Below, piece by piece: positions 1 to 64,000 of a stretch of DNA of 64,000 nt. Both the position numbers and the translations under genes were made by a program. The stretch lies in assembly GCA_902728285.1 (NCBI GenBank), contig CACVBU010000538.1, forward strand, positions 1 through 64,000, in the 5' to 3' direction. Under the pieces are notes generated by a model that worked only from the letters and a program-made list of their open reading frames with translations, did no database searches and had not been told where the DNA came from. Origin of the DNA: Clytia hemisphaerica (Eukaryota; Cnidaria; Hydrozoa; Leptothecata; Clytiidae). Within the stretch, counting starts at the first letter, position 1. Every line of letters begins with the position of its first letter.

Positions 1-325
1 GAAGGCTCAAATTTGCAGAATTCCTAAGCATAACATAAGCATATATGTCAGCCTGAAATATTTTTCAAGTTGTCATTTCATCTGTTTAAAAAGGTTTGGT
101 AGAGGTCAAGTAAAAAAAGACATTCCACGGCTAGCTACATTTCAAAACCTGAACAAATTTTTACAAAATTTCTGAAAATTCACTAAAAACTTGGCTCGGG
201 GTGAATCATAAGCATGATTTATAAGCATATAATAAGCATAATCTATGCCTGAATGCTTTGAGAACTTAAGCATACACGAGCCTGACCAAGGGGCATACAC
301 TTGCTTATGAAAAAAACATGTATAG

Positions 326-525
326 GATAATACGATTATTGTTACGGGATTTAGTTCTTACAAACGACTGGAAGAATCCGGTATTCCGGCCTTATAAAAC
401 CCCCCGGCTAGCTACGCAGTAACTTGTGTCGCGAGAAAACAAAGGGTTTTTTCTGAAAACTAAAGAAAGTAACTAAAATTTGTTCCCTCAATTACTTTTT
501 GCTTTATTTCTACCATGTCTAGGTT
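326..525 (+). repeat. Dispersed repeat, copy 1
   Basis: This stretch, beginning at GATAATACGATTATTG and containing CCCCGGCTAGCTAC, is repeated in the same orientation at about 4452-4598, with the same order of blocks (TTACGGGATTTAG, AAACAAAGGG, TTTGCTTTATTTCTAC). The copies have diverged and no coding potential is visible. Bases 1-325 hold no feature I can name. Confidence 0.6.
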
Positions 526-531
526 TTGATA

Positions 532-774
532 CACGTTTTTTTATAAGAACAAACTATATAACAACACGAGGCTTTGATGGCTGAAATGTTAGGAACAAGT
601 TAAGAACATTCATTTTAAGGCTTTGCAGACTCTTAAATGGCCAATAATGGACAAAAATACTCACAAGATGTTGAAAATAAGAACATGTTAAGAACATTTT
701 CAGGCTTAAAACTCGAAAAGTTAAGAAGATCCTAAGGCTTCAGAAATTTTGGATGTTCTTATATAAAAAACGTG
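532..774. mobile_element. MITE with TA target duplication (family A, copy 1)
   Basis: The terminal inverted repeats begin CACGTTTTTTTATAAGAAC and end GTTCTTATATAAAAAACGTG. A TA lies on each side (530-531 and 775-776), as in Tc1/mariner-type insertion. A second copy lies in the opposite orientation at 2287-2535. No transposase is encoded. Bases 775-1179 show nothing. Confidence 0.7.
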
Positions 775-1179
775 TAGATCACAATGATCATATAATATTC
801 TCTGTTTTTTTTTTCACAGGGGAAGAAATAAGCTTCAACAATTTTGATTTACTTTTTACTACGTTGCCTTCCCTGTGAATAGAATCTTTTACGGTCTGTA
901 TAATCTTTATCCAGACCTGCTGTTATTTAAGGAATTTTTTCCGAATTTTTGTTTATATTTTCAAAATCTTCACAAGTCCTTCAACTTGTTTTTTTTCGCC
1001 GTTATATCGTAGTGATTCGTTGGTATTATACGTCTGCAAGGAAGTTCAAGCCAAAAATCTTGAACTATTTCTCTCATAGAGAGAAATATTGAGATCTCTA
1101 AGATATCTTTTTGCCATATTTTGGTCGAATTCCAATAAATTTTCCCGAGATCGTAAGAGATTTCTTGATTTTCTCAATT

Positions 1180-1418
1180 CTTCAATCTTGGATCATCATC
1201 ACTGTCAAAAAAATTTTCAAAAATATTCATTCAATCAAAAGATATCAAACAAAAATTATTGCTAGTTGACTCTATAAAATATAGTAAAAACTGGTAAAAA
1301 ACGACAAAAAACAGGCTTTTGTCGATCAACCAGCAATAAACTTTGTTTGATATCTTTTGATTGAATGAATATTTTTGAAAAATTTTTTGACATTGATGAT
1401 GATCTAAGATTGAAGAGT
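1180..1418. repeat. Near-perfect hairpin, arms about 95 bp
   Basis: The left arm (TTCAATCTTGGATCATCATC, continuing to about 1270) is matched in reverse complement by the right arm ending GATGATGATCTAAGATTGAA at about 1416. The loop is about 50 bp. Short ORFs read through this region are mirror images of the palindrome and are not genes. It is probably a foldback-type non-autonomous element. Bases 1419-2286 show no feature. Confidence 0.7.
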
Positions 1419-2286
1419 CACTCCTGTGAAAATGGTAATTACACCACATTTCTACAAAAAGTTGATTTTTTTCTTCTTCATTTTTCATTTTCATTTTCCT
1501 TTTTTTTCTCAAATTTTTTACTTGATAATATTCCACTCACGAATATCTTTTTAACAAGCACAAAATCGCAACTTGACTCGAATTCTCATCAAAAGTTACA
1601 GCCATTTTTTTCTCCAGCTGCAAATTATTTCGAGACAGACTATAGTCTCCAACCTCTGTTCCCAAAAGAAAAAATGGAACATTATGATCTATGACGTGGG
1701 TCACGTGTTTTGATGGGGAAATTGGGTGGGCTTCAATTTCCAATCCAAGAGCTTCCTTTCTAGCTTTACGGGCCTGAAAACAAGTGCGATCTGTTCTGAT
1801 CTGCGCAATTTATTCTGGGATACTTGTTATGGGCTAAAATCTAATGAACAAGAAAAACCCTTCTGATTCCCAACGTGATTTTTTGAAAGATTATGCATGG
1901 GATATTTCATAATGAATTTCCCAAGGAAGGCTTCGAAGCGCAAAGAGAAGCTACAATTTCTCTAAAATAAGCAATCGCATATACTAAAATATCTATATAT
2001 GGTTTTTAAGCAAAAATATGAAGTAAAAATTCCTTTTCCTCTTTTCGACGGAAAAAAAATACGGTAGTTTCGGTGGTTACCAAAAAATATTATTTTCTCT
2101 ACGTCAATCAAGTGAATGAAATCTTTTTGTCCCAAGTCCTTAAAAGCCCTTAATTTCGTTCATTCTGAAATAGTGTTTTACACAGTTACATACTTAGGGT
2201 GTTGATCAATGAGCCTTTATGCTTGTATATTTAGTTAGTTGACTTTCACTAATTCGAACTCGAACGAGGCATCTTCTTTGGTCGAA

Positions 2287-2535
2287 CACGTTTTTTTATA
2301 AGAATATAAAAAAAATTCGGTTACATTTGGATGTTCTTAACTTTTTGAGTTTTATGCCTAAAAAATATTCTTAACATGTTCTTAATTTCGTCTATTTTTT
2401 TAGTGTCTTTGGCCGTTTTCCTAGGAAATTGAGTGCTTTAAAGTCCGCTAAGTCTTAAATTGTTCTTAACTTGTTCTTAATATTTTGGCCATCAAAGTCT
2501 TATGATCTTATATAGTTTGCTCTTATAAAAAAGTG
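2287..2535. mobile_element. MITE family A, copy 2 (inverted)
   Basis: This is a reverse-complement relative of 532-774. It starts CACGTTTTTTTATAAGAATA and ends CTTATAAAAAAGTG, with TA at 2536-2537. The left flank is AA rather than TA, so the left target copy has mutated. The internal GTTCTTAAC and AACATGTTCTTAA blocks occur in both copies. Confidence 0.65.
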
Positions 2536-2559
2536 TATAAGTAGATTAGCGAGAGGTTG

Positions 2560-3039
2560 TAATACACAGGTTGCAAAATTAAAGTCGGAGACAAATCACG
2601 CTTTTACTCGAAATTTTTATGTGCTTGTTACATGACATTTATTTCTGATTGGTTCAATTTATTGATACTAATAAAGTTATCAGCTGTAAGTTGTAAAGCA
2701 AGTAACATGGGAATAAAATTGCGTGAACTTTTTCGAGTAATCACATGTTTTGACTACAGGGTGTCCCTAATTAAAGTATCGAGTCGAAACACCACTATGA
2801 GTAGAAAGTTTTATGTGCGTGTTCACAAAATTGTATTTTAAGCTCTCCCTCTTTTTTCTTTGTCATTACGATTAATTTATACGTTGTAACTACCTTTTGT
2901 AATAAGCCTGTGTGATGGAGAACGTTCTTATATTTTAGCGATAACACACACAAACTTTTCTACTCAATCGCATGTTCAAACTCGATACTTTAATTAGGGA
3001 CACCCTGTACAGTGATATAATTTTGCAACCCGTGTATTA
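2560..3039. mobile_element. Foldback element with a nested inverted repeat
   Basis: The outer ends are TAATACACAGGTTGCAAAAT and its approximate complement ATTTTGCAACCCGTGTATTA. A second inverted pair lies inside: CAGGGTGTCCCTAATTAAAG at about 2757 and CTTTAATTAGGGACACCCTG at about 2988. The 69-codon ORF at 2632-2841 lies within the element and resembles nothing I recognise. Confidence 0.6.
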
Positions 3040-3205
3040 AAGGGCGTATTTTCAGAGGTTTTCTCTTTGGTGGTATTTGATTAATACTTCAAATTATCAA
3101 GAGTCAACTGCATTCGTAAACTGTTAAAATACGTCGCCTATGAAACTGACGAATGATTACGCTGGCTGGCCGCTTGACACTTTACGGTTGCATAATAATT
3201 CAGTA

Positions 3206-3348
3206 GCGTAGGCAGGAGGGGCGCAAAATTTGTATAGGAGAGCAGACTTTTATGACAAAGTAATTCTCTATTCATAATATAAAAAAATAATTACTTTGTC
3301 ATAAAAATCTGCTTTCCTACACAAATGTTGCGCCCCTCCTGCCTACGC
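3206..3348. mobile_element. 143 bp MITE, almost entirely palindromic
   Basis: The element starts GCGTAGGCAGGAGGGGCGC and ends GCGCCCCTCCTGCCTACGC, with TA on both sides (3204-3205 and 3349-3350). The arms also match through AATTACTTTGTCATAAAA, leaving a short AT loop. There is no coding sequence. Confidence 0.8.
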
Positions 3349-5560
3349 TATTGATTAGTTAGACTATGTTATAGTCTAAGACGAATCACTATCTAAGAAA
3401 AAAGCCGAAAGCCGAAGAAAATTCGCAGACGGGTTTTTTTGCCGATAAGAGTTTACAGTCGGTAGAGTTGCTTCGAAACTCTACCGCCGATTTTTTTTTC
3501 CGTGTACCGCCATAACGCCATCATACCGCCATATTTTCCCGCCTTTACTATCATTGTAACGGACGATAACATCGTCTACTGATTAGTATATCATATATCG
3601 ACTTATTTCCAGATTTATGAGAACGCAGAATTCTGGTGATAACCTGAGATCTAACCACAACAAAATTACGTGTTGAATAAATTTGTCTTTACCATAAAAA
3701 CAGCAATATTCTTTCACAGTTTTTTAGTATCAGAAAAAAATGACGATTTTGGACACACAATTTGTTCCTAATTTTCAGAAAGAATCTTTCCATTTTCGTG
3801 ATCTTGGAGCCCTTTCACGGATCTTATTGATTCTTTACCTAATAACCTAGCCCCTAGGGCCGATTCCCCTCGTTTAAAATAAATTTAAAAAAAAATCTGA
3901 TTGGATGTCTTTACACATAGCCCTGGGCGCGAAGTTGTGCTCATCTTGATGGAAAATATATCCGCTTTTCCCTCTTTGTTTTGCTTTTATGTGCGTGTGC
4001 CTACCACAAAATTTTCTATTTGAGATCAGAAGAAAACGCATGGAATGAAAACAAATATACGAAATGTGTAAAATATGTTTTGAACTTTGGTGTCTGGTGG
4101 TTCTTTATGATAGTGTGTTACACGTCAGCTTTTTTCGTTCGTTCGTTCGTTCGTTCGTTCGTTCGTTCTTTTAGTCTGTTGTAGATATTATAGAAAAAAA
4201 CATCCCTGTTTCAGTGAGCCGGTGAAGTTTTGAAATCCAACGGGGTAGCTATAAAAAAGAAACATTTCACCGGGTTTGAATTTGAGATATCAAAAAATCT
4301 CACTGGAATGAAAACTTTTGACTCAATTTCACCGGATAGGGCTAGCGAGTCTGGTTTTCTTAGAATATTGACCTAATTGATACGATCATTGACCGGGACA
4401 AGGTAGACTGGAGTCGTTTATAATGCGTGTAATACAGTAGTATAGGCGTTATATGATAATATGATTATTGTTACGGGATTTAGTTTGTATAAACCCCGGC
4501 TAGCTACCCAGAAACTTGCTTAGCAAGAAAGCAAAGGGTTTTTCTGAAAACAAAAGATTCCCTCCATTACTATTTGCTTTATTTCTACTAAGTCTGAATT
4601 AGTCGCCTAGCAAGCTAGACTAGGAACAAGGTCATAAATTTCTCAGTTTTGATTGGGGTAGAGAGTTTTATTTAATTATGACCGGGTTATTCATTATTCT
4701 ACCGGGGAATAATATTTTTTGGCAATTATTTAAACTGGGTTATCCACTGGGGTGGATCTGATCGGGTTGCTCTGATACAGCATGGCTGGAACCCCCCCCC
4801 CCCTGGCCTGAGGGGGGGGCTAAAAGGTCGAGCAGCAATTGGTACCTGATTTTAGCCTGTTTCTAGGGGGGACTAACCATGTTAGGGGTCACCTAATTTT
4901 TTTTCAGATGGACCTGGGGGCTAGATAAAGTCTAGTAATAAAGTCTAGTAAACTTTCCGGACATGGGAAACTTTCATCCTGGCATTTGAAATTCTCAAAA
5001 ATTTCTGCTCGCTTCGCTCGCAACCAAATTTTTAGATCATGTTCATTCTGAGATTTGTCATTCTGTGGTATTCATCAATCTGGCCATTCAAATGACCGTT
5101 AAGGAAAAACTAAAAACCTTCCTATTGGATAAAATGTATTACGTATTTTGCTAAAATTTCTGGAAAATTGTCATTGGCTTAGGGGTCACCTAAAATATTT
5201 GGCAACCAGGGGTTACCTAAATCTTAGGGGTCACCTGAATTCTTAGGGGGCACCTAAAACCTGCTGCCAAGCCATGTACAGGGGTGTCAATAACAGTGTT
5301 CAGGCTATTGAGTTTTAAGCCTTTAGGGCTAGATAGCAAAATTTAACCTTTTATAAGTAAGAAAAAGTGAAGCTTTAATAGTGATAATAGGAGGCTTCAT
5401 TTCCTAGTTGAGACTTTTCACTCCATTCCTTCGTGCTTCAAATTCAAAGGTTCAGGCTTTTGTACAGCCTCCGTCACGTCTGCCTTGACCAATAATTGGT
5501 GGTGTAGCTGCTCCTGACCAACATGCTGCTCCTTTACCATTTCGCTTCTCTTCTTTTCAG
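3349..5560. other. Gene-free stretch with simple repeats
   Basis: I see no gene here. It holds a (TTCG)n microsatellite at about 4133-4168 that forces open reading frames of FVRS repeats, the second copy of the 326-525 repeat at about 4452-4598, and C- and G-rich tracts at about 4790-4820. Phrases of the type AGGGGTCACCTAA recur around 4880 and 5180-5250. The leader exon of the downstream peptide gene, if it has one, would lie here or further upstream. Confidence 0.5.
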
Positions 5561-8500
5561 ATGAAATTAATTCAATTAATTTTGGGCTTGATGTCAACGG
5601 TTGTGATCCATGGTTATACGATAAAAGGTATGACAATCTTCTTCCATTTTAATGTTTGCTTTGCCTTTCTTTGATTTTAAAAGCTGACAAAAAAGGAAGC
5701 AATTCGCCCAGGTATATTTTAAATCGCAAACTGAATTTTTTGTTCAACAACTTTATGTGATTTTATTCATCCTCCTCCAAAATTAAAACTGATTCCACGA
5801 AAAGCGTTTAATTTGCTTTCAAACATGTTTTTCTTTCAGGTCACCAACCAACAGAGAAAACAAACAAGAAAAATGAAGAAGAAAAGGAAAATAATTCTCA
5901 CGAAAAACAATATTCAAATATCCTTATCAAGCAAAATGAGGATCTAGGTAACGAAACAAAAATTCTATTACCATCGGCCCTCTCAAATCACTTTCCGCCA
6001 TACAATGTTTTAGAGGCAATAATTGGACTTTTCAACCTGTCAACATTGTTGGAGGGGAGGGGAATGCTATTGCATTGATTAAACTATTAGCCAAATTCTG
6101 GAGCCGCTCGCTGCGCTGCCGTGCGTAGCTTGTAGGGACAAAAACTACTTTCGCTTTCGTTTTTAGGCGGCATTCGCAGATATTTGGTAAGAAAACAGTG
6201 AAACTCCCCCTTCTTTTTACCATCAAAAAATAGGAAAAAGAGATTGGATTTATGTTGGAGATTTATGTTGGAACTTTTATTGGATTTCAAGAAAAAACCT
6301 CTTCCAAACATGAAACGTTTATAATCACTCATAGTTTGGGGAATTTTCCATTATCCCGGCCACAGTCTTTGGCCTATAGCCTATGAACTTTAGTACTGTA
6401 TATGCTTTATTTGGGCTATGACTTTTCGTAGAAAAACTTTTTCTGCTCACTTTGGGCCTCAGTTGAGTATGATAGGTAGATTTTGGGTTGGGAAATAGGT
6501 AAAAAGTAAAATTATACATAAACATGTTTGAGTGTTTGAGAGTATTTTGACTTGACTTCATGTTATGTTTTTCTTATCTTTACCACACCAAAATTATCCA
6601 ACAAAATAGAATTTATAAACTATTTTCAAGCATAAAAATATTTGGCTGAAGCAAATTTTTTACAAATTTTATATATTTAATGATAAAGTAAAAACATCTC
6701 GAAATTTTATTATAATTTTTATGACAGTACTTTTTCTGTTGGGAAGTTGAAAGCTTTTCCACCAAACAGAATTGAGCACTGATAACTAATAATCCAAATA
6801 AAAAAATAATTTCAGACAGTGCTTTAGGCATCATAACTTTGCCTGAAAATGCAATGACTACAAAGTGGATTTGTACCGTCAAGGGCTCTAACTTGGGACA
6901 GTCTGACAAAACATGGGACAGCAAAACATGGAACCTTCAAAGTCATTTAATTAACATAGTCCCAAATCATAGAAAACAAACTTGTTGTCAACAGAGATTT
7001 AACAGTGAAAATACAGTCCAGAAAGTCAACCACCCCATGATATGACCACTCGTCCCAAGTTAGAGCTGTTGACGGTATGTCGGATATCCAAAACAATAAC
7101 AATCCATTATATGATATACACAGTCATGTCAATGTCGTAACATGCTTTCAATTTTTTGCGGTATTTCCAAAATTTCAGAATTTTTGGGCACTTTTTTCGG
7201 ATTCGCTTATCCTTTTCTTTTCCTGGATCCAATCAAAACCTGCACGTAAAACGTACCCCAAAATCAGTCACTTTTATAAACATTATAACTTGGTCTTTGA
7301 CGACTGGGAAGATTCAACGACAAAATTTTGAGAGTTAACGTAAAGTTTATCCTTCAGCGCAATCAGTGATGAATCCGATATGACCGATGGTGTCTCTTCA
7401 GCCATTTTTGAGATGAATAAAATGAATCATGAAATTTTTGTTATCTTAAGAGATGGGTGAAACCATGTTTGAACTATGAGCCTATATCTTGGATATCTCT
7501 CTCATATCAAAACTGTTCAATGCGATCGAAAAAATCTTTCCCAGCTGAATTCCATGATAGGGAATGTTCGTGAAGCTATTATAGTCATTGTTTGCACCAA
7601 TATAAAGTTACTTCTGCAAGTTAGTAGTCTCCATCAACAGCTTTCGAAAGCAGCAAAATCGACAAAACTACTTGAGTGAAGTTTGTAAACAAAAAAGCAA
7701 GTTTCACACATTCATTATGCTCAAAAAGTATTGTCTGTTATTCCAATGTATGATAGAAGTCTATTCCAACACATTTGATGTTGGTTCCAAGCAGTATTCT
7801 TCTTCTTTCTTCCCAAGAGTCACCAAATCTACTCAAAAAGCACTGTTTTGCAGTGCTTCCCCAGCAAAAAATGTAAACAAAATAGCTTCCGCCTCGATTT
7901 TTGTCCCGACACGCGCATCAACTGCAGCGCAGCGAGCGGCTCCAGAATTTGGCTAATGGCAAACTGTAGTGTCATAATTATAGAAGCCAATAACTGAATC
8001 TCCCAGGTAGGATTTGAAGCCGTTGAATCCTTGTTGAGGAGTTGCGCGGTCTGCGTGGATTGCACACAAATGCCGGATTAAATTTTTTTTGCTAGATTTT
8101 CAAAAATGTACCGCCACTCGAAAACAAAGAAATCGTTAGATTCAATCCGTCATAAAAAATACGGCGCACATTTTAAATGCTTCACTTATTCTTGCCTGAG
8201 AAAGGTTAAAGATTCGCTTCTAGCCTTTTCGGGCTTCTATTTCATCGCTACCAGTACCACTCTGCTGAAAATGGCCAAAAATCTAAGCAACTTGGCCTAC
8301 CAGTCGCAGCGTACAAAAATTATGCGTAGGTCAGAACTTCCACAAATCAGGACGGAATCTTTCAAACTGTAGAAGTGGAAACCCTAAAAGTGGAATCCAG
8401 CTTCAGTATGATGTTATATTGATGGTCTTTAATTTATTGAAGTCTTAATTTCTGGCCAAAAATATGGCACTGTGAAGCTATGAATAAGAAGGATTTTTCC

Positions 8501-9547
8501 TGCATCTTTGAAAACTGACCGCTACAGAAATTTCAATTTTCAATTTTCAATTTTCTTTTCATCGCAGTGGTTCAGCTGTTGGAGATTTTGAAGAAATACA
8601 AAAAATCTAAAGAAGATTCAACATTATCAACGAGGATTACAAAAACCAATATAAACAGCCAAAGTAGTGGTGAGTTTTTTCTTAGTTCACAACCAAATAA
8701 ATGTCCAAGGAAGTGTTTTTTACTTTTACTATAATGATTTTAAAGCTATACCAACCTGGAAACTTTTGGACTACCTTAAAATTCTTGAAAAATCTGATGT
8801 GCTTTTTGTATGGTGGAAAAAAGTGTTCCCAACTACTAAGCTTTAAAATAGAGGTGTATTAACATTATTAAATTTTTACTGAATTTTCGGTTCGTAATTT
8901 TTTCAGAACATAATGATGACAATATTGAAAGTAATGAAATAGTGAAAAAATGTTTTGGTTTCGGCTGGAGAAATTGTCCTGGAAAACGAGAGGCTCAAAT
9001 AAATCGAGTGAAGACAGCTTCTAGACCAGTGAAAAGTTACGAAGACCCTTCGAGGAAAAACATGCTTTGTAAATGTAAGTACTCTAAAAAAGCCAAATTC
9101 CTACCCAGACCCCTTGTTCGCTTTTTTATGATTCTGTAAGCGTCGAAGATTTAAAAAATGGCGCAAGTGGCTCTTGTGTTGACCAAATTTTCATATTTAC
9201 TTAGATCAACCGTAAAGGGATCTGGTTCGATTTCGGTAAGGGTGATTTTACCTGTGAATCTTCGAACACAGATCGATGCATCATTCGAATTCGAACTCGT
9301 TCAGTTTATGGAATAGGCTTGATAATTGTTACCCACATCATGTTTAAATTCAACGGATTTTTGTTGAATTAATTATTATAAGATAAGATAAGAAAACTCT
9401 TAGATTAATTTTAGTGCTATCCCTCAAACATTTTCATTTTCTTATCTTTTAGTGAGAAGGTTTTTACAACTGGCAAAGATATACATGGAGCTGAATTCGT
9501 TATGGAACATCAAAGCGCCCGATGAAGCAAGGAGGGACATATTTTGA
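5561..9547 (+). CDS. Candidate secreted peptide-hormone/neuropeptide precursor, 179 aa
   Basis: Five exons join in phase: 5561-5627, 5840-5947, 8568-8669, 8907-9074 and 9453-9547, all with GT donors and AG acceptors. The predicted product is 179 residues. Residues 1-18 form a hydrophobic signal peptide (MKLIQLILGLMSTVVIHG). Residues 23-105 are hydrophilic and rich in K, E and N. Residues 106-120 read KK-CFGFGWRNCP-GKR: a dibasic site, a ten-residue peptide with cysteines at 108 and 116, then an amidation glycine and a second dibasic site (8945-8989). The tail (121-179) has a third cysteine at 147 and an amphipathic stretch RRFLQLAKIYMELNSLW. By the general logic of neuropeptide precursors this would release a cyclic C-terminally amidated decapeptide acting outside the cell. 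I do not recognise the family: the C-X7-C spacing differs from vasopressin/oxytocin (C-X4-C) and CCAP (C-X5-C). ATG directly follows an AG acceptor, so a 5' UTR exon or spliced leader is expected. The exons are inferred by eye. A cysteine-containing secreted protein that is not a hormone is the main alternative. Confidence 0.62.
6090..7953. mobile_element. 1.86 kb TIR element inside an intron of the peptide gene
   Basis: The ends are GCCAAATTCTGGAGCCGCTC and its exact complement GAGCGGCTCCAGAATTTGGC; about 31 bp match, including CGCTGCGCTGC, and TA flanks both sides. The element lies between coding exons 2 and 3 of the peptide gene. Internal ORFs (for example 7476-7679 and 7672-7956) show no transposase motif, so it is probably non-autonomous. 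A smaller TIR element is nested at 6876-7075. Confidence 0.75.
6876..7075. mobile_element. 200 bp MITE nested in the 1.86 kb element
   Basis: The terminal repeats are CCGTCAAGGGCTCTAACTTG and CAAGTTAGAGCTGTTGACGG, flanked by TA at 6874-6875 and 7076-7077. A related end (ACCGTCAACTGCTCTAACTTGGGAC) appears at about 25813, so the family has other copies. Confidence 0.7.
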
Positions 9548-9879
9548 TTTTTGTAAAAAAACATTTTACTAAGGTTTATATTTGTGAATTACTTTCATAG
9601 TTAATTATCATATTTATTTAGCGAATGTTCATACGTGATAAAACCTAACTCAAGATATCGGCAAAACATTGATATTTCAGTTAAAAAATCCGTCGAAAAA
9701 CACGTCAAAATAATGGTTTCAAAAGCGTCACTATCGAAAAACACCATTCGACGTCACGCAAAATATGTTTTGTTATAATTTGGACGTTCCTAAACTCACC
9801 CGAGTAACCCATTCATACCATGAAAAGTATTCATTCCTTTCCTCGGTATCATTGGTGTCATTCTAAGGTTTCTAATGAC

Positions 9880-10163
9880 CAGTGGCGTGGTGGGAAAATT
9901 TTGCTAGGGTGGCCAAGCAGAATTTGGCGCCGTTTTTGGAGATTTTTTTGTTTTCGGCGCCCTCTCTCTATATACATTTAGTAGAAGAGTGTGCGAGCGA
10001 AGCGAGCCAGTGAAATTTTGAGGTGATAAGGGGCGCGATTTTTGGTTTTTCAGTTGCCAATCTTTTGATAGGGGCGTCTGGAAAATCCTTCTTGGCGCCC
10101 CTTCTCAAAAAGGCTCCGCTGGTGGGCCTGGCCCACCTGGCCCCCCTTGCCACCACGCCACTG
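9880..10163. mobile_element. Non-autonomous hAT-type element with 8 bp target duplication
   Basis: The 284 bp element starts CAGTGGCGTGGTGG and ends CCACCACGCCACTG. It is flanked on both sides by CTAATGAC (9872-9879 and 10164-10171), a perfect 8 bp target duplication as expected for hAT transposition. The CAGTGGCG terminus also fits hAT ends. The overlapping ORFs on both strands (9968-10156 and 10023-10232) are chance readings of its GC-rich interior. Confidence 0.85.
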
Positions 10164-12653
10164 CTAATGACACCTATTTTCCTAATGGGATTTATATGTG
10201 GTGAAAGAAGATTTATCAGGAAGAAATTCTAGATATAAAGTAAGCTGTATATATATTTTAACAATTTAGATAATTTTAATTTACTAATAAAAGTATATCT
10301 TCATAAAACATCCGCTTGTTCAACCCCAATTGTTATTTGCTCGAGAATCTACCGTCGTTTAGCATGAAATTCCACTTACGACACTAAGATTCCTTTGCCA
10401 CTTATCAAAAAAAAATACAAGGAGTTTAGTTGAAAAATGAGTTTCTGAAATTTAGAACATATGTATATGATCAGGAGAAGTGGAATGCAAAACGACGGTA
10501 CCTTATTCTCATCTAAGGTGGTATTTTACAGACCAGCATGCAAAGTTTGGCAAAAATCAGGTATTGGCCGCGGTTAGCTTATTTATCTGAAAATTTTTTT
10601 GAAGGCCGCTTCGTCAAATAAAAAAGTAGTTACAAAGAAATTAGTATCTTTTAGTAGAAATTATTAATTTACGGGCCGATATCTGTAAAATGCATGAACT
10701 GAGGAACTACTAAAGGTTTTAACTTGAAATTTCTCCAGTGACATATATCAGCGAGTTTGGAAAAGCCCGCAGTTCTGACCCTCAAAATCGAGGACGGTAA
10801 AAGTGATGATTGACTGTCGTCCTCAGCCAGTCAGGATCTAGATAAATCAGAAGGTGACCGCCCCGTAGCGAAAAAAAAACACAAATACATAAACTTCGCA
10901 CTTGACCATCTAAGTTTGCTAAATTTAAAAAATACCTCGATGAGAAAGAAATCTTAAGCAGATGGTTTAATTAAATTTTAAGTCTTTCAAAAAAATTCGA
11001 AAATGAGGATGAAGAATGGAGAAAAAAAAAGAAGATTTTTTCCTACTTGACCGAAAATTTTGAATTGATATTTTTCTTAAACTTTAAACGTCGTTGATTT
11101 CAAATATATACTTTCTTGGCTCCAAAGTGGTCAGAATGAGAGAAATCAGATAATGTACAATGAAACTTGCACGCGCTTGAAAATGTTATTACCATTTATC
11201 TTTCTTAAAAACAACAATACAAAAAATATTTTGAAAAATACAAAAGACAATTCCCTTCTCTAATTCTAAAATCACAATATTGAGATTTGACCAATAATCG
11301 CAATCAGAATCAATTTTGTTTAAAAGTAATGTAGGGTCGAAGAACATTTAATTGGTGAATTTCTTACCATCTCCCAGTATTTTAAAATAGGGATCAAAGC
11401 TTTGCAGAAATATGATTTGAAAAGAAACAAAGAAACTAGTCGGCTGAAATGCAAAGATTGCCCTTAACCAAGAAAACGCCGATTAATTTGGCAATATTAG
11501 TATATATCCAAGTGATAGTGACTTCGAGCTTATATAAGATTAGAGCACCCAGTTCAGGGAACTTCTGTGGTTTAACGGTCCCTTTTAGTATTGAATAATT
11601 TCGGATTAAAAATTCACAATTTGGCTGCTGAAGCAATTAAAAGCAATCTATGCATAGTTCAGCAAAAAATATCGATTTTTCCTTTAAAAAATTACAATTT
11701 CAAAATAATCAAATGAGAAATAAAATTCTTGTCATTATACTATATTCATAATATAACAATGTAAAACTCTTTCCAATATAAGGCGACATGTATAAAAATA
11801 TTTTCTTGCGCAAATTAAGAGGTATGAAATTAACTGTAAGTTTCGCCTGTAATACCTACAATAGGAGATTTCTGAGGGTACAAAGTGACCTTTCATGGAA
11901 TACCGGTGTACCGGCTAAAGATGTGCCGACGAATACCGGAAAGTCATATTTCAATATGTACCAGAATACCGGTTAATACCGCAGCAGATGAGATGGAGTT
12001 TTTAAAAGATACTTTAATAATTGGTCATTTGAAGTAATAAAAATGACGCATTCTTTAGAAAAAGTAACAAAATTGTTTTATTACTGGTTAACGACCAACC
12101 AAATCAAAAAAGAGCTTGTAAAAACTCCATTCCGTCCCTAATTGAGCCTTGACTATTCCATTTCTAGGCTTGAAGATGCTCTGAAGACGGCTTGATACGT
12201 TTAGTTTATTTCTAACTAACTTTATTAGGAATCTGAAGTCAGCGTTTTTGAAATCTGAGCCTCTAATTTGTTTTCGATTTTGGCCTATAGTGAGTTTCAG
12301 ATTTAAAAAAACTGGAGAAAAACGAGCTTTTACAATTTCCCCTCGGAGAAGAAAACGCCGTAAAAATTAATAGTTTCTTTTCCATAGATTTCAAATAAGC
12401 TACGGCCGGGGAAAAACATCTTCCCAGGAAGAATTTTTCATGTCCATAAAATCTTTGACCTACAAGGGAATAAAAATCGAAAACTGAATCTACTAAGAAG
12501 TAATCCTAAAACTAGAACGTTCATCCAAAAGTTCGTAGACAGATACAAAAGCCACCAGACTTTGTGAATTTCGCGAAAAGCTAGACAGAACAGCTATATC
12601 CGTCTGCGCACTTGTAGAAAACGTTGTGAAAAAAACAACAACAAAATAGTCGA
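10164..12653. other. Gene-poor stretch
   Basis: I see no exon with coding character. Two dispersed repeats are present. One at about 10770-10855 (AAATCGAGGACGGTAA, then GTCGTCCTCAGCCAGTCAGG) recurs in reverse at 50330-50420. A MITE lies at 11985-12141. An ATTACCGG/ACCGGTTAATACCG-rich patch lies at 11895-11980. An AATAAA on the minus strand at about 12077-12082 is the nearest canonical poly(A) signal I noticed downstream of TRAPPC10, but it lies within the MITE and far from the stop codon. Confidence 0.45.
11985..12141. mobile_element. MITE family B, copy 1
   Basis: The inverted ends are GATGAGATGGAGTTTTTA and TAAAAACTCCATTCCGTCCC. The interior TACTTTAATAATTGGTCATT and AAAAAGTAACAAAATTGTT is shared with the copy at 51505-51650 in NCAPH intron 11-12. 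Target duplications are not clear. Confidence 0.65.
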
Positions 12654-15600
12654 TCAAACGTCCGTCTCTAAGCTCAGTTCTTCAACGAAAACGAATCTAC
12701 CGGCTGACAAATAATCGACTTGACTTTGGTTTATCATGCTGACAAGCTCCGTCGATATACTCTTGCCATTCTTCTCCACATTATCGACGTAACATAAAGC
12801 GAATAGAGGTACATTCACTAAACCTACTGCATCACAAACGAGATCAATATCACGTGACCATTCAGTGACGTCATCAGAGAATTCTGGCCTCAATACGTCG
12901 TCCATGCTTGACTCTGTTGCAAGTCTCCAGAAATGTTCACTAGGGTCTATTTTTAAACACAAGTGTTTTGTCGAATCTTCTTCACAGAATTGAGGACGGT
13001 TGCCAAGCAATTTGATTGTGATGCTGACAGAGCAAGTTTCACCTTTCTTGGGTTTTTCAGTTTTTATGCTGACATCAACAGAAAATAAACACTGAAACGA
13101 GACAAAATATAGTTTAAGGTTAGAAATACTTTTTAAACTCTTGACATGCATTATGGAACATCATATGAAATTCAAGTTTATTCAGCTTGCGGATGCGAGA
13201 GACAGGATTGCGGGAGTCCCCTTTTTCTTTGAGATCGAATGCTGAGGTAGAGCACCACAGCTTTTCTAAGCTCTAAGTTAACGTGTAAGTCTTCCTGCAC
13301 TTACTTTGGTCAAAGAGATAGAAATCTTTCGTTCAAAGTGTTCTGGTACTGCTTCATGTGTCTCCTGAAGAGAAAATATACAATAGAAAATGGGATTTCT
13401 AGATAAAAGAACACTATTTTTTCTCTATAATGACAGGTTTGGTTATATTCGGTGGTAGATACTTTCATGCATAAATAAATGTTGAATGAATTGCTTGTTT
13501 ACAATCAGGACTGTGCGGATAGACCTCAAAGTATGGCGGGAATATAAGGATTTCAAATGAATTGCAATGGGCTTTTCCAGAAAAAAAAACCGTATACCCC
13601 CTGTTGAGGAGTCCTGTCCATCCCTCTGTGGCTGGAAATGCTGTAACCCCCTGGAATTCCAGGCAATTTCAGGTTTAAACCCCTCTGGAATTCTGAATTT
13701 TAGTAGGATTTAAAAAGCTACCCCCCATGGAATTCCAGTTATTTTTGACCGATTTTTGTATCTCCCTATGGAATTCCGCCACATATCAAACCTTACCCCC
13801 TTGGAACGGAAATGGACCTCCTCAACAGGGGGTATACGGTTTTTTTCTGGAAAAGCCCAATGAAGATGCAATAAAGATGTCAGAAAAACAACACTCCAAA
13901 GTTCAATCTACTAAAGCAGTTCAGCAATAAAACAAAGAAAAAAATGTTTAGAGGCCACACTCAGTTTCTTACTTTTGTTTTGAAGTCAATGTTAAAGAAA
14001 CAATCTAGTTGACCGTCGTCCGTAATACAATCTAAAAGTAGATATACATTATTATTGTTCAGAACAGCTTAACAGTGAAATACAAAAACCCAGCTTCATT
14101 TTGGTTCCACTCTAGCTGAACTAGCTAACCTTTGTCGATGAAAATAAGGGTGAAAATAATAATCAGAAAACCAGTTCTAGCCATATAACATGTTAAATTT
14201 TGACAAGTATTTGTAAATATTCCTTTAATTGCGGAAACAAAGATTTAGGTAAAAAAGCCGTACAGAAAAGTCTGGTAGAGTTGGTATTCAACTTAACAAC
14301 ATTACCCATCCAAAAACTCCTGACAAAAAAGTTCATCATACCTTTCAATTCATCAAGATTAAGTGACCATAGATATGCTGTCTCCTCGCTATTGTAAATC
14401 TTCTGTAAAACGAAAAACAAAAGTTGAAAATCAAAAATGTCCCCTTGTCTAGCATGGTCGGCGACTAATTTAGACAGACATGGCAGAAAATGAGCAACCC
14501 CTAATGCATATGAGTTGAAAATTGTCCGACTTACAAAAATCATGAAAAACATTGCACAGTTACTGGGATACAAAATTCTGAGTCAGGCGCCCTTTTTTAA
14601 ATAGAAGTTCGAGCTAAACCCTCCTTCAAGAGTATAAAGAGGTCAAGCAATTTTGAATTAAAATCTATTCCCAAATATAGATACGTACAGACACATCCTG
14701 ACCATCATTCAGAGCTGGTAAAGAGTTGCCAGCAATGACGAGGTTAGGACTTGAGAAGACCAAATGAACAGGATTGACACCACAAATGGACACTTTCAAT
14801 AACGCTCTGAAAGAAAGATTATCAGCAAATATATATTTCAGGCAATAATTTGGGAAATTAGCTTCATATTCCCGATGGGAGTGTGGTCCCTATTTCTACT
14901 GACCTCTCAAGGGTTTAGTATTCTAAAGTTTGGAAGAAAATGGAGTCTTCCTGTTTACCAATCACACTAAAATCTCCTTTGAAAATGGGAAAACGAATAA
15001 AAAACTGGGCTAATCACTCATACGGAGGAAAAATTAAAATGTCAATCCCCCTCTCCAAAGTAACCCCCCTCTCCAAAGTAACCCCCCTTTCCAAAGTAAC
15101 CCCCCACCCCCCTTTGAGAAATCTCCAACCACTTTCTTGCGTTTTTTCGGAGGCTTTCCCTCTTAGAAAACGGGAACTAAGAACTTACAAAGTGGAAGTG
15201 ACGACGACTTCATGTTTTAATTGAAAGGGTTCATAAAAGATCATGGTCAACTGTTGTAGCGTATCTGGCACTAAATGCTCCAACCATTTGCAATGAAAAT
15301 TGATCTAAAGAAAGCAAATTGTAAAACAACGAGGATCACAATCTAGCAAAGTCGTATACTAGGTTCTCAGAAGAATCGTTTTCTTGGCAAGGCACTTCAG
15401 TCAACCCTGGAGATATAGAATGTAGCTACTTTAATATACGCAGAACTTAGCAAGAAAAGTAATTGGCATCAAAAAAATGAAGTTATGGAATTATTATGAC
15501 AATTCTTCATCAAAAACGGAATATTAGATCACTACACTGGATCCCTTTAAAGAAAACCCAATATTACCTCGTGTTGATAAGTACTTTGCTGACCAAAGTC

Positions 15601-18600
15601 CTGATGCATTGGCGCCATGACGTCGAAAAAGACATTGACCCTTTCATAGGGTTTACACAGAGGTAACCTCAACAAGGCATTTTCTTTCTGATCATCCACT
15701 GCGATTGAAATGGAGTCAGTGCGTGCTTTACCTTCGCGTTCCAGTGGAAAAATCTCTATATCTGAAGGCGACAAGTCATAAAAAAGTAATCCTGTTTTGG
15801 ACAAGATCAGAAGCAAGGAGCCATCTTGAATGACGCCCGGTCCGTTCATCAGGGTCACGTGAATTCGCTGTTTACTGCCAGTCAACGAGTAATCTACTAG
15901 GTAATTTGTTGTCCAAGTCACGCGCGGCGGTTCCGTCACCATGTAGAAAGAAGCATCCTTGCGTGAGGTGAGCTTCTTGTAGAAATGTAAGTTGCCAATA
16001 TGGCAATTGACACATTGCATGTTGTACTTGCCTTCATGGTTGATCTTCAAGAAAAGGATTTTATAAAAACATATTTCAAGCTTGTCATTGGGCTAAAGAT
16101 CATACCCTGACATCATTTTAATTATGGTTGTATAAAAAAAAGACAAATATTAAGATGGTAACGATTCCAAGCTTCGATCTAAAGATAATACCCTAAGATA
16201 ATTTATCAATAGCTGAGAAAAGAAAAGGCTGGTCGAAGTTCTTCGAATTCGTATTATTAAATGTCGCCTTATTTCCATTCTAACAAGGTAGCCAAAGTTT
16301 AGGTTGTTGTGTATGGTACTTAAATGAGCAAAACTAATTCAAGGAATCATAACATACAATGGACATGACTTGAATGTTGTTTCGACCAGGTTGTAGGCGT
16401 TGGCTTCCTTTTGTTTCCAAGACAACATCCAAATTCACTGAAGTTTCTTCTGCTAATGTTCTAAAGATCATGAAAAGATTAAGATGGTGATTGACAAGAA
16501 TAACATATTCATTTACACACTACTAGGGATGGACAACCTCCAAAATATAGAGTTGGGTAACGGCAAACCAACATTTTTTGAAGTCCAGCATATGAATAGG
16601 CTACATTTTTTTCGGCTTCCCGTGAATGTGTGACCATTTGCAGAGCAGACAAGTCCAATATGTTATTTTCGGTATTTTTTACGTCTTTCCAATTTTCAAC
16701 TTTGAATCCCGTGGTTGGTTGTTAACGAGAAATGAAAAAACAATGCAAACTAGGTGACTGGATACACTTCCAGTGCGAAGCCAAGGTTTTGTGCACCTAA
16801 TAACCTAACAGTTTTCAACCCAAAAGTCCACCCATATTAAGAGTGCACTTTCTTTTTTCTACCAGGTGGACTGGAAACCACCCTCAAGGGAATTTAAAAG
16901 CACACATAAGCGATAGGAAAGTAGAATAATATGGGGGAAAAAAACGTATTAGTTATAGGGAGACTTTTTCAGGATTTCCTCTAGATACGGAAGATGACAA
17001 TTTGCTATAAATTTAGTTCACACGGAGAAAGTGTGAAAATCGAGACCTACTCTCGGGTACCTAATAGCCGGGGGAGGGAGAGGGGTTGAAATAAATATGT
17101 CCTCGGGTGAAAAATCTTCAAATAATTAATAAGCGGGGGGGAGGGGCGGCTATTAAGTACCCGACAGTAAGAATGTACTTACCTATTCGGTGTGCTTGTT
17201 TCATCAATATTTAGTTGACTCAAATCAAGTGATAAATCTTGTTCTTTCGGTGTCGCTTCACTCTTGACAGTATCTACTTGTTCATTCGAAGAAGGTTGGG
17301 GATTCTCTAAATCTGTATTGGTTTCGTTAGCTATTTCTAAGAGTGATGAGCGCTTAGGGATGTCTCCGTTTGGCTGTTTGCTGTCGTGTTCGGACTTTTC
17401 TTCATTTTGTACTCGACCTTTATTTGTCGTTTCACTTTGCGCTCGAACCTTATTGGTTGTCTCAGATTGTGGTGGCTCCTTATTGGATGGCTCAGAATGC
17501 GCTCGTTCCTTATTGGCTGTTTCAGTCTTTTCAGAATTTTGACTGGTCGGTTCTGCTTCAGATTCGCTTTTGAATAAAGCTCTTTTAGCACTGTCTGCAT
17601 CATTTTCAACTGTAGCGTTTAAAGTAGAGCCATCGATTGAGATGGTAATCGAATCTGTTTTTATTTCGTTGGTTTCTACCACGTTCTTATTCCTTGACCA
17701 TGTTCTACGATGGCTCTTAATGCGTTTCAATAAGTTACTGGGCGTTAAAGCTTCCTTGGCAGTTTCTTCTTTTTGAGGCTGTTTCTCCTGCGGTGATATA
17801 GAATTCATACCAAAGTCTTTATTCTCGAACAAACTTTTACGTGCCGATAAGACATTCTCTGAAAAGCTATCCGGGTTACTTAAATCAAAATGTTTCGCAT
17901 TGATCGTAACTCGTTGACACTCAACCGGCATCGTTAATTCATTATCAAATATGATATTCACTTGGACTGTATCCCCGATGTGCCCTTTATGTTTAACCAG
18001 GCCTACCTTAGCGCTTATGATTTTCAACACTGGCTCGCTATTTATCGTAGGTAGATTTAAGTCTTTGTCATTCGATAACCGCATCACCTCTTTCGAATAA
18101 AAATCTCTCGTTTCGAACGGTAAACAATGGGCACATGATAGTAAAGTTACAGAGCTCAAATATCGTTCGTGAAGTTTGTGTTTGAGTTGACAATCCGCTA
18201 GCGGAATCAAAACATCAGTGTACAGTGTTTCCCATCGTTGACTTTTATAAATACTCCAAGAAGTCTCTAAAAGTGGTTCTGCTAGTAAATATTGTCCGTG
18301 TTGAAGATAATATTTTGCTAGATCAATACCAACAAACATTTTTGAGTGTTTTCGACCAATATCCTCGTACCGCGTCATACAGGCGTTGGTGATATCAATA
18401 TAAAGTTTCTCGAAATTTCCTCGACTTTCAAGAGCAGCTTCAACTACTTTAGGTGAATGGTTTTTATTCATGCTGAATTTTCCTAACCCGTTGTAAAGCT
18501 GCTGAACTAGTTCTTTTTCTTCATCGCTCTGCTCTCGATTGTAATACACGCCAGTAACTTGACCCAGTAAAAGAATTTTCTGTCGCATCAAGTCATAGGT

Positions 18601-21600
18601 TTGTGCCACCGTAGCACGAAATGAATGATCTAGATTTTCATCTTTCTCAAGAACCGGTAAAACTTGTAAACAGGTCAACACGATCCAACAAGCCACAATA
18701 TGGTCTGGGACTTTCATCTGAAAAAATTACAAGGTTGAGATATCGAAAAACTTAAAATCTTTTTGGGTTAGTAAGGATGTATACGAAAGAAAATGCATAT
18801 ATTGTTTTTCACATCAAATATAGACACATGATATCATGCTTTCTCTACAGCAATAGTTAGAAATTGACAACTTGAGATATCTCAATACCACAAGAGATAG
18901 AAAAATTCCCAATTTCTGACCGAAAAAATATATAAATCAGTGAGCACACCACCACAAATTCCAGGGGACAATTAAAATTTCACACAATTTTTAAAACAAC
19001 TTGTCAAATATTGAATGGACTAAAAATCCTTACGTCAAGTAGCCGAAATTCATGGATGACCGCAAAAAGAAATTCCAATAATCTTGAAGGGATTTCCCAT
19101 TTCCTTTTCATCTTGATCAATAATTTGCATTGCCTCAAGAAAATATAATTCCTCAAATCAAGAAGAGTGGCTTTGTTTGATTTGATGAGTGTATTATATT
19201 GGTCTGCTACTTTGCCGCTCAAAATGACACCATCCCATATAGTTGGAGTCGTGCTCAACTCTGTCAGCCATTTTGGGAATTCTGAATGAGAGAAAAATCA
19301 TTTAATTTTAAGAATACTGTTGTAAAAATCAAACACAAAAGGAAAGGTTAAGATTTCATTTCAAAAGGATTTTCCATGTCACATTAACCTGCATTCTGTG
19401 GGGTACCTGGATTCTGTGGGCCAGGGACTGTACGTATACAAAAACATTTCCAAGAGTGATAAAAATTTGTCTTGCAAATCACTTCAAAATTGCAATCTAT
19501 AAGTTTGGTTTTGAGTTGTGAAATGGTGACCTTACGAAAGTTTCAATGGAGAAATAAAGTCATTTTGTTTCTAAATTTTGTGACATATCTTTAAAATAAA
19601 AGGTCTTATAACAAAGAAATAGCCAAGCGAGAGTGGCAGAATATGTGTCCTCTACAAACTAGTGTCCAAGAGACACAGTGTATTTCATTGTATTTTATTG
19701 GGCTTTTCCAGAAAAAATCCGTATACCCCCTGTTGTGGAAGTCCATTCCTCTGTGGCTGGAAATGCTGTAACCCCCTGGAATTCCAGGCAATTTCAAGTT
19801 TAAACCCCACTGAATTTTAGTAGGATTTACAAAGCTAACCCTATACACTAAATAATATTCTAAGACACTATTCTTCAAAAAACATAGCCCTTTGTTATCT
19901 TTACTTTTGTCTTATAAAAGCAGGGCTCGAAATAACGGTCGGACATCGGACCCAAATAGCTTCATGTCAGACCCAAAAATCATAATTTTCAAGCTAAAGC
20001 AACCCTGATCGGACATTTTGTCCGACCCACTTGAAATCGTTATTTCGTGCCTTGTAAAATGTAGTTTTTTTACCTTTTCCACTGCTGTTGATGATGAATT
20101 GTGAAAGGAGAGCATCTACTTCATCGTATTGTATCAGGGCATCGTCATTCAGTGTGATACTTTGATAAATAAACGCCAATTCCTCCTTTAAAAAATGATA
20201 ATAAAGCAGTTTTTAAAGGTTTTGTTTTCAAATAAGAGTGATATTGTTTGCTTGCTCATCAAATTTTATTTACAAGCTTTTTCACATCGAATTGACACAG
20301 ATGTGGAGCAAAATTGGTCAGAAAGTGGAAAAAACCTTTTTGTTTATTCAGCACAAAATCGAACACAATATAACAATAGGAGACACCGACCTGACATAAA
20401 AACCAGAACACTTATTTGAAAACTATAAAATTTTTAAAGTTAATTCAGCTTGTCGAGTTCAGAATGTTCACTGTTTATTAAAAGAATCCTTTTCGTCTGT
20501 GTATAAAGAATATCTCGCAATAAGCTACATCCCCAACCCTTCGTGGGATAACAGTTTGGAAATTTTATTCATAAATCAATCTTAGACACAACACAACACA
20601 ACTTTGAATTACAAAGTTGATTTGATATTGCCTTTAAATAGTAGACAACATATATTATCATATAAAAATGCATGTCAGTATAAGAATCAGAAAGCAAACT
20701 TACATGAACTAAGAAATATTCAATAAAAGGCCATTTGGGGTCTGCATACTTTTCCCTCATTGAACGAATTTTTTCTTCAAATTTATCCAAATATCTACCA
20801 AAAGATTCCAGTAGTGAATTTCTGAGTGCAGACAACAATGTTTGCCAAGATTCGTTAGATTTTGTAAACAAAGTTTCTTTGTCTGGTTCCCAGAGCTGAA
20901 CACATCTAAAAGGGATTACGAATTCAATGAAAGATGTAATATATGAATTTCTTCAATTTGAATTGGAGATAAACAGCATATGGAAAACCCCCTAAATATC
21001 ACATAATGTTGAAACTTTCTATGGAAGGTGTTATTTAATCTATAATGATGGCAATATGAATGACGAACAAAAAAAAGAACATCAAAAATATTTAGGGAGT
21101 GGTATTTATAATCATTGTATTAAATTCCCTAAGTTAATATTCATTGACCTATCAGACTTATCAATTTACCTGTCTTGTCCAAAATCAGACTTCAGCTTAT
21201 CAAAAACAGAAGACCTTGGCAATTGAATCTTGGATTTGCCTGATTTTGCGTTCTCTTGGTACATGACATGAACAATGAGCCAGTCGACATTCTTGTTGGT
21301 TGCAAGATGGTTTTTCCAGTTATTGACTTCTGATTTGATAGACGATTTGTATTTGTCATTATCCTGTGCAGAGACAAAATCGTAGCCATAAAATTAATAA
21401 GAAATACCTTTTGTATAATTATAAAAACCACGTTTATAGGAATTTTTTTTACGATTTATTCAAATTTTTCATTTGTCATTTTTCATTTAATAGCTGACGA
21501 TTTTGTAGTAGGGGGAAATTTGTAAAATCGCTCGATTTTTTTAGTCAAAGCACTTGTTATACATTTTTGGAAAGCTAAGGGGTAGGGGAATCAAAATAAC

Positions 21601-22857
21601 TTGGGTGCCAATTTTTTTTCGGACACTTTGGTGTGATTTTCGGACAAATACGACGGTCTCAGGCAAAAATCATAGGGTGAAAAATTAATGAACATTTTAG
21701 CTTGAGAAAACGGAGACCTGTTGTATATTTTTGGAAAGCTCTCAAAAAATCAAGATTAGTGATATATTGCGAGTATAGGTGATTTCTTTACCTAACTCGA
21801 GATATTAATCCTTAAAAACAGTGTTTTTCAGTGTTTTTCAGCCAGAAACAGCTGTTTTGTCCAGTTTTTGCGCTTTCGGAAGCTCAATATCTCGAGTTAG
21901 GTACTGAAATCACTTATACTTGCAATATATCACTAATCTTAATTTTTTGAGAGCTTTCCAAAAATATACAACAGGTCTCCGTTTTCTCAAGCTAAAATGT
22001 TCATTAATTTTTCACCCTATGATTTTTGCCTGAGACCGTCGTATTTGTCCGAAAATCACACCAAAGTGTCCGAAAAAAAATTGGCACCCAAATTATTTTG
22101 ATTCCCCTACCCCTTAGCTTTCCAAAAATGTATAACAAGTGCTTTGACTAAAAAAGTCGAGCGACCTCAAAAAAACGAACAAATTTCCCCCTACTATTGA
22201 AGAGATGAAACAAGAAGTACAATTATAATTCAAATTTTGTATTTTTTCTTGTATACATTAGGCATAAAATTAACCATTTGGAAGAGACATTTCATTGAAA
22301 CTCATATTACACATCAAACTATTTCTCGAACTGGATATGCAGAGTAGAAACCTAAGAGTGTTGCAACGTACAAATTGAAAACATGCGATAGACTAATAAT
22401 GACTGTTAATCATAAATGAAAGTCGTAACATACTTGATATCAAATCTCTAGAATAACACGCTGAATAAGCATTAAACTTACATTGCATGATATCCAGAAT
22501 AAATGTAACAATGGCTTTGTGGCCAACTTAGAGAATGATTCAATATTAGAATTTGGGCTTAGTTTTGCCAAATCAAATTTAGAGAAGCTTGCTTGCAGCA
22601 CCACTTCTTTTGATGCTCGTCCATAAGACCTGAAAATCAAAGATTGTAAAAGATTTTTTCAAAAAAACTTGTTACAGGCACCAAAGAAAACAAAACTTAT
22701 TTTAAAAATTTAAACATGATAATGCCAAAGTTGTTTGTATCAAATTATTTCAGAATTCAGTAAAAATGTAAATACCTTTTCCATTCTACTGGTGCAGAAG
22801 GAAGTCTCCTTTCAATTTCTCCAGATAATTCTTTGAAAACCTTTTCATTTCCATGAT
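12654..22857 (-). CDS. TRAPPC10: TRAPPC10, trafficking protein particle complex subunit 10 (first exon missing)
   Basis: Minus-strand exons in coding order: 22776-22857, 22482-22629, 21170-21363, 20704-20905, 20074-20185, 19034-19281, 17183-18717, 16358-16460, 15568-16044, 15189-15304, 14689-14806, 14342-14402, 13973-14031, 13305-13364, 12654-13091. All have GT-AG borders and all phases agree, giving about 1317 codons (human protein about 1259 aa). Recognition rests on segments that match the family in order: EWKRSYGRA, NVDWLIVHV, KWPFIEYFLV, DALIQYDEVDALLSQFI, ATLLDLRNYIFLRQCKLL, VACWIVLTCLQVLPVLE and a C-terminal immunoglobulin-like region. The family is known as a subunit of TRAPPII, which acts in Golgi and Rab11/Rab1-linked traffic on membranes. 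The 511-codon exon carries a long polar insert with a decapeptide repeat (17410-17526). The first coding exon, supplying the start and the first base of the codon at 22857, was not found; it should lie upstream, possibly beyond the Penelope-like element. Confidence 0.92.
13569..13861. mobile_element. MITE family C, complete copy in a TRAPPC10 intron
   Basis: The ends are GGGCTTTTCCAGAAAAA and TTTTTCTGGAAAAGCCC, and the match continues through CCGTATACCCCCTGTTGAGG. The interior has repeated CCCCCTGGAATTCCAG phrases. A truncated relative lies at 19699-19850 and a divergent one at 57551-57742. The 67-codon ORF at 13727-13930 is a reading of this element. Confidence 0.75.
15048..15112. repeat. 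17-18 bp minisatellite in a TRAPPC10 intron
   Basis: The unit CTCCAAAGTAACCCCCCT occurs about three times in tandem. It produces the repeated PLSKVT reading in one frame, which is not coding because it lies in the intron between 14807 and 15188. Confidence 0.8.
17050..17167. mobile_element. Short G-rich inverted-repeat element
   Basis: The ends CTCGGGTACCTAATAGCCG and CGGCTATTAAGTACCCGA are inverted repeats around a G-rich interior. It sits just downstream of the donor of the large TRAPPC10 exon, in the intron. Target duplications are not clear. Confidence 0.55.
19699..19850. mobile_element. MITE family C, truncated copy
   Basis: Starts GGGCTTTTCCAGAAAAAATC and follows the order of the 13569 copy (GTATACCCCCTGTTG, TCTGTGGCTGGAAATGCTG, CCCCCTGGAATTCCAGGC). 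It then stops near CTAACCCTAT without the right terminal repeat. It lies in the TRAPPC10 intron at 19282-20073. Confidence 0.65.
21508..22194. mobile_element. 687 bp foldback element with arms of about 320 bp
   Basis: It begins GTAGGGGGAAATTT and ends AAATTTCCCCCTAC, with TA on each side. Almost the whole element is one palindrome: ACCTAACTCGAGATATT in the left arm answers AATATCTCGAGTTAGGT in the right, and GACGGTCTCAGGCAAAAATC answers its complement. The centre is near 21845. It encodes nothing. It lies in the TRAPPC10 intron at 21364-22481; a half copy is at 58299-58686. Confidence 0.85.
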
Positions 22858-23580
22858 CTAAAAATATCAATGAGAACATCTTTAGCCAAAATTCACATCC
22901 CAAAAACAAGGGCAAATTCTATTGAGAAAGACAAGATTTTCTAGAAAAATCCCTGGAAAAACACATTGGCAGTGTGGCTCTAAAGTTTTAAAAGAGTAAA
23001 TAAGAATCAAACAAAAAACCAAACCAAAGTAAGAATCTTCAACAGGAATCAAAGCTATAAAGTGCACTCATAAACATAGGTTTGTCACATGAAATTGAAT
23101 TGATAAGGGCACAACTGTCATCATTTGACTATCGAACTAAGATTTTCTGCCAAGAATCTTGTAAACAATCAACAAACTTCCATTGAAATGATCTGCTGTA
23201 GCTTAGTGATACCATTTAAAAAATTCGACTATCGAACTAAGATTTTCTGCCAAGAATCTTGTAAACAATCAAACAACTTCCATTGAAATGATCTGCTGTA
23301 GCTTAGTGCTACCATTTAAAAAATTTGAAAAACAAAACGTACATGTTAAGGTTAAGAACTGAAAAAAAGGGAGCTCCTTCACTGGTGAACAAATTTCAAT
23401 CTGTCAATCATTATCTCAAGCAAAGAGTATTGTGGAGTGATAATAGCTTCAGGATAATGTTGCAGATCATTCTGGGGTTAGTATAGACCTTTTGCAAATC
23501 AGAATATCATACTGAATTAGTATTGCTTTAATGCTGCAGTTTTAAATTATTTTACATGACATCCTGATTTGCAAAATGTA
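22858..23580. other. Presumed TRAPPC10 intron 1, with a 98 bp tandem duplication
   Basis: Bases 23128-23226 and 23227-23325 are near-identical direct repeats starting GACTATCGAACTAAGATTTT, differing by an indel and a few bases. An imperfect inverted pair (CCTTTTGCAAATCAGA at 23487 and TCCTGATTTGCAAAATG at 23562) borders the end of the Penelope-like element. I see no exon. Confidence 0.55.
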
Positions 23581-25672
23581 TATCTAAATAATAGTAAAAA
23601 TTCAAAACTTTATTTTTGTAGAACTCTGAGTTTCATGCGTACAATCATCAGCTACAGTACATACAAAATGATCTAATGTGTTGAAAAAATTACATCTTGA
23701 GAAAAAATCGTAAAGTCGTAAAAGGTCGTAAAAATTGGTGAAATAAATTGAAGTAATAAATAGAACAAAAGGAAATTCTCAAGGGTCCGTCAGTCTTTTG
23801 ACTTGTAATTAGCCAGCATGAATTTATTCATATGTCGGCATTTAGAAACAATTTCTGAGCGTTTATTGAGAAGTTCGGGCTTATTTTCGTAGCGAAGAAT
23901 TTCTAACTTTTCTTGCAAGCACAAACGGCAAACTTTCGAAGTGTTAGAATATGATTTTACCCGTTTCATGATAGACCATTTAAGATTTGGCAAGACATTT
24001 TTATCTTTTAAACTCCAGACGTACGTCGAAAGGGTAGTTTTGTTCTTGTATTTGACATTGGTGATGGATAGTTTATGCCCGTTATATCTTTGTTTGAACT
24101 CCTTCTCAGTGAGACCAATGTAAACTTTTTTCTCGTGATCTGGGGCAGTTACTTCGCATTTGTAAATTACAGATGTGGTTTGGCACTTGTTGTCTAACGG
24201 ACATGACTTCTTATCTCGGCAATTACAAAGCTCAGTTGTAGATTCGCTTTTCGATAATATCTTCTTGTTGTGTGCTGCAATAATCGTGCGGACGTTTTCA
24301 GTACACGAATAACTAATTTTGACATTGTTTTTGTTGAACACTTTATAGAGGTTGTTTGCTTTGGTGAAGTGCTTCGAAATCAATTTTAGGAATAATTTAC
24401 CAATGTTTGTTGAAACATTTTTACTAAAGGGTGGATTGAACCAAATTATTTTGCGCTTCCTGTTGCAGTGGGTGGGTTCAGTGTTGTTGCTATTGTTATT
24501 ATATAACAATTGGGTATTCTTGTAACCACTAGTTTTTAGTGCCTGTTCGTATTGTGGTTTCGCTTGGTTGAAAATGGTTTCATTCGATGAGTTTTTGGTC
24601 AACCTTTTGTTGATCGATGATGGGAGTTGGTTAATTATATTGCTGGGATGATTGAAAGAAGTGTGAATGTATTGAAGCGTATCATTCGGTTTCTTGTACG
24701 GTCGATATGTTCCAGTCGATAAGTCTAGTGTTAAATCTAGGAAGTCAACAGTTTTCAGGTTAATGTTTATCTCTATGTCGAATCCGATTGTTTTGAAAAT
24801 GTCGATAATCTTTTGGCGTGTGGTTTCGGCGTCTTTATCTTTCAAATTATGGAAAATCATCAGACCATCGTCACGATATAAGCCAATATCGTGTTTTTTT
24901 GTGATTTGTAAGAGGTTGTGAAAAATATAAATACCTACAAGCTCGCAAATTTCTGCTCCGTCGAAGCTTCCCATTGTGACGTCGAAGCAGTCGTGGGATT
25001 TGTTTTTCTTCCATGTTTTGTCATTCGAATAAAGAAGTGATTTGCGGCAGTGGTTGATTGTTCTAAGTTCTTTTTCGGTTATAGTGGTGTGTTCCATAGC
25101 AAAATTTAATGCATTATCTAATATACGTTTCGTTATATTTGGATAAAATTCTTTTATATCCATCTGAATGAATGAATGTTCGTTTTTATTATTTATCGAG
25201 GAAAACCACTCAATTACTTGGTCAGAGTTTTTCCATTGGTTTACGTTTAATTTGTTACGGAGGTCTGTATTGATACGGTCTAAGATGGATTTACTGATTG
25301 CACCAAGTTCGCTCTTGCAGGGATTGATGAGGCGACAAGGGTGTTTTTGATGAAAGTTCGGTTTGTGATCTTTCAGCGTGATAAATGCGGGTGAAGGAGC
25401 AAGGTATTCTGCACGATCGTGGACATTGTACGAGGTTGCTATACAATTGGCTTCACTGTTTATAGCGTTTTCGAGGTTGGTCGGTGCATGTTCATAATTT
25501 TTTGTGACGTTCTCGCGAAGTAACTTGTTGTGTTTCTCAGCTGACATAGTGTAAATGTTTGAAGTTTTATCCGCGAAGACATAAACTTTTTCCGTGGAAA
25601 AATATTTTTTTTGAAATTCCTGGATTTCCAATACAAAATCATTTTCTCCCAAATGACTATCTAAATAATAGT
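23581..25672 (-). mobile_element. Penelope-like retroelement, intact ORF
   Basis: The element contains one full-length ORF (23790-25733) and about 190 bp of 3' sequence with a hammerhead motif. The 15 bp TATCTAAATAATAGT occurs at 23581-23595 and again at 25658-25672. This fits a target duplication, or a terminal sequence shared by element copies. Beyond the right copy, 25673-25735 is an inverted copy of the ORF start region. Such partial inverted duplications at the 5' end are known for Penelope-like elements. Confidence 0.8.
23617..23656 (-). ncRNA. Hammerhead ribozyme motif in the 3' region of the Penelope-like element
   Basis: Read on the minus strand the order is TGTAG (helix I), CTGATGA (core), TTG-TACG-CAT (helix II with a four-base loop), GAAA (core), CTCAGAGT (helix III, ACU/AGU pairing around CAG, counting the last core A), U as the cleavage-site base, then CTACA (helix I, five pairs with TGTAG). 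All conserved core bases are present. Helix II is weak, with a U-U at the first pair, and the cleavage triplet is GUU rather than GUC. Hammerheads are established in terminal regions of Penelope-like elements, which supports the call. Activity is not shown. Confidence 0.65.
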
Positions 25673-25733
25673 CATTTGGGAGAAAATGATTTTGTATTGG
25701 AAATCCAGGAATTTCAAAAAAATATTTTTCCAC
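23790..25733 (-). CDS. Penelope-like element polyprotein: reverse transcriptase plus GIY-YIG endonuclease, 647 aa
   Basis: The RT domain covers roughly residues 110-330: LKDHKPNF and PCRLINPCKSELG, then FIQMDIKEFYPNIT, MGSFDGAEICELVG and the catalytic YRDDGL. A cysteine cluster follows (CNCRDKKSCPLDNKC, about residues 525-540). The C-terminal GIY-YIG-type nuclease reads VYIGLTEKEFKQRYNGHK. This order (RT, cysteine motif, GIY-YIG) is that of Penelope-like elements, whose enzyme copies RNA at a nuclease-cut target. The frame is intact, suggesting recent activity. The annotated start lies inside the inverted duplication at the 5' end, so the true start could be one of the later methionines, for example near residue 63. 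Confidence 0.9.
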   Translation of the reverse strand: MEKYFFEIPGFPIQNHFLPNDYYLDSHLGENDFVLEIQEFQKKYFSTEKVYVFADKTSNIYTMSAEKHNKLLRENVTKNYEHAPTNLENAINSEANCIATSYNVHDRAEYLAPSPAFITLKDHKPNFHQKHPCRLINPCKSELGAISKSILDRINTDLRNKLNVNQWKNSDQVIEWFSSINNKNEHSFIQMDIKEFYPNITKRILDNALNFAMEHTTITEKELRTINHCRKSLLYSNDKTWKKNKSHDCFDVTMGSFDGAEICELVGIYIFHNLLQITKKHDIGLYRDDGLMIFHNLKDKDAETTRQKIIDIFKTIGFDIEININLKTVDFLDLTLDLSTGTYRPYKKPNDTLQYIHTSFNHPSNIINQLPSSINKRLTKNSSNETIFNQAKPQYEQALKTSGYKNTQLLYNNNSNNTEPTHCNRKRKIIWFNPPFSKNVSTNIGKLFLKLISKHFTKANNLYKVFNKNNVKISYSCTENVRTIIAAHNKKILSKSESTTELCNCRDKKSCPLDNKCQTTSVIYKCEVTAPDHEKKVYIGLTEKEFKQRYNGHKLSITNVKYKNKTTLSTYVWSLKDKNVLPNLKWSIMKRVKSYSNTSKVCRLCLQEKLEILRYENKPELLNKRSEIVSKCRHMNKFMLANYKSKD

Positions 25734-25735
25734 AG
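25563..25735. repeat. Inverted duplication at the 5' end of the Penelope-like element
   Basis: The arm TTCCTGGATTTCCAATACAA and following bases, to CCCAAATGACTAT, are mirrored after the loop CTAAATA by ATAGTCATTTGGGAGAAAAT and onward to CCAGGAATTTC. The arms are about 80 bp and nearly perfect. As a result ORFs on both strands start with the same peptide phrase (EIPGFPIQNH). Confidence 0.85.
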
Positions 25736-25967
25736 AATTCTGCTGTCGTCCAACCCCCGCCCCCGTAACGGCCTGGAAGTGCCCAATAGGTAATACTTGA
25801 GCTAATGTATACCGTCAACTGCTCTAACTTGGGACGACAATTCGGCCACCATTTCACCAAACTTCCAAAGTCATTTGATTTGAGTTAATGAACGGCATAT
25901 TAAAAAATACACAATTTCTCTTTCGCGCAGAGTAGGCTTTTAAATTGAAATATGAAAAAAATCCGTA

Positions 25968-26297
25968 GTGGACACGATGGAGTGTTTGACGTCACTTACG
26001 CGGCAAGTTACACACTTGTCATTTGTTAATCCTATCGGGTGATAGGCCGCCAGGCGGTGGTGGGCAACAGGCGTTTTCTAATTCTCCAAGCGGCGTCCTG
26101 TCATTTTGAATGAAAATAAAAAAGTTAAAAAGGGCGCGCTATCAGTGAAAGTTATCGTGACATGTTATGACAGAAAGTATGATTGACAAACTTGGTGGAG
26201 TTATCAAGACAAATTTGTCGTCAAAGAGATTGGGATTAACAAATAACGAGTGTGTAACTTGCCGCGAGTGACGTCAAACGCTCCATCGTTTTGTCAC
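25968..26297. mobile_element. 330 bp MITE with TA target duplication
   Basis: The inverted ends are GTGGACACGATGGAGTGTTT and AAACGCTCCATCGTTTTGTCAC. The match continues through GACGTCACTTACGCGGCAAG and GTTACACACTTGTCATTTGTTAATCC. TA flanks both sides (25966-25967 and 26298-26299). No gene is inside. Confidence 0.75.
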
Positions 26298-28549
26298 TAA
26301 TTTGGTCTTTTTCGTTCCAGACATTGCTGTTTTGAAAAGAGACGTTGGTGTTTTGAAAAGAGATGTTGCTTGATGAAAAGAAACAAAGAAAGCAGCTGAA
26401 CTTGTGGAATGAGAAGAAAGAAGATGAAATTTTTATTGTTTCATCAACAGGACAGCAGGCTGAGCAGAGTTGTTGCTTCGTTGTAAAAAGAGGTTCAAAG
26501 CTGAATAATGAACGAATATGAAATGAAAATGAATGTATATAATATGGTGGGAGAACCATTTCTTTAGACCAGTTTAGATTGGTAGTGTAGAGCACAACAT
26601 GAATTTGGAAATGGGAATAAAATAAAATATTTTGGATATGGCTATCCTGGAAGAATTTATTCCTCCCCTTATTCAGTGGAAAGAGAACTGTTTGTTTGTC
26701 GTTGTTTTTGAAATTCTGGCTTGGCCGACCCTCAATAATGTGGGCTCTGTTGTTTTTTGTTGTTTATGAATACGCATTGGTGGTCAGAGAAATAGAACAT
26801 TGACATGTGATTGTATTATAAAGGATTTTATTGTTGGTATTGGTAATGGTAATGACTTGTAAAATGTCAAAATACATCGACAAAACATAACATTATCTTT
26901 ATGATACACTTTTAAAACTGTTTTAAATTTCTGTGCTACAATACGTACAGCTGTGAAAAAAGTCACAGAATTTTTTATGTGAAGAGTTTGCCCCTGTTTG
27001 GTGACAAATCAAGGGTAAAAGACTTGTTGTACTTATCTCCAGCATACTCATAATTAAGAGCCTTTGGATTTCCAAACTTTGAAAAAATACACAGCCATCA
27101 AAATTTGGAGGTTTTGCTTCGTAGAATCATTGACAAATTCTTTCTAAATCTCAGATCTTATCTGGTTTTTCATTGTTTTCATCTAAGGATTTTACAGCGC
27201 TAATAGTTAATATAATTAATTTTAGAACTTTGTTAAAAATTTCAGAATTTATGATGCAACTATACGATATTCCTACTTCAGTACAGTCAAGTATCAATAT
27301 TTGAGGTACAGTATTACGAAAATCGCTACTTTTTGCCGTAATCGCTTTCGTTTTTAACATAAGGTCTTAGCAACGGGTACCCCGGGCATAGTTACGGGTC
27401 ATTGAGAAAAAATCCTGACATAGAATTTCAAAAAAATTCACGCTATCATATTCTACATTACAAAATACACCTGTTCTATGTTGGGTTTTTTTCTCGGTGT
27501 TTTGTAGGCTTAATTATCGTCATGTAAAGTAAATAAAACCCCCTGGAAATCTTTAGGTTTTGATAAGCAAAATACTTACATACTATTGTTTACTTTTCAG
27601 GTATTCATCCAATCAGAATTCACGCTCAGAAACTTTCAACCAATCAAAATTCAACCGTGACGCGGGAAATGATCCAATCAGAATCCCGAAGCTAAAGACT
27701 TACAGCCAATCAGAATTTATTAGCGAGCAGTATTCATCCAATTGGAATCACGTAACACGAAAGGGAAAGTGAAAGTCAAGGCGGAAATATAATCTTTTTT
27801 CGACGTGATTTGCATATATTAGAACAGAAAGAAACGCCAATTTGTCAAAGATTTGTTTAAAACCACCTTATTTTTTGTCGAGTATCGCCTAAATTTATCG
27901 AAAAAAATATGCTTTTCAACATTAATCTTAAAATCTCTTTTATTGTTAAGTATCCCGGGGCGCTTAACGCCGAAATAAAAATAAGTGGGTGGTACCGCCC
28001 TCGTAGTTTAATCCCGAGATTGAAAAAACCTGGAGAAAACCTTTTCCGTACATATAATGTAGCTAAGGAATTTTAAAACAAGGCATTTAAAGTGAAACAA
28101 GATGGCGGAGAAGTAGTGATTGGAGGTTTTGTAATCAGACAGCAGGACAAAGGTTTTTTATATTTTAGCATAACAAAGACAAACTCAGGAGGTAAGGTAA
28201 ATTGCATTTTGAATGCTTTTAACTGTTTTTCTAATAAAGAATATCTTCAAACTTGACTTCACTGTACTTGGGTATGGTTATTGAATTTTGAAATTGCATA
28301 AGTCAACTTATTTCCATTAAATTCTAGTCTTGAAATCATCTGTATTTCACATCCCTGTCTCAATAAACCGGGTGATGTTTGAAGTTTTTTTTTTATATTT
28401 GAAAGCATCATTGGTCAAAATATTGAAACTACCATGAGTCCGCTGATTTTTTAAAATATGTGCGTGCACAGTTAGCGAAAGCGCACCGGAACGTTCCAAA
28501 GTTCTGGTGCAGAACGTTCCAAAGTTCTGGTGCAGACCGCCATTCACTG
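26298..28549. other. No clear gene; possible unassigned terminal exon
   Basis: On the minus strand, 27076-26975 reads as 34 codons (FGNPKALNYEYAGDKYNKSF and onward) to a stop, preceded by an AG. It has a codon-like look but no partner exon that I could find, so I do not call a gene. A GC-richer patch at 27955-28100 with AAGATGGCGGAGAAGTAG could be promoter sequence. CTTAGCAACGGGTACC at about 27366 recurs in altered form at 42222. CCAATCAGAATT phrases recur at 27608-27740. Confidence 0.3.
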
Positions 28550-28558
28550 AATGGAAAA

Positions 28559-29341
28559 AAGTTCGAGCATCTCCATTACGGAAACGGACCAGCCACCAGT
28601 TATTTCACAGGTGAAGGAAAGATAATCCAAACCAAATCTTCAACAAGGGATCTTGGTGTTACCATGTCCGACGATGCGAAATTCAACCAACATATTCTAA
28701 CCATTGTAGAAAAAGTACAGATACTCATTGGTTGGATTCTGAGAACATTCAGCTCAAGAGAACATGATGTCATGCTCACTCTTTGGAAGTCTTTAGTCAT
28801 ACCACACATCGACAACTGTTCTCAACTATGGTCACCCAATGAAGTTAATCTGATCCAGCAGATCGAAGATCTCCAAAAATCATTCACAAGGAGGATTAAA
28901 AACCTACACAACCAAAACTATTGGGAAAGACTACAAACATTAAAACTGTTTTCACTGCAGAGAAGGCGTGAAAGATATATTATCATATACACTTGGTGTA
29001 TTATTGAGAAGCTTGTCCCAAATCCTGGGACAATCACGTTCTATGCCAATCCCAGACAAGGAAGAAAATGTCACATACCACTAGTGAAAAGGGGGCCCTG
29101 GCAAAAAGTCATATACTCAAGTTTTAAAGTCCAAGGACCAAGGCTTTTCAACTCGCTGCCAAAACGTCTGAGGGATCTCACTGGGTGCAAGAAATTGAAA
29201 TTCAAAACTGAGCTGGATAAATATCTTTTCACAGTTCCCGACGAGCCACTCGTGACTGGCTACACTATGATGAGACGAGCTGAAACAAACAGTATCATCA
29301 ATATGAAAATTTACATCGGTCCTCACAGGATGGATGCGTAA
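28559..29341 (+). pseudogene. 5'-truncated LINE (CR1/Jockey-like), 3' end of the RT ORF
   Basis: This is the C-terminal third of a non-LTR retrotransposon protein: KIIQTKSSTRDLGVTMSDD, WILRTFSSREHDVMLTLW, PHIDNCSQLWSP, QRRRERYIIIYTW and a final RRAETNS region to a stop at 29339. The RT catalytic core is absent. The same family lies on the minus strand at 33190-40957. The apparent ORF start at 28460 belongs to unrelated upstream DNA containing a direct duplication of GAACGTTCCAAAGTTCTGGT. The 3' end shows short CTCAAGGTAA repeats (about 29358-29378), as in CR1/L2-type tails. Confidence 0.8.
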
Positions 29342-29805
29342 AGATATTACGAAACAAGCTCAAGGTAACTCAAGGTAACACTGAAAATTGTGCTCCGGAA
29401 CACTGGAAGTAGTCGTCCGGAATCTGCCGGTGCTCCGGAGCCCGAAGAAAACGGCACTTTTTGCTCCGGCCGTTTACGGAGCGCCGGGAGGATGTCCTAT
29501 TATTGAACGTTTTATTGAATACTCTTAGAGAGTAGAAAAGAGAATATATAATGGATTAAAGGAATATTTTTAACCTATAAATCACTTTCACGTAAACATA
29601 AACGTCGTAAATTTGTATGACTGAAGTGTTTGAGTAAATCTCTAAAGGGGCTCGGTCTTCCTGGACCTGAGCAGTTGTCGGAGTTTGTATTTACCAATGA
29701 ATCTATTTTTAAATTGCAATTTCTAGTGCGTGACCACAGTATAAACATTTTGCTTGCAACTTGCGAATCGAGTGACTTGCCTGGATTGCTTCGCAATTCT
29801 TTTAC
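29342..29805. other. GC-rich patch and gene-free sequence
   Basis: CTCCGGA or its near relatives recur about seven times between 29390 and 29490. The rest holds nothing I can identify. The small ORFs on both strands at 29575-29913 run into the AATCGA repeat and look non-coding. Confidence 0.35.
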
Positions 29806-30378
29806 ATATACCCAGACGGTATCAATCGAACGAATCGAACGCCGAATCAATCGAACGCAATTGAACGCAATCGAATAATTGCAATTCGATTGTAATTCGA
29901 TTGTCGAACGCAATCGAATCGCAATCGAATATTACCCAGGATTTGCTGTTCGATTGCTTCGATTACGTTCGATTGTCTTCGATTACGTTCGATTGATTCA
30001 ATTGTATTAGATTTTATTCGCTTTAGTGTGGTACTTAAGCGCTCGGCCGCCCACGCTAAGAAGCTCTAACAGAGTGATCCAATCCAATTTAATTTAATCG
30101 CAATCAAACTCATCGTACATAATCGTAATCGAACGATATCGAAGATTAATCCAATGTAATTGACAATCAATCGAACCAATCGAACATAGTCAACAATCAA
30201 TCGAACCAATCTAACCTTACTCGAACGCAATCGAATATTACCCAGGAATTGGCCGTTCGATTGAGATTCGATTACGTTCGACAATCGAATCGCAATTATC
30301 GATCGCGTTCGATTACGTTCGATTTGTTCGATTGCGATTTTTGTTCGAAGTTGTTCAATTGACACCGTCTGGATATAC
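29806..30378. mobile_element. TIR element filled with ATCGAA-type repeats
   Basis: The ends ATACCCAGACGGTATCAAT and ATTGACACCGTCTGGATAT are inverted repeats. The interior is dominated by AATCGAACG and CGATTGCGTTCGATT phrases on both strands, so it can fold extensively. ORFs on either strand start with the same TQTVSIE phrase because of this symmetry. Confidence 0.65.
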
Positions 30379-31562
30379 ACTAGTATAGGATGAAATGAAA
30401 GAGATACTTACTCGAAATGACAGCTTTGAAATCCATAAGTTAAACATTCGTTTTAGAAGGTAAGTAATAAAGAGAACCCATATCGTTCCATATTTCAATT
30501 CCCTCTACTTCTACTCTGACGCTTGCTTGACCTGACCAAAATAAAAATTGCCCTTCAGTTACTAAATCAGAACTGCTTCCTTTCATCATATGCATTTTAT
30601 AAAACTTTCCGTGGTTGATACGTTCAATCTCAAGGTGAATTCGTTTGCTCGTCCTGTTACGATCTAACTAAAGTTTTTGCAAAAGCTCTTCTTCGTTGGT
30701 ACTTTCAAAAAACATCTGAAGGATGTCGATAAGACTGCATCGAAAGAAGGATTTTAGCTACCACGGTGGAGCGTCTTCAACTTTCGTTTTCATTTTCACA
30801 AATGACGTCATTGTAAATTTGGCGGCAAAGCTAAACATGGCGGCAAAACCAAGTCGAAAATGACAAAAAAACTGAACAGATTTTATGATTTTTGACACCA
30901 AAAAAAGGCGAAAAGGTAGGAAAATTACTCTTAAAATGATGGTCAATTTTTCATAATGTTCGACAATAGAATCACAATTATTTGATTGTGTTCAATTGAT
31001 TCGGTGTTTGATTAACAGTATAGAAACTCATCGTACAGTCTAGCGACTCCACAGACAGTTACATCAATATGCCTTCTTACCTGTCTTTAAAAATATAAAT
31101 AAAAGTAATCACAGAAAAGGACGCGAAAAAAAAAGACATAAGTGTGAGAACAGAGTAATCAAACTCGTTAGAAAAAGTACCATTAGAAGTCATAAAAAAT
31201 CAACCTGAATAAATGCATTCGAAATCCCAGAGAACTTCATAATTCCCCAAACAACATTACATTACTATGTCAAACTCCCATCACATAAATTTTACAATTA
31301 CGTCAGAGTAGACTACGCTCGCCACCGAAGAGGTTTATTTGGAAAGGGTAATTACATTTTATTGTTCGCTTCTTTTTTAAAGATTGGCCGGGTTGGAAAA
31401 GTATGAATTTCTTTGTACATATTTTACCTACCCCAAATATTTAGGAGGCTGAGTTTTAAACAAATGGTCAAGTTGAAACGAACGATAAATGTATCAAGGT
31501 CTGTTTTATTTACCCCCTGGTGACTTAACAAAAGAGACTTAACTCGATGTTACAATCCAATA
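30379..31562. other. No gene seen
   Basis: There is no exon pattern that I trust. CAAATGACGTCATTG and two GGCGGCAAA boxes lie close together at 30800-30850, which could be regulatory, but no gene start is visible nearby. Confidence 0.35.
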
Positions 31563-33009
31563 CACCGTTTAGGAGTGTCGACTGCGCACGCGTCAATCCA
31601 ATTTTCCATTGTTTTGATTTTAGCGACCACGGAAAATTCACTCTCCTCCGTAAAAAAACGGTAGGTAAACATCTGGTTCTCATAAAGGAAACATAGCAGA
31701 AAAACGGTAGATAAAGAACTCCTTTTAATCATAACTTCTTTTCCTCTTGATGAATTTTTGTGAAATTTTCAGGAGAGACTTACCGTGAGAGGTCCTAAAG
31801 CCGACAGCCCAGCTTAATTCCGACACCCCAAATAACTGTTATGAAAAAAAATTATATGTTTACAAACATTCCATCTCCAAGTTGAACGATAAACTATTGC
31901 TAGAACTCTCGAAACAAAACATCTAACAAGATAGCTGTAATGTCAAAATGTCAATTTAATGTAATTAAAAAGTGCGAGTTGTAAAAATAATTACCTTTTT
32001 ATTCTGGATCAGTTGCTCATGTTTAAAATGATAACAGTTTTGTAATAAAAGTGACTTGTGCGGGAAAAATACGAAACAACTTGGACTGGTTTCCATCAAG
32101 AAACAAACAGACTAAATTGTAAAAATGGCGCGAAGTTGAAAAAAGGGCGGATGCGGTAGCACTAATTTGAATAACAAACATTGAATCAATGAGGCGGCAA
32201 CTATCAACGCCCTCTTTACCACCTATAAGTCCGGATGTTTATTTACGGAAGGCCCGCAATCGGATAGCTCTTCATTTAAGTGTACTCTCTGACGACATAT
32301 ATTATCTTTACTAGAATAGGAGCAAGGTGTCATGTAATACATAATAATTGTAATATACGTCGTCTATTTGTATTCTTATCATGTAATATATAATATAATG
32401 TAATATACGTCGTCTATATGTATCCTTACACAAAGTCCTAGCCCCGCAATCAAGCCAAATGCCAGTGTAAAGTAATAGAAACCAGGCTTGATTACGTAAC
32501 GTTTCAAAATGAGCACGCTCGTACACAGACCTCTTTTATATTTTCGTGTGCTTTGGAAAATCAAAACATCTCGTTACTTTTTATGATGCTGTTACTACTG
32601 TTGTCATTTATGACGTTGTGCATATTGCAATAAAAAAATATGTTTTGTTATAAGAAGCAATTATTGTTATTTGGTTCAATTGGTTCAATGTATCAAATGT
32701 CTCAGTTTAGTTGACACTTTGGTATCTTCGTTGCGTCACAGCGAAAGGTTTGTTTTTATTTTAGTTTGTATCTTTGAAAGACCCTATCGGCTTTAAGCTG
32801 GGCTGTCGGCTTTAGGACCTCTCACGGTATAAAATTATCATTGATATCATGTTCAAATATCTAAATCATTCTCTTTAAAGGAGAGAAAAAAATTCACAAT
32901 GTTTACATTCATCTAACCTTTCACAGTACTAAAGTGCGAATTTTTACCTACCATTTTTACCGGCCTCTGCAATGGAGTACCGTGAAGATAGCGAGACTCC
33001 TAAACGGTG
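31563..33009. mobile_element. Outer TIR element (1.45 kb) containing a second TIR element
   Basis: The outer ends CACCGTTTAGGAGTGTCG and CGAGACTCCTAAACGGTG are flanked by TA. Weaker inverted matches follow inside (AACGGTAGGTAAAC near 31660 and TTTTTACCTACCATTTTTACCG near 32940), so the arms were once longer. No transposase is visible. Confidence 0.7.
31783..32827. mobile_element. Inner TIR element, 1045 bp
   Basis: The ends are CCGTGAGAGGTCCTAAAGCC and GGCTTTAGGACCTCTCACGG. The arms continue through GACAGCCCAGCTTAA to about 35 bp, and TA flanks both sides. The interior includes a roughly 50 bp direct duplication around AATATACGTCGTCTAT (32350 and 32402). Confidence 0.8.
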
Positions 33010-33189
33010 TATTATTGAAAGTTTGTCTCAGCCTTTTTATAATGAGCGAGACATACGTTCTCTGATTACGCAATTTTCATATTGACATTTTCGAGGCATT
33101 TTGATGTAACTGCCAGAAGTCATGCAACTAACTTTCGTTGACGTCAAACCAAATGTTTCATTTTTCCGTGAACTTACTTACTTCGTGAT

Positions 33190-33270
33190 ACTTCGTTATT
33201 GATTATGTACTTTATGGTACTCATCCAATTCGTTGAATCCGATGATTGACCATTACTGTTGTACTGTTAG
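33190..33270 (-). pseudogene. 3' tip of the LINE that the BEL element interrupts
   Basis: On the minus strand this segment continues the reading frame of the LINE fragment at 38796-40957, ending at a TGA at about 33229-33231. The join matches the sister copy at 28559-29341 in position and in the preceding RRAD-type residues. It was separated from the rest of its ORF by the BEL/Pao insertion. Confidence 0.7.
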
Positions 33271-33965
33271 TGTGGCGGGACTTATAATGGAGCCGATAGG
33301 AGTTTCGTGTTGATAACGAATGTTTCAACTAAAAATTGAAAGCCAAATTTAGTTATAAAATTTGAAAAAATTAGGAAAAATGACAAAACTGAAGGCTAGA
33401 AAATCTCAAGAAAAGTCTAGAAATAAATCAAAATGCCTGGAAAAGGTTTCTAGAAAAGCTAGAAAGTCAGAAAAACTGCTAGAAATGTCTAGGAAAAATT
33501 GCTAGGAAAAACCTTAGAAATTGAGTGACAAAATGTCTGGGGCAAAATGTGCCAAAAATATATATCAGAAATAAGATAAAAAATACTATCTTACCAGCAT
33601 GCGAAACTATAATGCGATGTAAAAATGCTCCATAAATCCACATTTAAATGTAAGTAATGTGAATGCTATATAGTTAAATCAAACCAAGCCACATAGTAAA
33701 CATTTCATTTATCTTTGATTCCATGAGAAACTCAAACTTTAAATTCTCAAAATTCAAAAGTTGAAAAAAGATGTCAACACAACATCTCAATATTTCTCCT
33801 CAAAAGCTCTCATAAGAATGAATCTCGTTTCAAAAAATCAAAATTTTAAACGCCTAAAAAATTGCGTCATAAAAGTAACGCGTGAAAGTAATTAACTTGA
33901 GACCAATTATCTCAAGACCAATTATATACGGTATTGATTGCGTTTATAAGCACAATCACATCACA
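33271..33965 (-). repeat. BEL element 3' LTR (695 bp)
   Basis: Nearly identical to 38100-38795. The differences seen are AAAGCC versus AAAGCA, one A in a homopolymer, and CAAGAAA versus CAAGGAA. Confidence 0.9.
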
Positions 33966-33971
33966 CTCCCC

Positions 33972-34907
33972 ACCATAAACCAATCAATAACGTATATTAA
34001 CTTTTGACCAATCAATAACGAATAACTTTTGACCAATCAATAACGAATAACTTTTGACCAATCAATAACGAATAACTTTTGATCAATCGTTAACAAGAAC
34101 ATTCGACCAATCAATAACGAGAACATTCGACCAATCGATAACAAGAACATCCGACCAATCAATAAAGAGAACATTCGACCAATCGATAACGAGAACATTC
34201 GACCAATCAATAACAAGAACATTCGACCAATCAATAACGAGAACATTCGACCAATCGATAACAAGAACATTCGACCAATCAATAACGAGAACATTCGACC
34301 AATCGATAACAAGAACATTCGACCAATTGATAACAAGAACATTCGACCAATCAATAACGAGAACATTCGACCAATCGATAACAAGCACATTCGACCAATC
34401 GATAACAAGAACATTCGACCAATCAATAACGAGAACATTCGACCAATCGATAACAAGAACATTCGACCAATCAATAACGAGAACATTCGACCAATCGATA
34501 ACGAGAACATTCGACCAATCGATAACAAGAACATTCGACCAATCAATAACGAGAACATTCGACCAATCGATAACAAGAACATTCGACCAATCAATAACGA
34601 GAACATTCGACCAATCGATAACAAGAACATTCGACCAATTGATAACAAGAACATCCGACCAATCAATAACGAGAACATTCGACCAATCGATAACAAGAAC
34701 ATTCGACCAATCGATAACAAGAACATTCGACCAATCAATAACGAGAACATTCGACCAATCGATAACAAGAACATTCGACCAATCAATAACGAGAACATTA
34801 GACCAATCGATAACAAGAACATTCGACCAATCAATAACGAGAACATTCGACCAATCGATAACAAGAACATTCGACCAATCGATAACAAGAACATTCGACC
34901 AATCCAT
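33972..34907. repeat. Minisatellite, 27 bp units then about 34 copies of a 24 bp unit
   Basis: About four copies of a 27 bp unit (ACTTTTGACCAATCAATAACGAATA type) lead into a long array of a 24 bp unit built on CATTCGACCAATCGATAACAAGAA. Two versions (CAATAACGAG and CGATAACAAG) often alternate, giving a 48 bp higher-order period. Since 24 is a multiple of three, several frames stay open: IGRMFLLS, VIDWSNVL and RTFDQSIT. The ORFs at 34083-34970 and 34327-34938 are therefore artefacts. Confidence 0.9.
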
Positions 34908-37900
34908 GATGAATAACATACATCGATACATCGTTTGAAATGAATCGATTTGAGGAAATTGTTGAGCCAAGTGTCACGAAGCTCAGATGGAATTGGATCA
35001 TCCCAGTCTAGCTTTCTCAAAACAAGATCGTGTAAGTCGCTTTTGAATGTAGCTGTGGTTGGTGTGGTCTTGCCAAGAAGATCATAGATTACTCCAACCT
35101 TTGATGCACAATGGCGTTTTGTCAGTACATTTGGAATGACGTTTGATTTGGCTTCAGGTTTCTTTCCTCTCTGACATTTTGCAAAATTGAGGTCACCGAC
35201 GTTGAGCGAGAGTAAGTCATCTTTGGTGTTTTCGGGTTTGTTCAGCTTTCCGATTTGCTGTTCATAGACTTTTAACGCGATCGGTTTGTTGGGTGCTAGC
35301 CATTTGGCGGGGTTGTATAGCACGGGTAAGCGGACGGTAGCGATATGGGATTCAATATCGATTGAAACGGAAGATTCGACAAAGGTTTGTTCGGCCTCTT
35401 CCTTTAGACTGGTTGATTCAATGGAATCATGATTTTTGCAATCTTTGCATTCACGGCAAGATACACAACGATAGCTGATTTGGGAACCTGCATTCTCAGC
35501 ATTGTCTAACGATTTGAGTGGATTTGCTTTGAATGAGGAATGAACAAGATCAGACTCTGAGAGAGGAGAAACCATCATGATATTGGACATCTCACTGACG
35601 AATGATGGCGAAGTAAAGTGCGATTGGAAGCGAATCTTGGAAAACGATTCGTGTGGACCACCAATGATGCCAGTGGTTCCATCGGCACTCCGAAAAATGG
35701 ATTTAAAAATGGTTAAACCCGTTGGTATTTGGAAGATCGGTTTCGGATGGTACTTTAGGTATTTCATACCAATCATAAAATCAACATTTCCACCGATGTG
35801 ACTTGGCAATTTTGGAAATGTTTTGGCTAGAGGTCCGGCAGCAAAGCAAAGATCCTTCTCGGCTTCTTTTAGTGGAAATTGCGGAAATTCCCCGGTGATA
35901 TCTGTAAGACAGGTTCCTCTTAGAACTGCGGTTTCCCCGGAAGCAAGCGGAAGTTGAACGCGGTAAATTCCGTGCTCTGCAGAAGTGCTTTTCTTTCCCA
36001 CTCCGGTAATCGAAACAGGGATGTTAGAGATCAAAGTAACGTGTGGACCAAGACGCTCGACTGCACTTTTTCTGACGATAAAGTCACTACACCCAGAATC
36101 AAAGAATATATTGAATACTTCACCATTGACTTTGATTGACTGGAACATGTAGATTCCTCGGTCTGGAATGTCTCCACCTTGATCCTCAAAATCTGTTTGA
36201 ACATTGTTGACTTCGATTTCTCCACTTGAGATTTCTGAGTAGAAGGATAATTTGATGTCTCTGGAAAATGAAGGTAAGCTTGAATTTCTGGTAATGAATC
36301 TGGACTTGTACTTGTCCAATAGATCCTGATTTTCATCAAAATGCTTATGCTCTTCACATATAAGGATGTGTTTCTTTTTGGGGTACTTGGAATGTGATCC
36401 ATGGGGGCAAACAAAATCTTGCTGGCATTTCCCTTCTTCATGTTTCCCAACGTTCCACTTAGCCCCTGGCAAAAGACATTGAAAGCAAAGACCCTTTTTG
36501 CGCAACATTTGGAGTCTTTCGGAAGGTGTCTTCTCGACAAACTTCCGGCACGAAAAGTATTGAATGACTTTGACTCCTCCCTGGCCTGTCGTAGCAACAT
36601 GGTCATCCTCCCCAGCAGCACTCCCACAAAGAATGCAGATCTCATTATCAAATTTGTCTGAATGATAGCCTGATAAGCTTGGGACTTTTCGTTTTTGGGG
36701 TGCAAGTGGTGGATCCTCCCTTCCTGTGAGTCTGAGCTTTTGTTGTTGGATCTTCAACTCCTTCTCTAAGAAGTCAATGACGTTTTCCCACAACACCTTA
36801 CCACTTTGGTTGATCCCAATAGACTGTTCAAGCCACTTGGTAACCCGGTAATCACCCATCAATTTGTAGACTGTATCCAAGGCATCCCCGTAGTAAAGAT
36901 ACTTTTCGATTCTATGCCTGGACGCAAGGATCATCAAATCCCTCATAAGATTGATCAGTTGGCTTAACCCTGCAAGTACTTTTCCTGGTTCCCTGGATCC
37001 CTTGAAAGATTGGATATCCCTCAAAGAAGAAATTTTCTTTGTAAGTAGAAACTTCGTATCCCCATAAACTTCCTTGAGGCGAACCCAGATTTCGTCAATG
37101 TTGTCTAAGTGTTTGACAAGGGACAATGCAGGCTCTGACAAATGATTGTTGATCAGCAAATCAGGCAAGAGACGTCTAGTGGTGGTTCGGAGATGCAATT
37201 TTTCGAATTCGGATTGAAAAGTATAAATGTCAAGATCTGAATTGTAGCCAGAGAAATGGGACAATTTGATATTGAGCTTCGTCTCTTTGATCAAATCCCT
37301 TTTATTCAATTCTCTTCGACCAATTTCACTTGTCAGATCTTCATTGAATTTGAACTTCAGAGTAACAACTAAGGTATATCTCTTACCAAGCTGCTGTTTT
37401 GCCTTAACAAGCGTCTGACCTGATGGATTAAACTTCAAAGATTCTTGGTACTTCTGGGTTGCATGTTTGAAGCTCTTCAGGTAATTCTCCTGATTCTCCT
37501 TCCACCTTAGCAGTTGTTCATCAGTTGCAAGTTGCACATTCTTCTCCCAAGACATTTGCAACTCTTTCAAACAATGATCGGTTGATTCCACTTGAAACAG
37601 TATGGCCTCCTCCTCGAGGTCCTTGGTGGTCTTCAGCTGGGTTGCTTCTAGGTGCATTGCTTCAACTTTGATGATCTTTATCTCATCCTTGGCTAATCTG
37701 ATTGCAGCTGCAATTTCGTTGATCAAAGTCTCGTAATCCGTAGCATACTTCTCGTCGTATGTTGCACCGAGATAATGTCGTAATTTGTAGTGTTTGGAAC
37801 GAAACGTTGTTCGATGTTTCTCAAGCTGAGACAACACATCACTAACGGGTGTGACGTAGTAAGAAATCTCTTGGATGTAGTCACATATTTCATCTTTCAT

Positions 37901-38062
37901 AATGTCGACTTCGAGTGATAAATCGTCAATTAATCGCTCACGAGGCGTTATTTCGTCGCTGTCGTTTGCCATAGTTGGTCTCTGAATTCGTCTTGGAATA
38001 CGACTGCCAGTCACAATATTCAACGGCCTGTAGTCGACACGGTCTTGTTCTCGACGACGCAT
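34037..38062 (-). CDS. BEL/Pao Gag-protease polyprotein with RT core deleted, 1341 aa frame
   Basis: The N-terminal third is a coiled, charged Gag (DUF1759-like, KLSHFSGYNSDLDIYTFQSE at about residues 265-285). Zinc-binding cysteines follow (CILCG, CFQCLLPGAKW, FVCPHGSH, about 475-570). An aspartic protease is then seen (FNIFFDSGCSDFIV, about 650). The pre-RT phrase LPVLYNPAKWLAPNKPIALK is present. The RT palm with its catalytic aspartates is missing: the frame jumps to VIYDLLGKTTP and LDWDDPIPSELRDTWL, which in the family lie after RT. The last 270 or so residues are the 24 bp minisatellite read in frame. RNase H and integrase are absent. The element therefore cannot move alone but might supply Gag and protease. 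The first methionine lies 37 bp inside the 5' LTR. Confidence 0.85.
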   Translation of the reverse strand: MRRREQDRVDYRPLNIVTGSRIPRRIQRPTMANDSDEITPRERLIDDLSLEVDIMKDEICDYIQEISYYVTPVSDVLSQLEKHRTTFRSKHYKLRHYLGATYDEKYATDYETLINEIAAAIRLAKDEIKIIKVEAMHLEATQLKTTKDLEEEAILFQVESTDHCLKELQMSWEKNVQLATDEQLLRWKENQENYLKSFKHATQKYQESLKFNPSGQTLVKAKQQLGKRYTLVVTLKFKFNEDLTSEIGRRELNKRDLIKETKLNIKLSHFSGYNSDLDIYTFQSEFEKLHLRTTTRRLLPDLLINNHLSEPALSLVKHLDNIDEIWVRLKEVYGDTKFLLTKKISSLRDIQSFKGSREPGKVLAGLSQLINLMRDLMILASRHRIEKYLYYGDALDTVYKLMGDYRVTKWLEQSIGINQSGKVLWENVIDFLEKELKIQQQKLRLTGREDPPLAPQKRKVPSLSGYHSDKFDNEICILCGSAAGEDDHVATTGQGGVKVIQYFSCRKFVEKTPSERLQMLRKKGLCFQCLLPGAKWNVGKHEEGKCQQDFVCPHGSHSKYPKKKHILICEEHKHFDENQDLLDKYKSRFITRNSSLPSFSRDIKLSFYSEISSGEIEVNNVQTDFEDQGGDIPDRGIYMFQSIKVNGEVFNIFFDSGCSDFIVRKSAVERLGPHVTLISNIPVSITGVGKKSTSAEHGIYRVQLPLASGETAVLRGTCLTDITGEFPQFPLKEAEKDLCFAAGPLAKTFPKLPSHIGGNVDFMIGMKYLKYHPKPIFQIPTGLTIFKSIFRSADGTTGIIGGPHESFSKIRFQSHFTSPSFVSEMSNIMMVSPLSESDLVHSSFKANPLKSLDNAENAGSQISYRCVSCRECKDCKNHDSIESTSLKEEAEQTFVESSVSIDIESHIATVRLPVLYNPAKWLAPNKPIALKVYEQQIGKLNKPENTKDDLLSLNVGDLNFAKCQRGKKPEAKSNVIPNVLTKRHCASKVGVIYDLLGKTTPTTATFKSDLHDLVLRKLDWDDPIPSELRDTWLNNFLKSIHFKRCIDVCYSSWIGRMFLLSIGRMFLLSIGRMFSLLIGRMFLLSIGLMFSLLIGRMFLLSIGRMFSLLIGRMFLLSIGRMFLLSIGRMFSLLIGRMFLLSIGRMFLLSIGRMFSLLIGRMFLLSIGRMFSLLIGRMFLLSIGRMFSLSIGRMFSLLIGRMFLLSIGRMFSLLIGRMFLLSIGRMCLLSIGRMFSLLIGRMFLLSIGRMFLLSIGRMFSLLIGRMFLLSIGRMFSLLIGRMFLLLIGRMFSLSIGRMFSLLIGRMFLLSIGRMFSLLIGRMFLLTIDQKLFVIDWSKVIRY

Positions 38063-38099
38063 GAAACGATCAGCAGGATAAATGTTTCTGCTGTTGAAA

Positions 38100-38795
38100 T
38101 GTGGCGGGACTTATAATGGAGCCGATAGGAGTTTCGTGTTGATAACGAATGTTTCAACTAAAAATTGAAAGCAAAATTTAGTTATAAAATTTGAAAAAAT
38201 TAGGAAAAAATGACAAAACTGAAGGCTAGAAAATCTCAAGGAAAGTCTAGAAATAAATCAAAATGCCTGGAAAAGGTTTCTAGAAAAGCTAGAAAGTCAG
38301 AAAAACTGCTAGAAATGTCTAGGAAAAATTGCTAGGAAAAACCTTAGAAATTGAGTGACAAAATGTCTGGGGCAAAATGTGCCAAAAATATATATCAGAA
38401 ATAAGATAAAAAATACTATCTTACCAGCATGCGAAACTATAATGCGATGTAAAAATGCTCCATAAATCCACATTTAAATGTAAGTAATGTGAATGCTATA
38501 TAGTTAAATCAAACCAAGCCACATAGTAAACATTTCATTTATCTTTGATTCCATGAGAAACTCAAACTTTAAATTCTCAAAATTCAAAAGTTGAAAAAAG
38601 ATGTCAACACAACATCTCAATATTTCTCCTCAAAAGCTCTCATAAGAATGAATCTCGTTTCAAAAAATCAAAATTTTAAACGCCTAAAAAATTGCGTCAT
38701 AAAAGTAACGCGTGAAAGTAATTAACTTGAGACCAATTATCTCAAGACCAATTATATACGGTATTGATTGCGTTTATAAGCACAATCACATCACA
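38100..38795 (-). repeat. BEL element 5' LTR (696 bp)
   Basis: Pairs with 33271-33965. On the minus strand the internal region after the LTR begins TTTCAACAGCAGAAAC; I saw no standard TGG-type primer-binding site there, so the primer tRNA is not assigned. Confidence 0.9.
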
Positions 38796-40957
38796 GTTAG
38801 AGTCAGCTCTCCTGAAGTTAAAATAATTAGGAAGCAGCGGTTCATCTGGCAGTGTACTGAGGAATTGGTCAAGATGCTGTTTAAAAGTTTGTTTGGTACA
38901 GTTTGTGAGGTTTCTAAGGGATTTTGGCAGAGCATTGAAGAGCCTTGGTCCTTCTTGTGAGAGACAACCTCTCCAGATATTTTTATGTTTGACATTTATA
39001 GCTTTCAAATTGCATTTTCTACCCAGTCTCTAATTTGTGTAAGAATGCACGCCGCCTGCCTCGTCATTGTAGTTGGAATTGGGGGCAATGTCTTCTAGTA
39101 TGCACCACGTGTAAATGATTCTGTACCTGTCTCTTCTTCTTTCAAGACTGTAGATTTTCAGTTGGTTCAATTTTTCCCAGTAGTTTAAGTGGCTCAACGA
39201 GGGGATACCGTTCAGGAATGATTTTTGTAGCAGCTCTAGTTCTTGAATGAGACATCTCTTTGATGGAGACCATAGTTGAGAGCAGTAGTCAAGGTGTGGA
39301 ATGGCAAGTGACTTCCAAAGGGTTAACATGACATCTTTGTCCCTTGTCTTGAAAGTACGAAATATCCAAGAGCTGATAGATTTCACTTTGTTGATTTGGT
39401 TTTTGATGTGTTGATTGTAGCTACATATCTAGAGTAACTCCAAGGTCTTTGACTTGGCTTTTTGTTTCAATTTGATCTCGAGTATCAGAATAATAAACTG
39501 AATAGGGTTTCAGCTCTTCATTTTTTCCATATTGCATATGTTCGAATTTGAGTCCATTCAGTTGCATATTATTGATCTCTGACCATTTGTATACTGAGTT
39601 GAGATCGTTTTGGAGAAGTTGGACATCATTTTGACTGGCCAGTGCTTTCATCAGCCTGGTGTCATTCGCAAATGAAGACAGGACAGCGTTGTATACATCT
39701 TCATCAATATCCTGTATCATTACAAGAAACAGAAGGGGACCTAGCACAGAACCCTGAGGCACCCCGGATATGATATCTGCATTTTTGGATAGCGTTGTGT
39801 TGACAGAGACTCTCTGTGTTCTCCCTGTAAGAAATGACTTTATCCAGGATAGAAGTTTTCCACAAATGCCATTTCTTTCAAGTTTCTGTAGCAGTATCGA
39901 GTGATCAACACGGTCAAATGCTTTACTGAAATCAAGATAGATGACATCTACATTGCAGCCATTTTCAATATAGTGGATTAGACGTTCAGTGTGAGCAAGC
40001 AGTTGGCTTAAGCAGGATCTTCCTGACCTAAATCCATGTTGGTTGCTGTTGTACAGGTTGTTTCTTTCCAGATGATCTTGCAAATTTTTTCTTACAATCT
40101 TTTCAAAAACTTTAGTGACGTGTGATGTAAGAGCAACAGGGCGATAGTTTTCAGCCAATCCTTGATTTCCTTTTTTGAAAATAGGGGTGATGTAACTTGT
40201 TTTCAGTATCTTTGGGGTGAATCCTTTGTCAGAATGTTCTCCATATCAATCTGAGTGGTTTTGCAAGCTGTGATTTGTTTTTGAGTAGAAATATAGCTGG
40301 AAAGCCATCTGGGCCAGCAGCTGAGTTTGAAGAGAGGGTTTGTATCTCTCTAATAAAGTCGTCTGTGAGGTCAAAATAATCAAGTTTCTCCGTAACTTGC
40401 GAAGGATGAGATCAGGATTTTCATATTGTGATTTTGGTGGTGTGAATACAGATTTATATTGATCTTGAAGTATATTGGCCATCTGAAGGTTATTGTCTGT
40501 TAGCTTATTTGTGATAGGATCTAATAATGGTCCACTTTAGGTTTGGTTTTTAGAAATCTTTTTGCGTAAGAGTAGAAGAATTTGGGGTTCACTTTGATTT
40601 TGGAGATTGCATCTAGCTCTTGGTTGTACCTTTCGTTGGCATAGCTGCTTTGTAATTTTAGTTCGATATCAATCAATCTTGACTTTGTGTTCTTGTTGAG
40701 CTGTCTTTTCTTCAGTTTCTTTCTTTTTCGCATAAGAATCCGACGATCGCGTGGAATAATTGTTTTCTTTATGGGTTTTCGTAAAGGAATGTTGCTTTTG
40801 GTGATAACATCAATGCATTTCTCAAGGAATACATTGTATTGTTCATCAGGGTTAGAATCATAAGTTTTTAAAATATTTTCCCAATCAATACCATCCAAAG
40901 TTTTATTGACGTTTTCCCAGTCTATTTTGTTATTGTAAAAGTTGAATTTAACTTTTT
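38796..40957 (-). pseudogene. 5'-truncated LINE (CR1/Jockey-like) reverse transcriptase, broken frame
   Basis: Fragments in order on the minus strand: 40898-40521 (linker), 40482-40246, 40158-39421 (RT core), 39386-39030 and 39008-38796 (C-terminal region). RT motifs include NYRPVALTSHVTKVFEKIV, NQHGFRSGRSC, VIYLDFSKAFDRVDH and SGVPQGSVLGPLLFL. The catalytic box reads FANDT where the family has F/YADDT, so one metal-binding aspartate is lost. Several frameshifts break the ORF and no endonuclease is present. The 3' tip continues at 33190-33270 across the BEL insertion. The 5' end meets the 569 bp repeat at 40958. Confidence 0.85.
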
Positions 40958-41526
40958 AAAAGTTTTTATTTCTGCCGAAATGGATTTTCTTTTCATTTGG
41001 GGTTTCTCCTTTCAGAAAAACTTATTCTTTATTCATAAGTTTTTGTTCCTCCATTTCCAGAGGCCCCTTGAAAATGGGTCCTATCACCTTTTTTGACTCA
41101 TTTCAACCTTTTCCAAGCTAATTTTCTTCAAAAACAAAAATAAAACAATGCCATGTCTTCTTTTTTCAAAAAAAGATATATCTTTCGTTATTTTGATAAA
41201 TAAACTAATTATTTTACAAATATTTTTATATAATAATATTCTAACGCCATCAAAGAATTCTCCCTCCAAATTTCAGGTCTCTAGTTACACTAGAAAGAGA
41301 GATATGCAAAATTGAAGAAGCATGACTGGAAAATTTCTTTTTTTTCTTTTTTGACACATTTTTCGAATTTTTCCAAGCTATTTTCCTAACCTTTTTTTTG
41401 AAATTTTTAGTCAAATTTTTGACACTAAAATTTGAATATCTTTACAACCACTTATCCTCTTGAGTCCTATGACCCCTCATTTTCTTTCTTTTTCAAAGCT
41501 CTACAAGATAGGATAGGTTTTGAAAA
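40958..41526. repeat. 569 bp direct repeat, left copy
   Basis: Starts AAAAGTTTTTATTTCTGCCG and ends GGATAGGTTTTGAAAA. I found no difference from 42676-43244 (constant offset 1718). The 61-codon minus-strand ORF is identical in both copies. The ends lack TG...CA, so these are probably not LTRs; a segmental tandem duplication is likelier. Confidence 0.85.
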
Positions 41527-41562
41527 AAAAATTAAAATTTGAAAAATCTTCTGGATTTGCTA

Positions 41563-42080
41563 GTACAGTCTGAGAAATCCTTCTAATTGCACGCTTAACT
41601 TCCGCAGGCGTAAACTTGTAAATGCGCGCTTATCATAGTCCGCCCGAGTCCACCCATGTGCAATTGCACGCTTAATTTTCCGCCCTGCTTGAAGAAGCTT
41701 GAGCAATATAGTGGGGCTTACTTTATTTAAAAACGGATGGAACCATGGTCAAACAGACAAAAAGTGATTTTTGAATTGGAATCTTCGTAAAATTTTGCGT
41801 AAAATTGACCAAGCATTCCAGATTTTTTTCCGAGAAAACTCGAGGAAAATCGTCTATTTTGAACTCGCACAAACGAAAAGTGTTTTCATTTCTTTTCTAA
41901 TAACTTGTAAATGATGTATCTCAATGTAAGCAATGATTATAATACTGATTTAGATTATTTGGAACATGAAATTGATAGGTAAAAACACTTTTAAAAACCT
42001 TACAATTTGATAACCTTGCAATTACGCGTTTAAATCTCGGAATTTTAAGCGTGCAATTAGAAGGATTTCTCAGACTGTCG
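41563..42080. mobile_element. 518 bp MITE with TA target duplication
   Basis: After TA at 41561-41562 the left end reads GTACAGTCTGAGAAATCC. The right end reads GGATTTCTCAGACTGTCG before TA at 42081-42082. The inverted match extends through TTCTAATTGCACGCTTAA. It lies between the two 569 bp repeats. Confidence 0.75.
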
Positions 42081-42675
42081 TATATTAAGACAAGATTAGA
42101 GGAGGGTGCCCTCTACACTACACCTCAGACCATACTCAAATTCCTCTACATGATTTTGAGTACGGGCCAATTTTACTTTAGTTTTGAGTGGTTTCATTTT
42201 CGATTTCAGCCCAACATCTTAGCAACGGGGTGCTCGCCCATAGTTAGCGACTCCGAAGTCATGCAACTTTCGTTGACGTCAAACCAAATGTTTCATTTTT
42301 CCGTGAACTTTGGACCCTTCGAACTTTTTTTCTATGTATGCTAAAGCGTTCCGGTTTTTACTAAATGAAAGCCCGTGATCTTAGCTTTCCAGCGGTATAT
42401 AACACTGTGGACACGGGCTAGACGGCTAATTGGTAAAATGCCGAACGTTTTGCAACATTTTGAAAATTGTTTGCCGACGGGAGAAAAAAAAAGTGCAACT
42501 ATCGCTGAACAAATGTTTCTGGAAACGGAGGAAAATGTATTTGAAGGCTGAAACTTTGTATGTTTATCAGAAAAAGGGTGAGGAATTCAAAAATCACATT
42601 CGCTAATTTTAGTTCTTTCATTTTCATGTAGTTTTTTTCACTTTTTTGCTTCTTTTGTATGGGAATGTCCCAAAA

Positions 42676-43244
42676 AAAAGTTTTTATTTCTGCCGAAATG
42701 GATTTTCTTTTCATTTGGGGTTTCTCCTTTCAGAAAAACTTATTCTTTATTCATAAGTTTTTGTTCCTCCATTTCCAGAGGCCCCTTGAAAATGGGTCCT
42801 ATCACCTTTTTTGACTCATTTCAACCTTTTCCAAGCTAATTTTCTTCAAAAACAAAAATAAAACAATGCCATGTCTTCTTTTTTCAAAAAAAGATATATC
42901 TTTCGTTATTTTGATAAATAAACTAATTATTTTACAAATATTTTTATATAATAATATTCTAACGCCATCAAAGAATTCTCCCTCCAAATTTCAGGTCTCT
43001 AGTTACACTAGAAAGAGAGATATGCAAAATTGAAGAAGCATGACTGGAAAATTTCTTTTTTTTCTTTTTTGACACATTTTTCGAATTTTTCCAAGCTATT
43101 TTCCTAACCTTTTTTTTGAAATTTTTAGTCAAATTTTTGACACTAAAATTTGAATATCTTTACAACCACTTATCCTCTTGAGTCCTATGACCCCTCATTT
43201 TCTTTCTTTTTCAAAGCTCTACAAGATAGGATAGGTTTTGAAAA
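42676..43244. repeat. 569 bp direct repeat, right copy
   Basis: Matches 40958-41526. Between the MITE and this copy (42083-42675) I see no gene; bases 42257-42312 share about 57 bp with 33117-33173. Confidence 0.85.
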
Positions 43245-45309
43245 TTTTCCAAATCCCCAAATGGCATTTCAATTAAAGCAATGAAAAATGAAACTTTTCT
43301 ATGTTTCGCGTTTTTGCACCTATTCTTCAAAATGAAAATATTTAAGATTTTAAGTTCTTCTTTTATTCAATGATTTTTTACGGCACTTTGTTGACAATCT
43401 AACTATCGCATCAATTTCCAGCTTTCTTCAATAAATTGAAGATGAGAAAAAACCTAAGCCACGGATCACGGATTGAAACAAATATATGAAGGGTGGGATT
43501 TTACAGCCGCCCTTCGTGCAAGGCACTGAGAGGCCATGGGTGCCAAAAAAAGGGCTATACACCTGTTTCAATGTTTTGATTTTTTGCATTTGTATGCGCA
43601 TGCGCCAAAATAGTTACGGTTTTTCAAAGGCAGAAAACACAAAGCGCTCGCTGGAAAAAGGCAGTTTTGATTTTATTATTCAAAATCTCTTCATCAGAAT
43701 TTCATGAAATTTTAGTATAAGAATCCTATATAGTTATTAGATAACATACTAAAATTTATATTCAAAATTCCTTCTAGATCCTGAGAAAATTGACATAAAC
43801 TGCGTGCCTCCAGCTAATGTTGTTGTCTTTTTTGCCTCTGAAAGTCGGGCTGTTTTGCGGGTCGTAACGAGCCGATGTAAACATGTGACGTCACATGAAA
43901 CGTGAAACGGGCCTATTTGAAATGCGGCAACCTCATTGGTGGAAATTTGATAAACAGCTGCGAAGCAATCAGTAGAAGAGACCACTTTCGTTTTTGTTGC
44001 AGATTTCAATATAAACTTCTCTCAGGGATCACTTGTCAATGTACATATACACATGTGTTACGTGTAAACTTGTCTGCATTGTATGTATTGTTGTAAAGGA
44101 AAAGATAAAAGAGGTAAGACTAGCCTAGTTTCTAATCCTGATATAGGAGTTTAAGTTGAGACTGATTAATACCGTCTTTCTGGCTGGCAGTGTCTTTTCA
44201 GGATTAGAAACTAAGTCTTACCTCTTTTATCTTTCCCTTTGCATAGCTGTAAACTTCGCCTCACAAAAATGCAGGAGAGCTCCAAGTTGGAAGAATTTTC
44301 TCCGATAACTGCCGATAATCCAATTGTTCCAAATTGGAGGACCGGTAAATCAAGGGAATTTCCCCGCGAAATCCGATTTTATTGAAAAAATTTTTGGGGA
44401 AATCAGGAAATCAACGTATTTTTTGTCCCAATTTTCCAAAATCAGGAAATTTCGCCGTTCCATTTTTTCAAAACCTGAATTTTTTTTCCGGAAATTGGGA
44501 AATTTTTGGGAATGCGAGAGAGTTGACAGCTTTGATGCCTTTGCAACAATACAATGCAATGCAGAAATAAAAAGTTGGCGTTGGAGTGGGAAAATTGGTG
44601 AGCTAATTCTGATAACAGATTACAAACTTTTCCTGTATTCTGTTTTATCATTTCAACACCATCATTAGGGCTGTAAGGCTGAGCATAGCAGGCTAGCTCT
44701 AAAGCTCTAAAACAGCATCTGATAACATGAAAACCAGGATATGATTCTTCAATGGGAATCAAAACTATAAAGTGCACTTACAAACATCAATATGTCAGAT
44801 CTAACAAAATTAATAATGGTACTGTCATCATGGACAATAAAACAAAGGATTATTTCAAGGACCAAATATTTGTTTCCCGTGATTTTTGTATGAAGAGTTT
44901 TAAGTCTATACTGCATAGTATTCCATAAGGACATGCAGGCGAAGTCATAACAGATGAGCCACAGACTGTAATCCAAATAAATGAATATTTGGGTAAACCT
45001 CAAATCCGGGAACTGTCAAAGTGTGTTGTTATAAAAGCTCCTATTGCTTCTGAAATTGTGAGTGTTAGATAAAGTTTGAAGTGATGGAATTAGATGGGGG
45101 CTGTTTACAGAAACCAATGTAAGTTAGTGTTCTGCAATAAATTATAAACAGAAACGAATCGGCAAATATCATGATTATGACAAGCCAGTATATAGAAAGG
45201 AATAAATTAAAAATAATGTTGAAATTTATTTATTTCCAATTTTTACTTATTAATTAACAGAACAACTTTTTGATACAACACAAACAAATATATTATTGCA
45301 GAAGTCAAG
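43245..45309. other. Upstream region of NCAPH, no gene seen
   Basis: It contains a hairpin element at 44098-44240 and a stretch rich in GGAAATT/AATTTCC phrases at 44340-44510. Just before the NCAPH start codon two splice-acceptor-like sites occur: TTAATTAACAG at about 45260 and ATATTATTGCAG at about 45302. The second is 8 bases before the ATG, pointing to an upstream untranslated exon or a trans-spliced leader. Confidence 0.4.
44098..44240. mobile_element. Hairpin element, arms about 40 bp
   Basis: The arms are AAAGATAAAAGAGGTAAGAC with AGTTTCTAATCCTGA, mirrored by TCAGGATTAGAAACT and GTCTTACCTCTTTTATCTTT. It has no coding sequence. Confidence 0.65.
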
Positions 45310-48300
45310 ATGGCAACTCCAGGGCTATCAACCCCTAATAGAACCACAAGAAAGAGGAGACCAATGAATGTATCCCCTGCATTGAATCTATCTACAAGTC
45401 TTCTAGAGGTAAATGATGATATTGAAGAACGAAGATTACGTCGTAAATCAAAACTCTTGACAGGCAATATTCTGAGTCCTGGAGGAGTACAAGCTTCACC
45501 ATCAAGACCTGGACAAAATGATAAGGACAAGTAAGTGAAAAAAATGACTATTTGAGTGAGCTAGCTTTAATGATCGTCCATATAATGCTCTCTTATTTGG
45601 GTGCTTTAATTATTCATCATGCTCAGGGTTGATTTTTGTTCAAATGACTTTTATTTAATAAAACAATGATGGACTTTCATAGATAATAATTTTGAAACAT
45701 TAATTTTTTGTAGGAGAAAGTCAATCAGTCTCAGTCATGCTGGTGTGACAAATGCACAACTCAAAGAACATTATGCAAACTGTATCAAATTGTCTTCTGA
45801 AAATGTATGTTTCACCTAATACTTTTGATAAGTTTTGATGTACCAAGCTTGAAGGTTTAGTCATTTTTGTCTGGTCAATTTTTCATAGTCACAAAATAAG
45901 AAGTCATTTAGATCCTGCAAAAAAGTAAGTTTACCAAATTTTTCATTTATAACTTAACTTGAGTTATCTTTTTTTCAATCCTTCGTATACTTTTTATGGT
46001 TTATAGAAAATTAATGTAAAGAATGCATTTGGTTTACATTTGATTGACTATATGAAAGATTTGCTCAAAGAATCCAATAAAGATGAAAATGCCACTAATT
46101 TTCAAGTTGCCAGTTGTACACTAGATGCTGGTGTCAAGATTTACGCATATCGTGTAGATTCTGTTCATAGTGAAGCATATAAGGTTCTGGGAAGCCTTGG
46201 AAGAGCAGTGAACAATCCAGATGGTAAGAAAGGTTCCTGCTATAGAGGTTTCTAAGGGTTTGCTATATGTTGTTCTGCCATTAAGGAAATATGCAAAAAT
46301 TTGAAGAGACAATTCATTTTATAAATTATTTCTTTATTCTACCAAAATGGTAGAAATCATATACTTAGCCAAACCTAAAAAGTAAATGTGTCTAATCTGA
46401 AAATTCCTTATTGATTGCTCTTCCCAATTCTATTTTTTATTTTACGATCTATGACAAATCTTATAACCATGAATCACTTTTAGCACAGCTGATTATAGTA
46501 TATTATCTAGGGCTTTAATCCAATGATTATGTCCACTACTATTTCCACTTATTATCTCTCCGCTTAGTTCTTGGCCAAAGGATTTAGGTAATTTCCTATA
46601 AAGAACAATATAATAAAGAACAATGTAAAAAATTAAAAATTTAAACACAATAAACAACTTGCTTTCTTAGAACCAGAAGATGGGGAGCAGCCTGACTCAC
46701 AAGAAGGTGGCTCATCACAACCCGTGGCTAAAAAAACTAAAAAGGTATAAAATTTGTTTCATTTTTTGGTGGTATATGGTTATATGTGAATAATTGTATA
46801 TTATTATATATTATATTATGTATATTTCTTCACCCTTTTGATTTTTTCACTTCCTTCTTCCCAGAGAGCAGCTGGTAAGACTATCGAGACAAACATGAAA
46901 AACATAAACTGTGAGCAACTTGATATCGATTATGAGGTAATCATTTCTTACCATTTATGTTTTGATACTCCATGACGTCATCTGTTTGATGATTTATGCT
47001 TGGTCTTACTACAGTTTCTATTGCTCTTTCTATTTGTTTGAGTTGCAGGAGGCTTTGAGACGCAACTATAGACGAAAGAGTCAAAGAGCATCTCGTCAGC
47101 ACCTTGGACTGACTACCCAATTCCCCTAACTAAAAAACATGGGAAAATTCTTAGCCATCTTGTTTTGAAAATAGCATGGTTGATCGGAGAAGAGCCTATT
47201 TACTATTACAAAAATATGGATCACATATCCCAACACTGTCCCTGGTTTAGTAGGGAGATTGGATGATTAAAAATATTAAAAGAATTGGACATCCTTAAGA
47301 TGACCCATAGTGTGCAGAGGGGTCCAGCCCCCACCATTTTTCAGGGGGGGCTAAGAAAAATAGCCCCCGGCTAAATTCTTGAAACATAGCCCTCACCTTC
47401 ACAAAGCAAAATATCAAAGAAATTTTGCATGGAAATTCTCAATAAATTTATTACGTGGCAGGCAAAAAAAATTTTTCAAGAGGCACAAAACTTTCCCTAC
47501 AGCATAGATTTTTAACATAATTTAAAATATCTTCAACCTATCACCTCTGCCCCCAGTTCTATTACACAACACTCAGCCCCCCTCCCCCCCTAGTAAGCTA
47601 GCCCCCAGTATTTTTTGAAAAATACAGCCCCCAATCAAGCAAAAATGGTTTAGCCCCCTCCCCCTCCTAAGCTCAGGGGGGTGCATTCTATGTGACCTAT
47701 GATTGTTTCTTTTTCCAGGTTGACCCATTCTTTACCAAGATTTCAGCAGCATGTGATGAAGCTGGCACCACCAGTTTGTTGTCATTCCATTTGAGATCAC
47801 ATTCTGATTTGAATGATTTGTTGCTGGACTCATCAACCACTGTCGATTCCATACCAAACGCAACAGTTGGAGAAACTACCAATGATGATGATATGGTTGA
47901 TCTCAGCTCTTTGAGAGGTTCAATTTTTTATATTTTACTGTCTTTTCGATGGATAGAATAATGCTTTAAAAACAACGTGCTTTAAAAGGAAGAAAATATG
48001 ATTACAAGCATTACATATTATTTTGTGTTGATTAATGTAAGTCTTTAAAAAGGAGAAATCGAAATTAATGATGAAAAATGAAGAAGAAAAAATAATAATG
48101 AATTTAAAAAAAATTTAAAATTAGATTAAATTTTTTTTCTTCTTTCGAACAAGTAAAAGCAAACTCAAGTGATACTCTATCTTAACTTTAGCCAATGGTA
48201 CACTTACCTTCAATAGAGCAGTGATTCAGAGAAAACAACATAGGGCACATGAGTCCTCTAAAATGTACAAAATTTTCCCATCCGTTTGTATCAGTGATCT

Positions 48301-51300
48301 GCAGTGATTTTGATGGGTATTGATAACTGATAACTGTTCTGCTTCAATTCTCCAGATATGTACAACAATTTACCACTGACGAAAATGGAGATTTGCCCAC
48401 AATTCAGCAACTTCAATTTCACTGGATGGGATAAAGATTCACAGGTAATAAAAAGTTAAAAGTGACCATGTTATTCTTAGATTTAACCATTTTTCAGAAG
48501 TCACATCTCAACCAGCGATATTTTTCTAATGAACAACGAGAACACATTTAGGAAAAATAATAAGAATGATTGTTTAATTTGGTGTAATCTAGTTCTATCG
48601 CGTCCCTGGGGAGGGGGGTTGACCTTGACGGCCGGTGGATAAAGAATCGAAAAACTTTCCCATTTTAACCCTGAAGAGTCGCAAAAATGATTTTAAAAGT
48701 AGACGAAAAATTGAACAGCTTTTAATTGCCACCCTGAAAACTGTCAAAAATAACCAGTCGACCCTAGATACACATCTTCGAAATTAGTAAAATTGGGACC
48801 ATGTCAGAGCCTAAAAAAGAAACCCTGGCCAATGGCAAGTGATCCCCCGGGTATGCCATTTAGAGGAGAAACTCTCGTCTGAAACCCATCCATTCTATTT
48901 CTCATAAATAACAAGAGTGTCAGCAACACGCTGTAGTGAAATTTTATTATTAATTTTTTTAACAACTTTGACAACACAGGACATAGGAGGAAACATTCAC
49001 TTACCTGATGATAGTTTCGATGGCGATAATATTCACCGTTTCGACGAAAATGCACCAGGTATAATCATTCGATCGATTAATTTTGTCATATCTGTATAAA
49101 AGACACTCAAGTATATTTTCCAGTATCTAGTTATCAAATTGAATATTAAAGTCTATCCAGATATAATTGGCAGTCGAAACAAGAATGCCTGTAACTTTTG
49201 ATAGTCAAATAAATTGCAAAAAAAATTTTTTGATTGTTTTAGAGAATCAAAAGCGCTATATTTTAATGTATTTTTGGCTGACAACTTCGCGATTTTTAGC
49301 GGTTAAATTTACGATTGCAAAAATTAAGCTTTTTTCTACTTATGCTACAACGTTTATTTTTACACCAGTGGTAGTTCAACCTTAAGTTAAGAAGGTTGTT
49401 AAATTTCAAGGCAAACGGAAAAGTCCTTCGGAAGATATGGGACCCGAAATACCCCTTGCTGGCACTTTTCTGTAAAATATCAAATCTCCAAATTTTTACT
49501 AAAAACGGGGGTTATATTATCTTTTTTGAACAGTGCAATTAAAAGTTGGAAAGTGTTAAGTGTTGATGCATTGGTATTATTGGTATCATTGATCATTTCG
49601 AAACGAAGTGAAATCACAATATGATTGTTTTTATTACGATAAGCATATTGAACTTACTTTATTGCCTTTGTTATTTTTAAGTAATTAAAGAACTTTGCTA
49701 ATTCCAAAAGCACGCAGCACATAGTTTGGCTATGAGGTCATTATCCTGCATTATCATAAAAAGATCGTAAAATTTGTGATGATTGAAAAGCTGTTTTATC
49801 ATCACTACCCCCGCTTTTATTAAAAATGTTTCGCAGAAAAGTGCTAGCAAGGGGTATTTTATCTTCTGAAGGACTTTTCCATTTGCCTTGAAATTTGACA
49901 ACCTTCTTAACCTAAGGTTGAACTACCACTGGTGTAAAAATAAACGTTGTACCAAAGTAGAAAAAAAGCTCAATTTTTGCAATCGCAAATTTAACCGCTA
50001 AAAATCGCGAATTTTTCAACCAAAAATACATTTAAACATAGCGCTTTTGGTTCTCTAAAACAAGCAATATGATTTTCGCAGTTATATTTGACTATCAAAA
50101 GTTACAGGCATTCTTGTTTCGACTGCCAATTATATCTCGATACACTAGTCTTTTTATTTCCTAAATTAAAGTCTATGTGTTTAAATAACGGACCATGATA
50201 ATAATTGTCGACGTTTTTGTTTGACTTAGCTACATTTTATTTTATCAGAGAAATCTCAATGTATTCTTTATGCACAATCCGAGATATTATTGAGTTTCTT
50301 TTTGGTGCTAATCCTGCGCCGGAGATGGTTAGTTTTTTCATTGGCTAGACTAGATCCTGACTGACTGAGGACGAAGGTAAGTAAGAGGACTTACCGTCCT
50401 CGATTTGGTGGGTCAACTTCAGTCTCTCTGCCGTCCTCAAAAGGGTAGATAGATAAACTCACTAACCACGAAGACGAACGGAAAAAGTAATATGCGAGTT
50501 TCACATCACATTTTCTCATTTTGGTTAGCCTAACCTCCAGTGCGTTTAACAATGTATTTAACCAATGACATTTTGACAATAACAATGTATGTATTTAACC
50601 TCACGAATACAAGAAATTTTGTCATACCAAACAATAAAGCACTACTGTCGACTACTATCTTATTTCTTTTTTAGTGGTATCAGAAGCCATGGAGAGCTTT
50701 GACACTGGAGGTTGTGGTGGTATGGACGACTTCAGTGATAATGATGAAAGGGTATTTTATAACGTTATTTTTTGATAGGGTCCAAAAAGGGCCATTTTTC
50801 TCATTTTCCTAGGCCTTAGCAAAAAAAACCTCCTCGCGAAAAAATCTTAAAAGTATTTCAATTAAATAAATCAATCCTTCCATACATCTTGAGTAAAAAA
50901 TTTAATAACAGAAGCTACTTTTGGTTAATTTTGAAATTTATTTTTATTCTAAACGTTTCAGCTTTAACAGAGTACCATCATCAGTAAAAATTTTTGTTGT
51001 AAAAGTATTTCATTCTTCAAAATGAACCAGGTTTTGGTAGCGTCGAATAAAAGATGTCACAAGTCTTAAGGCTAGGCCCAAACTTACTAAATGAATAGAT
51101 TAAACTCAATGTTTCTTTTCTTTCTAGTCTTGACAAAATTTGACAAATGTAGACTGTAACCACCTAATTATATTTTTATCAAAAGAAAATCATTTATAAT
51201 TTTATTTTCAAGAATACCGTCTATGACCCACCGGGTGATAAAGTAAAAGGGTTTGAAGGTTAATTTTCTCTCCTAACTATGGAATATCAGTTTTTGTGTA

Positions 51301-54300
51301 GTGGTTCAAAAGTTATAAGCTGGTATATAACTGGTATTTAATTGTACAATAAAAAAGCTTTTGTTCTGAATACAACTCATAATCAAATTTCAGGACATTT
51401 ACTAATTAATCTGTTGAACCTTTAAAGGGCATAATTTAACGTATTCCATAACATCTTGCGTAGCATTTCTAAACTAAACTACGAACGATTCCCACTTCTC
51501 CGCGCAGATGAGTTGGAGTTTTTAGAAGATACTTTAATAATTGGTCATTTGAGGTAATAAAGATGACGCGTTCTTTAGAAAAAGTAACAAAATTGTTAAA
51601 CGACCAACCAAATCAAATAATGGTTTGTAAAAACTCCATCTCGTCCCTCCCAGCGCCGCGCGAACACAAATTTGCTTATTATGCTTTGTCAGCATCAGAG
51701 GCGCGCTTGCTTTCTATATCATAAAAAATAATATCTTTAAATTTTGACAATTTGCAGAACGATGCATTAGATGATTTACAATTTGGTCACCAAGGTGCCG
51801 CTATCCCTGATAATGGGATGTCATCAAAGTATGTTATTTTTATTAAACATTTTTAGTGAAAAGTTCTTTTAAAGCATAATTCTTGTTAATTTAGGGAAGC
51901 TTATTAAAAGGAATTCAGTATATTGTACGAAAGGAATATTCACAATACCCTACCACGGAACTTATAATGTAAATTTTTGCGAGGATTAAATTTCGTAAAA
52001 AAGGCCAAAATATGTGGAAGTAAATAAATTAAAAGCTCACACTGCGAACTTCACTCGTCACCAGCAGCTATGTTTCGATTGAACAGGTCTTTTACTCTCA
52101 ATATTTATTTTCAGAGACCAAATGTTTGGTACTACGGGAACTTCACACATCGCTCTTTCGTTGAACCCAAGCGAATACTCTTACTTCAGTCAAGATCACA
52201 TGAAAATGTGGGCTGGTCCTCTGCATTGGAAAGTCAAGGCGAAATCAAAAGGTGAAAATTGTTGAAGCTTTAATAATGATATTAGTTCATGCGAATTATG
52301 TAGATGGAATGATATAAAGTTTGAAAGAAATACAGGAAAAATCTTACTCGATGATGGGTTGGGTCATTTATTTATAACAATGCACCACATAAACATTTTC
52401 ACATGTGTAGCCTTTCATTTCTGCACACATGAAGATCTTTTCCTTGATACTAAAAACACTAAACATAAAGTTCAAATCAGATTCTTCGTTCTTTAGACAA
52501 AACGATTTCCACGACAAACGCCTCAAAAATGTCGACCAAGAAAACACAGATTCGTATTGATTTCGACGAAGAAATCGACCTCAAGAAACACTTTACCACT
52601 GGAAGGGTAGGTGGTCAAAGCGCAACATGAAAAACCAAAACAGATCAAAAGTTTAAGGCTCCGTATAGTTCTGAAAGAAATGAAACTTTTTCAGTTCCAT
52701 ATAACAATAGACAAGGATACCTTTTAAATCATGCGAAACTGTTGATTTTTATGGTGGTCTCAATTTCGATTGATTTATTTTCCATTTACAGAGGACATTT
52801 TCTGATGGTTTCGATTTCAAGGTTTTCTTTTTCTTAGGGAGCAACGCATATGAAGGCCGTTGCCATGGACAACAAACAAGCGGCACAGATGAGCGTGCTT
52901 CCAGCAGACTTGCATTACGAAACTGAAAGCCTCTTCAAATTATCCACAAGAACATTTGTATCGGTACGTTTAACTTTTTTTTACAAGGGACAAAGATGAA
53001 AGATTCATGACTTTGCTTTCTCTATTGCTAATTTCCATTGCTGTTGCCATTGACAGTTCTTTGCTATAACAACCAATGAGATTTGAAATATTATATAATC
53101 CTCCATAACTCGAGCCTCTATAACCCTAACTCCAACAAGTTCACTGATCCCTTAAGTTATGCCTCATAAACCTGTCTCCGTATCTTGACATTTCCATAAT
53201 TCGAACAAATATGCGCTCCCCTTGCGAAGTCAAGTTATTCTTGATATGCGTAAGTTATTTTTCTAGCGGAAACACCCTAAAAAAGCCGGGATTTGATCTC
53301 TCTCTGGTACTAAAAATAGAAACACAGAGGTCAAAAACCGGCTTTTTTGGGTGCTTCCGTTAAAAAATATGACGTCATCGTTGTTTCGAAGTGAAAATCT
53401 TTGCGAAAATACAGATGACATTTTTCGATTAAATGTTGATAGATGGATATCTGTTCTAATTGGCTTCATTTTTCATTTCAGATTAAACGACAATCAGACG
53501 CAGTTGATCTGAAAAACGAAGGTACGTACACTCTTAGGTTCCAAATAAACGCCCCCCCCCCGCTTGTTAATTTTTCGAAAATTTTCCAACCCCCCCTGGA
53601 CCTTATTAGGACCCCCCCCATTTATTAATTTTTTAGAATATTTTCATCTGTGAAAGAGCCCCTTATTTTGCTCTAAATAGCCTGCCAAGGATTTTTTATA
53701 CACTGGATATACAAGTAACAGATTTTTGCCGATTTCTCGCGTACTAGCTATGTCCGCAGTAATGATATTATTGTTCACTCTCCTTCCCTCATTAAATGAT
53801 TTTTCGAAGCATTTTTATTGCATTTCTTATCGAAAATCACTCATCCAATTCCCAAAAGAGACTTAAAACTTTCCTGTGAGAGTCAGATTCCACTGAAGCC
53901 ACTTAATTGCTAATTATAAGTCGTTATGACGTTTCAAGCTGTGAGAAAGATGCAAAAGACGTGTTGTGTTTTCTAAAACAATGAAAATACAATGATCACT
54001 CTCCATCGTTTTATGAGTCGTTTATCCAGTGTATAATAAATCTTTGAGCCTGCTTTTAGCCTATATTTACCTTATTTTTGGGTTTTCAGAAGTACAATTT
54101 CCAAACCCCCCTCTCCCCCCGGCAATTAGAAAAATTTAGAAAAAAGTCTGGCACTACCGACACATCGCCAAACTAGACGCCCTAATAAAAAGAAAAACAT
54201 TGAAAACATTTTTTCGACTTGCCCTCTTTCATTGTCTTTGAATCACGTGACTGGATTATTTCTCCTTCTTTGATTTAGGAGACGAGTGGTATAACTATGA

Positions 54301-57300
54301 CAACAAAAATGATCGAGAAGGATTCTGTCCGGCACTTGATGTAAGTCATCCACTGAACTTTATATATCCCTGGACCAAGCTATATCCGCCATCTTTGAAG
54401 TTTTTTTTGAAGTGGTACCCATAAAGAAGCCATTGCAGTGTTAAAAATCAACGTCTAACGGCGCTACATCATCAAAAGTTTTCGAGGGAAAGTAGATCTA
54501 GCGCTCTCGATGCATTTAAACCATCAAATACTTGGTCCAGGGTATATATTAATTCAAGGTCAGTGAAGTGATCCCTAAGTAAGGTCAAAATGTTTCTGAA
54601 CAGATAATTCCTATCACCCACACACAGGAAATCGAGACAAGCGATTCATTAAAGAAGGTCAATCAAAAATTATCGGATCAGATAATTCTTATCACCAACT
54701 CACTCATAATGGATAAAACAACAAGCTAAAGTTATAAAGTTGTTGCTCCGAGTTAACAGTTTTAGAATAAAAAGTGATAGATTTTGTTTCTATTCGAGAA
54801 ATAATTTTCACGGGAACTAATTTTCGCGGTTGGTGAAGTATCCTTGTATTCAGACAAACATTTTTAAACTGTCTCTGATAAATGATGTTGTACCTAACTA
54901 ATTATCCTCTTCGACTTTTCTTCAGGATTATGGGGATGATAATTACGATGATGATGACGGGGGCGGTTGTGGGGCGGAAATCACCCTTGATGAGGGTGGT
55001 CTTAATAATGATGATCAACAAATCACGACGTTTGGTGGTGCTGGCCTCGTTGCCCCGCCAAATAAGGTAAAACAATATTGATATTTTGTTTGATGGGTTA
55101 CACCAGGTAACACCAGCAAACATATAATACTGGAACGCTCGCGAGTATTGCTTTTGGTTCAGTTTTAATACACATATTTATATTTAGACGCTCATTAACA
55201 AAGCATGGATTTTTGTTGGTCCTCAGATTATTTAATTTTAAAAAGCATTAAACTTGAACTATATTTTGAAGTTCAAAAGAAGTATGATAAGGCTCGTAAA
55301 AATCTTTGTTCTTCTTAGGTGCGAGTACTAGACATCAACTACGCGAAAGCAGCGAAACGTATCGACATCAAGAAACTGAAAGGTACCATGTGGAAGATGT
55401 TGACTGCGAAAAAAGAAAATGATAAGGTAATCATTTCGAAAAGATACTTTGGCTCTTCTTAAAAAACTATATGACTGTGGAGGGTGTTATATTTTATCCC
55501 ACCGGAAAGTGAAAATTTAACACCGGTAAATGACTATTTTGACCATTCTTACTACCCCACTACCCCCGGCCATTACATCCTCTACTGACTGCTCACATTC
55601 AATGGAGGGGGCGTTGGGTAATATAGTACATTAAGCAGATATTCAATAGGTAAAAGTTGGTTATTGAGATTTATTAACTCGAGGTGATGTAATATTCAAC
55701 GAGGCGAAGCCGAGTTGAATATTCATCACCGAGGGTTAGTAAATCCAATAACCAACGAAAACATATTGAATATATGTTTTATTATATACCTAAGGCAAAA
55801 ACAAGACATTAATTATGTTAATAGTCGAACGTTTCACTTAAAACACTCCCATAATCGAACGTTCGAATGTTATTTTATTTTTAATGATTTTCTTAAATAC
55901 TTTGAATCATAAAATCTGTTCATGAAATTGACAATAGATTTATTTTAATGAATTTCTTTGATACAACAAGAGCGACAAAAAAAATCAAACTTTGAAAGCA
56001 AAATTTGAAAAAAAAATTATACCGTGGTATAATAGCCATGGTATATCAGGAATTATTCAATGGCTGTTTTTGCCTACAGGTATATAATAATGGAGAATAT
56101 ACCATTACTCCCACAGCACTCCCACTACCCACTCCACTACTCCACTCCTACTCCAGTGTAATGAAGGCAAAGTGTTAATAAGAAATAATAAAAAATGTAA
56201 ATTGAACATTTATCTTTTGTTTATTTTTCGTTCTTCAAAAGAATCTTTTGTTTCATTTCGGTTTATTTATTTTATTTTTTACACTAAATTTGGACATCAG
56301 TCACAATTTGCAGCTATTTTATACGTTACTGTCCAAATCTTTAAAGACCGGTCTCCACTTTCGCATGAACGAAAACTTTTTGACGTTTTTGTAAGCTCAT
56401 TGGTCGGTTGAAATATGAAGCAATTCCATTGGTCGAAATTGACGTAACGGATGAAAAAAGTAGAACTTCCTTCAACTTTTTTTTTGTTCGCGCAAAACTT
56501 TTTTATAACGTAATCTTTTCTTCAGGCAAAAAAGGTTAAGAAAAAAACTGTAGTCCATTTTGCGCGAAAGTGGAGACCAGCTTTAAAAAAATTACTTAAG
56601 CCCTCTAGAAGTGTTCTCCCGAATGTAATTTTTCGGTCATACTTTTTTTAAGGAGAACAAAGAAAACAATAACCTTCCGAAACCTGACATTCAAGAAACA
56701 GAATCAGAGAAAGATCAACCAAAAGACGTGTCTGGTTCCTACACCTTCAAATCTATGTATGATGCATTGCCCAATAAAGTGTCCACCAACATGTCCAAGA
56801 ATTTATCTGCACCAATAGCATTCGTTTGTTTGTTGTATCTAGCCAATGAAAAGGTTTGTTATGATTTTCCTCTTCATTTTATGAATTAAGGAGATAACGC
56901 CCAAATAGATAATTATTTACGATGGAGTGACGTCAAAGCACTTATGGTCTAACTTTTAAAGATAATTCTGTGTGTTTATTGAATAACATTTTAGCAGATC
57001 AAGCCAGTTGCTTTCTTCCCCTTGAAATGATGAATTTTAATTCATTTGAAAGAACACACGTGACTTTCCGTAACAAAGGATGTCATAATATGCAGTTTTC
57101 TTAGTTTCATATTTGCATGAAATAGAAAATTTTTAAACAGGGCGGTGTTTTAAGTCTAAAGGTTAGCTGCCTATGATAAGGCATTTTCGTAACCGTTTTT
57201 TCAAGGATTTGGCTCGAATTGAACCTTGCGTTCTTTTAAAAAAAATTATAAAAATTCGTATTTTTTTCATATGATTTTGTGTTTTTTTTTAGAATCTTAA

Positions 57301-57352
57301 ATTGACTGGATGTGAAGATATGGCAAATATCAAGATTGAATCCGGACCTTGA
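45310..57352 (+). CDS. NCAPH: NCAPH, condensin I kleisin subunit (Barren/CAP-H), complete
   Basis: Exons: 45310-45530, 45714-45804, 46007-46223, 46671-46744, 46865-46936, 47719-47917, 48356-48444, 48980-49058, 50675-50751, 51758-51828, 52115-52251, 52497-52606, 52838-52963, 53482-53521, 54279-54340, 54926-55066, 55319-55426, 56653-56853, 57293-57352. All borders are GT-AG and all phases agree, giving 724 residues (human 741). Diagnostic segments are [73 protein letters not shown], the acidic [14 protein letters not shown] region, and the C-terminal [16 protein letters not shown] with [10 protein letters not shown]. The last part is the winged-helix end that binds SMC4; the N-terminal helices bind SMC2. 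The protein closes the condensin I ring and acts in mitotic chromosome compaction. The first exon is basic and S/T-P rich (SPAL, LSPGG), as in other kleisin N termini. An optional 36 bp exon lies at 45889-45924. An AATAAA occurs at 57852-57857. Confidence 0.95.
45889..45924 (+). CDS. NCAPH: Optional 36 bp in-frame exon of NCAPH
   Basis: The segment is preceded by TTTTTCATAG and followed by GTAAGT, a consensus donor. Both neighbours meet at a codon boundary, so including it adds exactly twelve residues ([12 protein letters not shown]) between SEN and KINVKNAF, inside the conserved N-terminal SMC-binding region. The protein also reads in frame without it, and the skipped form matches the family better. 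It is therefore likely an alternative exon. It adds a basic, serine-rich patch. Confidence 0.5.
47316..47690. mobile_element. C/G-rich repeat element in an NCAPH intron
   Basis: AGCCCCCACCATTTTTC at the left faces GCAAAAATGGTTTAGCCCCC at the right. The interior repeats TAGCCCCC and GGGGGG tracts several times. A similar C/G-tract motif is seen near 4790. Boundaries are approximate. Confidence 0.5.
49156..50140. mobile_element. 985 bp foldback element in an NCAPH intron
   Basis: The ends TCCAGATATAATTGGCAGTC and GACTGCCAATTATATCTCGA are flanked by TA. The arms run about 340 bp each, through ATGCCTGTAACTTTTGATAG, TAAATAAACGTT-type and TACCCCTTGCT-type blocks, around a unique centre of about 300 bp (49500-49790). 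The arms are now only partly matched. It lies in the intron 49059-50674. Confidence 0.8.
51505..51650. mobile_element. MITE family B, copy 2
   Basis: Shares ends and interior with 11985-12141, including TACTTTAATAATTGGTCATT and CGACCAACCAAATCAAA. It lies in the NCAPH intron 50752-51757. Confidence 0.65.
53522..54278. other. NCAPH intron with C-rich tracts
   Basis: Runs of eight to ten C occur at about 53552 and 54110, with AATTTTTCGAAAATTTTCC between them at the left. It looks like a degraded element but clear terminal repeats were not found. Confidence 0.35.
54367..54542. mobile_element. 176 bp MITE in an NCAPH intron
   Basis: The ends TCCCTGGACCAAG and CTTGGTCCAGGG are flanked by TA. The interior has no coding sequence. 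It lies just downstream of the donor at 54341. Confidence 0.7.
55644..55776. repeat. Palindromic element in an NCAPH intron
   Basis: GGTTATTGAGATTTATTAAC and GGTGATGTAATATTCAAC are mirrored across GAGGCGAAGCCGA by GTTGAATATTCATCACC and GTTAGTAAATCCAATAACC. The arms are about 60 bp. Confidence 0.7.
56340..56586. mobile_element. MITE family D, copy 1, in an NCAPH intron
   Basis: The ends TTTAAAGACCGGTCTCCACTT and AAGTGGAGACCAGCTTTAAA are inverted repeats. The interior phrase TGAAGCAATTCCATTGGTCG with TGACGTAACGG recurs at about 58080-58115, downstream of the gene. Confidence 0.7.
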
Positions 57353-58298
57353 ACAAACTCTCTAAAAATCTCAATTTAACTTATTTAAATCCTTCTGTTT
57401 GATTTTGTAGCTGTTTTTAGTACAGAATATAAAATTATATATAGTAAATCAACCTTTATATATATTTGAGCTATTTCAATCTTTATTCTACTTATTTTAT
57501 ATATTTTCCAGGGCGGGATGATTTTTGGGGATTTTCAAGTTCACTCTAAAAGGGGCTCTTCCAGAAAATATCCGTACATGGGGGTAAATTTGCTCTGTCC
57601 GGGGGGTCAACTGATGCTTGTAAAGGGGGGGAGTAGAACCCGTAGTCCGGGGGGGGGGCAAAAGTCACTTTGTCCGGGGGTAAATCACTGAAAATTGTTA
57701 TATCCTCCACCCCCCATATTCATATTTTTCTGGAAAAGCCCAAGGTCTGACATCTGTTCCACTGCCTTGCTGATAGTCTGCTTTACTCGTTTCGCTTTTT
57801 TGTATCGTTAACTTTAAATCTTGTATGGGATAGAGGAGCAATACTTTCATCAATAAATGTTTTTTTCGATTTTAACATCCCTCATTTGTATTGTGTATAA
57901 TTATATGTTTATTAGTAATACATCAAAACAACTACATCATTTATACTTCTTTTAATCAATTGGGATTCGAACCTTTTTTATGGAGAGTAAATAACAGCAT
58001 GTTTTCTGCGTCTCCACTTGCGCGCGCTGCGATCACACTTTTTCGAACAAAGCTTCCACGCTATTGGTCAAAAGAAAAATGAAGCAACTCCATTGGTGCG
58101 ATCTGACGTAACGGTTGGATAAACTTAAAGTTGAAATGTGTTCAACTTTTTGGACCTACCCCGGTGGGCTGTAGGTCCTATGATTTTTTGCACAAAGATG
58201 TATAACTATAAACCCTCGAATGTGACGGACCCCTATTTTCGAAAAAAAAATTGGGGGCAAATTTGGGCCAAAAAACGGCTAAAAACGGTTTTTTTGCT
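57353..58298. other. NCAPH 3' flank with two degraded MITEs
   Basis: A divergent family C copy is at about 57551-57742 (GGGGCTCTTCCAGAAAA to TTTTCTGGAAAAGCCC, interior of G-rich tracts). A relative of family D is at about 58002-58140. No gene is seen. Confidence 0.5.
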
Positions 58299-58686
58299 GT
58301 ACCTAACTCGAGATATCAACCCTTGAAAACCGTGTTTTTCAGCCAGAAACAGCTATTTTGTCCAGTTTTTGCGCTTTTTGAAGCTCAATATCTCGAGTTA
58401 GGTACTGAAATCACCTATACTTGCAATATATCTCTAATCCTAATTTTTTGAGAGCTTTCCAAAAATATACAACAGGTCTCCGTTTTCTCGAGCTAAAATT
58501 TTCATTAATTTTTAACCCTATGATTTTTGCCTGAGACCGTCATATTTGTCCGAAAATCACACCAAAGTGTCCGAAAAAAAATTGGAAACATAGTAATTTC
58601 GATTCCCCTACCCCTTAGCTTTCCAAAAATGTATAACAAGTGCTTCTAACAAAACAGTCGAGCGATTTTACAAAATGCCCTCTACT
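58299..58686. mobile_element. Half copy of the 687 bp foldback element
   Basis: It is collinear with the right half of 21508-22194: ACCTAACTCGAGATAT, CAGCCAGAAACAGCT, GAGAGCTTTCCAAAAATATA, GAGACCGTCATATTTGTCCG, ending CCCTCTACTATT. The left arm is replaced by unrelated sequence. Confidence 0.8.
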
Positions 58687-58702
58687 ATTGAGTTAGAATC
58701 TG

Positions 58703-59345
58703 AGAATGTGTGTGTGTGTCTGTGTCTGTCTGTGTGTATGTCCCAAAACTTTGGGGCAGCCTGGAGACTTCAAAAATTGTTCGATTTAGCTGAAATTTGG
58801 CACACTTGTTCCTTGGGTGATTATCTGGGGGTGTTTTTTTCATTTTTCAAAAATTTTGATTTTTGGGGCCTGGGGACGGGTTTTTCGCCAAAACGAGGCT
58901 AAAACTTTGGGGCAGCCTGGAGACTTCAAAAATTATTCGATTTGGCTGAAATTTTGCACACTTGTTCCTTGGGTGAATATCTGGGGTGTTTTTTTCATTT
59001 TTTGAAAATTTTGATTTTTGGGGCCTGGGGACGAGTTTTTCGCCAAAACGAAATTTTGCACACTTGTTCCTTGGGTGAATATCTGGGGCTGCTTTTTGCA
59101 TTTTTCAAAAATTTTGATTTTTGGGGCCTGGGAACGAGTTTTTTGCCAAAACGAAATTTTGCACACTTGTTCCTTGGGTGAATATCTGGGGCTGCTTTTT
59201 GCATTTTTCAAAAATTTTGATTTTTGGGGCCTGGGAACGAGTTTTTTGCCAAAACGAGGCTAAAGCTTTGGAGCAGTCTACATGCCTCCAAAATGATCGG
59301 ATTTGGTTGAAATTTGGCACACGTGTTCATTGGGTGAATATCTGG
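58703..59345. repeat. TG microsatellite followed by a satellite array
   Basis: A (TG)n tract at 58703-58740 leads into tandem units. Full units of about 161 bp start AAAACTTTGGGGCAGCCTGG. Shorter 103 bp units carry only AAATTTTGCACACTTGTTCC through GGGGCCTGGGAACGAGTTTT. The many overlapping ORFs on both strands, with periods of 103, are shadows of this array. Confidence 0.85.
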
Positions 59346-59378
59346 GGGTCTACAATTGGGCCTATGAATGATTTGAAG

Positions 59379-60027
59379 CAACGATGTAAAAATAATAGAT
59401 AACCAACTACCTCTAGAAGGCACTTCTCCCAAGAGAACAACCATTGTTTTCCTATTGAAATGAGCACTCCTTTAAATAGCTCTGTGTGCAGTGCGTGTTA
59501 TGCTTTTAGCTAGATTTTGACACACTTTTTGACATCCACTGAATTGATAGACAATTTGAATTGTTATTTACTGCAAATTTCGGAATTTTTTTCAAAAGAT
59601 AAAGGTACCAATCTTTAGATAAATTGGCTACGGATCGGCCTGATACCACTTAATCTTCATCTGGATAAATAAACGCTCATAAAATGATGTTATCTGAAAA
59701 ATATATGTGTGATTTGAAGTGCGATATCTCACGAATGAAGGTTGTCTGATACAAAATAAACAGATGAATATTTATAGAACAATAATATCTAATTAAAAAA
59801 TTCCTTCTGTGAGGCTGCCTATAGGAAAATACACTTTTTCTAACCCAAATTTTGGAAAAATATACATCACGTGATCGATTCTGTCCAATAGAAGGTTGCA
59901 AATGAAGCAAGTTTTTATTTAATTGCACTTTTTACGATGCAAAATGTCATTAATATTTTTACAACCATAACACGGATGTTTTTTGAGAATCAAGGCAAGT
60001 TGGTTATCTATTGTTTTTACATCGTTG
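59379..60027. mobile_element. Inverted-repeat element, 649 bp
   Basis: The ends CAACGATGTAAAAATAATAG and CTATTGTTTTTACATCGTTG continue through ATAACCAACT, about 31 bp in all. A target duplication is not clear and no transposase is visible. Confidence 0.6.
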
Positions 60028-60204
60028 TTTGAAGCCACTGAAGTTGAGCCCAGTGCGTTGCGCGCGCTCGACTATCTATAAGAATCACTATTAATAAGCA
60101 TACATCTATGTTCTTTGCCAAATTACTAAATTTTTTGATGAGATAGATGTTTTTTTTGCTCACAAAGTCTTGAATATGAAAGAATATTTCAAGAGCATGA
60201 AATT

Positions 60205-62073
60205 TTGGTTTCTAAACGTTTTTTTTATAAGAAACAAACGATTAATTTTAATAGATCGTCACTATACTCTGTTAAAAACAATGGAAACGTAAAAGATAAC
60301 TTTATTGAAACTGCTACCGCAAACATGAATTCGAAACCCACAATTAACGAAAATAATGAATTCATTAATAATCATTTAGTCGAATCCATTGCATCTGCTG
60401 CTGAACAAACAATACCCAAGATCCTCAACAATTTACAATCCAAACCCTGGCACAATGACCAAAAACTCTCTGAACTATATGAACAAAAATCCACACTGTT
60501 TACGAGAAACGCCGATCCCAAAGAATTAATTAAAGTCCGTAAGAAAATACGATTGAGAGCACGATACCTAAAAAATGAACACTTTAGAGCAGAAGCTGAA
60601 AGAATAAATCAACTTGCCGTAGAGAGAGAACTTCAAAAATTATTTCAACGTGCCAAGCAACAGGATACAACGCTTAAATCGATTCCCAATTCGTGCCCTA
60701 AAGAAAAATTGAAAAACCACTTCAAAACGCACTTTAATCCTCCAGACCCATCCATCTCGAGAACCCCTGAGGAGTTCACAACCAACATACCAGTGTTTGT
60801 AGAACAACTTCAACAGATATCACGTACTGTTATGATTAATGATGAACCCCCAACCCTAAATGAAATTGAACTGTACATAAATAAATTGAAACCAAACAAA
60901 GCTTCGAACGATGTAGAGGCTGAATTCCTTAAATCATTGAACAGTCCAGTTATGTTAGAATTAATTCATCGCTTAGCGTCTAACTTATGGGAAAATATGG
61001 ACATTCCCCATGCATGGGGAAACTCAAAGCTCCGCACCTTGTGGAAAGGTAAAGGATCGAAAAACGACCCTGCCAAATATCGTGGTCTTAGTATCGGTTC
61101 CACTGTGTGCAAACTTGTTGTCAACATTATTCTAGACCGTTTGCGCTCATGGTATGAAGTTCAGCTATCCGAAGAGCAAAACGGTTTTCGAAAGGATCGA
61201 GGTACCACTGATGGCATTTATTCGATTAAGAGAGTCCAGCAGATTGCTCATCGTAAGAAGCAGCCTCTCTACCTTCTTTTCATTGATCTAACCGCCGCCT
61301 TTGACCACATTCCCAAAAAGTGGCTCTTTGATTCAATTAAACTACGTTTTACGGAAAACAACCCACCTCAACTTCTAAATATCCTCGAGAAATTATACGA
61401 GAACACAAGTTTAACATTCGAAGGCGAAACCTTCCAAACAACGTCTGGAGTTCGACAGGGCGGTCCCGAAAGTCCTTTCTTGTTTAATTTGTTCATATAC
61501 TTTGTTATGCGTGTTTTTATTGAAAAATCTGAGGGAATGAATTTCTTTGATCATAAGTATCGAATTAACCCGTTTAGTTTTACAAGGGAAGAAAGATACA
61601 TATTAAGGAGACATCACACTGATTTGAATGGCTCCTCTGATTTTGCCTGGTGTGGGTATGCAGACGATCTAGTTTTATTTCTCGTCAACCTCGTCAGTCT
61701 TCAAGATACCGCTAACCTGTTAGATGAGGTGTTCCAAAATTTTGGCCTCAGTATCAACAAAAGTAAAACTGAAACAATGATTTTAAATCACGACATCTTA
61801 GGAGTTGATGAATATCCAAAGTCAATCGTGTCTATTAACGATACACCCCTTAACAATGTTCCGAAATTCAAATATCTCGGCTGCTATATCGATTACCTTG
61901 ACCCCAACACTGGAGACGCGGAAATCAATCACAGAATCCAAATGGCAAGTGTCAAGTTCTCTCAAATGTCAAATCTACTCCAAAATTTTCACATCAATCT
62001 AAAAACTCGCGTAAAGTTTCTGAATAGCTTTATACGTAGCAATACGTATACATGTCAAAAAAATCGTCACTAA
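60205..62073 (+). pseudogene. 5'-truncated LINE reverse transcriptase, 622 aa frame
   Basis: The frame holds the region before RT and the RT itself: RTLWKGKGSKNDPAKYRGLS, EEQNGFRKDRGTTDG, LYLLFIDLTAAFDHIPKKW, SGVRQGGPESPFLFNLFI and the catalytic YADD at residues 485-488 (61657-61668). The core is intact. No apurinic endonuclease lies upstream, so the copy is 5'-truncated. After about 62045 the similarity moves to another frame, which continues to about 62260 (KAYGTLKSLSLIKRYLPYRV, LAESLVLSKIDYGDT). The assigned start is only the first methionine-like codon in an open frame. I cannot name the LINE clade with confidence. Confidence 0.8.
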
Positions 62074-62258
62074 AGCATATGGCACGCTGAAGAGTCTATC
62101 CCTCATCAAACGATATTTACCATACCGTGTACGACGCCAGTTGGCAGAATCTCTTGTATTGAGTAAAATAGACTATGGTGATACCGTAATTCACAACGCA
62201 CCACAATATCTATTCAACCAATTACAACGAGTCCAAAATGCCACACACTGGGTGAAAA

Positions 62259-62700
62259 CCGAAATTTCCAGTTCATTGGAAATACCAAAAAAGACCTAAA
62301 AATGTCTGGAAATCTCACTTTTTTTGGTATTTCCAAAGGTATGGAAATGTCAAATTCTCAAAATTTGGAAACGCCACTATGTGACATTCGCTAAATTCCC
62401 AGACTTTGAAATGTCAAATTTCCTGATCTTTTCTTATGTTTTAAAATTCATCTTTTTTGGGATTTCTTGAGGAATGGAAATGTCAAATTTCCCAAATTTG
62501 GAAACGCCACTATGTGACATTCGCTAAATTCCCAGACTTTGAAATGTCAAATTTTCTGATCTTTTTCATGTTTTAAATTCATCTTTTTTGGGATTTCTTG
62601 AGGAATGGAAATGTCAAATTTTCCAAATTTGGAAACGCCAATATGTGACATTTGCTAAATCCCATAACTTGGAAATTTCATATTTCCTGGTATTCCTTTT
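62259..62700. repeat. Hairpin plus about 132 bp tandem repeat
   Basis: TTGGAAATACCAAAAAAG and CTTTTTTTGGTATTTCCAA form a hairpin at 62275-62330. Then ATGGAAATGTCAAATT, followed by TTGGAAACGCCACTATGTGA, recurs at 62341, 62474 and 62605, a period of 131-133 bp. It begins exactly where the LINE frame ends. Confidence 0.75.
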
Positions 62701-64000
62701 AATATTATCATCTTTTAATAGGTTTTAAAAAGCTTCAAATTACTATGTGAGGAAAGATGACCATAAAATCTTCGTTAATCTAATCATTTTACCAACTTGA
62801 CGCTACAAGGATACAAAAAATGGCAAACCAACAAATAATACATAACATTAAATATTTATTTAACATGTTTCATTTCAAAGCACAAAGATAAAAAAAGCTA
62901 TGATATTCTGTGATATTAATTGTATAAAAAATCCATCAAATCCACCATCTCACCATCAATCAAATTCCTGTCGAGTCTAGTTATTAGAACCTTGCATACA
63001 GTATTTGAAATTTTGTGTACAATAATCTGTTGAGTGTATCATTAAAACTGTGATTTCTGAGATTTCCGATGAATGTTTAGTTTACCCATTCTACAAGTTT
63101 ATGTCTGGAGCGAAGGAGGTATGAGTTTTAATTAAGTTTTCAAGCCACTGATCTGAATGGTAAAGTCTGTCATTCTGAAGCGTAATGTATCAATACTCTG
63201 TCCATTGGAAATCCAAAAGAATTCAATTTAATTTACCGACTGCAACAATATTTCTTCGAGCAAAGCTTCAATTAAAAGTCTTGAAGGTACAGTAGAATGA
63301 TTCCATGGTTGCGTTGTTTGTGACTGAATTTGTTTCCATTTCAAGTATTTTTTTTCTGAAAAGAAAATCAAACATTAAATCGAGCATTAAATGATAAGAA
63401 AATAATATAATTTTACAAGTTAAAAATTCATAACCAACACACAACTTCATCTTACAAAGAACTTTCGAGAAAAAAATAAAATCGAAATTTTTCACATGTT
63501 CGCTCAAAAGTCACATGATTGAATACTCACATATAATTGGCTCAACACTATGTTTATTGATTTAAGATAATAAACCACATTTTTCTTTCTTTCGCTCTCT
63601 TTTGTTGAAAATAATAAACAAATCTAATAAGCGATTTACGTCATAGCAAAGATAGTTCAAAATAAAGTCTTAAGGAGAGCAATTACTTCCATATAAGGAA
63701 TAATAACAGGAAAGAAACACTTTTTATTTGAATATATTTTATTCAACCTTTTTTGTTAGAAAAACTTTGAATTTTCGACCGTTTTTCACAAAATTTGCTG
63801 AGTCGTGACCAACATTTGAAAGAATCTTTTTCCATTTTTGTGATCTTAGGACTGCTCTGAAAAATTGGTGAAATTCATACCCTTTACATGTCATACAGTG
63901 GGCATTTTCCTCAATATTTCAACCCTTTAAGAGCGAAAAATCTTTTTAAGAATCTCTGAAAATTCATCTTTAGTCTTTCTAGCGACTAAAAATTTGAAAT
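62701..64000. other. No gene seen
   Basis: AT-rich sequence without an exon pattern that I trust. The 79-codon minus-strand ORF at 63268-63507 has no recognisable feature. Confidence 0.4.

What the first reader, a model, noticed from the sequence alone, without database searches (positions are those of the whole stretch)
5561..9547. Possible undescribed amidated cyclic neuropeptide precursor
Five exons with consensus borders and agreeing phases give a 179-residue protein. It has a signal peptide, then KK, a ten-residue C-X7-C peptide with an aromatic/glycine core (CFGFGWRNCP), then GKR. Signal peptide, dibasic cleavage, a cysteine pair and an amidation signal in one small gene is the classic layout of a peptide hormone. 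The sequence matches none of the vasopressin, CCAP, CCHamide, GGNG or allatostatin-C patterns I know.
Basis: partly seen in the sequence, partly recalled or inferred. Interest (0 to 1): 0.78.

Follow-up and report, generated by a model that had tools for sequence, protein, structure and literature searches.

The report
Hydrozoan secreted peptide gene, fast-changing peptide
This is most likely a real gene of a hydroid-type jellyfish relative whose secreted product could release one small amidated peptide, but a second, matching copy of the same chromosome segment lacks one of the two cysteines, so the proposed ring-shaped hormone is not a fixed feature.

Summary
In detail: five GT-AG exons, all introns phase 1, give 179 residues with a signal-like N terminus and KK-CFGFGWRNCP-GKR. 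The window's own genome (417 Mb, 951 contigs) has a second complete copy on contig C397, in a largely collinear segment that also holds TRAPPC10; most likely the other haplotype. There all five exons keep length, frame and GT-AG borders, with 0 indels in 540 coding bases against 31 events in 4,120 non-coding bases; codon use also fits (1 of 3,000 nulls as high). So the gene is very probably real. But that copy reads KK-FFGTGWRNCP-GKR: the first cysteine is gone, while KK, GWRNCP and GKR are kept through three silent changes. The "cyclic" claim fails as a fixed feature; the "processed, amidated peptide" claim survives, unproven. The mitochondrial contig points to a hydrozoan. No Pfam match above cut-off, no PDB match, no confirmed relative in viral or prokaryote contigs, and no paper holding strings of the peptide longer than five residues. 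Closest published layout: the Hydra Hym301 family. A neural role is untested.

The parts
5561..5627 (+). Exon 1: start codon, signal-like N terminus MKLIQLILGLMSTVVIHGYTIKG
   Evidence: hydropathy high over about residues 3-16; identical in the C397 copy; directly preceded by an acceptor in the top 0.13% of AG sites
5840..5947 (+). Exon 2: charged spacer, 108 nt, phase 1-1
   Evidence: 0 of 108 differences in C397; its donor is weak (top 17% of GT sites)
6086..7957 (.). Terminal-inverted-repeat element in intron 2 (arms 6086-6122 and 7921-7957, 97% complementary)
   Evidence: absent from the C397 copy, which shows the empty site
8568..8669 (+). Exon 3: VVQLLEILKKYKK..., possibly helical spacer (by eye), 102 nt, phase 1-1
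   Evidence: 5 of 102 differences in C397
8907..9074 (+). Exon 4: peptide-bearing exon, 168 nt, phase 1-1
   Evidence: 17 of 168 differences in C397, 11 codons non-synonymous and 4 synonymous
8945..8950 (+). KK, predicted N-terminal cleavage site
   Evidence: kept in C397
8951..8980 (+). Predicted peptide CFGFGWRNCP (codons 108-117); FFGTGWRNCP in C397
8981..8989 (+). GKR, predicted amidation glycine and cleavage site; the only G[KR] in the precursor
   Evidence: kept in C397 through a synonymous change at codon 120
9068..9070 (+). Third cysteine (Cys147), outside the peptide, kept in C397
9453..9547 (+). Exon 5: LRRFLQLAKIYMELNSLWNIKAPDEARRDIF and stop
   Evidence: 2 of 95 differences in C397

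Best explanation
A real gene at one locus of a hydrozoan cnidarian encodes a secreted precursor. Shown: five exons, open frame, and a second copy with all exons and GT-AG borders kept. Inferred: the N terminus is cut off as a signal peptide; in the secretory pathway a proprotein convertase cuts after KK (106-107) and KR (119-120); a carboxypeptidase and an amidating enzyme turn ...CPGKR into ...CP-amide; one decapeptide per precursor is released, CFGFGWRNCP-amide from the window copy and FFGTGWRNCP-amide from the other. The shared part, GWRNCP-amide, would be the receptor-contacting part. A Cys108-Cys116 disulfide can form only in the window copy; the other product would be linear, or dimeric through its single cysteine. 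The peptide would act as a lineage-restricted secreted signal, neural or epithelial, that changes quickly, as the Hydra Hym301 proteins do. My estimates: real spliced coding gene 0.92; secreted 0.85; KK/GKR-processed and amidated 0.6; ring needed for function 0.3; made in neurons 0.35.
For: Gene. Signal-like N terminus: (hydropathy only). Single bracketed peptide with one GKR. KK and GKR kept in the second copy. Codons 112-121 (GWRNCPGKRE) carry 3 synonymous and 0 non-synonymous differences, codons 122-140 carry 1 and 9 (Fisher P 0.014; the intervals were chosen after seeing the data). Two exact DNA matches to a degenerate pattern for GWRNCPGK(R) in 417 Mb, these two copies, none for the reversed control. 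Whole-precursor search of the genome finds only these two loci (10 exon matches at E<=0.001, 19 candidates scored). Hydrozoan origin: COX1 with TGA=Trp on C900; only tRNA-Met and tRNA-Trp in the 14,551-base mitochondrial contig by the standard ARAGORN run.
Against: No transcript or peptide evidence. The ring is not shared by the second copy. Exon 4 as a whole shows dN 0.102 against dS 0.136, close to the divergence of intron 3 (12.6%), so most of exon 4 looks little constrained. Whole-CDS dN/dS (0.038/0.081) is not significantly below 1 (Fisher P 0.11) and is higher than in four exon stretches of TRAPPC10 (0.0155/0.068). The gene has one peptide copy and no pGlu/XP N terminus, unlike the hallmarks given for cnidarian preprohormones (PMC8638164 section 20). 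Four of nine splice sites score in the mediocre range.
Confidence: 0.5

Rival explanations
1. One reading: a conserved, disulfide-closed, amidated neuropeptide hormone; the C397 copy is a degenerate or mis-sequenced allele.
For: Layout in the window copy; Cys116, KK and GKR kept.
Against: C397 keeps every exon, the frame and the GT-AG borders and carries three silent changes in the peptide core, so it does not look degenerate. The F111T difference is a two-base change, hard to explain as one sequencing error. The peptide exon is the most variable exon.
Confidence: 0.2
2. A secreted protein whose function lies in the conserved N-terminal (exons 1-2) or C-terminal (exon 5) parts; KK and GKR are chance dibasics and exon 4 is a drifting linker.
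For: 0 of 175 differences in exons 1-2, 2 of 95 in exon 5, 17 of 168 in exon 4; exon 4 dN close to neutral; eight dibasic pairs in the precursor.
Against: Introns 1 and 2 are also little diverged (1.2-2.2%), so the low difference in exons 1-2 is partly regional; codons 112-121 hold only silent changes.
Confidence: 0.2
3. An epithelial or glandular effector peptide (defence, venom or mating) rather than a nervous-system signal, under diversifying selection in exon 4.
For: Codons 122-140: 9 non-synonymous and 1 synonymous differences.
Against: The whole 8670-9380 block is divergent, introns too, so no selection is needed; 4.8% of 1,243 overlapping 168-base windows are as divergent as exon 4. The predicted peptide has one basic residue, which does not suggest a membrane-active peptide (by eye).
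Confidence: 0.15
4. Not a gene: a chance chain of exons around a chance motif.
For: A motif of this type is expected about 200 times by chance in 417 Mb (scaled); four of nine splice sites are mediocre.
Against: No indel and no stop in 540 coding bases between the copies against 7.5 indels per kb around; host codon score 1 of 3,000.
Confidence: 0.05

Closest known systems
Hym301 family of Hydra (PMC2586386; passages, and section 9)
   Same: Hydrozoan; small secreted protein with signal peptide, a relatively conserved region after it and a highly diverged C-terminal part that in mHym301A carries the peptide; a GKK amidation signal named for three members (mHym301A, oHym301A, oHym301B) of the seven genes of three species; reported as having no homologues outside Hydra. 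Recalled, not seen in a call: the Hydra peptide has a disulfide ring and ends in proline-amide.
   Different: Hym301 proteins have 87-106 residues and the four H. magnipapillata genes have four exons; here 179 residues and five exons, with the peptide in the second-last exon. No sequence comparison was possible (the sequences are in a figure).
Cyclic cnidarian peptides: GPPCRWGCamide of Clytia (PMC8638164, passage) and CXXXMCWFRamide of Scyphozoa and Cubozoa (PMC6909153, passages)
   Same: Cnidarian, cysteine pair, amidated.
   Different: Rings of C-X3-C and C-X4-C; the Clytia and Nemopilema precursors described carry several similar peptides; sequences unrelated by eye; here the cysteine pair is in one copy only.
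Echinoderm single-copy cyclic candidates Arnp24 (PMC4772807 section 43) and Ajnp25 (PMC6586643, passage)
   Same: One short peptide with two cysteines and a C-terminal amidation glycine; not assigned to a known family.
   Different: Other phylum; Arnp24 precursor of 83 residues; no peptide sequence shown in the text I saw.
Vasopressin/oxytocin family
   Same: Cysteine ring followed by proline and an amidation site; 'NCP' shared by eye (compare holotocin CFITNCPLG-NH2 in PMC6586643, passage).
   Different: C-X7-C (or no ring) instead of C-X4-C, no neurophysin, peptide not next to the signal peptide.

Membership tests
Cnidarian neuropeptide preprohormone (hallmarks of PMC8638164 section 20) | Signal sequence | tested here: inconclusive
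   Hydrophobic N terminus; no trained predictor was on hand
Cnidarian neuropeptide preprohormone (hallmarks of PMC8638164 section 20) | Canonical C-terminal processing site (GKR, GKK, GR) | tested here: met
   One GKR, kept in both copies
Cnidarian neuropeptide preprohormone (hallmarks of PMC8638164 section 20) | Several similar peptide copies | tested here: not met
   One G[KR] site per precursor
Cnidarian neuropeptide preprohormone (hallmarks of PMC8638164 section 20) | N-terminal protection (pGlu, XP, XPP) | tested here: not met
   Predicted peptide starts with CF or FF
Cyclic (disulfide) amidated peptide family | Cysteine pair conserved among copies | tested here: not met
   Cys108 is Phe in C397
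Vasopressin/oxytocin | C-X4-C ring (recalled; also in the holotocin example) | tested here: not met
   C-X7-C in the window copy, no pair in C397
Vasopressin/oxytocin | Neurophysin domain after the peptide | tested here: not met
   Precursor has three Cys in all and no Pfam match above cut-off; a six-frame cysteine scan of the window listed four cysteine-rich stretches and one CSP-type match, none neurophysin-like by eye. The genome-wide neurophysin search did not complete
Hym301 | Sequence homology to Hydra Hym301 proteins | not testable with these tools
Hym301 | Four exons, 87-106 residues | tested here: not met
   Five exons, 179 residues against PMC2586386 section 9
CCAP, CCHamide, allatostatin-C, GGNG, elevenin, MCH, somatostatin | Family cysteine spacing and C-terminal motif (recalled) | tested here: not met
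   C-X7-C with NCP end, compared by eye only; no Pfam match above cut-off; no PDB chain up to E 10

The most novel reading that the evidence does not exclude
A peptide signal that segregates in one species as two products of one locus: a disulfide-closed monomer from one haplotype and a linear or cysteine-linked dimer from the other, kept as an old allelic pair.
Probability: 0.1. Interest if true: 0.65.

Novelty: new member of a known kind. Interest (0 to 1): 0.4.

Why it matters
If expressed, it adds a single-copy, amidated peptide precursor to hydrozoans. The published survey's script requires three or more processing sites and so could not find it; only its TBLASTN route could, and that needs a known relative as query (PMC8638164 section 20). 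It is also a worked case in which a predicted hormone ring is present in one copy of a locus and absent from the other, a warning for neuropeptide calls made from one haplotype.

Tried and rejected
Vasopressin/oxytocin kinship: the NCP and F/R positions look alike by eye, but ring size and neurophysin fail. Melanin-concentrating-hormone kinship: considered from the features described in PMC4772807 (passages); ring size and C-terminal position in the precursor differ. Relatives outside the genome: viral contigs, 24 stretches matched a pattern, none confirmed; prokaryote genomes, 122 stretches, none confirmed. Both are poor places to look for an animal peptide; no animal collection was on hand. 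Tandem copies in the window: tblastn gave the five exons and matches with E 0.25 or worse (output cut at 4,000 characters). PDB search with a TRAPPC10 exon, to place the organism: nothing. Rfam and tRNA scans of the window: nothing. First codon-use run had two of four TRAPPC10 segments out of frame; it was redone and only one search is used. One search fetched ten stretches of other contigs of this genome in search of the mitochondrion, without success. Paper searches were used as listings to choose papers. In one search the five-residue string GFGWR occurs in two papers; the passages show synthetic kisspeptin analogues, taken as coincidence. A recent large segmental duplication instead of a second haplotype is not excluded, because read depth and unlinked single-copy genes were not tested. 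A search for more diverged relatives with exons 4-5 of the C397 copy (12 tries), the whole-genome neurophysin search (1 try) and the pattern (1 try) did not complete.
Full report
Observation. The precursor has a hydrophobic N terminus, eight dibasic pairs, one G[KR] site (GKR at residues 118-120) and three cysteines, 108, 116 and 147. The bracketed decapeptide motif is the only one of its kind in the window; 150 Markov windows give 0.033 on average. That would still be about 200 chance motifs in the whole genome (my arithmetic), so the motif is a lead and not a proof.

Is it a gene? Codon use resembles that of the neighbouring host genes: score 7.5 against a null of -25.1 with sd 10.4, 1 of 3,000 stop-free random joins as high; against retroelement codon use 88 of 3,000, against both pooled 22 of 3,000. 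Splice sites are mixed: of nine sites, four rank in the top 0.6% of all AG or GT sites, one at 2%, and four between 6.7% and 17%; the matrix comes from only 20 sites. The ATG at 5561 directly follows an excellent acceptor; only 2 of 2,137 ATGs on both strands, this one included, have so good an acceptor directly before them. A 5' untranslated exon or a spliced leader would explain this. Hydrozoans are known for spliced-leader trans-splicing (recalled). The neighbouring NCAPH-like gene also has an acceptor-like site 8 bases before its ATG, of middling score (top 6%). A third possibility, that the ATG is internal to a longer protein, is not excluded but would waste a good signal-like N terminus.

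The second copy. When the genome search answered, it gave the size of the window's genome (417,433,876 bases, 951 contigs) and a second complete set of five exons on contig C397 at 153615-156317. The contigs are largely collinear: window 1-23.2 kb with C397 147.8-169.0 kb, 23.2-29.8 kb with 168.9-172.9 kb, 30.4-31.0 kb with 213.0-214.8 kb, 43.4-45.3 kb with 216.2-220.0 kb, and the NCAPH-like start at about 220056. Between them lie unshared stretches, and two window stretches (41.0-41.6 and 42.2-43.2 kb) match C397 214.8-215.9 kb in the reverse direction, as repeats would. A 515-residue TRAPPC10 exon has two matches in the genome (18 candidates scored), on C378 and C397, at 100% and 98% identity. 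The simplest reading is two haplotypes of one locus in a very heterozygous animal (dS 0.068 over four exon stretches of TRAPPC10); a recent large duplication is not excluded.

What the second copy shows. Exon lengths are the same (67, 108, 102, 168, 95), with no stop and no indel, and the borders are GT-AG, while 4,120 aligned non-coding bases around hold 31 indel events, so 4.1 would be expected in 540 bases (P(0) 0.017). The 1.87-kb inverted-repeat element of intron 2 is missing there and the empty site can be read. Differences per exon are 0/67, 0/108, 5/102, 17/168 and 2/95. In the peptide, Cys108 is Phe and Phe111 is Thr; Arg114, Cys116 and Arg120 differ by silent changes only. The predicted products are CFGFGWRNCP-amide and FFGTGWRNCP-amide. 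The ring of the finding is therefore not shared.

Selection. NG86 counts: whole CDS dS 0.081, dN 0.038; exon 4 dS 0.136, dN 0.102; codons 112-121 three silent and no replacement differences; codons 122-140 one and nine. The contrast of the last two has Fisher P 0.014, but the intervals were chosen after seeing the data; the whole-CDS contrast is not significant (P 0.11). Exon 4 sits in a block (8670-9380) where introns are divergent too (intron 3 12.6%, aligned part of intron 4 5.7%; mean over 17.1 kb aligned 3.2%); 4.8% of 1,243 overlapping 168-base windows are as divergent as exon 4. So exon 4 as a whole looks nearly neutral, with a hint of constraint on GWRNCPGKR. This is compatible with a processed peptide whose C-terminal half matters, and also with a drifting linker; only a transcript, peptide or wider comparison can decide.

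Organism. COX1 lies on C900 and needs TGA as tryptophan. The 14,551-base contig carries only tRNA-Met and tRNA-Trp by the standard ARAGORN run; the mitochondrial mode lists six, these two and four others. Its large frames, named by my own reading, run cox2, atp6, cox3, nad2, nad5, nad6, nad3, nad4L, nad1, nad4, cob, cox1 on one strand. From memory this is the hydrozoan (Hydroidolina) arrangement. Phylum Cnidaria is well supported; class Hydrozoa is likely; the species is unknown.

Comparison. No Pfam match above a cut-off (best is DUF411 at E 0.26); no PDB chain up to E 10. The peptide strings (4 strings; 6; 4) are in no paper of the library; the five-residue GFGWR is in two papers, as part of synthetic kisspeptin analogues (passages). 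The library lacks most subscription papers and preprints, and sequences in figures and supplements were not searched. The hydrozoan survey PMC8638164 (passages, outline with abstract, section 20) requires three or more processing sites in its script and uses TBLASTN with known queries for precursors with one or two, so this gene could have been missed. The one place with the word cyclic in its main text describes GPPCRWGCamide. In PMC9545775, PMC12440616 and PMC13004499 I searched only for words such as cyclic, cysteine, disulfide and Hym-301; the passages show no comparable peptide. Hym301 of Hydra (PMC2586386, passages and section 9) is the closest layout: signal peptide, a conserved region, a highly diverged C-terminal part carrying the active peptide in mHym301A, an amidation signal in only some members, no homologues found outside the genus in 2008. 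Homology could not be tested.

Verdict. Gene real (0.92). A processed, amidated, single-copy secreted peptide is the best reading (0.5-0.6). A conserved cyclic neuropeptide, as proposed, is now less likely (0.2). Interest 0.4.

Noticed in passing
about 12654-21400 or beyond, minus strand: TRAPPC10 gene (Pfam PF23036 at 1e-16 on one exon), tail to tail with the peptide gene; two genome matches to its long exon.
   Followed up: partly
45310-47916, plus strand: Exons that I read as condensin subunit NCAPH (by recalled sequence, no search).
   Followed up: no
6086-7957: Inverted-repeat element with an empty site on the other contig, 2-base overlap at the junction.
   Followed up: yes
34069-34938: Tandem repeat of a short unit, open in several frames, at the end of a long frame that looks like a BEL-type retroelement (element type recalled).
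   Followed up: no
23790-25814, minus strand: Long frame that looks like a Penelope-type retroelement with a GIY-YIG-like end (recalled; Pfam gave no match above cut-off).
   Followed up: no
window 29.8-43.4 kb against C397 172.9-216.2 kb: The two contigs differ here by about 30 kb net of unshared sequence, with two reverse-direction matches.
   Followed up: partly
window 20257-20533: Another block of about 13% divergence between the two contigs, near TRAPPC10 exons.
   Followed up: no
L032, L033 (C900): Mitochondrial contig of 14,551 bases ending inside cox1; comparing its two ends gave only matches of 19 bases or less.
   Followed up: partly
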